The notes below the pieces were generated by a model. It did not search any database. It was given only the letters and a program-made list of their open reading frames with translations, and had not been told where the DNA came from. Shown here one piece after another: positions 1 to 52,370 of a stretch of DNA of 52,370 nt. The position numbers and the translations under genes were made by a program. The number at the start of each line of letters is the position of its first letter. Position 1 is the stretch's first letter. The stretch covers positions 21,765 to 74,134 of the forward strand of contig ONNQ01000020.1 in the NCBI GenBank assembly GCA_900319245.1. The letters are read 5' to 3'. The stretch is from an uncultured Lachnospiraceae bacterium (lineage in GTDB: Bacteria; Bacillota; Clostridia; Lachnospirales; Lachnospiraceae).

Positions 1-95
1 TGCTAGCGGCCGGCGCGTCCGAATGGATCATTGCGTGTTGTGCCGGCGCATACCATGTCAAAATGGATGATTTCGTATGCCGTGCCGGCGTTTAC

Positions 96-2405
96 TCACC
101 AAACCAGCACAGCCGACGACTCGGGCGCCAGCTCCATCTCCAGCATGCCGCCTGTGACGGGCACCGTCTTTTTCTTTTTGGGATAGGACACAAAGCCGCT
201 CTGGGTGGTCATAAAGCGAATCCGCATCTGGGCGTTTTCGGGGACGCCCGCGTACACGACCGGAATCCGGACGCGCATGGTGTCGTCGCTGTTGTTGAGG
301 ATCACCACCACGGAGGAGCTGCCGTCGAAACGCCCGTAGGACAGCATATTGCGGGCGTCGGCAAGGCGGATCACCGCGCCGTCTTTCAGGCACTTCAGCT
401 CCTTGTGCATCTTGATCAGCTCCCTGTGGAAGCGGATCATCTCTTTATTTTCGCGGCCCCAGGGGTAGGTCCGCCGGTTGTCGGGATCGGTGAAGCCGCA
501 GACGCCGGTTTCGTCCCCGTAGTAGAGGGTCGGCGCGCCGGGCCAGGTCATCTGCATGACCGCCGCCTCTCTGTAGACGCTCTCCCGCACGCCCTCGGCC
601 GCCGCTGTCGTGCCAAGATCCGAGACGCGGCCCACTTTGAGCCCCGTCCTTGTCAGAAAGCGCGAGTGGTCGTGGTTGGAGAGCTGGTTCATGCTGCACA
701 TGAGCGGCGCCTGGGGCATGTCGTCCTGGGTCTTCCAGGTCATGCTCTCCCAGAACCGGTCCGCATCGCCCAGAAGATCTGCGCTGAAGGCGTCGCTGTG
801 CTTCTCCATACCGGTCAAAAACCAGGTCACAGGCTCCATGAATCCCTCGTAATTCATGATGGTGTCCCACTCTCCGCCCCGCAGCCAGTGGGCCGAGTCC
901 ACATAGTTCTCTGCCAAAATAATGGCCTCCGGGTTCGCTTTTTTGACCACCTCGCGGAAGCGCTTCCAGAATTCGTGGTTGAAGGCCTCGGAATGGCCAA
1001 GGTCTGCCGCCACGTCGAGGCGCCAGCCGTCTGCGTTGTAGGGCGGGGAGACCCACTTGGCCGCCACGCGCAGGATTTCCTCCTGCAATTCCTCGGACGC
1101 CTCATAGTTGAGCTTGGGCAGGGTATCCATGCCCCACCAGCTCTCGTAGCTGCCGTTGCCGGGCCACTTGTCCTTCTCGAATTTAAAATAGTCCCGGTAG
1201 GGCGAATCCTTGCGGTCGTAGGCACCGGGCGGGTTATTCTGTGTATTTAAGTAGATCTTCTCGCGGTCCATCCACCTGTGGAAGGAGCCGCAGTGGTTGA
1301 AGACGCCGTCCAGGATCACGCGGATGCCCCGCATGTGGGCCTCCCGCACCAGGTTGGCAAAGAGTCTGTCGCTGGCGTTCAGGTTGGCGGGATCAGTCAC
1401 TCTGGCCCTATATTTGTCAGCCTTCGCGTTGTCCTTGGCATCCCTTGGCAGGATACCGTCGGCATCGTGCACGATTTTGCCAAAATGGGGGTCAATGTGG
1501 CTGTAATCCTCTGTGTCGTATTTGTGATTGGAGGGCGAAACAAAGATGGGATTTAGGTAAATCCCGTCGATGCCGAGTTTCTCGAGGTAGTCCAGCTTGT
1601 CCATGATGCCCTGCAGGTCGCCGCCGTAGTGCTCGCGGGTGTCGTCGGGCGCGGGCGGACAGTACCAGTCCTCGATCTTCTGCACCCGGCCGCCGTTGTA
1701 ATAGTATTCGCCGGTCACGACGTCGTTGTCGGGGTCGCCGTTACAAAAGCGGTCTGTGAAAATCTGGTAGAGGACGGCGCCATTGGCCCAGTCGGGCGCC
1801 TGGAAGCGGGGCGCCGCATACCACCACCCGTGGGTGCGCAACTTTGAACCCTTTCCGGTAACGGCTCCGGTCTCGGTTCCGTTCTGATCCCCAGTCTCCG
1901 TTCCGTTCTCCATCCCGTTCTGCGTTCCGGTCTTCTTCTCCGTCTCTTCGAGCGTCTCACGCTTAGCAAAGGATATGAGGCCGGCTTTCGTACCATGCGC
2001 AAATACGGCCTTTTTCTCTTCCTCGACGTTCAGAATCTGCTCGATCGGTGCGGGCTGAATGCGCGCCCCGTCCGCGTCGAAGGCGCCGATGCGCTTGAAT
2101 ATGACTTCTTCACCGGTGTCAGCCAGGATCAGCCGGAAGGCATAGCGAATGGGCGTGCCGTCTGTGATGACTTCCGCCTCATAGAAGATAAAGCGGCCTT
2201 CTGCCATCTCGAGTTCCATGGGGATATCGCCGTTTTCCGTCATCAGATAGCATGCCCGAAGCTCGCCCGCTGCCGCGCGCAGCTGGATGCGAACCGCATA
2301 TTGTTTGGCCCCTTCCTTTCTGGAAGATCCAATCGCGCTGATCTTCATAAATCGATCTGTCTGATCGGTGAATAGAGCCCTTACGTCCAGTGACCCTCGA
2401 AGCAT
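96..2405 (-). CDS. GH13 alpha-glucan hydrolase, neopullulanase/cyclomaltodextrinase type
   Basis: Predicted 769-aa enzyme that hydrolyses alpha-1,4 (and possibly alpha-1,6) links in maltodextrins, pullulan or cyclodextrins. The N-terminal ~115 residues look like a CBM34-type beta domain. The (beta/alpha)8 domain carries all GH13 motifs: DGVFNH, GWRLDVAAD with nucleophile D464, ILAENY with acid/base E499, and SNHDHS with D579. No signal peptide, so probably cytoplasmic. Between the two domains (about residues 150-190) is a low-complexity Gly/Thr/Asn/Glu-rich linker that is unusual for the family. The start is chosen because GGAGG lies 5 nt upstream; an internal Met20 lacks such a site. It is a single gene behind a hairpin-rich leader. 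Family assignment is firm; exact substrate is inference. Confidence 0.9.
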   Translation of the reverse strand: MLRGSLDVRALFTDQTDRFMKISAIGSSRKEGAKQYAVRIQLRAAAGELRACYLMTENGDIPMELEMAEGRFIFYEAEVITDGTPIRYAFRLILADTGEEVIFKRIGAFDADGARIQPAPIEQILNVEEEKKAVFAHGTKAGLISFAKRETLEETEKKTGTQNGMENGTETGDQNGTETGAVTGKGSKLRTHGWWYAAPRFQAPDWANGAVLYQIFTDRFCNGDPDNDVVTGEYYYNGGRVQKIEDWYCPPAPDDTREHYGGDLQGIMDKLDYLEKLGIDGIYLNPIFVSPSNHKYDTEDYSHIDPHFGKIVHDADGILPRDAKDNAKADKYRARVTDPANLNASDRLFANLVREAHMRGIRVILDGVFNHCGSFHRWMDREKIYLNTQNNPPGAYDRKDSPYRDYFKFEKDKWPGNGSYESWWGMDTLPKLNYEASEELQEEILRVAAKWVSPPYNADGWRLDVAADLGHSEAFNHEFWKRFREVVKKANPEAIILAENYVDSAHWLRGGEWDTIMNYEGFMEPVTWFLTGMEKHSDAFSADLLGDADRFWESMTWKTQDDMPQAPLMCSMNQLSNHDHSRFLTRTGLKVGRVSDLGTTAAAEGVRESVYREAAVMQMTWPGAPTLYYGDETGVCGFTDPDNRRTYPWGRENKEMIRFHRELIKMHKELKCLKDGAVIRLADARNMLSYGRFDGSSSVVVILNNSDDTMRVRIPVVYAGVPENAQMRIRFMTTQSGFVSYPKKKKTVPVTGGMLEMELAPESSAVLVW

Positions 2406-2436
2406 AACTGCCTCCCTTGTTTGCGAGTGATTGATG

Positions 2437-2480
2437 GGCCAAAATACAGCGCACTGCGCAGGTGTCGGGTGTATTTGGCC
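2437..2480 (-). other. Leader hairpin upstream of the GH13 gene
   Basis: Inverted repeat GGCCAAAATACA / TGTATTTGGCC (one bulged A) with a small inner GCGC...GCGC pairing, lying 32 nt upstream of the GH13 start codon. It has no U-run, so it is more likely a 5'-leader structure than a terminator. Function unknown. Confidence 0.4.
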
Positions 2481-2496
2481 TCTAATACAACAAAAA

Positions 2497-2540
2497 GCCC
2501 TGCCTGCTCCAGCGGATGGTCCGTCTGAAGCTGACAGGGC
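2497..2540 (-). terminator. Possible attenuator/terminator in the GH13 leader
   Basis: Minus-strand stem GCCCTG...CAGGGC enclosing a second stem (CGGA/TCCG) and followed by TTTTTGTTG, so it resembles an intrinsic terminator about 90 nt upstream of the GH13 gene. With 2559-2591 it could form a two-step attenuator, or it could simply end a short upstream RNA. No riboswitch class was recognised. Confidence 0.4.
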
Positions 2541-2558
2541 ATAATTTCGGTTCCACGT

Positions 2559-2591
2559 AAAAAAGACAGCGCTTGGGGGACTGTCTTTTTT
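2559..2591. terminator. Bidirectional intrinsic terminator
   Basis: Perfect 11-bp inverted repeat AAAAAAGACAG / CTGTCTTTTTT with an 11-nt loop and U-runs in both orientations. The 2406-2780 gap (ftsH terminator to GH13 start) otherwise holds an inverted TATAATG/CATTATA pair (2630-2658), an ATTGTA...TACAAT palindrome near 2727-2745 and possible minus-strand -10 sequences, but no recognisable gene. Confidence 0.6.
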
Positions 2592-2780
2592 AGAGAAGGT
2601 ATTCTTCTAAATGGGGTATAGCAAAAACTTATAATGTATTGGGGGTTACGTCATTATAGTAACAAATCTTCCCCTAGAGATAAATTCGCAGAACTCACAA
2701 AGTTCATAATTGCTCATTTTGTGAATTGTACATAATATACAATCCTGAAACGAGCAAGGCGAATCCCCACAAATATGAAA

Positions 2781-2803
2781 TACTGCCCCTTGGAGGGGCA
2801 GTA
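2781..2803 (-). terminator. ftsH terminator
   Basis: Perfect 9-bp stem TACTGCCCC / GGGGCAGTA with a 5-nt loop, followed on the minus strand by TTTCATATTTG, about 85 nt after the ftsH stop codon. It probably ends the hpt-ftsH transcript. Confidence 0.65.
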
Positions 2804-2887
2804 TTTTGACACGGTTATACCGTTAACCCCTCTCTATCACCCATTATGCGTCTGTCAGACGCTATGGCCGCCACTGCTTCTCCCCAA

Positions 2888-4738
<1,851 letters not shown>

Positions 4739-4757
4739 AATTCTACCTCAGTTTCTA

Positions 4758-5291
4758 TTAAGATTCTTCAGAAAACTCCACCACGCCGATGAAAGGCAGG
4801 TCTCTGTATCTCTGGTCATAGTCCATGCCGTAGCCGACCACGAACTGGTCCGGAATGACGAATCCTGTGTAATCCACAGTCAGATCGCAGACGCGGCGCT
4901 CGGGCTTGTCGAGCAGGGTGCAGGTGCGGACGCTCCTACATCCTCTCTCCTTGAAGACGTCCTGCAGATAGTACAGGGTTCGACCGGAGTCGACGATATC
5001 CTCAACGATAATGACGTCGAGATCCTTGATCGGATCATCGAGATCCTTGCGGATTCTGACAATACCGCTGGACTTGGTGCCGCTTCCATAGCTGGACACG
5101 GTCATGAAATCCATGGATATCGGCACTGTGATGCGCTTCGCAAGCTCGCACATGAAGAAACATGCACCTTTCAAAATACAAACTAAATGTACTGTCTTTC
5201 CCTCGTAGTCCTTGGAGATCTTCTCTCCCAGCTCTCTGATTCTCTCATTGACCTGTTCTTCGCTGATTAGTTCTCTGATTGTCTCGCGCAT
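4758..5291 (-). CDS. hpt: Hypoxanthine phosphoribosyltransferase
   Basis: 177-aa purine-salvage enzyme converting hypoxanthine or guanine plus PRPP to IMP or GMP. The PRPP-binding motif VEDIVDSG is at 96-103, with the type I PRTase core before it and the C-terminal DQRYRDLPFIG segment typical of bacterial HPRT. Length is normal. AGAGG lies 6 nt upstream of the ATG. It starts only 12 nt after tilS, so the two are probably co-transcribed. In several Firmicutes Hpt partners with TilS; that this holds here is inference from gene order. Confidence 0.95.
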   Translation of the reverse strand: MRETIRELISEEQVNERIRELGEKISKDYEGKTVHLVCILKGACFFMCELAKRITVPISMDFMTVSSYGSGTKSSGIVRIRKDLDDPIKDLDVIIVEDIVDSGRTLYYLQDVFKERGCRSVRTCTLLDKPERRVCDLTVDYTGFVIPDQFVVGYGMDYDQRYRDLPFIGVVEFSEES

Positions 5292-5303
5292 AACATCCTC
5301 TCA

Positions 5304-6980
5304 TTAGATTAGTATAATTTCCAGGATTCTCTTCGTATCAGGCGTAACCATATACGCAGCGCTGATCCGCCCTCCGGGCACCCACAGGATTTCATCCCCG
5401 CATGCGGGCATCACAATTTGGTCTCTCCATTGTGCCGGCACTTTCTGGTCGATCATATAGCGGGCGATGGACTTGGTCCGACCGCTCTCGTCAAGCGTAA
5501 TATAGTCTCCCACACGTCTTGTCCTAAAACTTAGAAGCTCCCCTATTTTACCATAATCAAGCCATTTCGTACACTGCTTTCGGGGCACAGTCCCCATATC
5601 CCCGTCAAAATCGAAGACTCGGTATGTGTACGCTTCCGGGTGCGTGGGGAACAGCGCCTGATTATGAGCGGTCGGCTGGGGTGACTTCTGTGCAATCGGC
5701 TGGATTGGCTTCTGTGCGATCGGCTGGGCTGACTTCTGTGCGATTGGCTGGGCTGACTTCTGTGCGATTGGCTGGGCTGACTTCTGTGCGATTGGCTGGG
5801 CCGGCAGTCTCGCGAGGGCATTCACGCCGGGTTCAAAGAGCAAATTTTCATATTCTTTTCTCACGTGCACGCCACCGGCGACGTCCAGCTGTCCGTTTCC
5901 CTGCTTCCTGCATAGGTTTAAAACAGCTTGCACATGAATGTCATGCAAGTCCTTCTTCCTGCCGGCCGCCTCTGCAATCGCCGCATAGACCACGCGCCTC
6001 TGCAGAAGCGGAGGCTCTGCCAGAAGCGTTGGAATGTGAAGAGTGATTATCTTCTCCTCCACAAGGCGTCTTCCTGCATCGATTTGCACGGTTTTCCTTC
6101 CCACATCGCTCCGCACAAGACACCTTTGCAATGCACGTTCTGTCTCACCAGCCAGATACTGTTCTGCTTCTGCAACTTCTTCAGCCGCCCTTGCGATGTG
6201 CTCTTTTGCCCCTTCATTGATTGTCAGCAGAAGCGGCATCACTTGCTTTCGCAGAAGATTTCTCGCGTAGCGCACATCCTCGTTGGTTTCATCCTCTCTC
6301 CAAACAATGCCGCGCTCTTTCAAGAAATCTTCAATTTCTTCCCGGCTGCAGCACATGAGAGGCCGAATGATCCGTCCATTGACGGGCAGCATTCCTCGAA
6401 GTCCTGTCAGCCGGCTGCCCCGCACAAGATGAAAGAGCACTGTCTCCGCCTGGTCCTCGATGTGGTGCGCTACCGCAATGCGGCATTGGGTCTGTGAATT
6501 GGCTGCTTTAGCTTGTTTCCGGACCTCTGTATCCTGCCTTCGGGCTTCTGTATCTCCTTTCGCCGCTTCTGCATCCCACGCTACCGCTGCTTTTTCCAGC
6601 GCCTCATACCGCAAATGGCGCGCAGCTTCTTCTACCGACATTCCATTTTCTGCAGCATAGCGCGCTGCATCCACGCGTACCGCTTGAAAGGGAATTCCCG
6701 CTCTCTCGCAGAATTGTTTGACGTATTGAAGATCGCCCTCTGCGCTCTCCCGCAGGCCATGATGCACATGCAGGACGCGAACCATGAAATCAACTTGCTT
6801 TTCTTGTGGCGGCAGCTGCTGCATTTCCTTTTGCGCTTGCGCCTGCATTTGCTTCTGCAACTCCAGCAGGACCTGCAGCAAGCACATCGAATCCGCACCG
6901 CCTGAGACAGCGGCCAGAATGCGTTGTCCCGGTGCGATCATATGTTGGCTTTCCATGTACTGGTAGACCTTTGCGATCAT
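5304..6980 (-). CDS. tilS: tRNA(Ile)-lysidine synthase TilS with an internal octapeptide repeat
   Basis: Attaches lysine to C34 of the CAU-anticodon tRNA-Ile so that it reads AUA. The PP-loop SGGADS is at residues 26-31, followed by the N-type ATP pyrophosphatase core. The ATG at 6980 has AAAGGAG 9 nt upstream; an in-frame extension to 7085 would run into the divIC terminator and lacks homology. At 558 aa it is longer than the usual ~450-470 aa. The extra length includes a run of AQPIAQKS-type octapeptides at about residues 393-437 (24-bp DNA repeat, 5671-5803) just before the C-terminal domain, plus a Gln-rich insertion at about 60-75 and an Ala/Glu/Lys-rich insertion at about 140-165. Confidence 0.93.
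   Translation of the reverse strand: MIAKVYQYMESQHMIAPGQRILAAVSGGADSMCLLQVLLELQKQMQAQAQKEMQQLPPQEKQVDFMVRVLHVHHGLRESAEGDLQYVKQFCERAGIPFQAVRVDAARYAAENGMSVEEAARHLRYEALEKAAVAWDAEAAKGDTEARRQDTEVRKQAKAANSQTQCRIAVAHHIEDQAETVLFHLVRGSRLTGLRGMLPVNGRIIRPLMCCSREEIEDFLKERGIVWREDETNEDVRYARNLLRKQVMPLLLTINEGAKEHIARAAEEVAEAEQYLAGETERALQRCLVRSDVGRKTVQIDAGRRLVEEKIITLHIPTLLAEPPLLQRRVVYAAIAEAAGRKKDLHDIHVQAVLNLCRKQGNGQLDVAGGVHVRKEYENLLFEPGVNALARLPAQPIAQKSAQPIAQKSAQPIAQKSAQPIAQKPIQPIAQKSPQPTAHNQALFPTHPEAYTYRVFDFDGDMGTVPRKQCTKWLDYGKIGELLSFRTRRVGDYITLDESGRTKSIARYMIDQKVPAQWRDQIVMPACGDEILWVPGGRISAAYMVTPDTKRILEIILI
5671..5803. repeat. 24-bp tandem repeat inside tilS
   Basis: About five to six head-to-tail 24-bp units, each containing GGCTGGGCTGACTTCTGTGC or a close variant, encode AQPIAQKS octapeptides. 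Because the unit is a multiple of three, copy-number change would lengthen or shorten TilS without a frameshift. Confidence 0.9.
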
Positions 6981-7054
6981 GGCTCGCTGCTCCTTTCTGC
7001 GTGAATTGTATTGTTTGTCAACTGCAGCTCCTCCCCAAATCCACACATAGGAAA

Positions 7055-7080
7055 AAGCCGCCGCCACCCGGCGACAGCCT
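7055..7080 (-). terminator. Hairpin after divIC
   Basis: An 11-bp stem with G-U pairs (minus strand AGGCTGTCGCC / GGCGGCGGCTT, loop GGGT) followed by TTTCC, immediately after the divIC stop and about 75 nt before the tilS start. It looks like a moderate intrinsic terminator separating divIC from tilS. Confidence 0.55.
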
Positions 7081-7081
7081 T

Positions 7082-7393
7082 TCATTCCGATGATGCTTCT
7101 TTGAAGATCACTTCTCCTTCATAGACGAGGCCCAGCTTTTCACGGGCAACTTCTTCGATGTACTCTCTCGTCTCGGTATATTTCCTATATTCCTCGATGT
7201 CCTCGGCCCGCTGCTCTTCCTTGACGATCTCCGACTGCAGTTCACTGATCCGCTCCCGGTTCTTGACGAGTCTCTGGTATAGTCCAAAGCAGGCGACCAT
7301 GATCACAACAATCAGGATTCCGACGACTACCGCGGCGAGCCCCATGCTCAGTTTGTTCTGCTCATTTTGCTTGGCAGATTTCTCTAACGCCAT
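7082..7393 (-). CDS. divIC: Septum formation initiator, DivIC/FtsB family
   Basis: 103-aa bitopic division protein: short cytoplasmic tail, one TM helix at about 17-40, then a coiled coil (about 43-75) and a short extracytoplasmic end containing the family-typical AREKLGLVYEGEVIF. It acts in the FtsL/DivIB/DivIC complex of the divisome. The start at 7393 has GGAGGAG upstream; the longer in-frame reading back to 7486 has no ribosome site and no family match. Its place between rqcP and tilS is the classic Firmicutes arrangement, but yabP and yabQ, usual in spore formers, are missing. Confidence 0.9.
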   Translation of the reverse strand: MALEKSAKQNEQNKLSMGLAAVVVGILIVVIMVACFGLYQRLVKNRERISELQSEIVKEEQRAEDIEEYRKYTETREYIEEVAREKLGLVYEGEVIFKEASSE

Positions 7394-7569
7394 TGGCTCC
7401 TCCTTTCCGCCGCTGTCAATAGACCAATCTACACTAATACTTGTATTTGCCCTCTCATCGTACCCCTTTATCTTGGCCCCCGTCAATGCGGCGCGCCAAG
7501 AGTTTAGAAAGAGTTCAGAATTGCCCCCTATGCGCCGCCCAGCGCTCGGTGCTCTGCGCCGCCGCCTGA

Positions 7570-7878
7570 TCAGGCGTCCGCTTCACCACGAGCCGCCTCG
7601 GCGGTTTCCGCCGGCGCGGAACCATCCGCCTCCTGAGCCGGCAGATAGCGGAACAGGTCGCCGGCCGCCTCTTTGCGGACGTTGTCCTGGACTGCGAGGA
7701 CCTCGACGCGGGTCTCCCGGTTGCCAAAGGAGATTCCGATCACGTCGCCGGGCTTTACTTCCGCGGACGCTCTTGCCACTCTGCCGTTGAGAGTGACACG
7801 CCCATTGTCGCAGGCCTCATTGGCGACTGTGCGTCTCTTGATCAGTCTTGAAATCTTCAGATATTTATCAAGTCTCAT
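7570..7878 (-). CDS. rqcP: S4-domain RNA-binding protein RqcP (YabO/Hsp15-like)
   Basis: 102-aa protein whose first ~70 residues form an S4 domain beginning MRLDKYLKISRLIKRR. RqcP binds the 50S-peptidyl-tRNA complex and supports RqcH-driven alanine tailing in ribosome quality control. The start is placed at 7878 where the S4 domain begins and a GGGAG-like site precedes it. The C-terminal ~30 residues are Ala/Glu-rich and poorly conserved. Downstream of hup and upstream of divIC, as in Bacillus. RqcP is the best name because of this context; Hsp15-like heat-shock protein is the alternative label. Confidence 0.88.
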   Translation of the reverse strand: MRLDKYLKISRLIKRRTVANEACDNGRVTLNGRVARASAEVKPGDVIGISFGNRETRVEVLAVQDNVRKEAAGDLFRYLPAQEADGSAPAETAEAARGEADA

Positions 7879-7914
7879 ACCTTTCTCCCTCCACACAAGC
7901 ACAACGAAATTGAA

Positions 7915-7938
7915 AGCCCGGAGCGTTCACTCCGGGCT
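7915..7938 (-). terminator. hup terminator/attenuator
   Basis: Perfect 9-bp stem AGCCCGGAG / CTCCGGGCT with a 6-nt loop, followed on the minus strand by GTTTCAATTTCG, between hup and rqcP. The U-run is weak, so partial read-through into rqcP is likely. Confidence 0.55.
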
Positions 7939-7974
7939 GTTCGTTTCATACATTTAGTACTGCTTGAACACGAA

Positions 7975-8247
7975 TTAGTTGATCGCGTCCTTCAGAGCCT
8001 TACCGGCCTTGAACTTGGGAGCCTTGGAAGCCTCAATGTTGAGGGGCTCACGTGTATGAGGGTTGATGCCGACTCTGGCTGCTCTCTCGCTGACTTCGAA
8101 AGTTCCGAAACCAACCAGCTGAACCTTCTCGCCCTTAGCCAGTTCTTCTGCTACTGTGTCTGTAAATGCCTTAAGCGCCTTCTCAGCGTCCTTCTTTGTA
8201 AGCTCAGCTTTATCAGCGATTGCTGCGATCATTTCAGTCTTATTCAT
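7975..8247 (-). CDS. hup: HU family DNA-binding protein
   Basis: 90-aa histone-like protein that bends and compacts DNA as a dimer. The MNKTEMIAAIA start, the GFGTFEVSERAAR turn and the arm with GINPHTREP are diagnostic, and length is exactly that of the family. Of three in-frame ATGs, 8247 is chosen: GGAGG lies 8 nt upstream and HU proteins begin MNKTE. A strong consensus promoter precedes it, as expected for an abundant protein. It heads the rqcP-divIC block. Confidence 0.97.
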   Translation of the reverse strand: MNKTEMIAAIADKAELTKKDAEKALKAFTDTVAEELAKGEKVQLVGFGTFEVSERAARVGINPHTREPLNIEASKAPKFKAGKALKDAIN

Positions 8248-8305
8248 TTTCATTTCCTCCTGCAAATTCGTAGAGGTTGCTATTCCTCTCTCTTTTTCTA
8301 TTAAA

Positions 8306-8334
8306 TTTATAATAGGTTTCTATACGTTTGTCAA
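8306..8334 (-). promoter_or_regulatory. Sigma-A promoter of hup
   Basis: Minus-strand TTGACA (8329-8334), 17-bp spacer and TATAAA (8306-8311), an almost perfect housekeeping promoter, giving a leader of about 50 nt before the hup start. Confidence 0.85.
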
Positions 8335-8427
8335 CAAGATGAATTCCTGCTGCACTGTATAATGTCCATTTATTGCACTGTCCGGTCCTTAGCGTCGGCA
8401 AATGGACCCATTCACACAAATGCTCCG

Positions 8428-9750
8428 CTACTGTGCAACAAATCGCCCAAGCAGATAGTCTTTGTCGTTGTGACTTGGCACATCGAGCACGTCATTCAGC
8501 ATCCGTGCCAAAATATCGCCGACCTCTCTGCCCGGCCTCACGCCCATGCGCACGAGATCGGAGCCGTTGACGGCCAGATGCTTGAGGTTCAGGCAGTCTC
8601 CCCGGTCGATGATCTGCGCATAGAGGCGCTTCACTTCGTCCAGGATTTCCTGTTTGTCTTCCCTCTGGTACGTACTCTGGGCCAGAAGATCTGCCTGTTT
8701 GACTTCCAGAAAGAGCGGAAACAGGTCCTCGCCGATCTTCACGACCGCTTTGCGGACGGCCGGCGCCGTCAGGCGGATCTGCATATCATGGTAGCGGACC
8801 AGCTTGACGACCTTGCGGATCGTGTCGTTGTCATATTTGAGCCTTTTGAGGATGGCCTGCGCCATGGAGGCACTGACTTCCTGATGCCCATAGAAGTGGT
8901 CGATGCCCTGCTCGTCTGTTGTCAGGCATGCAGGCTTACCCACATCGTGGAGCAGCATTGTGAGCCGCAGGATCCTGTCATTTCGGATCAGCTCCATGCT
9001 CTTTAAAATGTGCTCGCCCACCGTATAACAGTGGTGCGGATTGTTTTGGCGCGTTTCCATGCACTGGTCGAATTCCGGCAGAAACATGGCTGTGATGCCC
9101 GCCTCATAGGCCGTGCGCAGAAGCGCCGGGTGATCCGACGTGATCGTCTTTTCCAATTCCACGCGGATGCGCTCCGCGCTGATCTTGCGCAGGTTGACTG
9201 CCAATTCTGACGCCGCGCGAAGTGTCTCGTCCTCGATCCGGTATCCCAGCTGGGCGCTGAACCGAATGGCCCGCAGAATCCGCAGTGCGTCCTCCGAAAA
9301 GCGCTGGACAGGGTCTCCGACTGCGCGAATGACGCCGTCCGCCAGATCCTTTTGCCCGCCGAACAGGTCCACCAGAACGCCCGGCTCTCTGTACGCCATA
9401 GCATTGATCGTGAAATCCCGCCTCTGCAGGTCCTCCCGAAGACTCGGCGTAAAAGTGACCGCCTTGGGATGCCGGCCGTCCTCGTAGACGCCGTCCACCC
9501 TGTATGTGGTCACTTCATAGCCTTTTCCACCTGCCAAAACAGTGACAGTGCCATGCTGCAGGCCTGTATCCACTGTTTTGACAAATATGCGTTTCACGTC
9601 CATAGGCAGTGCGGACGTTGTAATATCCCAGTCGTTGGGTTCTCTGCCCAAAAGCGCGTCGCGGACGCAACCGCCCACGATGTAGGCCTCGTACCCGGAT
9701 TCCTGCAGCTTTGCAAGAATGGTACTCACTTGTTCGGGAATCCGGATCAT
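8428..9750 (-). CDS. cca: CCA tRNA nucleotidyltransferase with HD domain
   Basis: 440-aa class II nucleotidyltransferase that adds or repairs the 3' CCA of tRNA. The head domain shows GGCVRD (26-31) and the metal-binding DWD (40-42), followed by the RRDFTINAMA motif and a C-terminal HD domain with LLHDVGKP. Firmicutes split this job among CCA- and A-adding enzymes, so a pure A- or CC-adding role cannot be excluded. Its ATG overlaps the proS stop in TAATG, implying translational coupling; the longer in-frame reading to 9903 lies inside proS and is rejected. Confidence 0.9.
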   Translation of the reverse strand: MIRIPEQVSTILAKLQESGYEAYIVGGCVRDALLGREPNDWDITTSALPMDVKRIFVKTVDTGLQHGTVTVLAGGKGYEVTTYRVDGVYEDGRHPKAVTFTPSLREDLQRRDFTINAMAYREPGVLVDLFGGQKDLADGVIRAVGDPVQRFSEDALRILRAIRFSAQLGYRIEDETLRAASELAVNLRKISAERIRVELEKTITSDHPALLRTAYEAGITAMFLPEFDQCMETRQNNPHHCYTVGEHILKSMELIRNDRILRLTMLLHDVGKPACLTTDEQGIDHFYGHQEVSASMAQAILKRLKYDNDTIRKVVKLVRYHDMQIRLTAPAVRKAVVKIGEDLFPLFLEVKQADLLAQSTYQREDKQEILDEVKRLYAQIIDRGDCLNLKHLAVNGSDLVRMGVRPGREVGDILARMLNDVLDVPSHNDKDYLLGRFVAQ

Positions 9751-11183
9751 TAGTATGCTCTGCCCCAATATACCATCTTGGTGGCAGGCTTGCCGCAGCA
9801 GACGCAAACGTCGCTCAGATGGTCCTGCTTGAAGGGGATGCAGCGGCTGGTGACAGAATAATCCTCTTTGATCTTCTCTTCGCACTCTCTGCTTCCGCAC
9901 CACATGGCCTTGACGAAGCCCTTGGTCTCCTCGAACAGGCTCTCGAAGGTCTCCTTGTCGGGTGCTTCGAAGGTGTGCTCCTCGAGGTGCTTCTTGGCTC
10001 TGTCGTACATATCCTGCTGAATCTGGGGCAGCAGCTCTGCAATCTTTGCAGGCAGCTCATCGATGCTGCACGCGATCTTTTCGCGGGTGTCGCGGCGCAC
10101 AACGACGCACTTGTTCTCGGCCAGATCTCTGGGACCGATCTCGACACGGAGCGGAATGCCTCTCATCTCCTGCTCAGCGAACTTGAATCCGGGGCTCTTG
10201 TCGGTCTCATCGACCTTGACGCGGAAGTTACTGAGCATATCCTTGATCTCTCTTGCCTTGTCCAGAACGCCGGCCTTCTTCTGCTGAATCGGAATGACCA
10301 TGACCTGGGTGGGCGCAATCTTGGGAGGCAGCACGAGACCGGAATTGTCGCCGTGTACCATGATCAGTGCGCCGATAATTCTGGTGGAAAGTCCCCAGGA
10401 TGTCTGGAACGCGTATTTGAGCTTGTTGTCTCTGTCCGTGAACTGGATGCCGTATGCCTTGGCAAAATCGTCGCCAAAATTGTGGCTGGTGCCGGACTGC
10501 AGGGCTCTGCCGTCGTGCATGAGCGCTTCGATGGTGTAGGTTGCGATCGCGCCTGCAAATTTCTCCTTGTCGGTCTTGCGGCCCTTGATGGTGGGAATCG
10601 CAAGGTCCTCTGCGCAGAAGTCCGCGTATACGTTCAGCATCAGCTCGGTTCTCTCAATTGCCTCTTCCATGGTGGCGTGGACCGTGTGTCCCTCCTGCCA
10701 CATGAACTCTCTGGAGCGAAGGAAAGGTCTGGTCTCCTTCTCCCAGCGGACAACGCTGCACCACTGGTTGTAGTTCTTGGGAAGGTCTCTGTAGGACTGG
10801 ACTTCATCCTTGTAGAAGTCACTGAAGAGGGTCTCGGACGTGGGACGCACGCAGATTCTCTCCTGCAGCTCTTCCTGGCCGCCGTGGGTGACCCACGCCA
10901 CCTCGGGTGCGAAGCCGTTGACCAGGTCGCTCTCTTTGCTCAGCAGGTTCTCGGGGATCATCATGGGAAGATAGACGTTCTCTACGCCGACTGCCTTGAA
11001 GCGGGCGTCGAGGTGCTTCTGGACTGCTTCCCACAGTGCATAACCCGCGGGTTTGTAGACCATAAATCCCTTGATGTTGGAATAGGCGATCAGGCCCGCT
11101 TTAATGCACACGTCTGTATACCATTGTGTGAAATCCTCATCCATGGATGTGATCTCTGCTACCAGTTTCTTCTGTTCTGCCAT
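9750..11183 (-). CDS. proS: Prolyl-tRNA synthetase, type 3 (archaeal/eukaryal-like)
   Basis: 477-aa class II aminoacyl-tRNA synthetase charging tRNA-Pro. Class II motifs are present, including the motif 2 region (FLRSREFMWQEGHT) and motif 3 (GLSTRIIGALIMVHGD), followed by the anticodon-binding domain and a C-terminal zinc-like domain with CGSRECEEKI and CVCCGKPA. The length and absence of the large editing insertion put it in the short type-3 group found in many Clostridia. GAGGAG lies 9 nt before the ATG. No T-box leader is visible in the 87-nt gap upstream. It overlaps cca by 1 nt. Confidence 0.95.
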   Translation of the reverse strand: MAEQKKLVAEITSMDEDFTQWYTDVCIKAGLIAYSNIKGFMVYKPAGYALWEAVQKHLDARFKAVGVENVYLPMMIPENLLSKESDLVNGFAPEVAWVTHGGQEELQERICVRPTSETLFSDFYKDEVQSYRDLPKNYNQWCSVVRWEKETRPFLRSREFMWQEGHTVHATMEEAIERTELMLNVYADFCAEDLAIPTIKGRKTDKEKFAGAIATYTIEALMHDGRALQSGTSHNFGDDFAKAYGIQFTDRDNKLKYAFQTSWGLSTRIIGALIMVHGDNSGLVLPPKIAPTQVMVIPIQQKKAGVLDKAREIKDMLSNFRVKVDETDKSPGFKFAEQEMRGIPLRVEIGPRDLAENKCVVVRRDTREKIACSIDELPAKIAELLPQIQQDMYDRAKKHLEEHTFEAPDKETFESLFEETKGFVKAMWCGSRECEEKIKEDYSVTSRCIPFKQDHLSDVCVCCGKPATKMVYWGRAY

Positions 11184-11270
11184 TTGATGCAGCTCCTCTC
11201 TCGTTGTTTTGATCTGTGATTTATATTTTGACCCGGCTTACTGCCGGCCCATCAGCCGCTGAACGGGGGA

Positions 11271-12974
11271 TCAGAAGCTGTCCGATGTCCCCTGTCTTCT
11301 CTCTCCGAGCTTTAGTCTGTTGATCGCGGAGAAGATCGCGCGCACGGAAGCTCTTGTGATGTTGGAGCTTACGCCGACGCCATAGGTGATCGTGCCGGAC
11401 TCGTTGTCCATCAGGTGGATGTACGCAGCCGCCTGGGAATCCGAACCGGACTTGAGTGCGTGCTCCTCGTAGTCAAGGATGCGCACGTTAAAGCCGTACT
11501 TGATGGAAAGTCCACGCAGCACAGCGTCCAGAGGACCGTTTCCGACTGCCTCGACCTTCTCCATCTCGCCGTGGTCCGTGAACATGAGACGGACCTTGGT
11601 ATCGAACTGGGCCTCGGCGTCGTTGCTCATATCCGTCACCTGCAGTTTTCTGAAGTGCAGGGGCTCGTTCTTGTACAGGTATTCCGAGCGGAATGCGTCC
11701 ATGATCTGCTCCGGCGGGACTTCGCCCTGTCTCTCGGAGATACTCTGGACCACGTCCGCGAACTCTCTGTGCATGCCCTTGGGAAGCTTGAAACCGTAGT
11801 AGGTGCTCATGACGAAGGCGACGCCGCCCTTGCCCGACTGGGAATTGATGCGGACGACAGGCTCGTACACTCTGCCGATGTCCGAGGGATCGATGGGCAG
11901 GTAGGGAACCTCCCAGATCTTGGAATTTCTCGTCTTCATGGCCTGGATGCCCTTGTTGATGGCGTCCTGATGGGAACCCGAAAAGGCGGTAAATACGAGC
12001 TTGCCCGCATAAGGGTGGCGTTCGTCGACGCCCATCTTGGTGCACCTTTCGCACACATCAATGATCTCGCTGATATCCTCAAGATTCAGTTCCGGATCGA
12101 TGCCCTGGGAGAACATGTTGTAAGCCACGGTCAAAACATCGACGTTACCGGTTCTCTCGCCGTTGCCAAGAAGGGTTCCTTCCACGCGCTGCGCGCCTGC
12201 CAGAAGGGCCAGCTCTGTCGCTGCGACGCCGCATCCCCTGTCATTGTGGGGGTGAACGCTGAGAATAATACTATCTCTGTCCTTGAAATGGCGGCTCATC
12301 CACTCGATCTGGTCGGCGTAGACGTTGGGCGTCGTCATTTCCACCGTGGAGGGAAGGTTAAAGATCATGGGCTCTTCCGGCGTGGGCTGCCATACGTCCT
12401 GCACAGCCGTGCAGATCTCGAGGGCAAAATCCAGCTCTGTGCCGGTGAAACTCTCGGGGGAATACTCAAAATAGATCTTTCCGGGGAACTTTTCCGCTCT
12501 CTCCTTGACCCACTTGGTGCCCTGGACGGCGATATCGATAATGGCCTGCTTGTCCTTGCCAAACACGACGTCTCTCTGCAGGGTCGACGTGGAGTTGTAA
12601 ATGTGCACGACGGCCTGCTTGCAGCCCTTTATGGATTCAAAGGTCTTCTCGATCTGCTCCTCTCTGCACTGGGACAGAACCTGCACGATGACGTCGTCCG
12701 GGATCATATTCTTGTCGATCAGTTCCCGGAGAAAATCGTACTCCAGCTGGCTTGCCGCCGGGAATCCGATCTCGATCTGCTTAAAGCCAAGCTTAACCAG
12801 CAGACGGAACATCTCCATCTTCTCACTGACCACCATGGGGTCGATCAGTGCCTGATTTCCATCGCGAAGATCAACGCTTACCCATGTGGGTGCCTTCTCG
12901 ATCTCCTTATTCGGCCACTCTCTCTCCGGATAATTCACCACAGGAGTTCTCTTGTATCTCTTGTAGCCACGCAT
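11271..12974 (-). CDS. leuA: 2-isopropylmalate synthase
   Basis: 567-aa enzyme of leucine synthesis joining acetyl-CoA and 2-oxoisovalerate. The TIM barrel shows DLRDGNQAL with the catalytic Arg and metal-binding Asp near the start, and HPHNDRGCG further on; the C-terminal ~150 residues are the LeuA dimer/leucine feedback domain. The length matches the long (type 2) LeuA group. The ATG at 12974 follows AAAGGGGA by 7 nt; an extension to 13004 is not supported. No other leucine genes are nearby, and no T-box or leader peptide is seen in the 58-nt gap after cdaR. Confidence 0.95.
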   Translation of the reverse strand: MRGYKRYKRTPVVNYPEREWPNKEIEKAPTWVSVDLRDGNQALIDPMVVSEKMEMFRLLVKLGFKQIEIGFPAASQLEYDFLRELIDKNMIPDDVIVQVLSQCREEQIEKTFESIKGCKQAVVHIYNSTSTLQRDVVFGKDKQAIIDIAVQGTKWVKERAEKFPGKIYFEYSPESFTGTELDFALEICTAVQDVWQPTPEEPMIFNLPSTVEMTTPNVYADQIEWMSRHFKDRDSIILSVHPHNDRGCGVAATELALLAGAQRVEGTLLGNGERTGNVDVLTVAYNMFSQGIDPELNLEDISEIIDVCERCTKMGVDERHPYAGKLVFTAFSGSHQDAINKGIQAMKTRNSKIWEVPYLPIDPSDIGRVYEPVVRINSQSGKGGVAFVMSTYYGFKLPKGMHREFADVVQSISERQGEVPPEQIMDAFRSEYLYKNEPLHFRKLQVTDMSNDAEAQFDTKVRLMFTDHGEMEKVEAVGNGPLDAVLRGLSIKYGFNVRILDYEEHALKSGSDSQAAAYIHLMDNESGTITYGVGVSSNITRASVRAIFSAINRLKLGERRQGTSDSF

Positions 12975-13032
12975 AAGTGTTCCCCTTTCTATATTTGGGA
13001 TCATGAGCCTGAAACGCAGGATCCACTATTTT

Positions 13033-14058
13033 CTATTCATCCTCGGTCGCGATGATCTCCACCGTCACCTTGACTGTTTCCGTCTCGCCTTCTGCCAGTT
13101 CAACGCCATCCACGATGTATTTTCTGAGGTCAAAGGTCTTGACCAGGTTGGCCGTTCTTCCGTTGACGTTCAGTTCCGAGGAGGGAATGTTGATCGCATC
13201 GATCGTCTCCAGTGTGGATTTCTTGCCGGCGATGGTGACCCTGCCCGGCTCCACGGAGGTCTCTCCGTTTAGTCTGAATCCGTCTCCGGGCACGCCGGAC
13301 ACGGCGATCTTGACGGGCACTTCCTTGAGCGCCAGTACTTCCACGCGCACCATGACCTTATCAATATTCAGCGTAAGGTTCTTGTCAATATCAATATCTC
13401 TTCCATCCTCGTCATAGAGGTGGATCTCTGCGTTGGTGGAAATGGATCTGTCCGAATCGGAGATATCGACAGATACGCCTGCACTCTTGACCTTTTCCAC
13501 TTCCGACACCGGTCCCGTCACGCGCACCTGGTTCTGATCCAGCGTGACCTGACCGATCTGATAGCCATTGGCCGCATTACCGGACACCGTAGTCTCTATA
13601 GGAAAGGTCGCCTTGGATTCATCCTCGACGCTCAGTGACACATGGCGGATGGATCCGCTGATATTGGTGATGGAATCGCTGTACTTGTTGGTGGACAGCA
13701 TAATCGGGACTGTATAATCCGGGTTCATGTCCTCCAGATCCGCCGTTGCAACGACATTGTCCGCCCCCAGTGCATCTACGATGGAGCGGGGTGCATTGAT
13801 CGTGACGACCGGGATGGTGTCGCTGTCGTTCAGGACAATGAATATTTTGCCCTCCGACTTGACAGCCTCTGTGTGCAGGAGTTTGACAGGCACGTTGCTG
13901 ACTGTCAGGACCGTCTCCGGATCCTGGTAGTTGGTCACGAACAGCCATAGAAATATGGCAACGATCAGAGAAACGATCTTGAGTCCCCAGTTATTAAAGA
14001 GTCTTTGGATCAGGCCCGTTATCTTTTTCTTTGCCCCTTCTAGAGAGAAGCCTTGCAT
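13033..14058 (-). CDS. cdaR: CdaR (YbbR-domain) regulator of diadenylate cyclase
   Basis: 341-aa membrane-anchored protein with one TM helix near residues 28-46 and about three extracytoplasmic YbbR beta domains. CdaR binds CdaA and modulates c-di-AMP production. The ATG has AGGAGG 6 nt upstream and lies inside the end of cdaA, a 65-nt overlap. In many Firmicutes glmM follows; here leuA does instead, so the usual cdaA-cdaR-glmM trio is broken. Confidence 0.92.
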   Translation of the reverse strand: MQGFSLEGAKKKITGLIQRLFNNWGLKIVSLIVAIFLWLFVTNYQDPETVLTVSNVPVKLLHTEAVKSEGKIFIVLNDSDTIPVVTINAPRSIVDALGADNVVATADLEDMNPDYTVPIMLSTNKYSDSITNISGSIRHVSLSVEDESKATFPIETTVSGNAANGYQIGQVTLDQNQVRVTGPVSEVEKVKSAGVSVDISDSDRSISTNAEIHLYDEDGRDIDIDKNLTLNIDKVMVRVEVLALKEVPVKIAVSGVPGDGFRLNGETSVEPGRVTIAGKKSTLETIDAINIPSSELNVNGRTANLVKTFDLRKYIVDGVELAEGETETVKVTVEIIATEDE

Positions 14059-14887
14059 GTTTCTCCTCCTGGATTTCCTTGTTCTGCACTGTTACGAGCA
14101 TTTCTCTTAGATACTCCTCACTGACGCCCTGGGTCAGGGATCCGCGATAAGCAAGGCTGATACCGCCTGTCTCCTCCGACACGATGATGGTCAGAGAATC
14201 CGTTACCTCGGATATACCGACGGCCGCCCTGTGTCTTGTGCCCAGATTCTTGTCCATACGGTTCTCGGACAGAGGCAGATAGCAGGTGGCGGCAACTACA
14301 CGGTTCTTGCGGATGATCACGGCGCCGTCATGTAAAGGCGTATTCTTTTCAAATATATTGATCAGAAGCTGGCTCGTCACCAGCGCGTCCATATCAATTC
14401 CTGTACGGGCATATTCATGGAGCGGCGTGGTCTGCTCGATCACGATCAGGGCTCCTGTGCGGACTCTGGACATCTGCATGGTCGCACGGATGATTTCCGT
14501 GATGGTCTGATCGGAGAAACGTCCCTCCGGCGTCCTCTGATTGTCCAAATTAAATAAAGAACTGAGGATGTTGGTCTGCCCCAGTTCTTCCATCGCACTG
14601 CGCAGCTCCGGCTGTAAGAGGATCACGATGGCCGTGACGGCCAGCCCCGTGACATGCTGCACGATCCACAGGATCGTACTCATGTTAAAGAGTGCGGCCA
14701 GCGCCACAAACGCGCCAACGACAAGTAGTCCCTTGAGCAGGGACCACGCACGGGTATTCTTGATCCACAGCAGAATATGATAGATCAGAAATGTGAGGAT
14801 CAGGATCTCCACAATATCTGTCCAGCGCAAATTCGGCATATTTATTTGGTTCAGATAGTTCTGAAGAATGGTTAAAAAACGCTGCAT
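13994..14887 (-). CDS. cdaA: Diadenylate cyclase CdaA
   Basis: 297-aa enzyme making c-di-AMP from two ATP at the membrane. Three TM helices occupy the first ~95 residues; the DAC domain then shows the catalytic DGA (187-189) and RHR (218-220) motifs. c-di-AMP controls potassium and osmolyte transport and wall homeostasis; the Trk genes at 40-43 kb are plausible targets (inference). The C-terminal tail overlaps cdaR. A GGAAG site precedes the ATG by 9 nt. Confidence 0.96.
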   Translation of the reverse strand: MQRFLTILQNYLNQINMPNLRWTDIVEILILTFLIYHILLWIKNTRAWSLLKGLLVVGAFVALAALFNMSTILWIVQHVTGLAVTAIVILLQPELRSAMEELGQTNILSSLFNLDNQRTPEGRFSDQTITEIIRATMQMSRVRTGALIVIEQTTPLHEYARTGIDMDALVTSQLLINIFEKNTPLHDGAVIIRKNRVVAATCYLPLSENRMDKNLGTRHRAAVGISEVTDSLTIIVSEETGGISLAYRGSLTQGVSEEYLREMLVTVQNKEIQEEKHARLLSRRGKEKDNGPDPKTL

Positions 14888-14947
14888 CTTCTATATCTTC
14901 CGTCCTGTCTGTAATGCCCTTTCCGCTTCGGCGGGCGCGCCGGTCTT

Positions 14948-15952
14948 TTATTCGTTCGACTCCGCGCTGCCGGCGGTCACCTTGCGGCTGACCTGCTCGC
15001 GAAAATCCGCCCCGCTGTTCTCGGAAGTGCTGATTGTCTTGACAATGCGAAGAGAATCCGAAACGGTAACCTTCGGAACCGCCTTCACATAATAATAGTA
15101 ATCGTCGTCTTCAAACTGGACATTCTCAATCCTTGTGTAGTCCACCATAAAGCAGAAGAACTCAACCAGCAGCTCTATGATCAAAGAGAGGAATACTCCC
15201 ATAAAGACCTTGGCCAGATCGATATTGGTATCGAACTGCATATCGCCGAACAGCAGCACGAACAGCTCCACGACGTTGCCGGCGATGATCGCGATCGTCC
15301 AGGAATGCGCCGTTTCGACACGGCGGATGAAATAGACGACGATTGCGGCTGTAGCAAAGGCCGCCGCTATGATCCACATAGCCTTATTCTGCATCAGCGC
15401 ATCGACGATGTTGCGGAAGTTGTCGACCGTTGCCGGGCCGATCTCGCTGTTGCCGAGCACCGCTTTGTTCTGCTCCACGTAGGACAGATACTTGGTAATG
15501 ACGACGCCAAATCCCACGCCGACAGCGCAGCCGGGTGCGAACAGAAGGCCCGCCACGACCGGAACCGCGTACTCCACGCGCGCCACAAAGGCCAGCGGCA
15601 GCAGAAGCAGCATCACGGTATCCTTGGGTGAAAAGCGGAAATACAGAAGCAGCATCAGCATGAAAATGACGCCTGCCACGATCATGGTCTCCAAAGAGAG
15701 TGTGTACAGGTGCGCCAGCACCAGAAGGACCATGATGCCCGCTGTGAAGTTCATGGGCAGCAGTGTGCAGACCAGCGCGATGATCACGCCTAGGAGCTTG
15801 TTGGTCAGTCCCGCGTTAAATCCAATGTGCTGATTGATGGTCAGGATCAGCAGGAACGCCACCGCGAACTTGAACGCAGGTGCGATGATGTACTCGTACT
15901 TGCCGTACGCTTCAATGATTTTCTTTCTTATTTCAAAAACGGTTGTCAGCAT
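14948..15952 (-). CDS. Polytopic membrane protein of unknown function
   Basis: 334-aa protein with about eight to ten hydrophobic helices through residue ~265, then a hydrophilic C-terminus containing an acidic, tyrosine-rich stretch (FEDDDYYYYVKAVPKV). No catalytic motif or transporter signature is recognised. It starts 20 nt inside the preceding small membrane gene and ends 60 nt before cdaA, so it likely shares a transcript with cdaA-cdaR and could act in the same envelope process; that is inference from position only. AAGGAAG precedes the ATG. Confidence 0.75.
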   Translation of the reverse strand: MLTTVFEIRKKIIEAYGKYEYIIAPAFKFAVAFLLILTINQHIGFNAGLTNKLLGVIIALVCTLLPMNFTAGIMVLLVLAHLYTLSLETMIVAGVIFMLMLLLYFRFSPKDTVMLLLLPLAFVARVEYAVPVVAGLLFAPGCAVGVGFGVVITKYLSYVEQNKAVLGNSEIGPATVDNFRNIVDALMQNKAMWIIAAAFATAAIVVYFIRRVETAHSWTIAIIAGNVVELFVLLFGDMQFDTNIDLAKVFMGVFLSLIIELLVEFFCFMVDYTRIENVQFEDDDYYYYVKAVPKVTVSDSLRIVKTISTSENSGADFREQVSRKVTAGSAESNE

Positions 15953-16346
15953 GTTTGTCTTCCTTTTCGTAGCTTTCTTTGAGGTGCTCCAGCCTTCTTC
16001 TGTACCGGTCGAGTCTTCCGCGCGTCGCGTTAAATCTCCATCGGTAGACGAAGAAGGAAACAGCCAGGAAAAATACCATAAAGGCCGCGTAGATCGTGAG
16101 GGCCGTCTCGATCAGTCCCCCGACCTGGTTCTCAAATACCTGGATCAGCAATGTGTCGTAGTGATAACAGCAGTATACGAACACAACTAAAAGGCAGGCT
16201 ATCGTACCACTTACGAAAGATCCTACCATATGCCCCACGATATAGTCATTTTTAAAGTAACCGTTCATCTTGTCGTCCGCAATGCCCTGTCCTTCCTCGT
16301 AAATGGCGAGTCTGGTCATGGTGCGGACCCTGTCCTTATTGATCAT
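15933..16346 (-). CDS. Small two-TM protein with C-terminal coiled coil, unknown
   Basis: 137-aa protein: a soluble ~45-residue start, hydrophobic segments at about 40-65 and 78-105, and a charged Arg/Glu/Lys-rich C-terminus likely to form a coiled coil. Its ATG overlaps the comF stop in ATGA, so translation is probably coupled, and its 3' end overlaps the next membrane gene. The reading that extends upstream to 16421 lies inside comF and is rejected. Function not recognised. Confidence 0.7.
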   Translation of the reverse strand: MINKDRVRTMTRLAIYEEGQGIADDKMNGYFKNDYIVGHMVGSFVSGTIACLLVVFVYCCYHYDTLLIQVFENQVGGLIETALTIYAAFMVFFLAVSFFVYRWRFNATRGRLDRYRRRLEHLKESYEKEDKHADNRF

Positions 16347-17074
16347 AAAGTGTTCTCTCCGATCGCGAGCGTCAAAAAATTGACCTCTTTCGCGCCTGCT
16401 TCCAGCAGGGCCCCACTGCATGCATCGATGGTTGCACCTGTGGTGTATATGTCATCTATGAGCATAATCGACTTTAATCTTACACCATTTCCATATACAT
16501 GGAAAGCTTTTTTCAAATTATTTTGGCGCTCTAAAGCGCTCATGCGTCGCATCGCTTTCGTGTCTTTGGTGCGCACAAGAAGGTCCTCCCGCACCGGAAT
16601 TTGCGCGCTTTCCGCGACTTTTCGGGCCAGAAGCGCCGCCTGGTTATAGCCCCTTTTGCGCATTCTGTCCGCTGAACAGGGCACCGGGATCAGCATGTCA
16701 GGCCGGTGTTCCGGCCCCAGTTCCTGCAGGAACCGGTCCAGCGTCCGGGCCATTTCCCGGCCGTAAAAGTCCGCGTATTCCCTTCGTCCGTCGTACTTGA
16801 AACGGTACAGGGAGCCCGAAACACTCCTGTACAGAAATGACGCGGCTCCCCTGTCATACAAATGCCGTATTTTCCTGCAGTCGGCGCAGTATTCCTCCTC
16901 CGGGCTGACCGGCTTTCCGCACTTGCAGCAAACACATTCGCCAACCGGATGCGGCACCTTTTCACATTCGCGGCAGATCAGCGCCCCGAAGGGCTTCACC
17001 GGCCTGTCACAGACCGGGCATCTCCTTGGAAAAAGAAGGTCCAGCACCGGCGTCGGTGACGCCATATATTTCAT
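16343..17074 (-). CDS. comF: ComF family protein (phosphoribosyltransferase-like)
   Basis: 243-aa protein with a Cys-rich N-terminus (C19, C22, C34, C37, C47, C50, C52, C63, C66) forming zinc-ribbon-like modules, then a PRTase fold with the PRPP-type motif MLIDDIYTTGAT. In Bacillus ComFC acts with the ComFA helicase in DNA uptake; many anaerobes keep comF without an obvious competence system. It overlaps the end of recD2 by 68 nt. No comFA is present in the window. Confidence 0.88.
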   Translation of the reverse strand: MKYMASPTPVLDLLFPRRCPVCDRPVKPFGALICRECEKVPHPVGECVCCKCGKPVSPEEEYCADCRKIRHLYDRGAASFLYRSVSGSLYRFKYDGRREYADFYGREMARTLDRFLQELGPEHRPDMLIPVPCSADRMRKRGYNQAALLARKVAESAQIPVREDLLVRTKDTKAMRRMSALERQNNLKKAFHVYGNGVRLKSIMLIDDIYTTGATIDACSGALLEAGAKEVNFLTLAIGENTL

Positions 17075-19331
17075 GGATTCTCTCCTTCAGACCTGTATAT
17101 CGTCTGTTCTCCCGCACATTGGCGACCATGTTGGCGACGGCCTGCCTGCTGCCCAGAATGACGACACAGTCCCTCGCGCGGGTCACCGCTGTGTAGAGAA
17201 GGTTTCTGTTAAAGAGTCCCGACGGGCCGCTCAGGAGCGGCAGGATGACCGCCGGATACTCCGACCCCTGGGACTTGTGGACCGTCACCGCGTAGGCCGG
17301 CTCCAGGTCGTCCAACTCCGAAAACGGATATTCCACCATCTTCTCTTCGTCAAAACATACCGTCACGATCTCCGCATCGGTATCAATCTCTGTGATCACG
17401 CCCGCGTCTCCGTTGAAGACGCCGGTTCCGCTGTCCACCTTGAGCCCGTAGTTGCCCCGGATCACCCACTCGATCTGATAATTGTTGCGGGTCTGCATGA
17501 CCTTGTCACCCTCCCGGAAGATGACGTCCTGCCTCTGCACCTCTCTCTTGCCCTTGGCGGGCGGATTGAGGACGCTCTGCAGCACCTCGTTGAGGCGGCT
17601 GACGCCGAGCGGCCCCTTGCGCATGGGCGTGAGGACCTGGATCTCTCCCGTCTCGCAGTGGAGATAGCCCGGCAGCCTGTCCCGCATCAGTTCCACGGTG
17701 TGCTTGTAGATCACGGGCGCGTTGTCCCTCTCCAGGAAGAAGAAATCCCGGCTCTTGTTGCCCATTTCCGGCACTTCCCCGTTCAGGATCCTATGCGCGT
17801 TCGTGACAATATCGCTCTCCAGCGCCTGCCGGAAGATCTTCCGGAGCATCACAGTCCTGAATACGCCCGATGCGATCAGGTCCTGCAGTACTCTGCCCGG
17901 TCCCACGCTCGGCAGCTGGTTGACGTCTCCCACCAGGATCAGTCTGGTGCCGGGCATAACGGCCTTTAAGAACGAACAGAACAGGTGCATATCCACCATA
18001 GACATCTCGTCGATGATGATGGCGTCGGCTTCCAGCGGATTGTCGGATCCTTTTTCAAAATAGGAAAAGGAGATGCCCGCATTCCTGTCGCTGTCATCGG
18101 CCGCGGCAAAGGCGTCCTCCGTGTCATCGCGCACCGCGCGCACGCCCAGAAGGCGATGGATGGTCATGGCCTCATAGCCCGTCGCCTCGGTCATTCGCTT
18201 GGCGGCCCGCCCTGTGGGCGCCGCCAGCAATACTTCCAGGTTCTCACTCCGCAAATAGCGGATGATGGTATTGATCGTCGTGGTCTTGCCCGTGCCGGGG
18301 CCGCCCGATACGATCAGGATCGCGTGCTCTGCCGCCATGAGAACGGCCTCCCTCTGCAGGGGATCCAGTTCCAAATTCTCCTCTTTTTCCAGTTCCTGCA
18401 GCACTTCCTCCGGGTCGCGGCCGCCCATGCGGACCGGCTCCGCCTCGATCTCGCGCAGCATGCGGGCGATCTGCTGCTCTTCCCGCCAAGCGGCGTTGGA
18501 GTAGACCTGGATCTCGTCGCCTTTTCGGCGTATTTTGACCCGTCTCTCCACGGCCAGATTGTCCATTTGGATCTCTAATAGTTCTTCCGGCACCTGGAGA
18601 AGCTGGGCCGCCCGCGCAAGCAGGACCTGCCTCGGCAGATAGCTGCTGCCCTCCGCCAGCGACGAGGACAGGGAGTATAGGATGCCGCTCCGAATGCGGA
18701 ACTCGGACTGGGAACTGATGCCGGCCTTCTCCGCGATCTCGTCCGCCGTGGCAAAGCCGATACCGGTAATGTCCTCTGCCAGCTGGTAAGGATTCTCCTT
18801 GAGCACCATGTACATGCGCTCGCCGTAAGTCTTCCAGATCTTGAGGGCCACACGATTGGTGACGCCGTACTGCTGCAGGAAGAGCATGGCGTCCCGCAGA
18901 TCCCGCTTTTCCGCCATAAACGCGGCGATCTCCCGGGCCTTGCGCTCGCTGATTCCCTTCACTTCCGCCAGCCGCTCGGGCTCCTCGTCCATGATCCGGA
19001 GAGTCTCATTGCCAAATTTCTTGACAATTCTGGCCGCCAGCGCCTGGCCGATGCCCTTGACCGCACCCGAAGACAGGTAGCGCAGCATGGCCTGGGCGTT
19101 CTCCGGTGGGATCACGCGGTAGGTGTCCACCTTGAACTGCTCGCCGTAGACGGCGTGCTGCACGACTTCGCCGGCCACGATGCAGCTCTCGCCCTCGCTG
19201 ATGGCAGGCGGAAAGCCGGTGCAGGTCAGGACGCCGTCCTCCCCGTGCACCTCAAATACGGTATATGTATTCTCTTCATTTCTGTAAATGATATGTTCTA
19301 CATATCCCTTGAATTCTTGCATGCTACTCAT
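17007..19331 (-). CDS. recD2: RecD2-type SF1 DNA helicase
   Basis: 774-aa 5'-3' helicase. N-terminal ~190 residues hold the RecD2 OB and helix-hairpin-helix regions; Walker A GGPGTGKT is at 343-350, DEMSMVD gives Walker B, and VHKSQGSEYPAVILPL is the conserved C-terminal motif V/VI region. RecD2 works without RecBC in Firmicutes, in replication-associated repair. It begins 29 nt after uvrA. The first ATG has GGAAG very close (2 nt), so a start at Met4 (19322) is also possible. Confidence 0.94.
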   Translation of the reverse strand: MSSMQEFKGYVEHIIYRNEENTYTVFEVHGEDGVLTCTGFPPAISEGESCIVAGEVVQHAVYGEQFKVDTYRVIPPENAQAMLRYLSSGAVKGIGQALAARIVKKFGNETLRIMDEEPERLAEVKGISERKAREIAAFMAEKRDLRDAMLFLQQYGVTNRVALKIWKTYGERMYMVLKENPYQLAEDITGIGFATADEIAEKAGISSQSEFRIRSGILYSLSSSLAEGSSYLPRQVLLARAAQLLQVPEELLEIQMDNLAVERRVKIRRKGDEIQVYSNAAWREEQQIARMLREIEAEPVRMGGRDPEEVLQELEKEENLELDPLQREAVLMAAEHAILIVSGGPGTGKTTTINTIIRYLRSENLEVLLAAPTGRAAKRMTEATGYEAMTIHRLLGVRAVRDDTEDAFAAADDSDRNAGISFSYFEKGSDNPLEADAIIIDEMSMVDMHLFCSFLKAVMPGTRLILVGDVNQLPSVGPGRVLQDLIASGVFRTVMLRKIFRQALESDIVTNAHRILNGEVPEMGNKSRDFFFLERDNAPVIYKHTVELMRDRLPGYLHCETGEIQVLTPMRKGPLGVSRLNEVLQSVLNPPAKGKREVQRQDVIFREGDKVMQTRNNYQIEWVIRGNYGLKVDSGTGVFNGDAGVITEIDTDAEIVTVCFDEEKMVEYPFSELDDLEPAYAVTVHKSQGSEYPAVILPLLSGPSGLFNRNLLYTAVTRARDCVVILGSRQAVANMVANVRENRRYTGLKERIHEIYGVTDAGAGPSFSKEMPGL

Positions 19332-19360
19332 TACTTCCGGGGCGCTCCATGCAGCGTCTG

Positions 19361-22312
19361 TTATCTGCCTCTGCGCGCCTTGTCCCTTTCCAGCATCTTG
19401 TGGATGTAATAGCCCGTGTAGGAGGAATGGATCTTGGCCACCTCTTCCGGCGTGCCGCTCGCGACCACTGTGCCGCCGCCGTCGCCGCCCTCCGGGCCCA
19501 TGTCGATGATGTAGTCCGCTGTCTTGATCACATCGAGGTTGTGCTCGATCACGACAACGGTGTTGCCGCCCTCCACCAGCTGATGGAGGATCGCGTTGAG
19601 CTTGGCGACGTCCTCGAAGTGGAGGCCTGTCGTCGGCTCGTCCAGAATATAGATGGTCTTGCCCGTGCTCTTTCTCGAGAGCTCCGTCGCAAGCTTGATT
19701 CTCTGCGCTTCGCCGCCCGAGAGCTCTGTAGAGGGCTGCCCGAGCTTGACATAGCCAAGTCCCACGTCATACAGCGTCTGGATCTTGCGCCGGATCGAGG
19801 GCACATTCTCAAAGAAAGTGACTGCCTCTTCCACCGTCATATCCAGCACGTCGTAGATATTCTTGCCTTTGTAGCGCACTTCCAGGGTCTCCCTGTTGTA
19901 GCGCTTGCCGTGGCAGACCTCGCAGGGAACGTAGACGTCGGGCAGGAAGTGCATCTCGATCTTGAGAATACCGTCTCCGCCGCATGCCTCGCAGCGGCCG
20001 CCCTTGACGTTAAAGGAGAAGCGGCCCTTGCTGTATCCCTTGGCCTTGGCGTCCGATGTGGCCGCGAACAGTGTGCGGATCATGTCAAAAACGCCCGTAT
20101 AGGTAGCCGGATTGGAGCGGGGCGTTCTGCCGATCGGTGACTGGTCGATGGCGATGACCTTGTCCAGGTTCTCCAGACCGTCGATGCCGTCGTGGTCTCC
20201 GGCTATGGTTCTGGCGCGGTTCAGACTTTTGGCCAGGTGTTTGTAAAGGATCTCGTTGACAAGAGAGCTCTTGCCGGAGCCCGATACGCCCGTCACGACC
20301 GTCATGATGCCCAGCGGGATCTCGACGTCGATATTGCGCAGGTTGTTGACGCGGGCGCCGCGCACCTTGATCCATCCTGTGGGTGCCTTGCGCTCGTCCG
20401 GCACGGGAATCGACTTGGCACCGCTCAGGTACTGGCCGGTAATGGAATCGGGGTTGGCCATGATCTCCTCGGCCGTGCCCGTTGCCACGACTTGGCCGCC
20501 GTGGGAGCCGGCGCCGGGACCGATGTCGACAATATAGTCGGCCGCCATCATGGTGTCCTCATCGTGTTCCACGACAATGACCGTATTCCACAGGTCGCGC
20601 AGGTTCTTGAGGGTCCGCAGGAGCTTGTCGTTGTCCCTCTGGTGGAGGCCGATGCTGGGCTCATCCAGAATGTAGCAGACGCCGACAAGACCGGAGCCGA
20701 TCTGGGTCGCCAGGCGGATTCGCTGGGCTTCGCCGCCCGAGAGGGTTGCCGTCGCGCGGGCCAGGGTCAGATAATCCAGGCCGACGTCGACCAGGAAGCT
20801 GACGCGGGCGCGGATCTCCTTGAGCACCTGGTGGCCGATCTTCTGCTGGGTCTCGGTCAGCTGCAGTTCTTCCAGGAAGTCCTTGAGGGCCTTGATGGAA
20901 AGGCAGGTCATATCGTGAATGTCGATGCCGCCGACGGTGACCGCCAGCGACTCCTTGCGAAGTCTCTTTCCCTTGCAGACCTTGCACGGCTCGATACGCA
21001 TAAATGTCTCATATTCCGCCTTCGTGGCTTCCGAACCTGTCTCGCGATAGCGCCGCTCGGTGTTGCGGATGAGGCCCTCGAAGGCAATGGGATACACGCC
21101 CTTGCCCCTCTGTCCCTCATAGTAGACGTCGACACTCTTTTCTGTTCCGTACATGAGGATCTTGCGGATATCCTCCGGCAGGTCCTTGTAGGGAGTATCC
21201 AGACTGAAGCCGAATTCCTTGGCCATGGCCACCAGGATCGCGTTGGCAAAGCTTCCCTTGTTCATGCAGGACTGCCAGCCCAGGACCGCGATCGCACCAT
21301 CATTGATGGATCTGGTATCGTCCGGAATGATCAGCTCAGGCGCAAATTCCATGCTGTAGCCAAGTCCCGCGCAGTTGGGGCAGGCGCCGAACGGATTGTT
21401 GAAGGAGAAGCTCCTGGGCTCGATCTCAGGCACACTGATGCCGCAGTCCGGGCAGGCAAAACTCTGCGAGAACTGCATCATCTCTCCGCCCACGACGTCG
21501 ACCTGCAATAAGCCGTCCGCCAGCTGCAGCGCGTTTTCCACAGAGTCCGTGAGTCTCCTCTGGATGTCCTCCTTGATGACCAGTCTGTCGATCACGATCT
21601 CGATGTTGTGCTTGATATTCTTCTCCAGCTTGATGTCTTCGTTCACATCATAGAGATTGCCGTCGATGCGAAGGCGCACGTAACCGGCCCTTCTGGCCCT
21701 GTCGATGACCTTCTGGTGCTCGCCCTTGCGGCCGCGCACAACGGGCGCCAGGATCTGGATCCTGGTGCGCTCCGGCAGCTCCATAATGCGGTCCACCATC
21801 TGGTCGACGGTCTGTCTGGCGATCTCCCTGCCGCAGTTGGGGCAATGGGGGATGCCGATCCTCGCATAGAGAAGGCGGAAATAGTCGTAGATCTCCGTCA
21901 CGGTGCCAACGGTCGACCTGGGATTTCGGTTGGTGGATTTCTGGTCGATGGAGATCGCGGGCGAAAGTCCCTCAATCTTCTCCACGTCCGGCTTCTCCAT
22001 CTGGCCCAGGAACTGCCTCGCGTAGGAGGACAGCGACTCCATATATCGCCTCTGGCCCTCTGCGTAAATGGTGTCAAAAGCCAGCGACGACTTGCCCGAT
22101 CCCGAAAGTCCCGTCAGAACGACCAGCTCGTTTCTCGGGATCTCCAATGTGAGGTTCTTGAGGTTGTGCTCATTGGCGCCCCGAATGCGGATGCAGTCTT
22201 CCTTGTTGATGATGCTGCGCCTTCCCGCATCCTTTTCTCTCTGTATGCCGGCCAGCCTCTCGCCCTCTTCCAAGGCGGGCCAGTAGTCCGGCTTCTTCAT
22301 CTTTACTGCCAT
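19361..22312 (-). CDS. uvrA: Excinuclease ABC subunit UvrA
   Basis: 983-aa damage-recognition ATPase of nucleotide excision repair. Two ABC modules are visible: Walker A GLSGSGKS at 68-75 and GVSGSGKS in the second half, each with its LSGGEAQR signature, plus zinc-binding CxxC pairs (CPNCG, CPDCG...CPNC, and CEAC...CEVC). The protein carries ~38 extra residues before the usual [12 protein letters not shown] start. The upstream region is a 13-bp repeat ladder in which the ribosome site AGG sits. Located 138 nt after uvrB, very likely one SOS transcript. Confidence 0.97.
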
Positions 22313-22374
22313 ATTCTACCTGTTATTTCTATCTATTATTTCTACCTGTTATTTCTATCTAGTATTTCGATCTG
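22310..22374. repeat. Five 13-bp tandem repeats abutting the uvrA start codon
   Basis: Consecutive 13-bp units alternate TTATTTCTACCTG and TTATTTCTATCTA, with a final GTATTTCGATCTG. On the minus strand every second unit contains an AGG-type ribosome-binding core, and the last unit merges with the uvrA ATG. The region between it and uvrB shows nothing else. Confidence 0.85.
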
Positions 22375-22449
22375 AAACTTGTCGTATCTCTTGTCTTCGT
22401 GTGACCATGCATTATTTTGACGCCACTGTGCCGCGCCTCGCCGCGCGCA

Positions 22450-24444
22450 TCACTTGCCGCCGCTCAGCTCCAGCTCATGCTTCTTGAGCTCCAGCATGCG
22501 GTCACGCAGCTCTGCGGCCGCCTCGAAATTGAGGTCCGCCGCCGCCTTGCGCATCTTCTTCTCCACGTCTGCGATGAGCTTTCGCAGTTCTCCCAGATTC
22601 ATGGACTCGGGGTCCTTCTCGAAAGCCGCCTGCTCCTTGGTGATCTCCTTGGAAATCGAGATCAGGTCGCGCACGGCCTTGCGGATGGTCTGCGGCGTGA
22701 TCCCGTGCTCCTCGTTGTACTGCATCTGGACTTTCCGGCGGCGCTCGGTCTCGTCGATGGCCTTCTTCATGGAATCGGTCATATTGTCCGCGTACATGAT
22801 CACGTGTCCGTCCGCATTTCGCGCGGCGCGGCCGATGGTCTGGACCAGCGAGGTCTCGGAGCGGAGGAAGCCCTCCTTGTCGGCGTCCAGAATGACGACC
22901 AGCGCAATCTCGGGGATATCCAGTCCCTCTCGGAGGAGGTTGATGCCGACCAGCACGTCGAATACGTCCAGTCGCATATCGCGGATGATCTGCGAGCGCT
23001 CCAACGTATCGATATCACTGTGCAGGTATTTGACACGGATGCCGGCGCCGGCAAGATAATCGGTCAGATCCTCCGCCATCTTCTTGGTCAACGTCGTGAC
23101 AAGGACCTTGTTGCCGTCCTTGACGGTTGCGCGGATTTCTCCGATCAGGTCGTCGATCTGCCCGTGCACAGGGCGCACGTCGATCTTGGGATCCAGAAGT
23201 CCCGTCGGGCGGATGATCTGCTCGGCCCTAAGCAGCTCGTGCGCTTCCTCGTAGGGACCCGGCGTCGCGCTCACGAAGAGCATCTGGTCGATGTGTCCCT
23301 CAAATTCCTCGAAATTCAACGGCCTGTTGTCCAGCGCCGACGGCAGGCGGAAGCCATATTCCACCAGGGTCGTCTTGCGGGACCGGTCGCCGTGGTACAT
23401 GGCGCCGATCTGGGGAATGGTCATATGGGACTCGTCCACAATGATCAGGAGATCGTCCGGGAAGAAGTCCATCAGGGTCAGCGGGGGCTCCCCCGGCTTG
23501 CCAAAATTCAGATGCCTGGAATAGTTCTCAATTCCGCTGCAAAAGCCCGTCTCGCGCATCATCTCGATGTCAAAATTGGTGCGCTCCGAGATTCTCTGGG
23601 CCTCGATCAGCTTGTCCTTGGACTTAAAGAACTTGACCTGCTCGCGCATCTCGGCCTCAATATTTTCACACGCCCGATTGATCTTCTCCTGCGGGACGAC
23701 GTAGTGGGAGGCCGGCCAGATCATGACGTGGGTCAGCTCGGCGTGCACGTGGCCTGTCAGCTGCTCCACTTCGCAGATCCGATCGATCTCGTCGCCGAAC
23801 CACTCGACGCGGATCAGGTGGTCGCCGCCCTGGGCCGGGTATATTTCGACTGTGTCCCCTCTCACCCGGAAGTTGCAGCGCTCCAGTGAAAGGTCGTTTC
23901 TTGTATACTGGATCGCGATCAGCTCCTTGATCACCTCGTCGCGGTCCTTCTCCATGCCGGGCCTCAGGGAAATGGACATGCCCTTGAATTCGTCGGGGCT
24001 GCCCAGACCGTAAATGCAGGACACGCTGGCCACGACGACGACGTCGCGCCGCTCCGCCAAAGAGGCGGTTGCCGAGAGCCTTAGCTTGTCGATCTCGTCG
24101 TTGATCATGGAATCCTTGGCAATATAAGTGTCGCTGGAGGGAATATAGGCCTCCGGCTGATAATAGTCGTAATAGGATACGAAGTATTCCACCGCGTTCT
24201 CGGGGAAGAATTCCTTCATCTCGCCGTAAAGCTGTCCCGCCAGGGTCTTATTATGAGAAATGATCAGGGTCGGCCGGTTGAGCGCCTGAATGATATTGGC
24301 CATGGTGAAGGTCTTGCCGGATCCAGTGACGCCCAGCAGGGTCTGAAACTGATTGCCCTCCTTGAATCCGTCGACCAGTTCCTTGATGGCCTGGGGCTGA
24401 TCGCCCGTCGGCTGGTATTCAGAATGAAGCACAAAATGGTCCAT
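22450..24444 (-). CDS. uvrB: Excinuclease ABC subunit UvrB
   Basis: 664-aa helicase-like subunit that receives damaged DNA from UvrA and recruits UvrC. Walker A LGVTGSGK spans 37-44, the beta-hairpin region [12 protein letters not shown] follows, the helicase motifs ([16 protein letters not shown]) are intact, and the C-terminal UVR coiled-coil domain that binds UvrC is present. The ATG at 24444 has AGAGG 8 nt upstream and gives the normal [16 protein letters not shown] start; the upstream in-frame 25 codons overlap the promoter region and are rejected. uvrC is not in the window. Confidence 0.97.
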
Positions 24445-24507
24445 ACATGTGTCCTCTCTTGGGCAGCGATGTGTCGCGTGACAGCCTCCCGATGAGGCTA
24501 TTAACAG

Positions 24508-24536
24508 AGTATAGCACATGATTTTTAATAAGAACA
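24508..24536 (-). promoter_or_regulatory. Candidate uvrB promoter
   Basis: Minus-strand -10 TATACT (24508-24513) with a weak -35 TGTTCT 17 bp upstream (24531-24536). It lies between the SOS box and uvrB. A TTGTCT at 24536-24541 is better as a -35 but its spacing is too long. Confidence 0.4.
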
Positions 24537-24546
24537 GACAATTTTT

Positions 24547-24560
24547 AGAACGAATGTTCT
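24547..24560. promoter_or_regulatory. LexA (SOS) box upstream of uvrB
   Basis: Perfect 14-bp palindrome AGAACGAATGTTCT, matching the Gram-positive LexA/DinR core GAAC-N4-GTTC, about 105 nt upstream of the uvrB start and between the preceding terminator and the candidate promoter. Known family biology (uvrBA is a standard LexA target) supports the call. Confidence 0.7.
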
Positions 24561-24590
24561 TGAATCTGAGAGCCTGTTTTCAGTGACGTA

Positions 24591-24619
24591 AAAAGCCCGG
24601 GGGCACGCCCCGGGCTTTT
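24591..24619 (-). terminator. Strong terminator after the zinc-ribbon gene
   Basis: Perfect 12-bp stem AAAAGCCCGGGG / CCCCGGGCTTTT with a 5-nt loop and flanking U-run, 27 nt downstream of the zinc-ribbon gene. It isolates that operon from uvrBA and can work in both orientations. Confidence 0.85.
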
Positions 24620-24645
24620 CTACTATTCACAAAACAGGCGCGCAC

Positions 24646-26109
24646 TCAGCGTTTGCCGCCTCTGGGGCCGCCGCCAGGGCCGCCAGACGGCCTGCCAGGA
24701 CCACCAGGTCTGCCAGGTCCACCGGGACCATGGCCGCCGGGTCCTCCCGAACCCGGATTTCCACCCTGCTTGATCTTGTTGCGGGTCTCCATTGTGCGGA
24801 CAAACCGATCCGCCTGCGCCCGCAGCCGCAGGCTCCCCTCATCGGCGACATAGCCGCCCGCCGAGTGGCTCTTTGCGACCGGTTTCATACTGCTGTTCAT
24901 CACGGCCCCTGTGATCGCCGCCGCGATGAAGGCCACCGCGCCGCTGATCAGCATACTGTCGCCCTGCTGCTTGAGTATCAGGAAGTGAAGGATCGCGAAC
25001 ACAGCCGCAAATACGCCGATTACCCAGGCCGCCAGTTTGGGTTTTGACACCGGTAAGTCTCCGATCATCTTGCCGCTCTGTCCGTTCATGGCGAACAGAT
25101 AGGTCTGCCCCTGCCAGTTGGAGCTGAGCATCCAGACCGGCAACATGCCATACTCAGTCTTCTCGGGCGTTGTCTTCTCGTGATGATTCCGCACAGACAC
25201 AGAATTGTAGCCCTTCACTGTGTTTTGCAGCGCCGACCGGAAGGTGTTGGTCGCGCGCTCGGTCGCCCTGCCGCGGCTCTCCTCCTTGGAGACGTCGTAT
25301 TTGTTGGCCAGGTAGCCGGGCATATACTCCATGCCGAAGGGCCGCAGTTCCTTGTAGTCGAACGGCTCGATGGAATCCATCAAGTCGTCCGGCATCTTTG
25401 TGGAGGCGTCCACCGGTATTTTGTCAAAGTGCATGCTGCCCTCTCTATGTACGTCAAAAAACTCCGTGCGGACAATTTCCTCATCGCCGGCTCGTCTCCG
25501 CTCCTCCTTGCGGGCCTCGTAGTCCGCGGCGCCGTCCACCTTGCCGGAGAACATCCAGAATGGCACATAGACGCCCTTGATCTCCTCAATGTGGTTATCG
25601 GAGGCAAAAGATCGAGGCAGCAGCTTTCTGCCTTTGTAATACTCCTTGAACGCCTGGATCGCCTGCTGCTTGTCTACCTTGAACGGGATCAGATAATCCG
25701 GCCTGTCCACGCCCGCGAATTTGCTCGGGATCACGGTGGGATTGCCGCAGTAGGGGCAGCTGGTCGCCGCCGTCGTATCGTCGCAGATCAGCTCTGCGCC
25801 GCAGCTGGTGCAGTTGTAGGCGCGCATGTGGGCCGCATCGCTCCCCCAGCCGCCGTTCGCTGCTGCTTCCGCGGACATGCCGGCAGCCGCTGCTTCCGCC
25901 GCTGCCTTTTCTTCCGCGGCGGCCGCTTTCTTCTGCGCTTCCTGGTCGCTTTTCACAGCGCTCTCGTTCTGTTTCTTGTAGAGCGCCTCGATTTCCTCGG
26001 TGGAATAGGTGCTGCCGCAGTAGTCGCACTGGAGCTTGCCGATCTTGCCATCATAGTGAAGGGGGCCCGTACAGGCCGGGCACTGATAAACGGTGATCTT
26101 TTCTGCCAT
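24646..26109 (-). CDS. Zinc-ribbon membrane protein, YdjG-like
   Basis: 487-aa protein. N-terminus: a TFIIB-type zinc ribbon (CPAC near 10, CDYC near 30), a short coiled segment, then a second ribbon (CTSCGAELI...CPYCGNP, about 100-125). The middle has the KVYVPFW-like segment GVYVPFWMFSGKVD seen in this family. Two TM helices near 380-425 are followed by a tail made almost only of Gly, Pro and Arg. It resembles Bacillus YdjG, which works with the SPFH protein YdjI, and an SPFH gene lies just upstream here. Likely membrane-associated; biochemical function unknown. Confidence 0.75.
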   Translation of the reverse strand: MAEKITVYQCPACTGPLHYDGKIGKLQCDYCGSTYSTEEIEALYKKQNESAVKSDQEAQKKAAAAEEKAAAEAAAAGMSAEAAANGGWGSDAAHMRAYNCTSCGAELICDDTTAATSCPYCGNPTVIPSKFAGVDRPDYLIPFKVDKQQAIQAFKEYYKGRKLLPRSFASDNHIEEIKGVYVPFWMFSGKVDGAADYEARKEERRRAGDEEIVRTEFFDVHREGSMHFDKIPVDASTKMPDDLMDSIEPFDYKELRPFGMEYMPGYLANKYDVSKEESRGRATERATNTFRSALQNTVKGYNSVSVRNHHEKTTPEKTEYGMLPVWMLSSNWQGQTYLFAMNGQSGKMIGDLPVSKPKLAAWVIGVFAAVFAILHFLILKQQGDSMLISGAVAFIAAAITGAVMNSSMKPVAKSHSAGGYVADEGSLRLRAQADRFVRTMETRNKIKQGGNPGSGGPGGHGPGGPGRPGGPGRPSGGPGGGPRGGKR

Positions 26110-26129
26110 AGTCTACCTCCATAAAAAGC

Positions 26130-26156
26130 GGGCGCGCAGCCACACGCTGCGCGCCC
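26130..26156 (-). terminator. Intercistronic terminator/attenuator
   Basis: Perfect 11-bp GC-rich stem GGGCGCGCAGC / GCTGCGCGCCC, loop of 5 nt, followed on the minus strand by GCTTTTTATGGAGG, where the U-run abuts the ribosome site of the zinc-ribbon gene. Likely lowers expression of that gene relative to the SPFH gene. Confidence 0.7.
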
Positions 26157-26175
26157 ACTCTATTGCTTCCTTCCA

Positions 26176-27477
26176 TCAGGGTCTGGGGCTTCCGCACTCG
26201 CCGCAGAACTTGCCGCTATTGCCGTCATGTCCGCACTTGGGGCATTTCCACTTGCCGTCTTCGGCAGGCTTGGGGCTTCCACACTCGCTGCAGAACTTGC
26301 CGTTATTGCCTTCGTGTCCGCACTGCGGGCATTTCCAGCCATCGGCCGGCTTGGGTGTGCCGCACTCGCCGCAGAACTTGCCGACGTTGCCTTCTGCGCC
26401 GCACTTAGGGCACTTCCAGCCGCCTGCGGGCTGCATCTTGGCTGCCTTGGCCGCCTTCTGCTGCTCTGCCATTGCGAACAGGGACGCCGCATCGGTTCCG
26501 CCGCCTGCTGCCTGCTGTGCCATACCCATGCCGAAGAATCCCATCGCTGCGCCATTGGGGTTCTTGGCTGCGTCCATCATAGCCTGCGCCTCTGCGTTGA
26601 CCTTCATGGCGCCTGCCATGCCTGCATTCTGGAATACAGCGGTCTTCTGCAGATCCTTGATCATCTTCTCGTCTTCTTCGGATGCCTTGAGACTGCTGAT
26701 GCCGAATGCGGAGATGACGATACCGTACTTGTCAGCCCATCTGTCAGACAGCACTTCATTGAGGGCCTTGGCCATATCTTCTGTATGATTGACAACCGCG
26801 CTGTAGCGGATGCCCATATCGGAGATCTTGCCGAACGCGGGCTGCAGAGCGGTCAGAAGCTCTGTGCGCAGCTGGTTCTCGATGCGGTCCTTGGTGTAGT
26901 CACTGTTGACGTTGCCGCAGATGTTCTTGTAGAACAGGATCGGATCACTGAGTCGATAGGAATACTCACCGAAGCAGCGGATGGAGATATCGACGTCCAG
27001 GCCGATATTGTTGTCCACAACACGGAAGGGAACCGGATTGGCCGTTCCATACTTGTTGCCGATGATATCCTTGGTGTTAAAATAGTAAATTCTCTGATCA
27101 TGCGCTGTCACGCCACCATAGGAGAAACGAGCCTTGAACTGCTCGAAGCTCTTCGCGATGCCCTCGCCGAGGCCGCCGGAGAATACGCTGGGCTCTGTGG
27201 AGGTATCATACGTATATGCGCCGGGCTGCGCGCAAATGTCAACAATCGCGCCCTGGTCAACGATGATCATACACTGGCCTTCATTGACAACGATTGTGGA
27301 ACCATTTGTGATTACGTTGTCACTTCCGCCTCTGTTGAGAAGACCCGACTTGCCGTTATTCTTCTGTCCCTTTCTGACAAGTACGTTCGTGTCCATCTCT
27401 GAGCAGTAAAAATACTCTTTCCACTGATCGCCAAGAATCGATGACAGGGAAGCGCCTGCCGCTGTGATAAGTCCCAT
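26176..27477 (-). CDS. SPFH-domain protein with C-terminal zinc-ribbon repeats, YdjI-like
   Basis: 433-aa protein. Residues ~1-280 form an SPFH (stomatin/prohibitin/flotillin-like) core related to the 'virion core protein' YdjI group. A Met/Ala/Gln-rich linker follows, then three near-identical zinc-ribbon modules at about 345-433, each of the form WKCPxCGxxGNxGKFC followed by ECGxPxP. It should assemble at the membrane face and may scaffold stress-response factors, as YdjI does with PspA in Bacillus (established there, inferred here; no pspA in the window). AAGGAGG precedes the start. Confidence 0.82.
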   Translation of the reverse strand: MGLITAAGASLSSILGDQWKEYFYCSEMDTNVLVRKGQKNNGKSGLLNRGGSDNVITNGSTIVVNEGQCMIIVDQGAIVDICAQPGAYTYDTSTEPSVFSGGLGEGIAKSFEQFKARFSYGGVTAHDQRIYYFNTKDIIGNKYGTANPVPFRVVDNNIGLDVDISIRCFGEYSYRLSDPILFYKNICGNVNSDYTKDRIENQLRTELLTALQPAFGKISDMGIRYSAVVNHTEDMAKALNEVLSDRWADKYGIVISAFGISSLKASEEDEKMIKDLQKTAVFQNAGMAGAMKVNAEAQAMMDAAKNPNGAAMGFFGMGMAQQAAGGGTDAASLFAMAEQQKAAKAAKMQPAGGWKCPKCGAEGNVGKFCGECGTPKPADGWKCPQCGHEGNNGKFCSECGSPKPAEDGKWKCPKCGHDGNSGKFCGECGSPRP

Positions 27478-27497
27478 AGTTTACCTCCTTACTAATT

Positions 27498-27674
27498 TTA
27501 CATCTGACTGCGCACGACCAGATACTCATCGCCGTTTCGATAATAGGGGCACTGCGTGTGCCTGTCGGACAGAAACCGGATGTACTCGTCTTCATCCATG
27601 TCGATGTCACACACATATTCCCCGTAGTCCTCGTCGTAGCCGCAATAAGCACAGGTGTCACAGTTGTTTGCCAT
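27498..27674 (-). CDS. Small Cys-rich DUF6472-type protein
   Basis: 58-aa protein with two N-terminal cysteines (C5, C8), further C11, C22 and C42, the acidic run DIDMDEDEY, and the C-terminal signature CPYYRNGDEYLVVRSQM. This pattern matches a small conserved Lachnospiraceae family that I know as DUF6472, probably zinc-binding. It ends 20 nt before the SPFH gene and is likely co-transcribed. The GGGAG site is rather far (about 15 nt) from the ATG, so the precise start is less sure. Function unknown. Confidence 0.8.
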   Translation of the reverse strand: MANNCDTCAYCGYDEDYGEYVCDIDMDEDEYIRFLSDRHTQCPYYRNGDEYLVVRSQM

Positions 27675-27788
27675 AATAATTCGTCTTTACTCCCTCATTC
27701 ACAAAGTTTCCTTTGTATCATCATTCTAACATAATACACGTGAAACCAGTTACAAATATTACAGTCTGCCATGCATTTTTACACAATT

Positions 27789-29075
27789 TCAGTTCTGCCC
27801 GTTCATCTTCTCCGTGAGGACCTCGATTGCCTTGTCCAGCTGCGTATCGGTCCTGTCCTCCAGATACTTGTCCGCATCCAGTGCCACTTCGATGTCCGGC
27901 TCGATACCCTTCAAATGAATGTCGTTGCCGTTTCTAGTGTAGTAATTGGCGATGGTCAGTTTGATGGCGGATCCGTCGTCCAGCGGTGCGACCGTCTGCA
28001 CGATGCCCTTGCCAAACGTCTTTTGTCCGACCAGCGTGCCGATACCGGCGTCCTTAATGGCGCCCGAGAGGATCTCCGCCGCGCTGGCGCTGTACTCGTT
28101 CACAAGGACCACGAGCGGCAGGTCAAAATCGGCCCCCTTGCAAGGGTATTCCGTTCTCTCGCCGTTCTTGTCCTCCATATAAAAGACCAGGCCTTCCGGC
28201 AGGATCTGCTCCGCGATCTCGCAGACCGTGGTGACATTGCCGCCCGGGTTGCTGCGCAGGTCAAGGATGAGGCCCTTCATGCCCTGCGCCCTGAGAGAGG
28301 CCATATTCTCCTCGAACTGGGCTGTCGTCACATCGTCAAACTCTGTGATCTGCAGATAGCCGATGCCGTTTTCCTTCATCTCGCTGTCGACGGTCGGCGT
28401 CGTCACCTTGGCTCTCGTGATCTCCATGTCGATGCTCTCGCCGTTTCGGATCAGCGTGATCTGCACCTTGGTACCCTCATCGCCCTTGATATAAGAGACC
28501 ACTTCCTCCAGTTCGAGTCCGTTCATCTCCTTGCCGCCCACGCTGTAAATGATGTCGCCTTCCATGAGGCCCGCCGCTTCCGCAGGCGAATTCTTGATGA
28601 CGCCCGAGATCACACAGGCGCCGGTCTCGACGTCCTTACTCACATAGGCACCGATGCCAAAATAGACCCCTTCCGTCTGTTGCTGCAGCGACTGGTATTC
28701 TTCCGGCGTGAAGTAGCAGGAATAGACGTCTCCCAACGAATTCAGAAGGCCCTTGTACATGCCGTCCTGCATGTCCGCCTTGGAAACTTCATCCGACTTG
28801 TAATAATAATAGTCGATATACTGCTCCAGGAGTTTGAGCTTGTTGACTGCCGCCTCGTCCACAGCGTTATTGCCCGCGCTGCCCGAAGAGAGAACGGGTG
28901 CAAGTCCGGCTGCGCTGCCGCCCCGCAGCGCAAAAAAGATTCCGACAGCGATGACCGCGATCAGGAATCCCACCAACAGACCCGGCAGGAATCCGCTTCT
29001 TCTGCGTCTTGGCTCCTCGCCGCCTGTACTGACATATTTTCTTCTCATCTGATTCTGCTCTTCCATTTTCACCAT
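27789..29075 (-). CDS. ctpA: S41 family C-terminal processing protease
   Basis: 428-aa secreted/membrane-anchored serine protease. Cytoplasmic Arg-rich start, one TM helix at about 28-50, then a PDZ domain (GIGAYVSKDVETGACV ... GDIIYSVGGKEM) and the S41 domain. The catalytic Ser is in EYSASAAEIL near residue 331 and the Lys in GQKTFGKG about 25 residues later. Such enzymes trim envelope proteins or sporulation/division factors. Two close starts are possible (29075 or 29066); neither has a strong ribosome site. Confidence 0.92.
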   Translation of the reverse strand: MVKMEEQNQMRRKYVSTGGEEPRRRRSGFLPGLLVGFLIAVIAVGIFFALRGGSAAGLAPVLSSGSAGNNAVDEAAVNKLKLLEQYIDYYYYKSDEVSKADMQDGMYKGLLNSLGDVYSCYFTPEEYQSLQQQTEGVYFGIGAYVSKDVETGACVISGVIKNSPAEAAGLMEGDIIYSVGGKEMNGLELEEVVSYIKGDEGTKVQITLIRNGESIDMEITRAKVTTPTVDSEMKENGIGYLQITEFDDVTTAQFEENMASLRAQGMKGLILDLRSNPGGNVTTVCEIAEQILPEGLVFYMEDKNGERTEYPCKGADFDLPLVVLVNEYSASAAEILSGAIKDAGIGTLVGQKTFGKGIVQTVAPLDDGSAIKLTIANYYTRNGNDIHLKGIEPDIEVALDADKYLEDRTDTQLDKAIEVLTEKMNGQN

Positions 29076-29082
29076 TTCTGAA

Positions 29083-29107
29083 ATGAGCGCCCCGAAAGGG
29101 CGCTCAT
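29083..29107 (-). terminator. Hairpin between the PucR-type gene and ctpA
   Basis: Perfect 10-bp stem ATGAGCGCCC / GGGCGCTCAT with a 5-nt loop, 37 nt past the regulator stop. The following U-run is weak (ATTTCAG), so partial termination is likely. Confidence 0.5.
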
Positions 29108-29143
29108 CCAGGTTTCCTTTCCAAGCCGGACGGCACGTCCGGT

Positions 29144-30232
29144 TTAATATTCGAATTGCTTCATGTACTTCATGTACTTGACGACCATCAGCGCGATCTT
29201 GAATGTGATGGCGTCCTCAAATACGCGAAGGTCCAGTCCCGTGCTCTTCTGCAGCTTGTCCAGACGATAGACCAGCGTATTTCTGTGGATGAACAGCTGT
29301 CTGGACGTCTCTGATACGTTCAGGCTGTTCTCAAAGAATTTGTTGATCGTTGCAAGCGTCTCCTGATCGAACTCCTCGGGATTCTTGCCCTTGAAGATCT
29401 CACGGATGAACATCTTGCAGAGCGGAATGGGCAGCTGATAGATCAGTCTGCCGATGCCCAGCTCATTGTAGGCGATCACAGTCCGGTCCTCAAAGAAGAT
29501 CCGGCTGACGTCGAGCGCCATCTTAGCTTCCTTGTAAGAGCGGCTCACTTCCTTGATCTCATTGACGACTGTGCCATAGGCGATGCGGACGCCGGCAATG
29601 CCCATCTTGCGAAGATGTGCGTCGATCGCATTGGCTGTCTTCTCGATGTCACGGATCCGGCTTCCATCCGTCAGGTCCTTGACGACAACAACGTTGTACT
29701 CGTCGACCGCGGTGACAAAGTCCATGGTTGTTGTGCCGATGAATTCCTGCACGACCTCCAGGATGTTCCTGTCTCTTTCCTGCCCGGTCTCCACGATCAG
29801 CACGACACGCTGCGCGTCGGATGCGATATGGAGCTTCTTGGCCCGGCTGTAAATGTCGACCAGAAGGAGGTTGTCCAGGAGCAGGTTCTTCATGAAGCTG
29901 TCCTTGTCATAGCGTTCCTTGAATGCGCTCATGAGACCCTTCAACTGGAAGGCCGCCATACGGCCAATGAGAAGCGAACTGTCCGTCTCGCCGTAGACAA
30001 CGATGACATACTCCAGCTGCTGCTCATCCATGACCTTGAAGAACTGGTAAGGCCCCGCCGACTGGGAGTCCGCAGGAGAGACGGCAAAATCCGGAATTGC
30101 GCCTGCTGCATCTGCAAATACCGGCGCTGTCACTGCCACTTCTCTTCCATCCGCGTCCATGATCCCGAGTTCGAGATGTGATATTTCCTTGATTCCCTCA
30201 ATTGTGCTTTGCAATACCTGATTTGAAACCAT
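29144..30232 (-). CDS. PucR/CdaR-type transcriptional regulator
   Basis: 362-aa protein: N-terminal sensor-like region (about 1-120), a central GGDEF-like region of the sugar-diacid-regulator family, and the C-terminal PucR HTH with the hallmark LFIHRNTLVYRLDKLQ near 310-335. Family members activate catabolic operons for sugar diacids, purines or amino acids. No obvious catabolic target lies next to it, so the ligand is unknown. GAGGGG is immediately upstream of the ATG. Confidence 0.87.
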   Translation of the reverse strand: MVSNQVLQSTIEGIKEISHLELGIMDADGREVAVTAPVFADAAGAIPDFAVSPADSQSAGPYQFFKVMDEQQLEYVIVVYGETDSSLLIGRMAAFQLKGLMSAFKERYDKDSFMKNLLLDNLLLVDIYSRAKKLHIASDAQRVVLIVETGQERDRNILEVVQEFIGTTTMDFVTAVDEYNVVVVKDLTDGSRIRDIEKTANAIDAHLRKMGIAGVRIAYGTVVNEIKEVSRSYKEAKMALDVSRIFFEDRTVIAYNELGIGRLIYQLPIPLCKMFIREIFKGKNPEEFDQETLATINKFFENSLNVSETSRQLFIHRNTLVYRLDKLQKSTGLDLRVFEDAITFKIALMVVKYMKYMKQFEY

Positions 30233-30367
30233 GTCCCCTCACGCTTTCATTCTTGTAAAAACACCGTTTGTCCTTGCATATTAAATACCCACTTATTTTA
30301 TTTTAGACTATGATGGCAAAAAAAACCATAAATTATCTTGAAATTTTTGTGTATTTTTAATAACAAA

Positions 30368-30405
30368 GACAGAACGCCTCTGCAATATTGCCAAGACGTT
30401 CTGTC
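30368..30405 (-). terminator. Terminator of the CvfB-like gene
   Basis: Perfect 9-bp stem GACAGAACG / CGTTCTGTC with a 20-nt loop and TTTGTTATT on the minus strand, about 60 nt past the CvfB-like stop codon. Confidence 0.6.
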
Positions 30406-30462
30406 AGTTATTACTATTATTGAATGTGTTTTCAAATTCGCTTTCGCGCCTTCCCGCACGCT

Positions 30463-31296
30463 TTACTTCATGCGGATCGCGTCGGCGCCGATCTCTATTT
30501 TGCCAAGCTTTAAGAGATGGCCGACAGCTCTCTTAAACTCATTCTTGCTCATCTGCATCTCTTCGCGGATGATCTCCGGGGCCACCCTGTCGTTGAAGGG
30601 AAGGAGGCCGCCGTTGGCCTGCATGCGGTTGAGGATCCGGTCCATATCGCGGTCCATCTGCAGAGGCGCTTTCTCGCGGATGGAAAGGTCGAGCTTGCCG
30701 TCAGGCTTGACGGACGTCACACGCGCGGAGACCACGTCGCCCACGCGAAGGTCCCGAACCAGCTCTCTCTTGGGAATGAGTGCGGAGAACATGCTGTCCA
30801 CCGCAACAAAGGCGCCAAAATTCCGACTGGTCTCGTACACAATGCCGGTCACCTGGTCGCCCGTCCTGTAGGGGCTCTCCTTGCTGAGATAGGGATAAAC
30901 GTTCATCGTGGCGCACAGTCTCTCGCTCTTGTCGAGATAGACGGCCACCAGCACTTCCTGTCCCTCCTTGACGCGCTCTCTGGGCTGCTCGTGGAAGGGA
31001 AGCAGCAGGTCTTTGTCCAGACCCCAGTCCAGGAAGGCGCCGATGCGGCCCACCTGCAGAACGGTCAGATAGCCGACCTGGTGCAGCATGAGCTTGGGCT
31101 TTCTGCGGGTGGCGATCATGCGGTCCTCAGAATCCTTGTAAAGAAAGACTTCCAGTTCATCGCCCTCGCGGACCCCCTCGGGCACCTGCGAGCGCGGAAG
31201 CAAAACGCGGCCCTCCTGCGGGTCATCGCTGATCAGATAAATGCCAAACGGCACTGTTTTCTCAACCTTGAGGGTCTGCAGTTCTCCTAATTTCAT
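30463..31296 (-). CDS. CvfB-like S1 RNA-binding protein
   Basis: 277-aa protein with three S1-like OB domains (the third contains GAFVAVDSMFSALIPKREL) and a C-terminal winged-helix segment (MSKNEFKRAVGHLLKLGKIEI), the CvfB/YitL architecture. CvfB influences virulence-factor and RNA expression in staphylococci; in commensals its role is unclear. The start at 31296 follows GAGG by 6 nt; the in-frame extension to 31365 has no support. Confidence 0.9.
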   Translation of the reverse strand: MKLGELQTLKVEKTVPFGIYLISDDPQEGRVLLPRSQVPEGVREGDELEVFLYKDSEDRMIATRRKPKLMLHQVGYLTVLQVGRIGAFLDWGLDKDLLLPFHEQPRERVKEGQEVLVAVYLDKSERLCATMNVYPYLSKESPYRTGDQVTGIVYETSRNFGAFVAVDSMFSALIPKRELVRDLRVGDVVSARVTSVKPDGKLDLSIREKAPLQMDRDMDRILNRMQANGGLLPFNDRVAPEIIREEMQMSKNEFKRAVGHLLKLGKIEIGADAIRMK

Positions 31297-31416
31297 GGTA
31301 TACCTCATTCCGGAGCAATGTGTGTGAAAAGCATCTCCCGCCGCGTACATGATCGCGTCTCTCAATCATGTTTCAGTCATGTGCACGGTTTTCGGTGTTT
31401 TGGCACGGCTCCTATT

Positions 31417-32127
31417 CTATAGCGTGATCTCGACGACAGCGTGCGGCTTGCCGTCCTCTCCATTCATGGATAGCAGTAAACAATTGTCAGTAATGTGGTA
31501 GAGGACCGGAGTAATCCTGTCTCCCAGAACCGCCTGTTTGCGGTATTCCACGCGCAGCTCCCGCACTTCGCGGCCCGCGGGCAGATACATCATGGCGAAA
31601 TGCACATATTGCGCGTTGTTCATGTGTTTGTTGGTATCGAGGTGGTGGGGCCTGACTGTGATGGTCTCGCAGGGCACTCCGCCCTCGGCCGGCACCTTGA
31701 TCTTCCTGGGCTTGTAGTCCATGTCAAGGCGCGGCTCCGTCTGGTAGCGCTCGATGAGCTCTGCCGGAATCCGCATGGGATACATCTGCTTCATGTCCAG
31801 CAACGACCACACGGAGTTGCCCACCGCGAGCAGTTCCCCGTCCGCCGTCTCCATCATGAAGTTACGCATGCCCATGATGCCCTTGAAGTCGTAGGGGGTT
31901 GTGCCGGTCCGGACCTGTTCGCCCATGACGGGCCTTCTGTCAAAGCGGATCTGCCAGTAATTGACCACCCACGCAAAGGCGTGCGCCTTCATATAATCCA
32001 GGCCTACGCCCAGGTCCTCCGATTGGAAGGAGGAGCAGTCCTGGAAATAATCGATCATTTTCTCCACTGTCAGCTTTCGTTCGCTGTCGACTTCGCTGTA
32101 GCGGATTCGTCCGTCAAATTTGTACAT
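31417..32127 (-). CDS. Acyl-ACP thioesterase
   Basis: 236-aa double-hotdog enzyme that releases fatty acids from acyl-ACP, of the bacterial FatA/FatB-like group. The second hotdog has the catalytic-region motif RPHHLDTNKHMNNAQYVHF, with the conserved Asn and His. No signal peptide; acts in the cytoplasm. It lies between the CvfB-like gene and the amidase without sharing an obvious operon function. Chain-length preference cannot be read from sequence. Confidence 0.9.
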   Translation of the reverse strand: MYKFDGRIRYSEVDSERKLTVEKMIDYFQDCSSFQSEDLGVGLDYMKAHAFAWVVNYWQIRFDRRPVMGEQVRTGTTPYDFKGIMGMRNFMMETADGELLAVGNSVWSLLDMKQMYPMRIPAELIERYQTEPRLDMDYKPRKIKVPAEGGVPCETITVRPHHLDTNKHMNNAQYVHFAMMYLPAGREVRELRVEYRKQAVLGDRITPVLYHITDNCLLLSMNGEDGKPHAVVEITL

Positions 32128-32153
32128 CGGCTGCCTGACTTTCTTTTGACCTA

Positions 32154-34112
32154 TTAACCGTTCAGCACGCCCTCAGAGTTAAAGTAGTAGATTACATTGT
32201 TGATGTCCCAGTAGCCGGTCGCCGCGCGGCCGCCTGCGGAGGGGCTGAAGAAGTACTTCTTGCCGCCCACGGTGACCCATCCCAGTGTCTTGCGGCCCTG
32301 TGAGTCAAAATAGTACTTCATGCCATCGATCTTCTTGAGGCCGGTCTGCTTGACGCCATTCTTGTTCATGTAGTAGGTCTGGCCGTTGACGGTTCTCCAG
32401 CCGGTGACTGCGTAGCCGTCCGAGCACATGTAGTAGTACTTTCCATTGCTCTTGACCCAGCCTGTCTGCATCTTGCCGTTGCTGCCCAGATAGTACTTTC
32501 TGGTGCCCAGCTTGATCCAGCCCGTCTTCATCTCGCCGCTCTTGGCAAAATAGTACCAACCGCCGTTGATCTTGTTCCAACCGGTGACCATACGGCCGTT
32601 CTTGTTGAGGTAATAGGAATGATCCTGGTATGTGAGCCAGCCGGTCACCTTCTGGCCGTTTGCGCCGTAGTAGAACCATTTGCCCTTGACCTTTTTCCAC
32701 TTGCCGCCTTCGGATGCGTTGGTGCTGGTGCCGCCTGTGTTGCCGCCGTTGCGAAGCTGGATGGTGGCTCTCTTACCATTGCTGGAGAGGCGCCATGTGA
32801 CGTGGTAGTGGTCGCCTGTGTGCGCGTCGATGATGGGTGTGCCGGCGCTGTTGCGGCCGACGCAGATTGCTGTGTGGTCATAGACGCCGTTGCTGTTCCA
32901 GTCGTAATAAACGGGGTTGCCGCGAAGGACATTGCTGTCTGTTGCGGCCATGAATTTGCCGTATTTCTTGAAATTGGAGATCGCGCCGGAGCAGTTGATC
33001 CAAGCGTAAGAAGCCGGATACCACTCGCTGTTCTTGGGCATGCCGCCCGCGTACAGGCACTGGGAGACGAAGTTGCAGCAGTCTACGCCGGGATACTGTC
33101 TGTAGGCCAGGTTTCTGGATGTGGCCCACTTGTCCGCATAGGCAATGGCCTTGTCGGGAGAATAGGTATATTTGCCGTCTCCGTAGGTCTTGAGGGAGGA
33201 GGTTCTGATCATGCCGGCCTGAAGCTCGTCTGCTGCTGCGTTTGCTGCTGCAGTCTCATTTGTCAGGTCTTCTGCATCTGCCATGAAGAGATTGGTGTCT
33301 ACTTCGCCGTCATAGAGCTTTTCCTGCTCCTCGATATCCTCGAGCCAGGTGAAGTTTCTGTCTGTATTGGTGATGGAAGCGACTTCCCAGTTTCCTTCTC
33401 TGTTCTGGGAAAGCACTGCTGTGAAGTAATAGCGATACGCTGATACGTTCTCGGTGTTCTGATCCGCGCCTTCTGTATAGCCCTGGGTCATCCACTCGTC
33501 GACATCCAGAAGCACATCGCCGTTCTCATCGCTGCAGGAAGTCACGGTGTAACCGGGAATCAGGCTTGTCAGCGTCTGTGCGGCGGACATGCCCATTCTG
33601 GTGTAGTGGTCCTGTCTCTCCCACTCTTTGCTTACATTTGCATTTGCCTGCAAGTCTTTGGCTGCCTGTGCGAGCGCAGTTTCCTGTGCGCTTTCGTCTG
33701 CCTGTGCGATCTCGCCGTTCAGCAGGTAAGAAGCCTTCGCTTCTTCATAATCAGCAAGCGTATCCATAATCTCTGCTGCCTGTGCGTCGCCCAACTCCTC
33801 GACAACTTCTGTGCAGTCGGGCTTCATCTTGCGGGCGATCTCGAGAATTTCCTTGTCAGAGATGGTTGTGCTTCTCGCGTAGAGATCTGCAATCGCCTCT
33901 TCATAAGCGATGCCGTCCTCGTAAGATATGCCGCCTTCATTGGCGTCGCCTTCGTCCTGCGCAGCAAAAAGGCTGCCATCCTCCTGGACTGCAGCTTCGA
34001 TCTGATTGCCTTCCGCATCAAGGGCTGCAGCGGGTGCATATACAGATGCACAAATTGTACCTGCCGCGATTGTGAGTGCTGATGCGAATGCGATAACGCT
34101 ATGCTTTTTCAT
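32154..34112 (-). CDS. Secreted amidase-domain protein with nine wall-binding repeats
   Basis: 652-aa surface protein. Signal peptide at 1-~29 (ending near the Ala-rich APAAALDA). Residues ~30-300 are helical and acidic. The Amidase_6-type domain (about 325-465) shows the catalytic Cys in VDCCNFVSQCL (C345) and His residues in YDHTAICVG and IIDAHTGDHYH. A linker leads to nine ~20-residue choline-binding-type repeats with YY...G...TGW, which hold the protein on the wall. Likely a peptidoglycan or surface-polymer hydrolase; exact substrate unknown. GGAGGGG is just before the ATG, with a good promoter upstream. Confidence 0.88.
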   Translation of the reverse strand: MKKHSVIAFASALTIAAGTICASVYAPAAALDAEGNQIEAAVQEDGSLFAAQDEGDANEGGISYEDGIAYEEAIADLYARSTTISDKEILEIARKMKPDCTEVVEELGDAQAAEIMDTLADYEEAKASYLLNGEIAQADESAQETALAQAAKDLQANANVSKEWERQDHYTRMGMSAAQTLTSLIPGYTVTSCSDENGDVLLDVDEWMTQGYTEGADQNTENVSAYRYYFTAVLSQNREGNWEVASITNTDRNFTWLEDIEEQEKLYDGEVDTNLFMADAEDLTNETAAANAAADELQAGMIRTSSLKTYGDGKYTYSPDKAIAYADKWATSRNLAYRQYPGVDCCNFVSQCLYAGGMPKNSEWYPASYAWINCSGAISNFKKYGKFMAATDSNVLRGNPVYYDWNSNGVYDHTAICVGRNSAGTPIIDAHTGDHYHVTWRLSSNGKRATIQLRNGGNTGGTSTNASEGGKWKKVKGKWFYYGANGQKVTGWLTYQDHSYYLNKNGRMVTGWNKINGGWYYFAKSGEMKTGWIKLGTRKYYLGSNGKMQTGWVKSNGKYYYMCSDGYAVTGWRTVNGQTYYMNKNGVKQTGLKKIDGMKYYFDSQGRKTLGWVTVGGKKYFFSPSAGGRAATGYWDINNVIYYFNSEGVLNG

Positions 34113-34179
34113 AGTCCCCTCCGATCTCCAGGATGCCGGTAATCATTAACTGCAATGAAACGTAATATCTTCATTAACG

Positions 34180-34208
34180 ATATTAACATTTTCTTAACAT
34201 TTTGTCAC
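34180..34208 (-). promoter_or_regulatory. Promoter of the amidase gene
   Basis: Minus-strand GTGACA (34203-34208), 17-bp spacer and TAATAT (34180-34185). The -35 lies inside the inverted repeat TCACTAAT / ATTAGTGA (34205-34212 and 34232-34239), which could be an operator. Confidence 0.55.
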
Positions 34209-34239
34209 TAATATTTTAATTTTTGTTGCAAATTAGTGA
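34205..34239. promoter_or_regulatory. Inverted repeat overlapping the amidase -35
   Basis: Arms TCACTAAT and ATTAGTGA separated by 19 nt of AT-rich DNA. One arm overlaps the -35 of the amidase promoter. It may bind a dimeric regulator; no known operator consensus was recognised. Confidence 0.4.
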
Positions 34240-34255
34240 TATTTTACAAATTGGA

Positions 34256-34331
34256 CTGGGTGGGTTTGGCGATTATTACTGGAAATTGGATGTGTTGGGC
34301 GGCTACGAGGGGGTGTGGATCGCGGGAGGGG
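34256..34331 (+). other. G-run-rich, strand-skewed intergenic segment
   Basis: The plus strand has six runs of three or more G within 76 nt (34258, 34262, 34297, 34309, 34324, 34328) and is strongly G/T-biased. Loops are too long for a canonical quadruplex. It sits between the amidase promoter and repeat array A. No gene is seen. Confidence 0.4.
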
Positions 34332-34360
34332 CCATGTGGTCCTTGATTTTTAGTATGATT

Positions 34361-34560
34361 GGGCACAGGGGTTGTTTTTCTTGGAAATATACTACATGGG
34401 TTTCTTGGTTTTTGCTCTTTTGGGCACAGGGACCGTTTTTTGAGATTTGTACTACTCGGAAATTTCTTCTGGTTGGCTCGTTTGGGCACAGAGACCGTTT
34501 TTCCAGATTTGTACTACTTGAAAATTTCTTCTGTTCGCCTCTTTTGGGCACAGAGGATGA
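34361..34560. repeat. Tandem array A of ~62-bp intergenic repeats (plus orientation)
   Basis: Three full units and the start of a fourth begin with GGGCACAG at 34361, 34422, 34484 and 34546 (spacing 61, 62, 62). Each unit runs TTGGGCACAG, then a T-rich part, then (units 2 and 3) GATTTGTACTACT and AATTTCTTCTG. Identity is about 60-85 % between units. Open frames across it are by-products of the repeats and have no ribosome site or family resemblance. Confidence 0.9.
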
Positions 34561-34596
34561 TTTTAACAATTTAGAATCCTTCGTAAGTTGATTCTC

Positions 34597-34831
34597 ATGG
34601 GGAACAAATCAGAGAATTATCTTCTTGTGCCCAATTGCTACAGTATGAGCGAATTCCTATGGGGAACAAATCAAGGAAATTTCTCCCTGTGCCCAATCAC
34701 TACAGTATGAGCGAATTCCTATGGGGAACAAATCAAGGAAATTTCTCCCTGTGCCCAATCACTACAGGATGAGCGAATTCCTATGGGGAACAAATCAAGG
34801 AAATCTCTCCCTGTGCCCAATCGCTACAGGA
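34597..34831. repeat. Tandem array B of exactly 62-bp repeats (minus orientation)
   Basis: Four units with ATGGGGAACAAATCA starting at 34597, 34659, 34721 and 34783, each followed 30 nt later by GTGCCCAAT and a CTACAG block; the middle units are almost identical. Read on the minus strand the unit is TTGGGCACAGGGA, 9-10 nt, GATTTGTTCCCCAT, which aligns with array A with the same 22-nt distance from GGGCACA to GATTTGT. Arrays A and B are therefore copies of one family in opposite orientation. Confidence 0.9.
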
Positions 34832-34852
34832 TAAGCGAAAATCAGCAAAAGA

Positions 34853-34884
34853 AAAAGCACTCAACATAACTGTTGAGTGCTTTT
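34853..34884. terminator. Probable original terminator of the tRNA-Gln gene
   Basis: Perfect 13-bp stem AAAAGCACTCAAC / GTTGAGTGCTTTT with a 6-nt loop and U-runs on both sides. On the minus strand it lies 9 nt past the attL copy of the tRNA 3' end, so before the element arrived it would have directly followed tRNA-Gln. Now it is 5.2 kb away. Confidence 0.75.
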
Positions 34885-34893
34885 AAAATCAAG

Positions 34894-34910
34894 CAGGGCT
34901 AGAAGGATTC
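34894..34910. other. attL core of the integrative element
   Basis: 17-bp CAGGGCTAGAAGGATTC, identical to the last 17 nt of the tRNA-Gln gene at 40093-40109 and in the same orientation. The next base differs at both ends. This is the footprint of integration into a tRNA 3' end. Confidence 0.9.
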
Positions 34911-34949
34911 TAGCACTAAAGCCTTTGTTTATGCCGTCTAAGCAGTATT

Positions 34950-34969
34950 TAACTCACTTTGTAACTCAC
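34950..34969 (+). repeat. Left arm-type repeat
   Basis: TAACTCACTTTGTAACTCAC, present identically at 39940-39959. It contains two direct TAACTCA copies 11 nt apart, 40 nt inside attL. It is likely bound by the integrase N-terminal arm domain (inference). Confidence 0.75.
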
Positions 34970-34979
34970 CGTCATTGAA

Positions 34980-36134
34980 TTACATGAAATTCACCGCATT
35001 TAACTGTTCCTGTTTTCGCTCACTCATTACATGCGCATACAAAGCAAGTGTCATTTGGACATCTGTATGGCCCATGATCTGCATTAGCGTATTTACATCC
35101 ATCTTACTTTCCACACACCTGGTTGCGAAGGTATCGCGAAAAGCATGTACTGAAAATGTTTCTATACCGGCCGTTTTACAAATTTTTGCAATATCGGCAT
35201 TAACATTTGCTGATTTCAACAGCCCGCCGCGCGGTGCTCTAAATACAGGAACTCCAATTGTTACAATTCCATTTAACATTTGTGCGACGTTCTTCTGATC
35301 GTTCCATGCTTTCTTTGAAGCATCATTCAGTGGGATAGTTCGCCGGCCGGCAGCGGTCTTGGCTTCTTTCCCGATCTCATAACCACCGCACTCTGTGCGG
35401 GTAATAGTCCGGCATACCTTCACGACGTCGGTGCTAACATCACCGATCATAAGCGCGCCGGCTTCCCCGATCCTGCACCCAGTATTGAGTAGGAAAACAT
35501 ATAGATTGTAATACCATGATTCTGCAGCAGCCGACAAAAAAGCATTTGTTTCCTTGACCGTCAATGCGCGGTGAATTGTATCCTTTGCGGCCGCCTCAGT
35601 CCTTTTCAAGGGCTTTACGCTCACAGGGTTATAGATCACTGCTCTTTCTTCTATCGCGGTCTTATAGACCTGTTTAAGAAGGTAAATTGCATCATTCGTC
35701 GCGCGGGTAGACATGCCATTCCGCAACACTTCCTTGCCATTCTTATCTTTGGTCTTTAATTCCTTACGAAGCGCCTTTTGAAGATCGCGCACATTCTGAA
35801 CCTCAACCGCCGTCAGTTTCAAATCTCCAAATCTGTTTCCGGCCTTGTCGATCATTGTATCCCTGATCCTGTTTAGTAGAATCTTGTCTGTTCTGATCGT
35901 CGTTTCTTTGACTGTCCCTGTTTTGGCTTCGATCCATCTATCGAAGTATTCCGATACAGTCAGCTTATCGGCTTTCTTGTATGTACCTGCTTCGATCTCT
36001 TTTCGCTTGGCGTCTTCTTTCTCTTTACATTCCTTTTTAGTCTTGCCGTAAACCGAATAACGCCGCTGATCTATTGTAAACTGGTATCTTAACCCATCTT
36101 TATATTTTGAAAACCCAACAGGCAACCTTGCCAT
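34980..36134 (-). CDS. int: Tyrosine site-specific integrase
   Basis: 384-aa recombinase: N-terminal arm-binding domain (about 1-65), core-binding SAM-like domain (about 65-170) and catalytic domain with R221 (NTGCRIGEA), H330 and R333 (SVHAFRDTFATR), the late HxxD-type GHTDVQMT and nucleophile Y366 (LALYAHV). All catalytic residues are intact, so the element may still move. It ends 70 nt from attL, facing it, in the Tn916/phage integrase manner. It should recombine the 17-bp tRNA-Gln core. Confidence 0.95.
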   Translation of the reverse strand: MARLPVGFSKYKDGLRYQFTIDQRRYSVYGKTKKECKEKEDAKRKEIEAGTYKKADKLTVSEYFDRWIEAKTGTVKETTIRTDKILLNRIRDTMIDKAGNRFGDLKLTAVEVQNVRDLQKALRKELKTKDKNGKEVLRNGMSTRATNDAIYLLKQVYKTAIEERAVIYNPVSVKPLKRTEAAAKDTIHRALTVKETNAFLSAAAESWYYNLYVFLLNTGCRIGEAGALMIGDVSTDVVKVCRTITRTECGGYEIGKEAKTAAGRRTIPLNDASKKAWNDQKNVAQMLNGIVTIGVPVFRAPRGGLLKSANVNADIAKICKTAGIETFSVHAFRDTFATRCVESKMDVNTLMQIMGHTDVQMTLALYAHVMSERKQEQLNAVNFM

Positions 36135-36156
36135 ACTCTACTCCTTTCGTTCGTGG

Positions 36157-36210
36157 GCTTTCGTCTTTGTCCGTGATGTTTTATCTAAATCCATTATGAA
36201 CCATCACGGA
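36157..36210. repeat. TCCGTGAT repeats upstream of the integrase
   Basis: Inverted repeat TCCGTGATG (36170-36178) / CATCACGGA (36202-36210). The stretch CTTTGTCCGTGATG at 36165-36178 also matches, inverted, the loop of the hairpin at 40042-40083 (GTTTGTCCGTGATAG). Could be an integrase operator or accessory recombination site. Confidence 0.55.
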
Positions 36211-36234
36211 ATTACTGACAATACTATTTCCCAC

Positions 36235-36387
36235 CTACTTTCTTGCAAGAATAACCAATGCAATCAGCGAACAGATACAAACAGCCGTCAATCTGCGGTT
36301 TATGACTTCCATTCGAAACAATTCGCCTTCATGGACAAAATAAGGAATTGTCACACATTCGTTTAGTTTCTGATTGTCCGACGTCAT
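36235..36387 (-). CDS. Small phage-type membrane protein
   Basis: 50 aa: soluble VTIPYFVHEGELFRME start and one C-terminal TM helix (about 30-47). Similar short VTIPxFVHEGE... + TM proteins are common in clostridial prophages; function unknown. The start at 36387 has AAAGGAG 9 nt upstream; an in-frame extension to 36426 has only a weak site. It lies between the terminase-like gene and int. Confidence 0.6.
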   Translation of the reverse strand: MTSDNQKLNECVTIPYFVHEGELFRMEVINRRLTAVCICSLIALVILARK

Positions 36388-36489
36388 GAAAAACTGCTCC
36401 TTTCTTCTCTTTTTCTCATTTTCCAAATATAAGCGGTATTATGCGGAGCGCTTTTCTTTTTTAAGTACTCCGCAAAATTCCGCATTTGG

Positions 36490-36888
36490 TTATGAAAAGA
36501 ATCCATCGTCACCTGGCTCAGATGTTTCTTTTACAAGATCTGCTTCCCACGCTGCTCTATCCTCGAATTCCTTCATGCGACGTTCAAGCCCATCTGCATA
36601 ATTCACAATGAATTTTGCAGCCTGGATCCTCACCGTGTCATCTGCATCCTCATTGTTTAGAATTAATTCAACCATGGAAACTGCCAACTTCACTGAATCC
36701 CTCAAAGCGATCAGCGCGCCGCTCAAATACTCCGCACGTGCGGTATTATAGATCTGCATGAAAGAATGATTTTTCATTCTGTCGTATATCTCAAATTCTG
36801 AGCATCCTGCGTGCTCCGCTGCTTCTGCAATAGTATTCTTAGACATAAGCGCTATAATAATCTTGTTGTCGTCAATCTTTTTTGCCAT
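36490..36888 (-). CDS. HTH protein resembling small terminase/phBC6A51 family
   Basis: 132 aa. N-terminal helix-turn-helix (NTIAEAAEHAGCSEFEIYDRMK, about 19-40, here split by a Cys), followed by a long helical ARAEYLSGALIALRDS segment and a HEAT-like ARIxAAKFIVNYA helix. The layout matches phage small-terminase-like HTH proteins. In a satellite this could direct packaging of the element; equally it could be a regulator. GGTGG precedes the ATG. Confidence 0.6.
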   Translation of the reverse strand: MAKKIDDNKIIIALMSKNTIAEAAEHAGCSEFEIYDRMKNHSFMQIYNTARAEYLSGALIALRDSVKLAVSMVELILNNEDADDTVRIQAAKFIVNYADGLERRMKEFEDRAAWEADLVKETSEPGDDGFFS

Positions 36889-37004
36889 ATATCCACCTTT
36901 CTTTTTTTAGGGCTGCAATAATGGAATTATTCGTTCTGATTTTCCTTTTTGTGGATTTGCTCTTGAAAAATACCATTATTGCAGCCACTTTAGAGCCAAT
37001 AAGA

Positions 37005-37250
37005 TCAGGACTTTTTTATGAAATCCGGCCACGTCGCGCGGATAATCTCGACTTGCTGTCCCCTGGTCATGTTCTCCATCTTTTGCAAGTCGTCTGTATC
37101 TGAATCAACAGCGCGCCTTGCTATTGCAGGGAAAAGTCCCGCAGCACTGCAAGAAGCCATGAAATCAAGCTCTAATCCTCGCGCATGCAGTATTGTAGTT
37201 ATCTGTTCCGGCGTACAACCGGCAGCGCTTAAAAAACTTCGATTAATCAT
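37005..37250 (-). CDS. Small element protein, unknown
   Basis: About 81 aa with no recognised domain; helical, with CTPEQITTILHARG near the start and RGQQVEIIRATWPDFIKK at the end. Several in-frame ATGs exist (37310, 37280, 37262, 37250); the last has GGTGG 5 nt upstream and sits just before the stop of the upstream gene, which suits coupled translation. Start uncertain. Confidence 0.5.
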   Translation of the reverse strand: MINRSFLSAAGCTPEQITTILHARGLELDFMASCSAAGLFPAIARRAVDSDTDDLQKMENMTRGQQVEIIRATWPDFIKKS

Positions 37251-38139
37251 CTGATCCACCATCCTGGTATTTTGTTTCATCGGACTGCATACCGTCGTTA
37301 TTGTCCGCATATCGGCCTTCTAAGGCGTTCTGCAGTCTTTGTGTATTGATTTGCACGTTACTGGCCATAAACGCTTTCTCGGCCGCCTTCGCTGCTTTTT
37401 CGGCGGCTTGTGCGGCCTTTTCTGCAGCCGATACTGCTCTATCTGCTACACTATGCTTTGCTACAGGTGTAATTGCCTTATCAAACTGTGCCACCTGTTC
37501 TGAACTAAGGCCAAAAAGCATATTAAAAAATTCATCTTTGGTTTTGAAGTGCGGCCGGTCCTTTGCAGTAGCAATGACCCCATGATGGTCTTTTTGATAT
37601 GCAGCCTGGATCCTGCTAGCCTTTGATTTTTCGGAATTCATAAAATCAACAATCCCGCTTCTCATCGACTTGACCCACCGTTCTGCAGTCGATCCGCTAA
37701 TCTGGTCCGACAATTGTTCATAGTGTGTTCCTGTTATTCCTTTATCCAAGGCAATCTCAGATAAAAGAGAAAGCACAATCGGAGTATCTTTGCATGTTTC
37801 TGCTATTCCATCCAGCTCTGAACGTTTCACATTCTTCTTGAGCATTAACGCCTGTATTAACGCCATCTGATCCGGCGTCGGCGCCTTTGTCTGCATGGAT
37901 CCAATGACCTGCAGCATGCCATCAAATATGGCATTAAAATAGCCGGAATACTCCATGCGAAGTTTGCTTAAATCATTGTCGCGTTCTTCCGCTGCTTTCC
38001 GGCTTCGAAGTCCATAAGCCTCTGAACCTTCAAAACCTCTCAAAGCATTGATCTTGTCAGTGTACACACCAATAATCTCTGCTCTCTTTCCCTGGAATTC
38101 ACTCGCCCTTTTATAAAGGGCATCTGTTAATGCTACCAT
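37243..38139 (-). CDS. 298-aa element protein with Ala/Lys/Glu repeat, unknown
   Basis: Largest non-integrase gene of the element. N-terminal ~60 residues are charged and helical; the middle is globular. Residues ~235-255 contain AEKAAQAAEKAAKAAEKAF, a heptad-like Ala-rich helix repeating AAEKAAx, and the C-terminus is Asp/Gly-rich. No family recognised; could be a scaffold-like or DNA-associated phage protein. Encoded between the DUF6291-like gene and the small unknown gene, all on one transcript. Confidence 0.65.
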   Translation of the reverse strand: MVALTDALYKRASEFQGKRAEIIGVYTDKINALRGFEGSEAYGLRSRKAAEERDNDLSKLRMEYSGYFNAIFDGMLQVIGSMQTKAPTPDQMALIQALMLKKNVKRSELDGIAETCKDTPIVLSLLSEIALDKGITGTHYEQLSDQISGSTAERWVKSMRSGIVDFMNSEKSKASRIQAAYQKDHHGVIATAKDRPHFKTKDEFFNMLFGLSSEQVAQFDKAITPVAKHSVADRAVSAAEKAAQAAEKAAKAAEKAFMASNVQINTQRLQNALEGRYADNNDGMQSDETKYQDGGSDD

Positions 38140-38154
38140 CTATTTACCGCCTTT

Positions 38155-38721
38155 CTAGTCATACTTGATGTTTACCGACTGCCTTTTTCTATTCCATGCA
38201 TCAATCATTTCCTGTTCTTCCTTGCTATAGGCAGGGTTTCCCCTGGACCCCTTCCCCATCTCCACCCACCTACCGCTCTCGGAATCGGAATCACTATCAC
38301 TTACACCCACACTGCCCATTCCCTTTGCGCTATCACTGTCCTTTACTCTTTCCCTATCCTTTACAATATCCATATCGGCTTTATTGGCTTGTGTTCGGTT
38401 GCCTTCGCTTGCGGTTGTAAGCGCTCGGTTGCCTTCGCTTGCGCTCGGTTCATTCTGTTCTTTTGGCCTTCCACCTTTCGATCCGTTCTCCGAATTGATC
38501 CTGCAGCGCTCCTGGTACTTTTCATCATCGCGAACAATAGCATTTCGAAACACTGTATAAAAGCCCATCAGCATGCCATCATCTGTTATAAGCTCTTTGC
38601 CATTGCAAGCAAAATTGAATAACGCTTTGAACAGTATTCCGGCCTGCTCATCCGTACACACATTAACCAACGGTGCATTGTCCTTGTATATCAAAAAAGA
38701 TTTATGCTCCGCCAATTCCAT
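38155..38721 (-). CDS. DUF6291-like phage/element protein
   Basis: 188 aa. The first ~65 residues (KSFLIYKDNAPLVNVCTDEQAG ... split, ending in ALFNFACNG) fit the DUF6291 pattern found in phage and element replication regions, followed by RCRINSENGSKGGRPK and a Ser/Asp/Glu/Lys-rich tail with two copies of ASEGNR. Likely a replication-region protein; biochemical role not known. The ATG follows AAAGG by 6 nt and overlaps the end of the upstream HTH gene by about 20 nt. Confidence 0.65.
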   Translation of the reverse strand: MELAEHKSFLIYKDNAPLVNVCTDEQAGILFKALFNFACNGKELITDDGMLMGFYTVFRNAIVRDDEKYQERCRINSENGSKGGRPKEQNEPSASEGNRALTTASEGNRTQANKADMDIVKDRERVKDSDSAKGMGSVGVSDSDSDSESGRWVEMGKGSRGNPAYSKEEQEMIDAWNRKRQSVNIKYD

Positions 38722-38992
38722 CACCTGCCTTTTTCATTGCTCCAAGGGTCTTGATTGATCCATGCGCAGCTCTGTTTATGCGCTTAAAGTATTTCCTGAT
38801 CTCTGAATCGGCGATCTCTGGCCGCGCGTCCGGCAAGTAATACCCACGTTCTGAGCTGAGGATCACAATACCGCTTCTTCGCTCTTTCTGTACATGCCTT
38901 CGAATAGTTCTTGCATTGCAGTCAAATTGGGCTTCCAACTCCGCGCTATGAATAGCGTTCATTTCTCCCCGCTGCAGTCTTTCCGCGATCAT
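38702..38992 (-). CDS. HTH protein of the element (DeoR/HTH_11-like)
   Basis: 96 aa. A winged HTH covers about 15-60 (SAELEAQFDCNARTIRRHVQ followed by GIVILSSERGYYL), then a helical tail with RKYFKRINRAAHGSIKTLG. Such wHTH-plus-helix proteins often sit in phage replication modules. Its ATG overlaps the stop of the previous gene in ATGA, giving tight coupling. Confidence 0.7.
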   Translation of the reverse strand: MIAERLQRGEMNAIHSAELEAQFDCNARTIRRHVQKERRSGIVILSSERGYYLPDARPEIADSEIRKYFKRINRAAHGSIKTLGAMKKAGDGIGGA

Positions 38993-39192
38993 TCACTTTC
39001 ACCGGCCATCGAATCAAGCGCCTTGTCTAATACGCGCTTGTCAACTCTGATCACTGATCCGAAGCGCCTTATAGCGCCAATATCATCGAAGTACTTCCTG
39101 GCAGTGTTCCGGCTCAATCCGCTATACAGTGTCGCTTCCTGCAGTGTCAGCATCCTTGTATTGTTAATATCGCCTCTTGTGGCCTTATTCAT
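38989..39192 (-). CDS. Excisionase-like HTH protein (DUF6462 type)
   Basis: 67 aa with a MerR/excisionase-type HTH: MLTLQEATLYSGLSRNTARK then a wing with FGSVIRVDKRVLDKAL. This form is common in small integrative elements next to the repressor and may act as recombination directionality factor or as activator (AlpA-like). First gene divergent from the repressor; GAGG 8 nt upstream of the ATG. Confidence 0.7.
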   Translation of the reverse strand: MNKATRGDINNTRMLTLQEATLYSGLSRNTARKYFDDIGAIRRFGSVIRVDKRVLDKALDSMAGESE

Positions 39193-39258
39193 TTTTCAAA
39201 CCTCGCTTTCGTCTGAGTCCGTTTAACTTGCTACGGTGCACCTTGTGATGTTACAATA

Positions 39259-39363
39259 ACATAAATAATTATGTATTGTCGCCCACAAATTACATGCGGT
39301 TTTATGTATGTAAAAAGCGTTATATTTGACGTTTTGCACCATATATAACGCTTTATACATAAA
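39259..39363. promoter_or_regulatory. Operator region between the divergent element genes
   Basis: Contains three copies of TTATGTAT (39269-39276, 39302-39309, and inverted at 39355-39362), the palindrome ACATAA-ATAA-TTATGT (39259-39274), and a perfect 12-bp inverted repeat AAAGCGTTATAT / ATATAACGCTTT (39314-39325 and 39343-39354). It lies exactly between the two divergent starts, the expected place for repressor binding. Confidence 0.65.
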
Positions 39364-39381
39364 GGAAGGAGTCTAATAATC

Positions 39382-39942
39382 ATGTTAGAAGAATCAATAA
39401 ATGAGTTGAGAAAAGAGAACATAAGAAAAATAATTGAAGAGAAGCATTTGACGAAAAAACAGTTTGGAGAAATTGTAGGTGGTGAAGCAGATAAAAAGAC
39501 AGGCATTGCTACACCAATGCACCCCAAGAATGTTTCAACATATTTAAGCAAAAGAGGAAAGATAACGGATAAACTTTGTAAACGAGTATGGGATGCATTT
39601 AAGGCAGATTATGATTTAGAGTGGATCATGGGCGAAAGCCCTTATAAAAATCGCGAAGAAGAAAAAATAACAAAACTAATTGAACTCAACAAACAGCTTG
39701 CCGACTCTCATCGTGACGGCGTAACAATAAACAATTCCATCGCTGCTCTTGGACACTTTAGTGGCTTTCAGTTTGATTTTGATAAATCGAATAATCCATT
39801 TGATGCAGGTATTTTTGTTACGATCACTCGCGACGGCGTTACCTGGCAATTGTCAGTTGATGAATGGGGGGACTTGCAGAATCAGATATGTGATTATATT
39901 GAATTCGCCATAAAGCATCTCCCTTCAATAACTCAAAAATAA
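39382..39942 (+). CDS. Repressor-like HTH protein of the element
   Basis: 186 aa. N-terminal Cro/CI-type HTH (about 12-75: LTKKQFGEIVGG ... PKNVSTYLSKRGK ... WIMGESPY) with an insertion between the helices, then a ~100-aa C-terminal domain (about 85-186) with no protease motif. Likely keeps the element silent by binding the operator region upstream; opposite orientation to the other element genes is typical of master repressors. AAGGAAGGAG lies 10 nt upstream. No LexA-like Ser-Lys cleavage site is visible, so induction may be by a partner protein. Confidence 0.7.
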   Translation: MLEESINELRKENIRKIIEEKHLTKKQFGEIVGGEADKKTGIATPMHPKNVSTYLSKRGKITDKLCKRVWDAFKADYDLEWIMGESPYKNREEEKITKLIELNKQLADSHRDGVTINNSIAALGHFSGFQFDFDKSNNPFDAGIFVTITRDGVTWQLSVDEWGDLQNQICDYIEFAIKHLPSITQK

Positions 39943-39977
39943 CTCACTTTGTAACTCACTTTTAACTCAATAACTCA
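39929..39977 (+). repeat. Right arm-type repeat cluster
   Basis: Five direct AACTCA copies spaced about 9-11 nt, including the 20-bp sequence shared with 34950-34969. The cluster lies about 115 nt inside attR, as expected for integrase arm sites. The remaining gap 39978-40041 and the stretch 40166-40315 hold no recognisable gene. Confidence 0.7.
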
Positions 39978-40041
39978 CCAAATACATAATAATAGGACGG
40001 CGCTTCACGGCGCCGTCCATTGCTAGAAAATAGCATAAATA

Positions 40042-40083
40042 AAGGCTTTTCGGCGTCTATCACGGACAAACACGAAAAGCCTT
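40042..40083 (-). terminator. Element-supplied terminator for tRNA-Gln
   Basis: 11-bp stem AAGGCTTTTCG / CGAAAAGCCTT with a 20-nt loop, followed on the minus strand by TATTTATG, 9 nt past the tRNA 3' end. It replaces the native terminator displaced to 34853-34884. Confidence 0.6.
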
Positions 40084-40092
40084 AAATCTCTA

Positions 40093-40109
40093 CAGGGCTA
40101 GAAGGATTC
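40093..40109. other. attR core within the tRNA-Gln 3' end
   Basis: CAGGGCTAGAAGGATTC, same as attL at 34894-34910. It is made of the discriminator base, the 3' acceptor strand and part of the T arm, so tRNA function is preserved after insertion. Confidence 0.88.
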
Positions 40110-40165
40110 GAACCTTCAAAATGACGGAGTCAGAGTCCGCTGCCTTACCGTTTGGCTATAGCCCT
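40093..40165 (-). tRNA. trnQ: tRNA-Gln (anticodon CUG)
   Basis: 73 nt. Acceptor AGGGCTA / TAGCCCT, D arm GCC...GGC, anticodon stem GCGGA / TCCGT with loop CTCTGAC (anticodon CTG, reading CAG), T arm GAAGG-TTCGAAT-CCTTC and discriminator G. CCA is not encoded. It serves as the insertion site of the element. Confidence 0.93.
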
Positions 40166-40315
40166 TTATATATGTAAACGGCTTCGTGCCGGTTACAAAG
40201 CAGTATTATAGAGTAAGGTTTGAGATTTGACAAGACCTTTTTCCAAAAATTTTCTTCCAAAAATAATTTCAGATTATTTCCACCAAACCAGCATTATTTG
40301 CACGGTATTTCATAA

Positions 40316-40342
40316 AGAGGGAGCCTTCAACAGGCTCCCTCT
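40316..40342 (-). terminator. trkH terminator
   Basis: Perfect 11-bp stem AGAGGGAGCCT / AGGCTCCCTCT with a 5-nt loop and TTATG tail on the minus strand, 40 nt after the trkH stop. Confidence 0.6.
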
Positions 40343-40381
40343 CTCACTCAATTTCTTATATCCCCATTCTCAAATTCTTCA

Positions 40382-41824
40382 TCACGCATTCTTCCACACC
40401 GCCGGTGTCAGGAGGATCAGCATGGGATAGAGCTCCAGGCGGCCAGCCAGCATATCGAACATGAGGATATACTTGGTCGGCGTGCTCATGATGCTGAAGT
40501 TGCAGGTGGGACCGACCTTGGAGAGGCCGGGTCCGATGTTGTTGAAGGTACACGCCACCGACGTGAAGATGGTCTCCAGATCGTAGCTCTCCAGTGCAGT
40601 GATCGCCAGGATCGACAGGAAGAACAGAAGCATGTAGGTGGACAGATAGACGCTGACACTGTGCAGCGTGCTTCTGTCCATGGTCTTGCCGTCCATGGTC
40701 ACGTTTGTGACCGCGCGGGGATGCAGGTATTTGCGGATCTCGCGGTAGATGGTCTTGAACATGATCATCACACGGGAGACCTTCATACCGCCGCCGGTAC
40801 TGCCCGCGCAGGCGCCGACGAACATGATCAGCACCAGAAGCGCCCTGGAATACTGGGGCCACTGGTCGAAGTCCGCCGTCGCGAATCCGGTCGTCGTGAT
40901 GATGGATCCGACCTGGAACGCCGCATGGTGGAAGGCCATAAAGAGCGACGGGAACATATGCCGGATATTGATGGTGATCGTGATGATCGCAAATGCGATG
41001 ATGCCAAAATATCCCTTGAGTTCCGACATCTTCTTCACTTCCCCGAATTTCCTTCGCAGGATAAAGAAGTAGGCGTTGAAATTGACGCCGAACATGATGA
41101 TGAACACCGTGATGATGCCCTGCATCAGGGTCGAGTAGCTCGCACAGCTGTCATTGCGGACGCCGAAGCCGCCGGTTCCCGCGCTGCCGAACGCGATGCA
41201 CAGCGCATCGAATACAGGCATGCGCGCAATGATCAGGAGGATAATCTCCGCTACGGTGATGCCAAGATAGATGGAATACAGTATTTTGGCAGTTTCTTTC
41301 ATGCGGGGGACCAGTTTGCCGACCGTAGGGCCAGGGCTCTCCGCGCGCATGAGGTTCATATTGTAGCCGCCCGTCATAGGGAGCACCGCCAGAATGAATA
41401 CGATGACGCCCATGCCGCCGACCCAGTGGGTAAAGCTTCTCCAGAAGAGGCCTGTGTGGCTCAGTCCCTCGACGTTGGTGAGGATACTGGATCCCGTCGT
41501 CGTAAAGCCGGACACCGTCTCAAAGAGCGCGTCGGTAAAGCTCGGAATGTCACCTGTGATCACGAGCGGAATCGCACCCAGAATACTCAGGATGATCCAG
41601 CTCAGTCCGACGATGACCAGTCCTTCCCGCGCATAGTAGGCCTGGTTGGTCATCTTAATGGACGCAATGAGCCTTCCGGTGATGAAATATACGAACGCCA
41701 GGACAAAATATACAATGACCTGCTTTTCCCCATAAAAGAGTCCGCAGATGGCGGGCAGAAGGAGAAAGGCGCCGATAAACTCCACGACAATGCCGAGGAT
41801 CCTACGAATAATCTGATAATTCAT
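40382..41824 (-). CDS. trkH: Trk/Ktr potassium uptake membrane subunit TrkH
   Basis: 480-aa polytopic transporter of the TrkH/KtrB superfamily forming the K+ path. Repeated pore-loop signatures are visible (ETVSGFTTTGSSI, AFGSAGTGGFGVRN, ITTTGFATADF, CTFNNIGPGLSKVG). It lies 15 nt after trkA and is one transcript with it. Uptake is likely gated by nucleotides bound to TrkA, and c-di-AMP made by CdaA may influence it (known for related systems; inferred here). Confidence 0.95.
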   Translation of the reverse strand: MNYQIIRRILGIVVEFIGAFLLLPAICGLFYGEKQVIVYFVLAFVYFITGRLIASIKMTNQAYYAREGLVIVGLSWIILSILGAIPLVITGDIPSFTDALFETVSGFTTTGSSILTNVEGLSHTGLFWRSFTHWVGGMGVIVFILAVLPMTGGYNMNLMRAESPGPTVGKLVPRMKETAKILYSIYLGITVAEIILLIIARMPVFDALCIAFGSAGTGGFGVRNDSCASYSTLMQGIITVFIIMFGVNFNAYFFILRRKFGEVKKMSELKGYFGIIAFAIITITINIRHMFPSLFMAFHHAAFQVGSIITTTGFATADFDQWPQYSRALLVLIMFVGACAGSTGGGMKVSRVMIMFKTIYREIRKYLHPRAVTNVTMDGKTMDRSTLHSVSVYLSTYMLLFFLSILAITALESYDLETIFTSVACTFNNIGPGLSKVGPTCNFSIMSTPTKYILMFDMLAGRLELYPMLILLTPAVWKNA

Positions 41825-41839
41825 AAAGACCTCCTGTCG

Positions 41840-43195
41840 TCACTTGAGAATATCCCGGATGTCTCCAAAGCCAAGATGGGACGTAACAACGATGACGCTG
41901 TCTCCCACATGGATGCTGGAGCTTCCGTTGGGGATGATGATCCTGCCGCCGCGGCTGATGCAGGCGACCAGAACGTCGTCCTTGACCTTGAGCTCCGACA
42001 GCGGGATGCCGACGACCGGAGAATCCTTCTGGATCAGGAATTCAACGGCTTCTACCCTATTGTCACTGATCTTGTAGAGCGTCTCCACGTTGCTGCCGAT
42101 GGAATTCTGCAGCGCGCGGACATAGCGCAGAATGTTGTCTGCGGTGATATTCTTGGGATGCAGAAGTGTTCCCAGGTCCAGTCTCTTGATGATCTCGTCA
42201 AAATCCAGCCGGTCCACTTTGGTAATGACCTTGGCCTTGGAGCAGTTCTGGGCGAACATGGACAGGAACAGGTTCTCCTCGTCCATGCCGGTCAGCGTGA
42301 CGAAGGATTCGCACTCTCTGATGCCCTCTTCCATCAGGATGCCCTGATTGGCGGCGTCTGCATTGATGATGGTCGCCTTGGGCAGCAGTTCCGCGAGTTC
42401 CTCGCAGCGGTCTCTGTCCTGCTCGATGATCTTGACGCGGATGCCGGTCTCCAGAAGCTGCTGGGCCAGATAGAAGGCAATGGTGCCGCCGCCGATGATC
42501 ATGCAGTCCCTTACGCGGCGGCTCTTGAGGCCGATCCGGGAGACGAAATCACGGGTATTCTGTCTGGACGCCACGATACTGATGACGTCGCCCGTCTGCA
42601 GCACGAAGGCGCCGTGCGGGATCTCGACGTGATCGCCGCGCTCCACGGTGCACACCAGGACGTCCGTACCGGTTCTCTTGTGGATCTGGGCCAGCGGGCA
42701 GCCGTTGAGGACAGAGTCCTCCGGGACCCGTACTTTGACAATTTCCACCTTGCCCTTGGCAAAGGTCTCGATCTGTACAGCCGAAGGAAAGCGCAGCACA
42801 CGGGCCGCCTCGGTCGCAGCCGCATACTCCGGGTTTACGGTCAGTGACAGGCCCAGCTCTTCCTTGATAAAATCAATCTCCCCGTTGTAGACCGGGTTGC
42901 GAACGCGCGCAATCGTGTTGCATCCGCCTGCCTTCTTAGCGATCAGGCAGCACAGCAGGTTCAGTTCGTCAGAATCCGTCGCGGCGATCAGAAGGTCCGC
43001 AGACTCGATGCCCGCTTCCATCTGCACCGCGTGGCTGGCACCGTTTCCGATCAGCCCCATCACGTCGTAATTGTTGGAGATGTCTGTCAGAACGCCTGCA
43101 TTCACGTCAATAACAGCAATGTCGTGCCCCTCGCGGCTCAGCTGCGCCGTAAGGGCCGCGCCGACCTTGCCGCAGCCAACTACTATGATTTTCAT
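41840..43195 (-). CDS. trkA: Trk potassium uptake regulatory subunit TrkA
   Basis: 451-aa cytoplasmic gating ring protein with two RCK units. Rossmann motifs are visible at the start (VVGCGKVGAALTAQLSREG) and in the middle (MIIGGGTIAFYLAQQLLETG), each followed by a C-terminal RCK_C ligand domain. Binds NAD(H) or ATP/ADP to control TrkH. Precedes trkH directly. Confidence 0.95.
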   Translation of the reverse strand: MKIIVVGCGKVGAALTAQLSREGHDIAVIDVNAGVLTDISNNYDVMGLIGNGASHAVQMEAGIESADLLIAATDSDELNLLCCLIAKKAGGCNTIARVRNPVYNGEIDFIKEELGLSLTVNPEYAAATEAARVLRFPSAVQIETFAKGKVEIVKVRVPEDSVLNGCPLAQIHKRTGTDVLVCTVERGDHVEIPHGAFVLQTGDVISIVASRQNTRDFVSRIGLKSRRVRDCMIIGGGTIAFYLAQQLLETGIRVKIIEQDRDRCEELAELLPKATIINADAANQGILMEEGIRECESFVTLTGMDEENLFLSMFAQNCSKAKVITKVDRLDFDEIIKRLDLGTLLHPKNITADNILRYVRALQNSIGSNVETLYKISDNRVEAVEFLIQKDSPVVGIPLSELKVKDDVLVACISRGGRIIIPNGSSSIHVGDSVIVVTSHLGFGDIRDILK

Positions 43196-43226
43196 GTTTC
43201 TCTTCCCCTTTTTTATAACGATCTGC

Positions 43227-44495
43227 TTACGCGGGATCCATAACGACTCTCAGAAGGTCGCCTTCCTCCACGTCGGCAGATACGGACATATCCTCTTCCA
43301 GCACAAGCTCCAAGTCGATGATCTCCTTTGGATGAGGTGCGCTGTCCACTTCTTCTCCATTTTGATTATACATTGCTTTGACCAGAATCGGAATATCTCT
43401 TCCGTCGGGTTTCATCACCTCGATGCGATCGCCGACGCAGAATTTATTCCGCTGCATGATCCTGGCCCTGTTCTCGGGCGTGATCTTTTCGACGATGCCC
43501 AGAAAGACCGCTTCGTTGACATAGGTATTGCTGTCATAGACCATGGAATCCTGGTCGGGCCGTCCGTAGTAGAAGCCGGTCGTAAAGCGCCTGTAGGTGC
43601 ACTTACGGATCGCGTCCATGTACTGCGGAATTCTGGACTGATACAGTTCCTCGCTCTCGAGGTAATCGTCGATGGCCTGTCTGTACGCCCTGCCGACCGA
43701 CGCCACGTAGAGCGCCGTCTTCATGCGGCCCTCGATCTTGAGACTGTTGACCCCGGCCTTTAACAAATCCGGGATGTGGTCGATCATGCACAGATCCCTG
43801 GAGTTGAAGACGAAGGTTCCACGCTCATTCTCCTCCACCGGCAGGTACACGCCGGGCCTGGACTCCTCCATGACCGCGTATTTCCAGCGGCAGGGGTGGG
43901 TGCAGGCGCCCCGGTTGGCGTCCCGTCCCGTGAAATAGTTGGACAGGAGGCATCGTCCCGAGTAGGAAATGCACATGGCGCCGTGTACGAAGGCCTCGAT
44001 CTCCCTGTCCTCGGGGATTGCCCGCCGAATCTGTGCGATCTCGTTTAAGCTCAGTTCCCTCGCGCAGACCACGCGCTCCGCGCCCATCTCGAACCAGAAA
44101 TTGAAGGTTCCGTAGTTGGTGTTGTTGGCCTGGGTGGAAATGTGGATCGGGATCTTGGGGCAGGCCTTGCGGGCCAGCATGAACATACCCGGATCCGCCA
44201 CCAGGATCGCATCGGGCCCTAGCGCCGCCAATTGGCCAAAATACTGCTCCGCCCCGGCCAAATCGCTATTGTGGGCCAAAATATTGGCTGTGACAAAGAC
44301 TTTCACGCCGTGTTCGTGGGCGTAGCGGATGCCCTCCGCCATCTCCTCATGAGAAAAATTCCTCGCCTTGGCGCGCAGACCGTAGGCTTCGCCGCCGATA
44401 TACACGGCGTCCGCGCCGTAGCGGACAGCGGTCTTTAATACTTCCAGGTCCTTGGCCGGCATCAGAAGCTCCGGCCGTATCATATCATCTCTCAT
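43227..44495 (-). CDS. trhP: Peptidase U32 family protein, tRNA hydroxylation protein TrhP type
   Basis: 422 aa. The U32 signature is visible: EAFVHGAMCISYSGRC followed by Cys-containing ACTHPCRW. Members once called collagenases act in prephenate-dependent tRNA hydroxylation of U34 (ho5U). The gene directly follows trmR, whose product methylates ho5U to mo5U, as in the Bacillus yrrMNO operon. GAGG lies 5 nt upstream of the ATG. Confidence 0.85.
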   Translation of the reverse strand: MRDDMIRPELLMPAKDLEVLKTAVRYGADAVYIGGEAYGLRAKARNFSHEEMAEGIRYAHEHGVKVFVTANILAHNSDLAGAEQYFGQLAALGPDAILVADPGMFMLARKACPKIPIHISTQANNTNYGTFNFWFEMGAERVVCARELSLNEIAQIRRAIPEDREIEAFVHGAMCISYSGRCLLSNYFTGRDANRGACTHPCRWKYAVMEESRPGVYLPVEENERGTFVFNSRDLCMIDHIPDLLKAGVNSLKIEGRMKTALYVASVGRAYRQAIDDYLESEELYQSRIPQYMDAIRKCTYRRFTTGFYYGRPDQDSMVYDSNTYVNEAVFLGIVEKITPENRARIMQRNKFCVGDRIEVMKPDGRDIPILVKAMYNQNGEEVDSAPHPKEIIDLELVLEEDMSVSADVEEGDLLRVVMDPA

Positions 44496-44519
44496 AGTTT
44501 CCTCATTTACAGGTGTTCT

Positions 44520-45194
44520 TTATATGCGCCGTTTGACTGACAGGGCTGCCCCGTCGCCGGTCTCCATGAGGACCGTACGAAGGCGGGGATCTCGTGAGAT
44601 CGCCGTCAAATACTCGCGCATCCTCTTGTGGATCGTGCGGTCCCGGCGCTTGACAACAAACTTGGATTCCAGGATCTCTCCCTCCTTGAGCACGTTGTCG
44701 GTGAGGAGCACGCCGCCTGGGGGGAGGAGCCTTATGATGTCGGGCAAGTAGCGGATATACTGTCCTTTGGCCGCGTCCAGGAAAATGAAGTCGAAAGGGC
44801 CGTCCAGTTCCTGCAGGATGTCCGCTGCGTCGCCCTCCATGAGGGTGATCCCCTCCGCGCCAAATCGTGCGAAGTTGTCTCTGGCCTGTGCGGCCCGCGC
44901 GTGGTCCTTCTCGATCGTAACGATCTTGCAGGGCCCAGGCGCATAGGTGTGCATGACAAGGGCCGAATAGCCCACTGCCGTCCCGATTTCCAGTATCCTC
45001 TCGGGCGCCGCCATTTCCAGAATACACTGAATAAGGCCCCGGGTGTGGGGCCGAATGATCGGTACGCCTTCTTCCAGGGCCTGTCTCTCTAATTCTCTGA
45101 GCTCCTGCGTCTCCGAAGCGTGCATTGCCTCCGCAAATACGCCGATCCGCTCGCCGATTTCTCTCTGTGCTGCCAGCTTGTCCAGATCCGTCAT
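44520..45194 (-). CDS. trmR: tRNA 5-hydroxyuridine methyltransferase TrmR (O-methyltransferase)
   Basis: 224-aa SAM-dependent class I methyltransferase of the catechol-O-methyltransferase-like family. Motif I is ILEIGTAVGYSALVM; the metal/substrate region contains DFIFLDAAKG and DNVLKEG. TrmR converts ho5U34 to mo5U34 in Firmicutes. The name rests on pairing with the U32 gene. Its ATG overlaps the previous stop (ATGA). Confidence 0.82.
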   Translation of the reverse strand: MTDLDKLAAQREIGERIGVFAEAMHASETQELRELERQALEEGVPIIRPHTRGLIQCILEMAAPERILEIGTAVGYSALVMHTYAPGPCKIVTIEKDHARAAQARDNFARFGAEGITLMEGDAADILQELDGPFDFIFLDAAKGQYIRYLPDIIRLLPPGGVLLTDNVLKEGEILESKFVVKRRDRTIHKRMREYLTAISRDPRLRTVLMETGDGAALSVKRRI

Positions 45195-45637
45195 GACTGA
45201 GGTGCCTCTTGTGCGGGCTCTTCGGCGGCCGGTTCTGCCGTCGTTGCATAGGGGGAAACCTCCGTGCCGGAGATCACTTTCATGATGTCCTCCGTCGTCA
45301 TCTCCGAGGAGAGTGCGTAGGTGCCCGCTACGTACTGACCGGCGTAATCGGATACTCTCTCCTGAATGAGGAAGAGTCTGGCCGATTCGACAAGGCCGGC
45401 CTCCTCCAGCTTCTCCGCAAGGCCGGTTGCCGTCGTTCCCTCCTCAACGGTAAACTGCACGACTTTGCCGGTTCCCTTGGCGTCCTTACCCTGCTGGGAG
45501 AATACGCCGTATCCCACTTCATAATAGTGCTTGGCCTGTCCCGCCATAAACAGGATCGCCGCCGCGATCAGGACATAAATGATCAAACTGCCTAGTGTGT
45601 CGACTATAACGCCTATTGTAGTGCGTAGTTTCTTCAC
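45191..45637 (-). CDS. Short MltG-like membrane protein lacking the catalytic domain
   Basis: 148 aa. One TM helix (about 13-33), then a ~65-residue LysM-like segment of the YceG/MltG type (VVQFTVEEGTTATGLAEKLEEAG), ending in a Pro/Ala/Glu-rich tail. Full MltG is about 350 aa with a catalytic Glu domain, absent here. The start codon is GTG with GGGAGG 6 nt upstream. It may anchor or regulate cell-wall enzymes. Coupled to trmR by ATGA overlap. Confidence 0.7.
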   Translation of the reverse strand: MKKLRTTIGVIVDTLGSLIIYVLIAAAILFMAGQAKHYYEVGYGVFSQQGKDAKGTGKVVQFTVEEGTTATGLAEKLEEAGLVESARLFLIQERVSDYAGQYVAGTYALSSEMTTEDIMKVISGTEVSPYATTAEPAAEEPAQEAPQS

Positions 45638-45696
45638 TGCACGCCTCCCGTACTCATTGCTTTCGGCGCTGCTCTGCGCCGGTAACTAACTCATTA

Positions 45697-47382
45697 TCAT
45701 TCGTCGATCTCGATGATCATGGGAAGGATCATCGGTCTTCTCTGGGTCTTCTTCCAGAAGAAGTCGCTCAGATTGTCCCGCACGACCGATTTGATACGGT
45801 TGCGGTCTGTTGTGCCGCGCTCTCTGCAGCTGTCCAGGACGTCCTCGACGACGCCAACCGCGTTCTTCATCATCTCATCGGCTTCCTTGATATACACAAA
45901 GCCCCTCGATGTGATCTCGGGCGACGACAGAACAAGGTCGGAGCCGGCTGCCATGGCAAATGCAACGATCACGATGCCGTCCTCTGCCAGATGCTGGCGG
46001 TCCCGCAGCACGATATTGCCGACGTCGCCGACGCCAAGTCCGTCTACCAGGATGTTGCCGACCGGCACATCGCCGGTGATCTCCGCCTTCTCCGGCGTCA
46101 TCTCCAGGACATTGCCCGACTGAAGGATGAAGATGTTCTCCCTGGGGATGCCCAGTTCTGCCACGAGCTTGGCCTGCGCCTTGAGATGGCGATACTCACC
46201 GTGGACAGGGATCGCATACTTGGGCTGCACCAGTGTATAGATCAGCTTGATATCCTCCTGGCATGGATGGCCCGAGACGTGTACGTCCTGGAAAATCACA
46301 TCCGCGCCCTTGAGCAGAAGCTTATTGATGACGTTGGTGACCGCTTTTTCATTGCCCGGGATGGGACTGGAGGAGAAAATGACTGTGTCGCCCTCTCCGA
46401 TGGAAATCTTGCGGTGGATGTTCTCGGCCATACGGCTGAGCGCCGCCATGCTCTCGCCCTGGCTGCCCGTTGTGATGATGACGGTCTGATTGCCGGGGTA
46501 GTTCCTGAGCTGGTCCACACTGATCAGGGTGTTCTCCGGGACATTGAGACAGCCCAGCTCGGAGGCCGTCGCAATGATATTGACCATACTGCGGCCTTCC
46601 ACCACAACCTTGCGTCCATATTTGTAGGCGGAGTTGATGATCTGCTGCACGCGGTCCACGTTGGAGGCAAAGGTCGCGATGATGATTCTCGTATCCTTGT
46701 GCTCCTGGAAGAGCTGGTCGATGGTCTTTCCGACCGTCTTCTCAGAAGGCGTAAAGCCGGGGCGCTCCGCATTGGTGGAGTCGCACAGAAGGGCCAGAAC
46801 GCCTTTTCTACCCAATTCCGCGAATCGCTGCAGATCGATCGCATCGCCGAATACCGGCGTGTAGTCTACCTTGAAGTCTCCCGTGTGAACCACGATGCCG
46901 GCCGGCGTATAAATTGCGAGCGCTGCTGCGTCCACAATGCTGTGATTGGTCTTAATAAACTCGACGCGGAAGCATCCAAGATTCACGGAGGAGCCGAATT
47001 TCACAACCTTTCTCTGGGTCGTCTCCAGCATGCCCCGCTCTGCCAGTTTATTCTCAATGATGCCCATGGTCAGCCTTGTGGCAAAAACCGGCACGTTGAT
47101 CTTCTGCAGCACGTAGGGCAGCGCGCCGATGTGGTCCTCGTGACCGTGGGTGATCACAAATCCTTTTACTTTATCGATGTTGTCTTCGAGATAGGTCGTA
47201 TCCGGGATCACGAGGTCGATGCCGAACATGTCGTCTTCCGGAAACGCCAGACCGCAGTCCACGATAATGATACTGTCCTCACTCTCAAAGGCAGTTATAT
47301 TCATGCCGATCTGCTCAAGACCGCCCAGGGGGATGATCTTCAGCGGAGACAGCTTATACTCTGATTTCGTATTTTTCTTCAA
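45697..47382 (-). CDS. rnjA: Ribonuclease J
   Basis: 561-aa metallo-beta-lactamase/beta-CASP endo- and 5' exoribonuclease. Metal ligands HGHEDH lie at 79-84, with HTGDFKVD and VHVSGHPCQED later; the C-terminal domain is present. Main mRNA decay and rRNA-maturation enzyme in Firmicutes. The start codon is TTG, 6 nt after AGAGG. Length normal. Confidence 0.94.
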   Translation of the reverse strand: MKKNTKSEYKLSPLKIIPLGGLEQIGMNITAFESEDSIIIVDCGLAFPEDDMFGIDLVIPDTTYLEDNIDKVKGFVITHGHEDHIGALPYVLQKINVPVFATRLTMGIIENKLAERGMLETTQRKVVKFGSSVNLGCFRVEFIKTNHSIVDAAALAIYTPAGIVVHTGDFKVDYTPVFGDAIDLQRFAELGRKGVLALLCDSTNAERPGFTPSEKTVGKTIDQLFQEHKDTRIIIATFASNVDRVQQIINSAYKYGRKVVVEGRSMVNIIATASELGCLNVPENTLISVDQLRNYPGNQTVIITTGSQGESMAALSRMAENIHRKISIGEGDTVIFSSSPIPGNEKAVTNVINKLLLKGADVIFQDVHVSGHPCQEDIKLIYTLVQPKYAIPVHGEYRHLKAQAKLVAELGIPRENIFILQSGNVLEMTPEKAEITGDVPVGNILVDGLGVGDVGNIVLRDRQHLAEDGIVIVAFAMAAGSDLVLSSPEITSRGFVYIKEADEMMKNAVGVVEDVLDSCRERGTTDRNRIKSVVRDNLSDFFWKKTQRRPMILPMIIEIDE

Positions 47383-47400
47383 TTCTTTCCTCTTCAGTTC

Positions 47401-47456
47401 GAGAGCATCTTCTCTATGCTCTTGATTATATAATTTTGCTTACTCTTTTTAAGCAG
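47401..47456 (-). other. Two hairpins in the rnjA leader
   Basis: Stems AGAGCAT / ATGCTCT (47402-47422) and TGCTTA / TAAGCA (47438-47456) with a TATAAT-like box between them. They lie upstream of the rnjA TTG and could affect its expression; RNase J autoregulation is a possibility without direct support. Confidence 0.35.
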
Positions 47457-47501
47457 TACATTTTGATCATTTTGCTCCTCATCATGATCAATTCATTCCA
47501 T

Positions 47502-47771
47502 TCATTCCTCTTCGATCAGGATTCCCATCTCTTCCAGCTTGTCGCTGAACAGAAGAAGCACGGCATTAAGCTCATTTTCGTCCTCGACTACCTCATACAG
47601 GCTCTCTGAGGATCCTGCCTCTGCATCATCTCTGAGGATCAGGGCCATTCCGTCGCCCTCTTCGCTGTCTGTCACCAGCAGATACATTTTGCCGCCGAGC
47701 TTTGCTTCATCGAGGACATAGAACTCCTCTGCTTCTGTGGAATCTGTAGGTATCAGTTTGATCTTTTCCAT
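47502..47771 (-). CDS. DUF1292 protein (YrzB-like)
   Basis: 89 aa, very acidic, beginning MEKIKLIPTD and containing YLLVTDSEEGDGMALILRDD, the pattern of DUF1292. Only 3 nt separate it from ruvX. Function unknown; always with ireB and ruvX in Firmicutes. Confidence 0.88.
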   Translation of the reverse strand: MEKIKLIPTDSTEAEEFYVLDEAKLGGKMYLLVTDSEEGDGMALILRDDAEAGSSESLYEVVEDENELNAVLLLFSDKLEEMGILIEEE

Positions 47772-47774
47772 GTC

Positions 47775-48218
47775 CTAGCTCCTTACACTCTCCAGTTCGC
47801 CGCGGTGGTTCTCCATATATTCCTGCAAAATAATGCTGGCCGCGATCATATCCACATAGCGGCCTCTGTCCTCCCGGCGAATCTCCATTTTATCCATAAT
47901 CTCATAGGCCTCCACGGTCGTGAGTCTTTCATCGCTCATCACGACCGGCAGGCCTGTCCTTCGTTCCAGCTGTTCCCGGAACGCCATTGTGTTCTCGGCT
48001 CGTACACCCGCGGAATCGTCCATGTTCAGAGGAAGCCCCAGGACGATGTATCCCACCTGGTTTTCCTCGCAAAGTTCCTCGATCCTGGACAATGTCTTGC
48101 GGATCTTGCTCTCCCTGTCCCGCCGGATGATCTCAACGGGCTGGGCGGTCATCAGCAGCTCGTCACTGAGCGCCACGCCGCATGTCTTGGAGCCATAATC
48201 CAGTCCCATAATTCTCAT
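47775..48218 (-). CDS. ruvX: RuvX/YqgF RNase H-fold nuclease
   Basis: 147 aa. The acidic active-site start MRIMGLDYGSKTCGVAL, VLGLPLNMDDSAG and DERLTTVEA are the YqgF motifs. It is linked to 16S rRNA 5' maturation and Holliday-junction processing. Middle gene of the ireB-ruvX-DUF1292 block. Confidence 0.93.
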   Translation of the reverse strand: MRIMGLDYGSKTCGVALSDELLMTAQPVEIIRRDRESKIRKTLSRIEELCEENQVGYIVLGLPLNMDDSAGVRAENTMAFREQLERRTGLPVVMSDERLTTVEAYEIMDKMEIRREDRGRYVDMIAASIILQEYMENHRGELESVRS

Positions 48219-48240
48219 AGCAGATCACTTCTTCCGATGA

Positions 48241-48537
48241 TTATTTCTTCTTCCAATTATTGAAAGTGATGTAATCATTCATGATCTCTTCTACGAGCTC
48301 GTCGCGTTCCACCTTCATAATGAGGCTTCGGGCCCCCATGTAGTTGGTGATGTAGGTCGGATCTCCTGACATAATATAGCCGACGATCTGGTTTACGGGA
48401 TCATATCCCTTCTCCAGAAGCGCCTCGTAGACCACGGAAAGGATCTTCTTGACGCCTGTCTCCTGATCCGGCTGTACCTTGAAATACTGTGTGTGTCCCA
48501 GATCCATGCTGGGCTTTTTGTTATTACTCTGATTCAT
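48241..48537 (-). CDS. ireB: IreB family regulatory phosphoprotein (DUF965)
   Basis: 98 aa, with a short Gln/Asn/Lys start, MDLGHTQYFKVQPDQETGVKK split by the family motif, and GYIMSGDPTYITNYMGAR. In enterococci IreB is phosphorylated by the Ser/Thr kinase IreK on its N-terminal Thr residues and regulates cephalosporin resistance; the kinase is not in this window. The start at 48537 is preceded by AGAGG at a longish 12 nt; extension to 48597 rejected. Confidence 0.9.
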   Translation of the reverse strand: MNQSNNKKPSMDLGHTQYFKVQPDQETGVKKILSVVYEALLEKGYDPVNQIVGYIMSGDPTYITNYMGARSLIMKVERDELVEEIMNDYITFNNWKKK

Positions 48538-48610
48538 AAATCTAACCGACCTCTTTGTGTGCCTGTTTACCAATTTACCATTTCCCTGTAAACGCACTGC
48601 TCCACTATAA

Positions 48611-48622
48611 GAACATTCGTTT
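48611..48622. promoter_or_regulatory. SOS-like box upstream of ireB-ruvX
   Basis: GAACATTCGTTT, one base from GAAC-N4-GTTC; the shared strand reads AACGAATGTTCTT as at the uvrB box. It sits in the 98-nt mtaB-ireB gap, near a possible -10 TATAGT. Confidence 0.35.
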
Positions 48623-48635
48623 ACATCATCTAATA

Positions 48636-50042
48636 TTACCCTATTTTGACAGCGCTTTCAACACACGCTTGCAACATAAGTCCCGGTGCGCCTTGTGCGG
48701 GTCCTGTGAAGGTCCCTCGGACCAGCTGTCCGGCCTTGAATTGGTCCGCCACCGGACTGTTGCAGGGAATATAGCCCTCCACATAGCGCTTTGTGTGGCC
48801 GCGCCAGCATGGGCCGGCGGGCGTCTCGATGATCTCCTCCAGAAGCAGCTCCTCCTCCTTGCCAATAAACCGGCTGCGGAAATCCTGAGACTGTCTCCTC
48901 GTCATCGCAAGAAGAACGTCGCTGCGGACGCCCTTGACGGGCTCCGGAATCTGAATGGGGAGTTTTTCCGCCACAGTGCCCTTGCGGACTGAATATTTGA
49001 AGACGTGCATCTCGTAGAAATTCACCGCTTCGAGGAACTTCACGGTCTCTGCAAATTCCGCCTCGGACTCGCCCGGGAAGCCGACGATGACGTCCGTCGT
49101 GATGGCGGGCGCCTCGTAATAGCGTCGCAGGAGCTTCACGCTCTCCATAAACTCTTCCGCTGTGTAGTGGCGGTTCATCCTGCGCAGCGTCGCGTTGCAG
49201 CCGCTCTGCAGGGACAGGTGAAAGTGAGGGCAGACTTCCGGCATGGCCGCAATCCCCTTAACGAATGCCTCCGTCATGATCCGGGGCTCGAGGGAGCTCA
49301 GACGGATCCTTTCAATACCGGGAATCTTCCGGATCTCCTCCATGAGATCGAGCAGGAACGCGCCGGACTTGTGCGGATCGAAGCGCACGTTATCCGTCTG
49401 GGCGTCCCACTCCAGTCCATAGGAGCTGACGTGAATGCCGGTGAGGACCACCTCCCGGATGCCCTTCTCTGCGATCGTCCGAATCTCCCGCAGGATTTCG
49501 CCGGGTCTTCTGCTGCGGATCCGCCCCCTTGCGTAAGGAATAATGCAGTAGGAGCAGAACTGATTACAGCCGTCCTGTATTTTGACAAAGGCCCTCGTGT
49601 GGCCGGGGTCCTCCAGCTGCATGTCCTCATACGGAGGGCGATGGGTCAGGTCTGTCATGGTCTTTCCGCCAAGTGTGCGGCGGTCGGCCTTGTCCTGCTG
49701 TGCCAAAAACTCGTCCAGAAGCTCCGCGATCCGCGCCTTGTTATTGTTGCCGATGGCCAGATCGATGGCGGAATCAGTTCCGACCCGCTCGGGATAGGTC
49801 TCCACATAGCAGCCGACGGCGATGACGACCGCCTCGGGATTGCGCTTTTTGGCCTTGTGGATCATCTGGCGGCTCTTTCTGTCGGCAATGTTGGTGACCG
49901 TACAGGTGTTGATCACATAGATGTCCGCCTCTTCTTCAAAGGGCACAATACTGTAGCCGGCTTTTTCCATTTTTTGCCGCATAATGTCCAGTTCATAGCT
50001 GTTCACTTTGCATCCGAGGTTGTGAAATGCAGCACGTTTCAA
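48636..50042 (-). CDS. mtaB: tRNA ms2t6A methylthiotransferase MtaB
   Basis: 468-aa radical-SAM enzyme that adds a methylthio group to t6A37. N-terminal UPF0004 domain with C11, C47, C78; radical-SAM CNQFCSYC with C159, C163, C166; TRAM domain at the C-terminus. The start codon is TTG with GAGG 7 nt upstream. Lacks the extra features of RimO or MiaB. Divergent from the HPr-like gene. Confidence 0.93.
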   Translation of the reverse strand: MKRAAFHNLGCKVNSYELDIMRQKMEKAGYSIVPFEEEADIYVINTCTVTNIADRKSRQMIHKAKKRNPEAVVIAVGCYVETYPERVGTDSAIDLAIGNNNKARIAELLDEFLAQQDKADRRTLGGKTMTDLTHRPPYEDMQLEDPGHTRAFVKIQDGCNQFCSYCIIPYARGRIRSRRPGEILREIRTIAEKGIREVVLTGIHVSSYGLEWDAQTDNVRFDPHKSGAFLLDLMEEIRKIPGIERIRLSSLEPRIMTEAFVKGIAAMPEVCPHFHLSLQSGCNATLRRMNRHYTAEEFMESVKLLRRYYEAPAITTDVIVGFPGESEAEFAETVKFLEAVNFYEMHVFKYSVRKGTVAEKLPIQIPEPVKGVRSDVLLAMTRRQSQDFRSRFIGKEEELLLEEIIETPAGPCWRGHTKRYVEGYIPCNSPVADQFKAGQLVRGTFTGPAQGAPGLMLQACVESAVKIG

Positions 50043-50076
50043 ATCTTTTTCCTCTTTTAATTTATGAGCAACGACA

Positions 50077-50105
50077 TTGACTTTTCTCTTTCCACAACTT
50101 ACTAT
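50077..50105 (+). promoter_or_regulatory. Promoter of the HPr-like gene
   Basis: TTGACT (50077-50082), 17-bp spacer and TACTAT (50100-50105), 32 nt before the start codon. Confidence 0.7.
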
Positions 50106-50137
50106 TAAATCACAAACAGAGCAAGGAGGTACATCTG

Positions 50138-50368
50138 ATGAAAACCGTTATGATTTCATTAAATTCTATCGATAAAGTCAAGTCATTCGTTAACGACATT
50201 TCCCGTTTCGACTATGATTTCGACCTGGTTTCCGGCCGCTACGTAATCGACGCCAAGTCCATCATGGGAATCTTCTCCCTGGATCTGAGCAAGCCGATCG
50301 AACTCAACATTCATGCGGCTGAGAATGCAGATGAAGTGATCAGCGTTCTCAAGCCCTATATTGTCTGA
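50138..50368 (+). CDS. HPr-like protein without the phosphorylatable histidine
   Basis: 76 aa matching the HPr fold over its full length, with YVIDAKSIMGIFSLDL corresponding to the HPr Ser46 region (S54-type LKSIMGVMSL). The HAR motif around His15 is missing; the N-terminal helix reads DKVKSFVNDIS. It cannot serve PTS phosphotransfer, but it could still be a regulator recognised by HPr kinase. Only plus-strand host gene in the window, with AAGGAGG and a terminator after it. Confidence 0.82.
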   Translation: MKTVMISLNSIDKVKSFVNDISRFDYDFDLVSGRYVIDAKSIMGIFSLDLSKPIELNIHAAENADEVISVLKPYIV

Positions 50369-50410
50369 GCCGGATACGCGCGTCCCAATGCATAGGATCT
50401 GATTTCAATC

Positions 50411-50444
50411 AAAGCCCCGAAGCCTTACGGTTTCGGGGCTTTTT
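50411..50444. terminator. Bidirectional terminator between HPr-like gene and thiI
   Basis: AAAGCCCCGAAGCC / GGTTTCGGGGCTTT (one G-T pair) with a 4-nt loop and U-runs on both sides, between two convergent genes. Confidence 0.85.
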
Positions 50445-50499
50445 CATGTCTTAGAATCTCTTATTGAAAGGCGCGGCCTCTTCGGAGGGCAGGTCCTTC

Positions 50500-51729
50500 T
50501 CAGATCTGCAGTTCTCCGTCTCTCTCCTTGACGATCCGCACGCCGTCCTTGCCGACGATCATGATCTCGTCGGTCGCGATCGCTCGGTCCACCATCTCAT
50601 CGATTTTCTCCTCGAGATTCTTCTCGTGGCGCTTGATGATATCGAGGCGCGGCTTGGTCACGGGGTGCTTGGCGACAAAGATCGTGCAGCAATCCTCGTA
50701 GGGAAGGATCGAAGTCTCAAAGGTGCCGATCTTCTTGGACACCTGGACGATCTCCTCCTTGTCAAATCCGATCAGCGGTCTGAATACAGGCAGTGTGCAC
50801 ACTTCGTTGGTGACGCCCAGCGCTGTCAGCGTCTGGGAGGCCACCTGGCCAATGCTCTCGCCGGTAATGAGACCCAGACACTCGGCCTGTCTGGCCAGCT
50901 TCTCCGCGATCCGCATCATATAGCGGCGCATGATGATGGTCAGCTCGTCGTGCGGGCACTTCTCATAGATGTAGAGCTGGATCTCCGTGAAGTTGATGTT
51001 GTGGAGCCAGATGGGGCCTGTATATGCGGCCACCTGTCTCGCCAGATCGACGACCTTCTGCAGTGCGCGCTCGCTGGTATACGGCGGCGCATTGAAATAG
51101 ACTGCATCCAGCTTGACGCCTCTCTTGGCGATCATATAGCCCGCGACGGGGGAGTCAATGCCGCCGGACAGAAGCAGCATCGCCTTGCCGCCTACGCCGA
51201 CCGGCAGTCCGCCGGGACCCGGAATGATGTGGGAATAGATATAGATCTTCTCCCGGATCTCCACATGCAGCATGATCTCAGGCTTGTGTACGTCTACGGT
51301 CAGATGCGGGCAGGCCATGAGAACGGCCTCGCCGAGCTCCTCGTTGACGCGCATGGAATCGAGCGGATACTCCTTGTTCAGTCTTCTGGCGTGAACCTTG
51401 AAGGTGGCCTCCCCGGCAGGATACTCCTCTTTCATGAAGGCCGCTGCCGCTTCCCGCAGTTCCTCGATGGGCACAACCGGCACTTCCACGATGGGACAGA
51501 TGCCGGAAATACCGAACACGCGGCTGAGCGCCTCGGTCACTTCACTGTATTCATAGTCCGAAAGGCACTCCACGAAGACTCTTCCGTAGGTCCTGTGCAC
51601 GGCAAAATTGCCCTCGCAGGGCTTGAGCGCATGCTTGATCTGGCGCACCAGCGCTTCCTCAAAGATGTGGCGGTTCTTGCCCTTGATGCCAATCTCTGCA
51701 TATTTGATCAAAAAAGACTGATATTTCAT
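50500..51729 (-). CDS. thiI: tRNA 4-thiouridine synthase ThiI
   Basis: 409 aa. N-terminal ferredoxin-like/THUMP domains, then the PP-loop SGGIDS (188-193). There is no rhodanese domain, so it makes s4U8 in the short-ThiI manner with sulfur from a partner desulfurase, which lies directly upstream. The ATG at 51729 has GAGGG 5 nt upstream and gives the usual MKYQSFLIKYAEIGIKGKN start; the earlier ATG at 51741 has a weaker site. Confidence 0.94.
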   Translation of the reverse strand: MKYQSFLIKYAEIGIKGKNRHIFEEALVRQIKHALKPCEGNFAVHRTYGRVFVECLSDYEYSEVTEALSRVFGISGICPIVEVPVVPIEELREAAAAFMKEEYPAGEATFKVHARRLNKEYPLDSMRVNEELGEAVLMACPHLTVDVHKPEIMLHVEIREKIYIYSHIIPGPGGLPVGVGGKAMLLLSGGIDSPVAGYMIAKRGVKLDAVYFNAPPYTSERALQKVVDLARQVAAYTGPIWLHNINFTEIQLYIYEKCPHDELTIIMRRYMMRIAEKLARQAECLGLITGESIGQVASQTLTALGVTNEVCTLPVFRPLIGFDKEEIVQVSKKIGTFETSILPYEDCCTIFVAKHPVTKPRLDIIKRHEKNLEEKIDEMVDRAIATDEIMIVGKDGVRIVKERDGELQI

Positions 51730-51774
51730 ATTCACCCTCATACTTCATTCCGGCGTGCGATCCGCACTGCCCTT

Positions 51775-52370
51775 TCAATGCCTTGTATATTTTCTCAAAA
51801 ACGGGATCAGTTCATGCAGCGCATCCGACGCCTGCCGGATGTCCGCCTCCGTATTCATGCCTGAGAGGCTGATCCGGATGGTATTGTCCATGTATTCGCG
51901 GGGCAGGCGAATGGCCTGCAATGTGCCGGACAGATGCGGCCGGTTGGTCGCGCAGGCGCTTCCCGACGACACGTACACGCCCTTGCCCTCGAGCGCATGC
52001 AGCAGCACTTCCGCGCGCACGCCGGGCACTGTCAGACTGATGATGTGCGGCGCAGCCAGTCTCCCCTCGGGTCCGTTCACGAAGACCTCCGGGATATCGC
52101 TGACGAGTTCTATAAGCTTCTCGCGCATGCCGTACAGCTTGTCCATCTCTGTGTCAAAATCCTGATAGAGCATCTTGGCAGCCAGCCCCATCCCGGCGAT
52201 TCCCGCGACGTTTTCCGTGCCGGAGCGCATTCCGTTCTGCTGTCCGCCGCCGAAGATCAGGTTCCGGACCTTCACCTTGTCGCCGATATAGAGAAATCCG
52301 ATGCCCTTGGGCGCATGGATCTTGTGACCGCTCACAGCGAGCAGGTCAATCCCCCACTTCTGGGGATAGA
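51775..52370 (-). CDS. Cysteine desulfurase, NifS/IscS type (partial, 5' end outside window)
   Basis: C-terminal ~198 codons. Visible are the PLP-lysine motif SGHKIHAPKG, the substrate-region GGGQQNGMRSGTENVAGIAG and the active-site loop SSGSACATN with its catalytic Cys. The protein continues beyond 52370; a GTG at 52335 is internal and not a start. Supplies persulfide to ThiI, the NifZ-ThiI arrangement seen in Bacillus. Ends 45 nt before thiI. Confidence 0.93.
   Translation of the reverse strand, partial: YPQKWGIDLLAVSGHKIHAPKGIGFLYIGDKVKVRNLIFGGGQQNGMRSGTENVAGIAGMGLAAKMLYQDFDTEMDKLYGMREKLIELVSDIPEVFVNGPEGRLAAPHIISLTVPGVRAEVLLHALEGKGVYVSSGSACATNRPHLSGTLQAIRLPREYMDNTIRISLSGMNTEADIRQASDALHELIPFLRKYTRH

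Follow-up and report, generated by a model that had tools for sequence, protein, structure and literature searches.

The window, a stretch of 52,370 bases, carries a 5.2-kb integrated element that is probably a minimal phage satellite of the PICI-like type and that most likely spreads by taking the particles of another virus, the dependence on a helper being predicted from its genes. It is an unusually small example of a kind of parasite that is already known. This reading is strengthened because the element encodes a small terminase (TerS) without TerL and because sister elements of similar build occur in other genomes. A first-pass annotation of the same DNA had proposed a compact satellite-like integrative element, and together with the empty insertion sites described below these features leave that proposal as the best reading. 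Its further suggestion, that this is the most likely undescribed system in the window, holds for the lineage, within the searches made, but not for the kind.

The element is bounded by core repeats, as had been claimed; they are identical over 17 nt, CAGGGCTAGAAGGATTC, the second copy being the 3′ end of tRNA-Gln(ctg), the sole tRNA in the window (Table 1). Further inward at either end (34950 and 39940) there is another exact repeat, TAACTCACTTTGTAACTCAC, and the motif TAACTCAC occurs five times in the window, always within the two ends of the element (0.71 expected; 0 of 100 shuffles reached five). Since this motif is confined to both ends, it fits the expectation for integrase arm sites. The tRNA-Gln gene with the same left-flank genes was found without the element in 15 of 16 regions from congeners of other species, and blastn matched element DNA in none of the 16; a longer prophage of which the element would be the decayed left end, named in the first-pass annotation as a finding that would refute its proposal, was not present at the site in these regions. 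In the three unoccupied junctions that were read, hairpin and tRNA follow each other directly, which bears out the boundaries, and the hairpin that precedes the 17-bp sequence in these relatives is the one that stands before the left att copy in the window. Because of the empty sites and the displaced hairpin, the element is best seen as an insertion and not as the stump of a prophage. Its GC content is 43%, compared with 54-55% in the flanks. Hairpins resembling terminators lie near both ends, in a scan that overall gave 8 terminator-like sites against 5.3 in shuffles (sd 2.4). Rfam at gathering thresholds returned nothing besides the tRNA for positions 34300-40300.

Table 1. Features of the element and its insertion site (positions in the window; E-values from profile searches).
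Feature	Position	Strand	Basis or remark
Host-side hairpin, terminator-like, beyond attL (outside the element)	34853..34884	-	occupies the place where the relatives' hairpin adjoins tRNA-Gln
attL core, 17-bp exact copy of tRNA-Gln 3′ end	34894..34910		repeat search; same 17 bp directly after hairpin in 3 relatives
Putative integrase arm-type site, left, TAACTCAC x2	34950..34969		repeats
Tyrosine integrase, 384 aa, intact	34980..36134	-	PF00589 3.6e-22, phrog_1 2.5e-57
63-aa protein, C-terminal hydrophobic (membrane-like) segment	36235..36426	-	ORF; sole match phrog_29397, E 0.087
TerS, 132 aa, without adjacent terL	36490..36888	-	phrog_2538 8.9e-8
Imperfect palindrome directly upstream of terS, may serve packaging or regulation	36911..36986		22-nt arms, 91%
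81-aa protein	37005..37250	-	longest ORF 101 aa from 37310; start overlaps 298-aa gene stop
298-aa all-helical protein	37243..38139	-	homologue in L008, located downstream of terS-terL
DUF6291 protein, 189 aa, phage replication-type	38155..38724	-	PF19808 2.7e-20; relatives' phage context by eye
Pair of perfect 19-bp repeats, 30 bp apart, within the DUF6291 gene; putative origin iterons	38395..38443		
96-aa HTH protein	38702..38992	-	phrog_2113 2.4e-9, HTH_11 2.6e-4 (below cut-off)
67-aa excisionase/AlpA-like HTH protein	38989..39192	-	HTH_17 1e-3 (below Pfam cut-off), phrog_66 3.3e-3; weak
Palindrome in divergent control region, candidate operator	39307..39361		22-nt arms, 91%; fold z -4.2
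186-aa divergent repressor-like protein	39382..39942	+	phrog_3 9.2e-4, phrog_8 1.2e-3; weak
Putative integrase arm-type sites, right, TAACTCAC x3	39940..39978		repeats
Element's own putative terminator-like hairpin beside tRNA	39995..40018	-	9 pairs, 8 G-C, T tail
attR core, inside tRNA-Gln	40093..40109		exact repeat and tRNA call
tRNA-Gln(ctg), intact, integration site	40093..40165	-	tRNA call

Nine ORFs, all open and some of them overlapping, make the element 86% coding; they encode the integrase, a membrane-like protein, TerS, a protein of 81 or 101 aa, the 298-aa protein, the DUF6291 protein, two small HTH proteins and a divergent repressor. The integrase is intact, as previously stated, and the divergent repressor-like and excisionase-like genes do have profile matches, though these are weak HMM calls. 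Where two more HTH proteins had been counted there is one, the 96-aa protein, which can be aligned with proteins of L005, L008 and L010, the second being the HTH within TerS. In Pfam- and PHROG-type profile searches none of the nine proteins matched a TerL, portal, capsid, tail, relaxase, primase or helicase family and, TerS aside, no structural, packaging or transfer family was matched, in keeping with the earlier statement that structural and transfer genes are lacking. An integrative conjugative or mobilizable element would be expected to carry relaxase or transfer genes. Because three of the nine proteins match no family, an unrecognised structural role could be hidden among them.

The 132-aa protein, already described as small-terminase-like, can be firmly assigned as a TerS, given its PHROG match, its profile's two best matches among PDB sequences, both small terminases (7joq, 3.6e-4; 6w7t, 4.1e-3), and its homologue in the sister element L008, the gene of which overlaps terL, an adjacency found among the relatives in L008 only. 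The structural model has the build of a small terminase, an N-terminal HTH with a helical hairpin (mean pLDDT 83), but Foldseek matched it to nothing in the PDB at E 0.001. The Streptococcus satellite Javan343 (MK448444) also has an unannotated TerS-like ORF, which covers 65% of the window TerS at 31% (E 5e-5). For the palindrome adjoining terS the RNA fold z is -6.3, a value reached in 0 of 200 shuffles. It could also be that the element is never packaged and, self-sufficient or passive, excises and reintegrates or rides on conjugation, its TerS-like protein being a regulator: such proteins consist of an HTH and a helical hairpin, the weaker PDB matches of the profile include TetR-type regulators, and similarly divergent integrases lie on contigs that by eye resemble other mobile elements. 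We consider this improbable, in view of the two terminases that head the PDB matches, the overlap with terL in L008 and the lack of any relaxase or transfer family among the nine proteins.

Next to the three prophage-type versions with which it was compared, the DUF6291 protein is short, and by eye its C-terminal part seems to be missing. The pair of 19-bp repeats inside its gene was equalled in 0 of 300 synonymous reshuffles, and the replication gene is not followed directly on its 3′ side by an origin with iterons, the gap there being 15 bp. HTH and DUF6291 also form a module of prophage-like regions (L071, by eye). From that, one could assume that a deletion removed the structural half of an ordinary temperate phage and that the integrase, regulators, replication protein and terS stayed behind between the original att sites; the seemingly truncated DUF6291 protein, the absence of primase and helicase and the fact that the PHROG relatives of TerS are phage proteins would agree with such a history. 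This explanation, which we rank second, nevertheless appears unlikely: none of the genes is broken, the att cores and arm clusters are intact at both ends, coding is dense with overlapping genes, none of the 16 relatives matches the element at the site, and a similar plan recurs in elements that occupy other sites and have different integrases and replication genes. A further DUF6291 match, L068, was set aside, its neighbours being housekeeping-like genes by eye.

The 298-aa and 81-aa proteins were said to lack a recognised family, and profile searches agree: the 81-aa protein gave no family match, and the 298-aa protein none at E 0.01, with one PHROG at 0.044. The model of the latter has a pLDDT mostly of 76-90 over residues 1-170; Foldseek found nothing in the PDB at E 0.001, and the best matches among viral models, with E 0.016 and 0.023 and a probability of 1.00, were two siphovirus proteins, both uncharacterised. 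The 298-aa protein has no relative in the phage collection or viral contigs and matched itself alone in 99 relatives and among 344 genomes from the order. Across the class (391 genomes) it had three matches, namely itself, L009 and L008, in which a 225-aa protein shares 31% over about 134 aa (E 1.3e-13); the L009 match overlies a gene that by eye resembles that of ribosomal protein L10, and it was discounted as a chance similarity between alanine-rich sequences. A pattern-limited scan of an 84,980-species collection gave one sister, on the same contig as L008. Kinship with proteins of L020 and L021 and with the Javan 205-aa proteins, suggested by position and a short motif, is not claimed, hhalign being unconvincing (window group best P 0.037). 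Lying beside terS, the 298-aa and 81-aa proteins are the likeliest candidates for helper-interference or packaging/capsid factors.

Sister elements with similar control genes and TerS were found in the genus, the family and the class (L005, L008, L019, L020 and L021). Repressor, HTH, replication and TerS genes are common to them, the integrase gene stands at one end or the other, and their replication genes are other than that of the window; some encode a TerL (L008) or a tape-measure protein (L020, L021). All five have a primase or helicase in some form, whereas the window element has none. In the available sequence no TerL is seen in the window, L005, L020 or L021, and L019 ends at a contig edge. 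Short repeats resembling the window arm sites lie at both ends of L005, L008 and L020, and L008 and L020 have 45-bp tRNA att repeats in addition. The TerS profile matches 5 of 299 genomes of the host family (those of the window, L005, L019, L020 and L021), the window and L005 being rows of the profile themselves. The host is putatively clostridial; a relative from its class that bears a name is an Oscillospiraceae MAG.

In a search for a helper, none was recognised in the assembly that holds the window (G000, 87% complete): portal PF04860 and TerL PF03354 matched nothing there or in four of the five other element-bearing genomes; since PF03354 also misses the TerL of L008, these profiles are blind to some types. 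The phrog_2 profile, which does detect the L008 TerL and was applied to G000 alone, gave a weak partial match to a 919-aa frame outside the element. Among viral contigs, no relative was retrieved by the 298-aa protein, its two-row alignment, TerS alone or the arm repeat; with the integrase, a single 34-kb contig showed a 25% match, and a four-row TerS profile hit two other contigs. The integrase matched 1075 records, and four faecal phage contigs among the matches listed (L074-L077) resembled other mobile elements by eye and were dropped. Phage satellites have been studied mainly in cocci, enterobacteria and vibrios, and to our knowledge few helper systems have been described in bacteria of this class. 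Literature searches in PMC, judged by title and abstract, yielded no paper on satellites of this lineage, although this does not establish that none exists.

In the satellite reading, the repressor would keep the element silent until a helper phage lifts repression. The integrase and the xis-like protein would then excise it via the 17-bp cores, and the DUF6291 protein may start replication with helicase and primase from the host or the helper. The satellite TerS would bind a site on the element, perhaps the palindrome next to terS, and dock the helper's TerL onto satellite DNA, so that helper capsids would be filled with it. Counting against this reading are the failure to recognise a helper in the assembly, the lack of a copy in the viral contigs scanned, the absence of primase, helicase and a 3′ origin, the seemingly shortened DUF6291 protein, the Foldseek result for TerS and the structural role that the unassigned proteins might hide. 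Alternatively, the satellite might serve the host mainly against phages, TerS being a decoy that jams helper packaging with little transfer. The lack of replication helicase and capsid genes, the several proteins without an assigned role and the interference of known satellites with their helpers, reported in the available part of PMC10690885, would be compatible with this. Such a role seems very improbable to us, as integrase and arm sites are preserved intact and PADLOC, run on the element proteins other than the integrase, yielded nothing credible, its one match, of SoFic (3.7e-4) with the coiled-coil stretch in the 298-aa protein, being judged spurious and lending no support to a defence island.

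A wider and much more tentative reading, which we would not ourselves favour on balance, is that the window element is the smallest member seen of an undescribed TerS-carrying satellite lineage in this class, in which an invariant core of repressor, HTH proteins, TerS and integrase is combined with an interchangeable theft kit, namely a bare TerS with a helical protein in the window, TerS with its own TerL in L008 and TerS with its own tail tape-measure protein in L020 and L021. The window form would have dispensed with primase and helicase too, and the 298-aa protein would belong to a satellite-specific helical family that, from its place by terS, diverts the assembly of capsids or the packaging of DNA. 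Apart from that wider reading, a TerS-type satellite of 5.2 kb that has neither primase nor helicase raises the question of how few functions a satellite can manage with. The sister elements with TerL or a tape-measure protein form a graded series in the share of the particle that the thief supplies, from which the order of gain and loss of hijacking functions becomes testable in this class.

Among known systems, the PICIs and SaPIs of Gram-positive cocci are, in the available parts of PMC6092414 and PMC10690885, similar in having a site-specific integrase, a divergent control region, no structural genes and a TerS that would redirect packaging, a function that in the window is predicted from the genes. 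An own terS is the SaPI-type packaging redirection trait, which not every PICI has and the window element does. PICIs average 9.5 kb in the accessible portion of PMC10803314, against 5.2 kb here, and the window element differs from them in lacking a primase and an origin 3′ of the replication gene and in having its integrase at the operon tail. The PICMI, minimalist islands of Vibrionaceae, resemble it, as far as the source text at hand goes, in size (6.1 kb for PICMI115), minimal gene set and AlpA-like regulator, but are located by fis and carry a primase, with no terS detected in PICMI115; the window element sits at tRNA-Gln, has terS and lacks a primase. A likeness to cf-PICIs is seen in L008, with its TerS and TerL, whereas cf-PICIs, in the source portion available, also encode capsid, protease, portal and connectors, none of which could be recognised in the element of the window or in the scanned proteins of L008. 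Javan343 shares with the window an integrase, divergent regulators, replication genes, the TerS-like ORF and the absence of annotated structural genes. It differs in its size (9.1 kb), its 536-aa gene annotated as a primase, its Streptococcus host and its integrase, which adjoins the repressor-side genes. Its 205-aa-type protein was matched in four records, all of them Streptococcus satellites, itself included.

The element is an insertion that separates tRNA-Gln(ctg) from its hairpin. The first-pass annotation had read it as a satellite-like integrative element, to be checked against unoccupied sites, and such sites were found. A query of the tRNA and a trkH-like gene gave a match of partial length or better in 60 of the 62 genomes of the genus, and the region past the tRNA was compared by blastn in 16 of these. 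In 15 of the 16, tRNA-Gln adjoins the window's left-flank genes without the element, the sixteenth (L056) stopping at a contig edge, and element DNA had no blastn match in any of them. The distance between the tRNA and the flank's last match ran from 69 to about 2,750 bp in the 15 regions; in the wider gaps blastn could overlook a strongly diverged insert, but none of the gaps could hold 5.2 kb. The best case is L055, where flank similarity is lost 69 bp short of the tRNA. At the three junctions read (L053, L055 and L057) a hairpin directly precedes the 17-bp sequence; in the window one precedes attL, 5.2 kb away from the working tRNA, and a second, element-borne terminator-like hairpin adjoins the tRNA. 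Since the terminator scan as a whole was near chance (8 found against 5.3 expected, sd 2.4), it is the position of the hairpin that carries the weight.

Repeat and tRNA searches found the 3′ end of tRNA-Gln duplicated exactly over 17 bp, and internal to these cores lies a second exact repeat, TAACTCACTTTGTAACTCAC. The motif TAACTCAC occurs five times in the window, always within the element's two ends, with 0.71 occurrences expected and none of 100 shuffles reaching five. Outer core-type and inner arm-type sites are the layout for a tyrosine integrase, as in lambda-like integrases, and the end repeats match this expected arrangement. GC content is 43% in the element versus 54 and 55% in the 10-kb flanks. 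Outside the element, directly left of attL, stand two arrays of a 62-bp repeat in opposite orientation, with about four copies each, which were not found in the fetched regions of the 16 relatives.

Coordinates of the element, its surroundings and related loci
Sequence	Feature	Position	Strand
Window	62-bp repeat arrays	34360-34838	
Window	hairpin	34853-34884	
Window	element	34894-40109	
Window	attL core	34894-34910	
Window	TAACTCACTTTGTAACTCAC, left copy	34950-34969	
Window	repressor-like gene	39382-39942	+
Window	TAACTCACTTTGTAACTCAC, right copy	39940-39959	
Window	second hairpin	39995-40018	
Window	attR core	40093-40109	
Window	tRNA-Gln(ctg)	40093-40165	-
L008 (CANQFV010000047.1)	L008 element	6283-15870	
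L020 (G970:C24)	L020 element	1272-15831	
L020 (G970:C24)	363-aa protein gene	3270-4361	
L021 (G298:C24)	L021 region	125-11771	
MK448444	Javan343 TerS-like ORF	6865-7266	

Coding sequence takes up 4480 of the element's 5216 bases. The repressor-like gene is divergent from all the others, which encode on the opposite strand, in order from the control region, two HTH proteins (the first xis/AlpA-like, of 67 aa, the second of 96 aa), a DUF6291 protein, the 298-aa protein, a protein of 81 aa (its start overlapping the preceding stop), TerS, a membrane-like protein of 63 aa and the integrase; several of these identifications are weak HMM matches. The 132-aa TerS matches phrog_2538 (terminase small subunit) at 8.9e-8. 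When a six-row profile was searched against all PDB sequences, the best two of 24 matches at E up to 1 were small terminase subunits (7joq, 3.6e-4; 6w7t, 4.1e-3), followed mostly by TetR-type regulators with E-values of 0.06 or more. Small terminases have an N-terminal helical region and two long helices, and the predicted model (mean pLDDT 83), with a three-helix N-terminal region followed by two long helices, has this build. Foldseek of the model against the PDB gave no match at E 0.001, weak ones including regulators and the Bacillus phage protein 2ao9. At L008 the TerS homologue overlaps a TerL gene (phrog_2, 9.9e-47). In the phage collection the window TerS matched one record only, the Streptococcus satellite Javan343; the ORF concerned was left unannotated in the published record. 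A single-protein search matched 2 of 99 relatives, and the six-row profile, to which the window and L005 contribute rows, found matches in 5 of 299 genomes of the host's family; such elements are therefore uncommon.

Among the sister elements, loci with a related TerS, L005, from the window's genus, adjoins a lysS-like gene, carries short repeats TTGGTGTAAA at both ends and encodes a repressor, two HTH proteins, helicase and primase, TerS, small proteins and an integrase, its remaining ORFs being below the size for TerL, portal or capsid. L008, from an Oscillospiraceae MAG, occupies tRNA-Met with 9.5 kb between 45-bp att repeats and encodes a primase/helicase, a RusA-like protein, TerS, TerL and a homologue of the 298-aa protein; neither capsid nor portal was recognised, and its integrase frame is interrupted by an in-frame stop. 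Judged by its genes, it may be a satellite type that supplies the packaging motor only. L019 encodes an integrase, repressor, HTH proteins, ATPase and TerS before its contig stops. In the IMG/VR contigs L010 and L011, inspected by eye, TerS stands beside ParA-like or replication-type genes and structural genes were not recognised; no terminal repeat was found in the stretches compared (L011 in part), and these are possible plasmid-type satellites.

The L008 protein was the sole homologue found for the 298-aa protein (31% over about 134 aa, E 1.3e-13). The two-sequence model is all-helical, fairly confident at residues 1-170 (mean pLDDT 71 overall), and had no PDB match. Proteins alike in position and build adjoin terS in L020 and L021, and a similar 205-aa family occurs in four Javan satellites; profile comparison did not establish kinship with either.

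Of 80 family genomes searched, 4 contain DUF6291, the window's own among them. By eye, the three other genes have phage-like surroundings, adjoining an HTH protein and a RusA-like gene at L071 and preceding a DnaC-like ATPase at L072. In the phage collection the domain turned up in 16 records, chiefly from phages of Vibrio or of other marine or aquatic origin. The window's protein is shorter than those of the three other family genomes, the C-terminal part seemingly missing, and its gene contains two copies of a perfect 19-bp repeat, matched in none of 300 synonymous reshuffles, which would tentatively fit a putative origin within an initiator gene. The element itself encodes neither primase nor helicase, and would need those of the host or a helper.

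The element combines insertion and an intact gene set with a TerS and no TerL. From established satellite biology, as covered in PMC6092414 and PMC10690885, a helper would release the repressor, Int and Xis would excise the element, the element would replicate, and TerS would steer the helper's TerL and capsids onto it. Portal (PF04860) and TerL (PF03354) profiles, run on six element-bearing genomes, matched in G411 only; this genome contains L008, yet PF03354 missed the L008 TerL and is therefore blind to some TerL types. Run on the window's genome alone, phrog_2, which recognises that TerL, gave one weak partial match. No resident helper was seen in this genome (87% complete) by the PF04860, PF03354 and phrog_2 searches, which were not exhaustive.

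The element departs in at least one tested feature from the definition of a PICI, of a PICMI and of a cf-PICI alike, and is therefore filed as PICI-like rather than as a member; it is predicted to act as a TerS-type PICI does. L020, which takes up 14.5 kb in tRNA-Thr and has both 45-bp att repeats and arm-like ones, encodes an integrase, a repressor, a RepA-like ATPase, TerS and a tape-measure protein of 961 aa (phrog_1535, 1e-73), with no TerL, portal or major capsid in the scanned proteins, six more ORFs (64-192 aa) lying outside the scan. L021 encodes TerS (the genome-search match contains one TGA), a protein of 222 aa, a tape-measure protein of 946 aa (phrog_1535, 1.7e-109) and a DNA helicase, and its scanned proteins likewise include no TerL, portal or major capsid; its satellite status is less sure because the contig stops before its outer end and the remaining part shows no integrase. 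Satellites with their own tape-measure protein have a published precedent in PLE11 of Vibrio cholerae, for which PMC12987554 describes chimeric tails built with its own TMP, and to which L020 and L021 are comparable; in the same paper PLE-like elements and cf-PICIs are shown with putative tmp genes. By the L020 repressor lies a 363-aa protein whose C-terminal part, possibly a cargo domain, matches part of phage 'minor head protein' profiles (8.9e-13); a 227-aa protein that looks similar occupies the equivalent position in L021.
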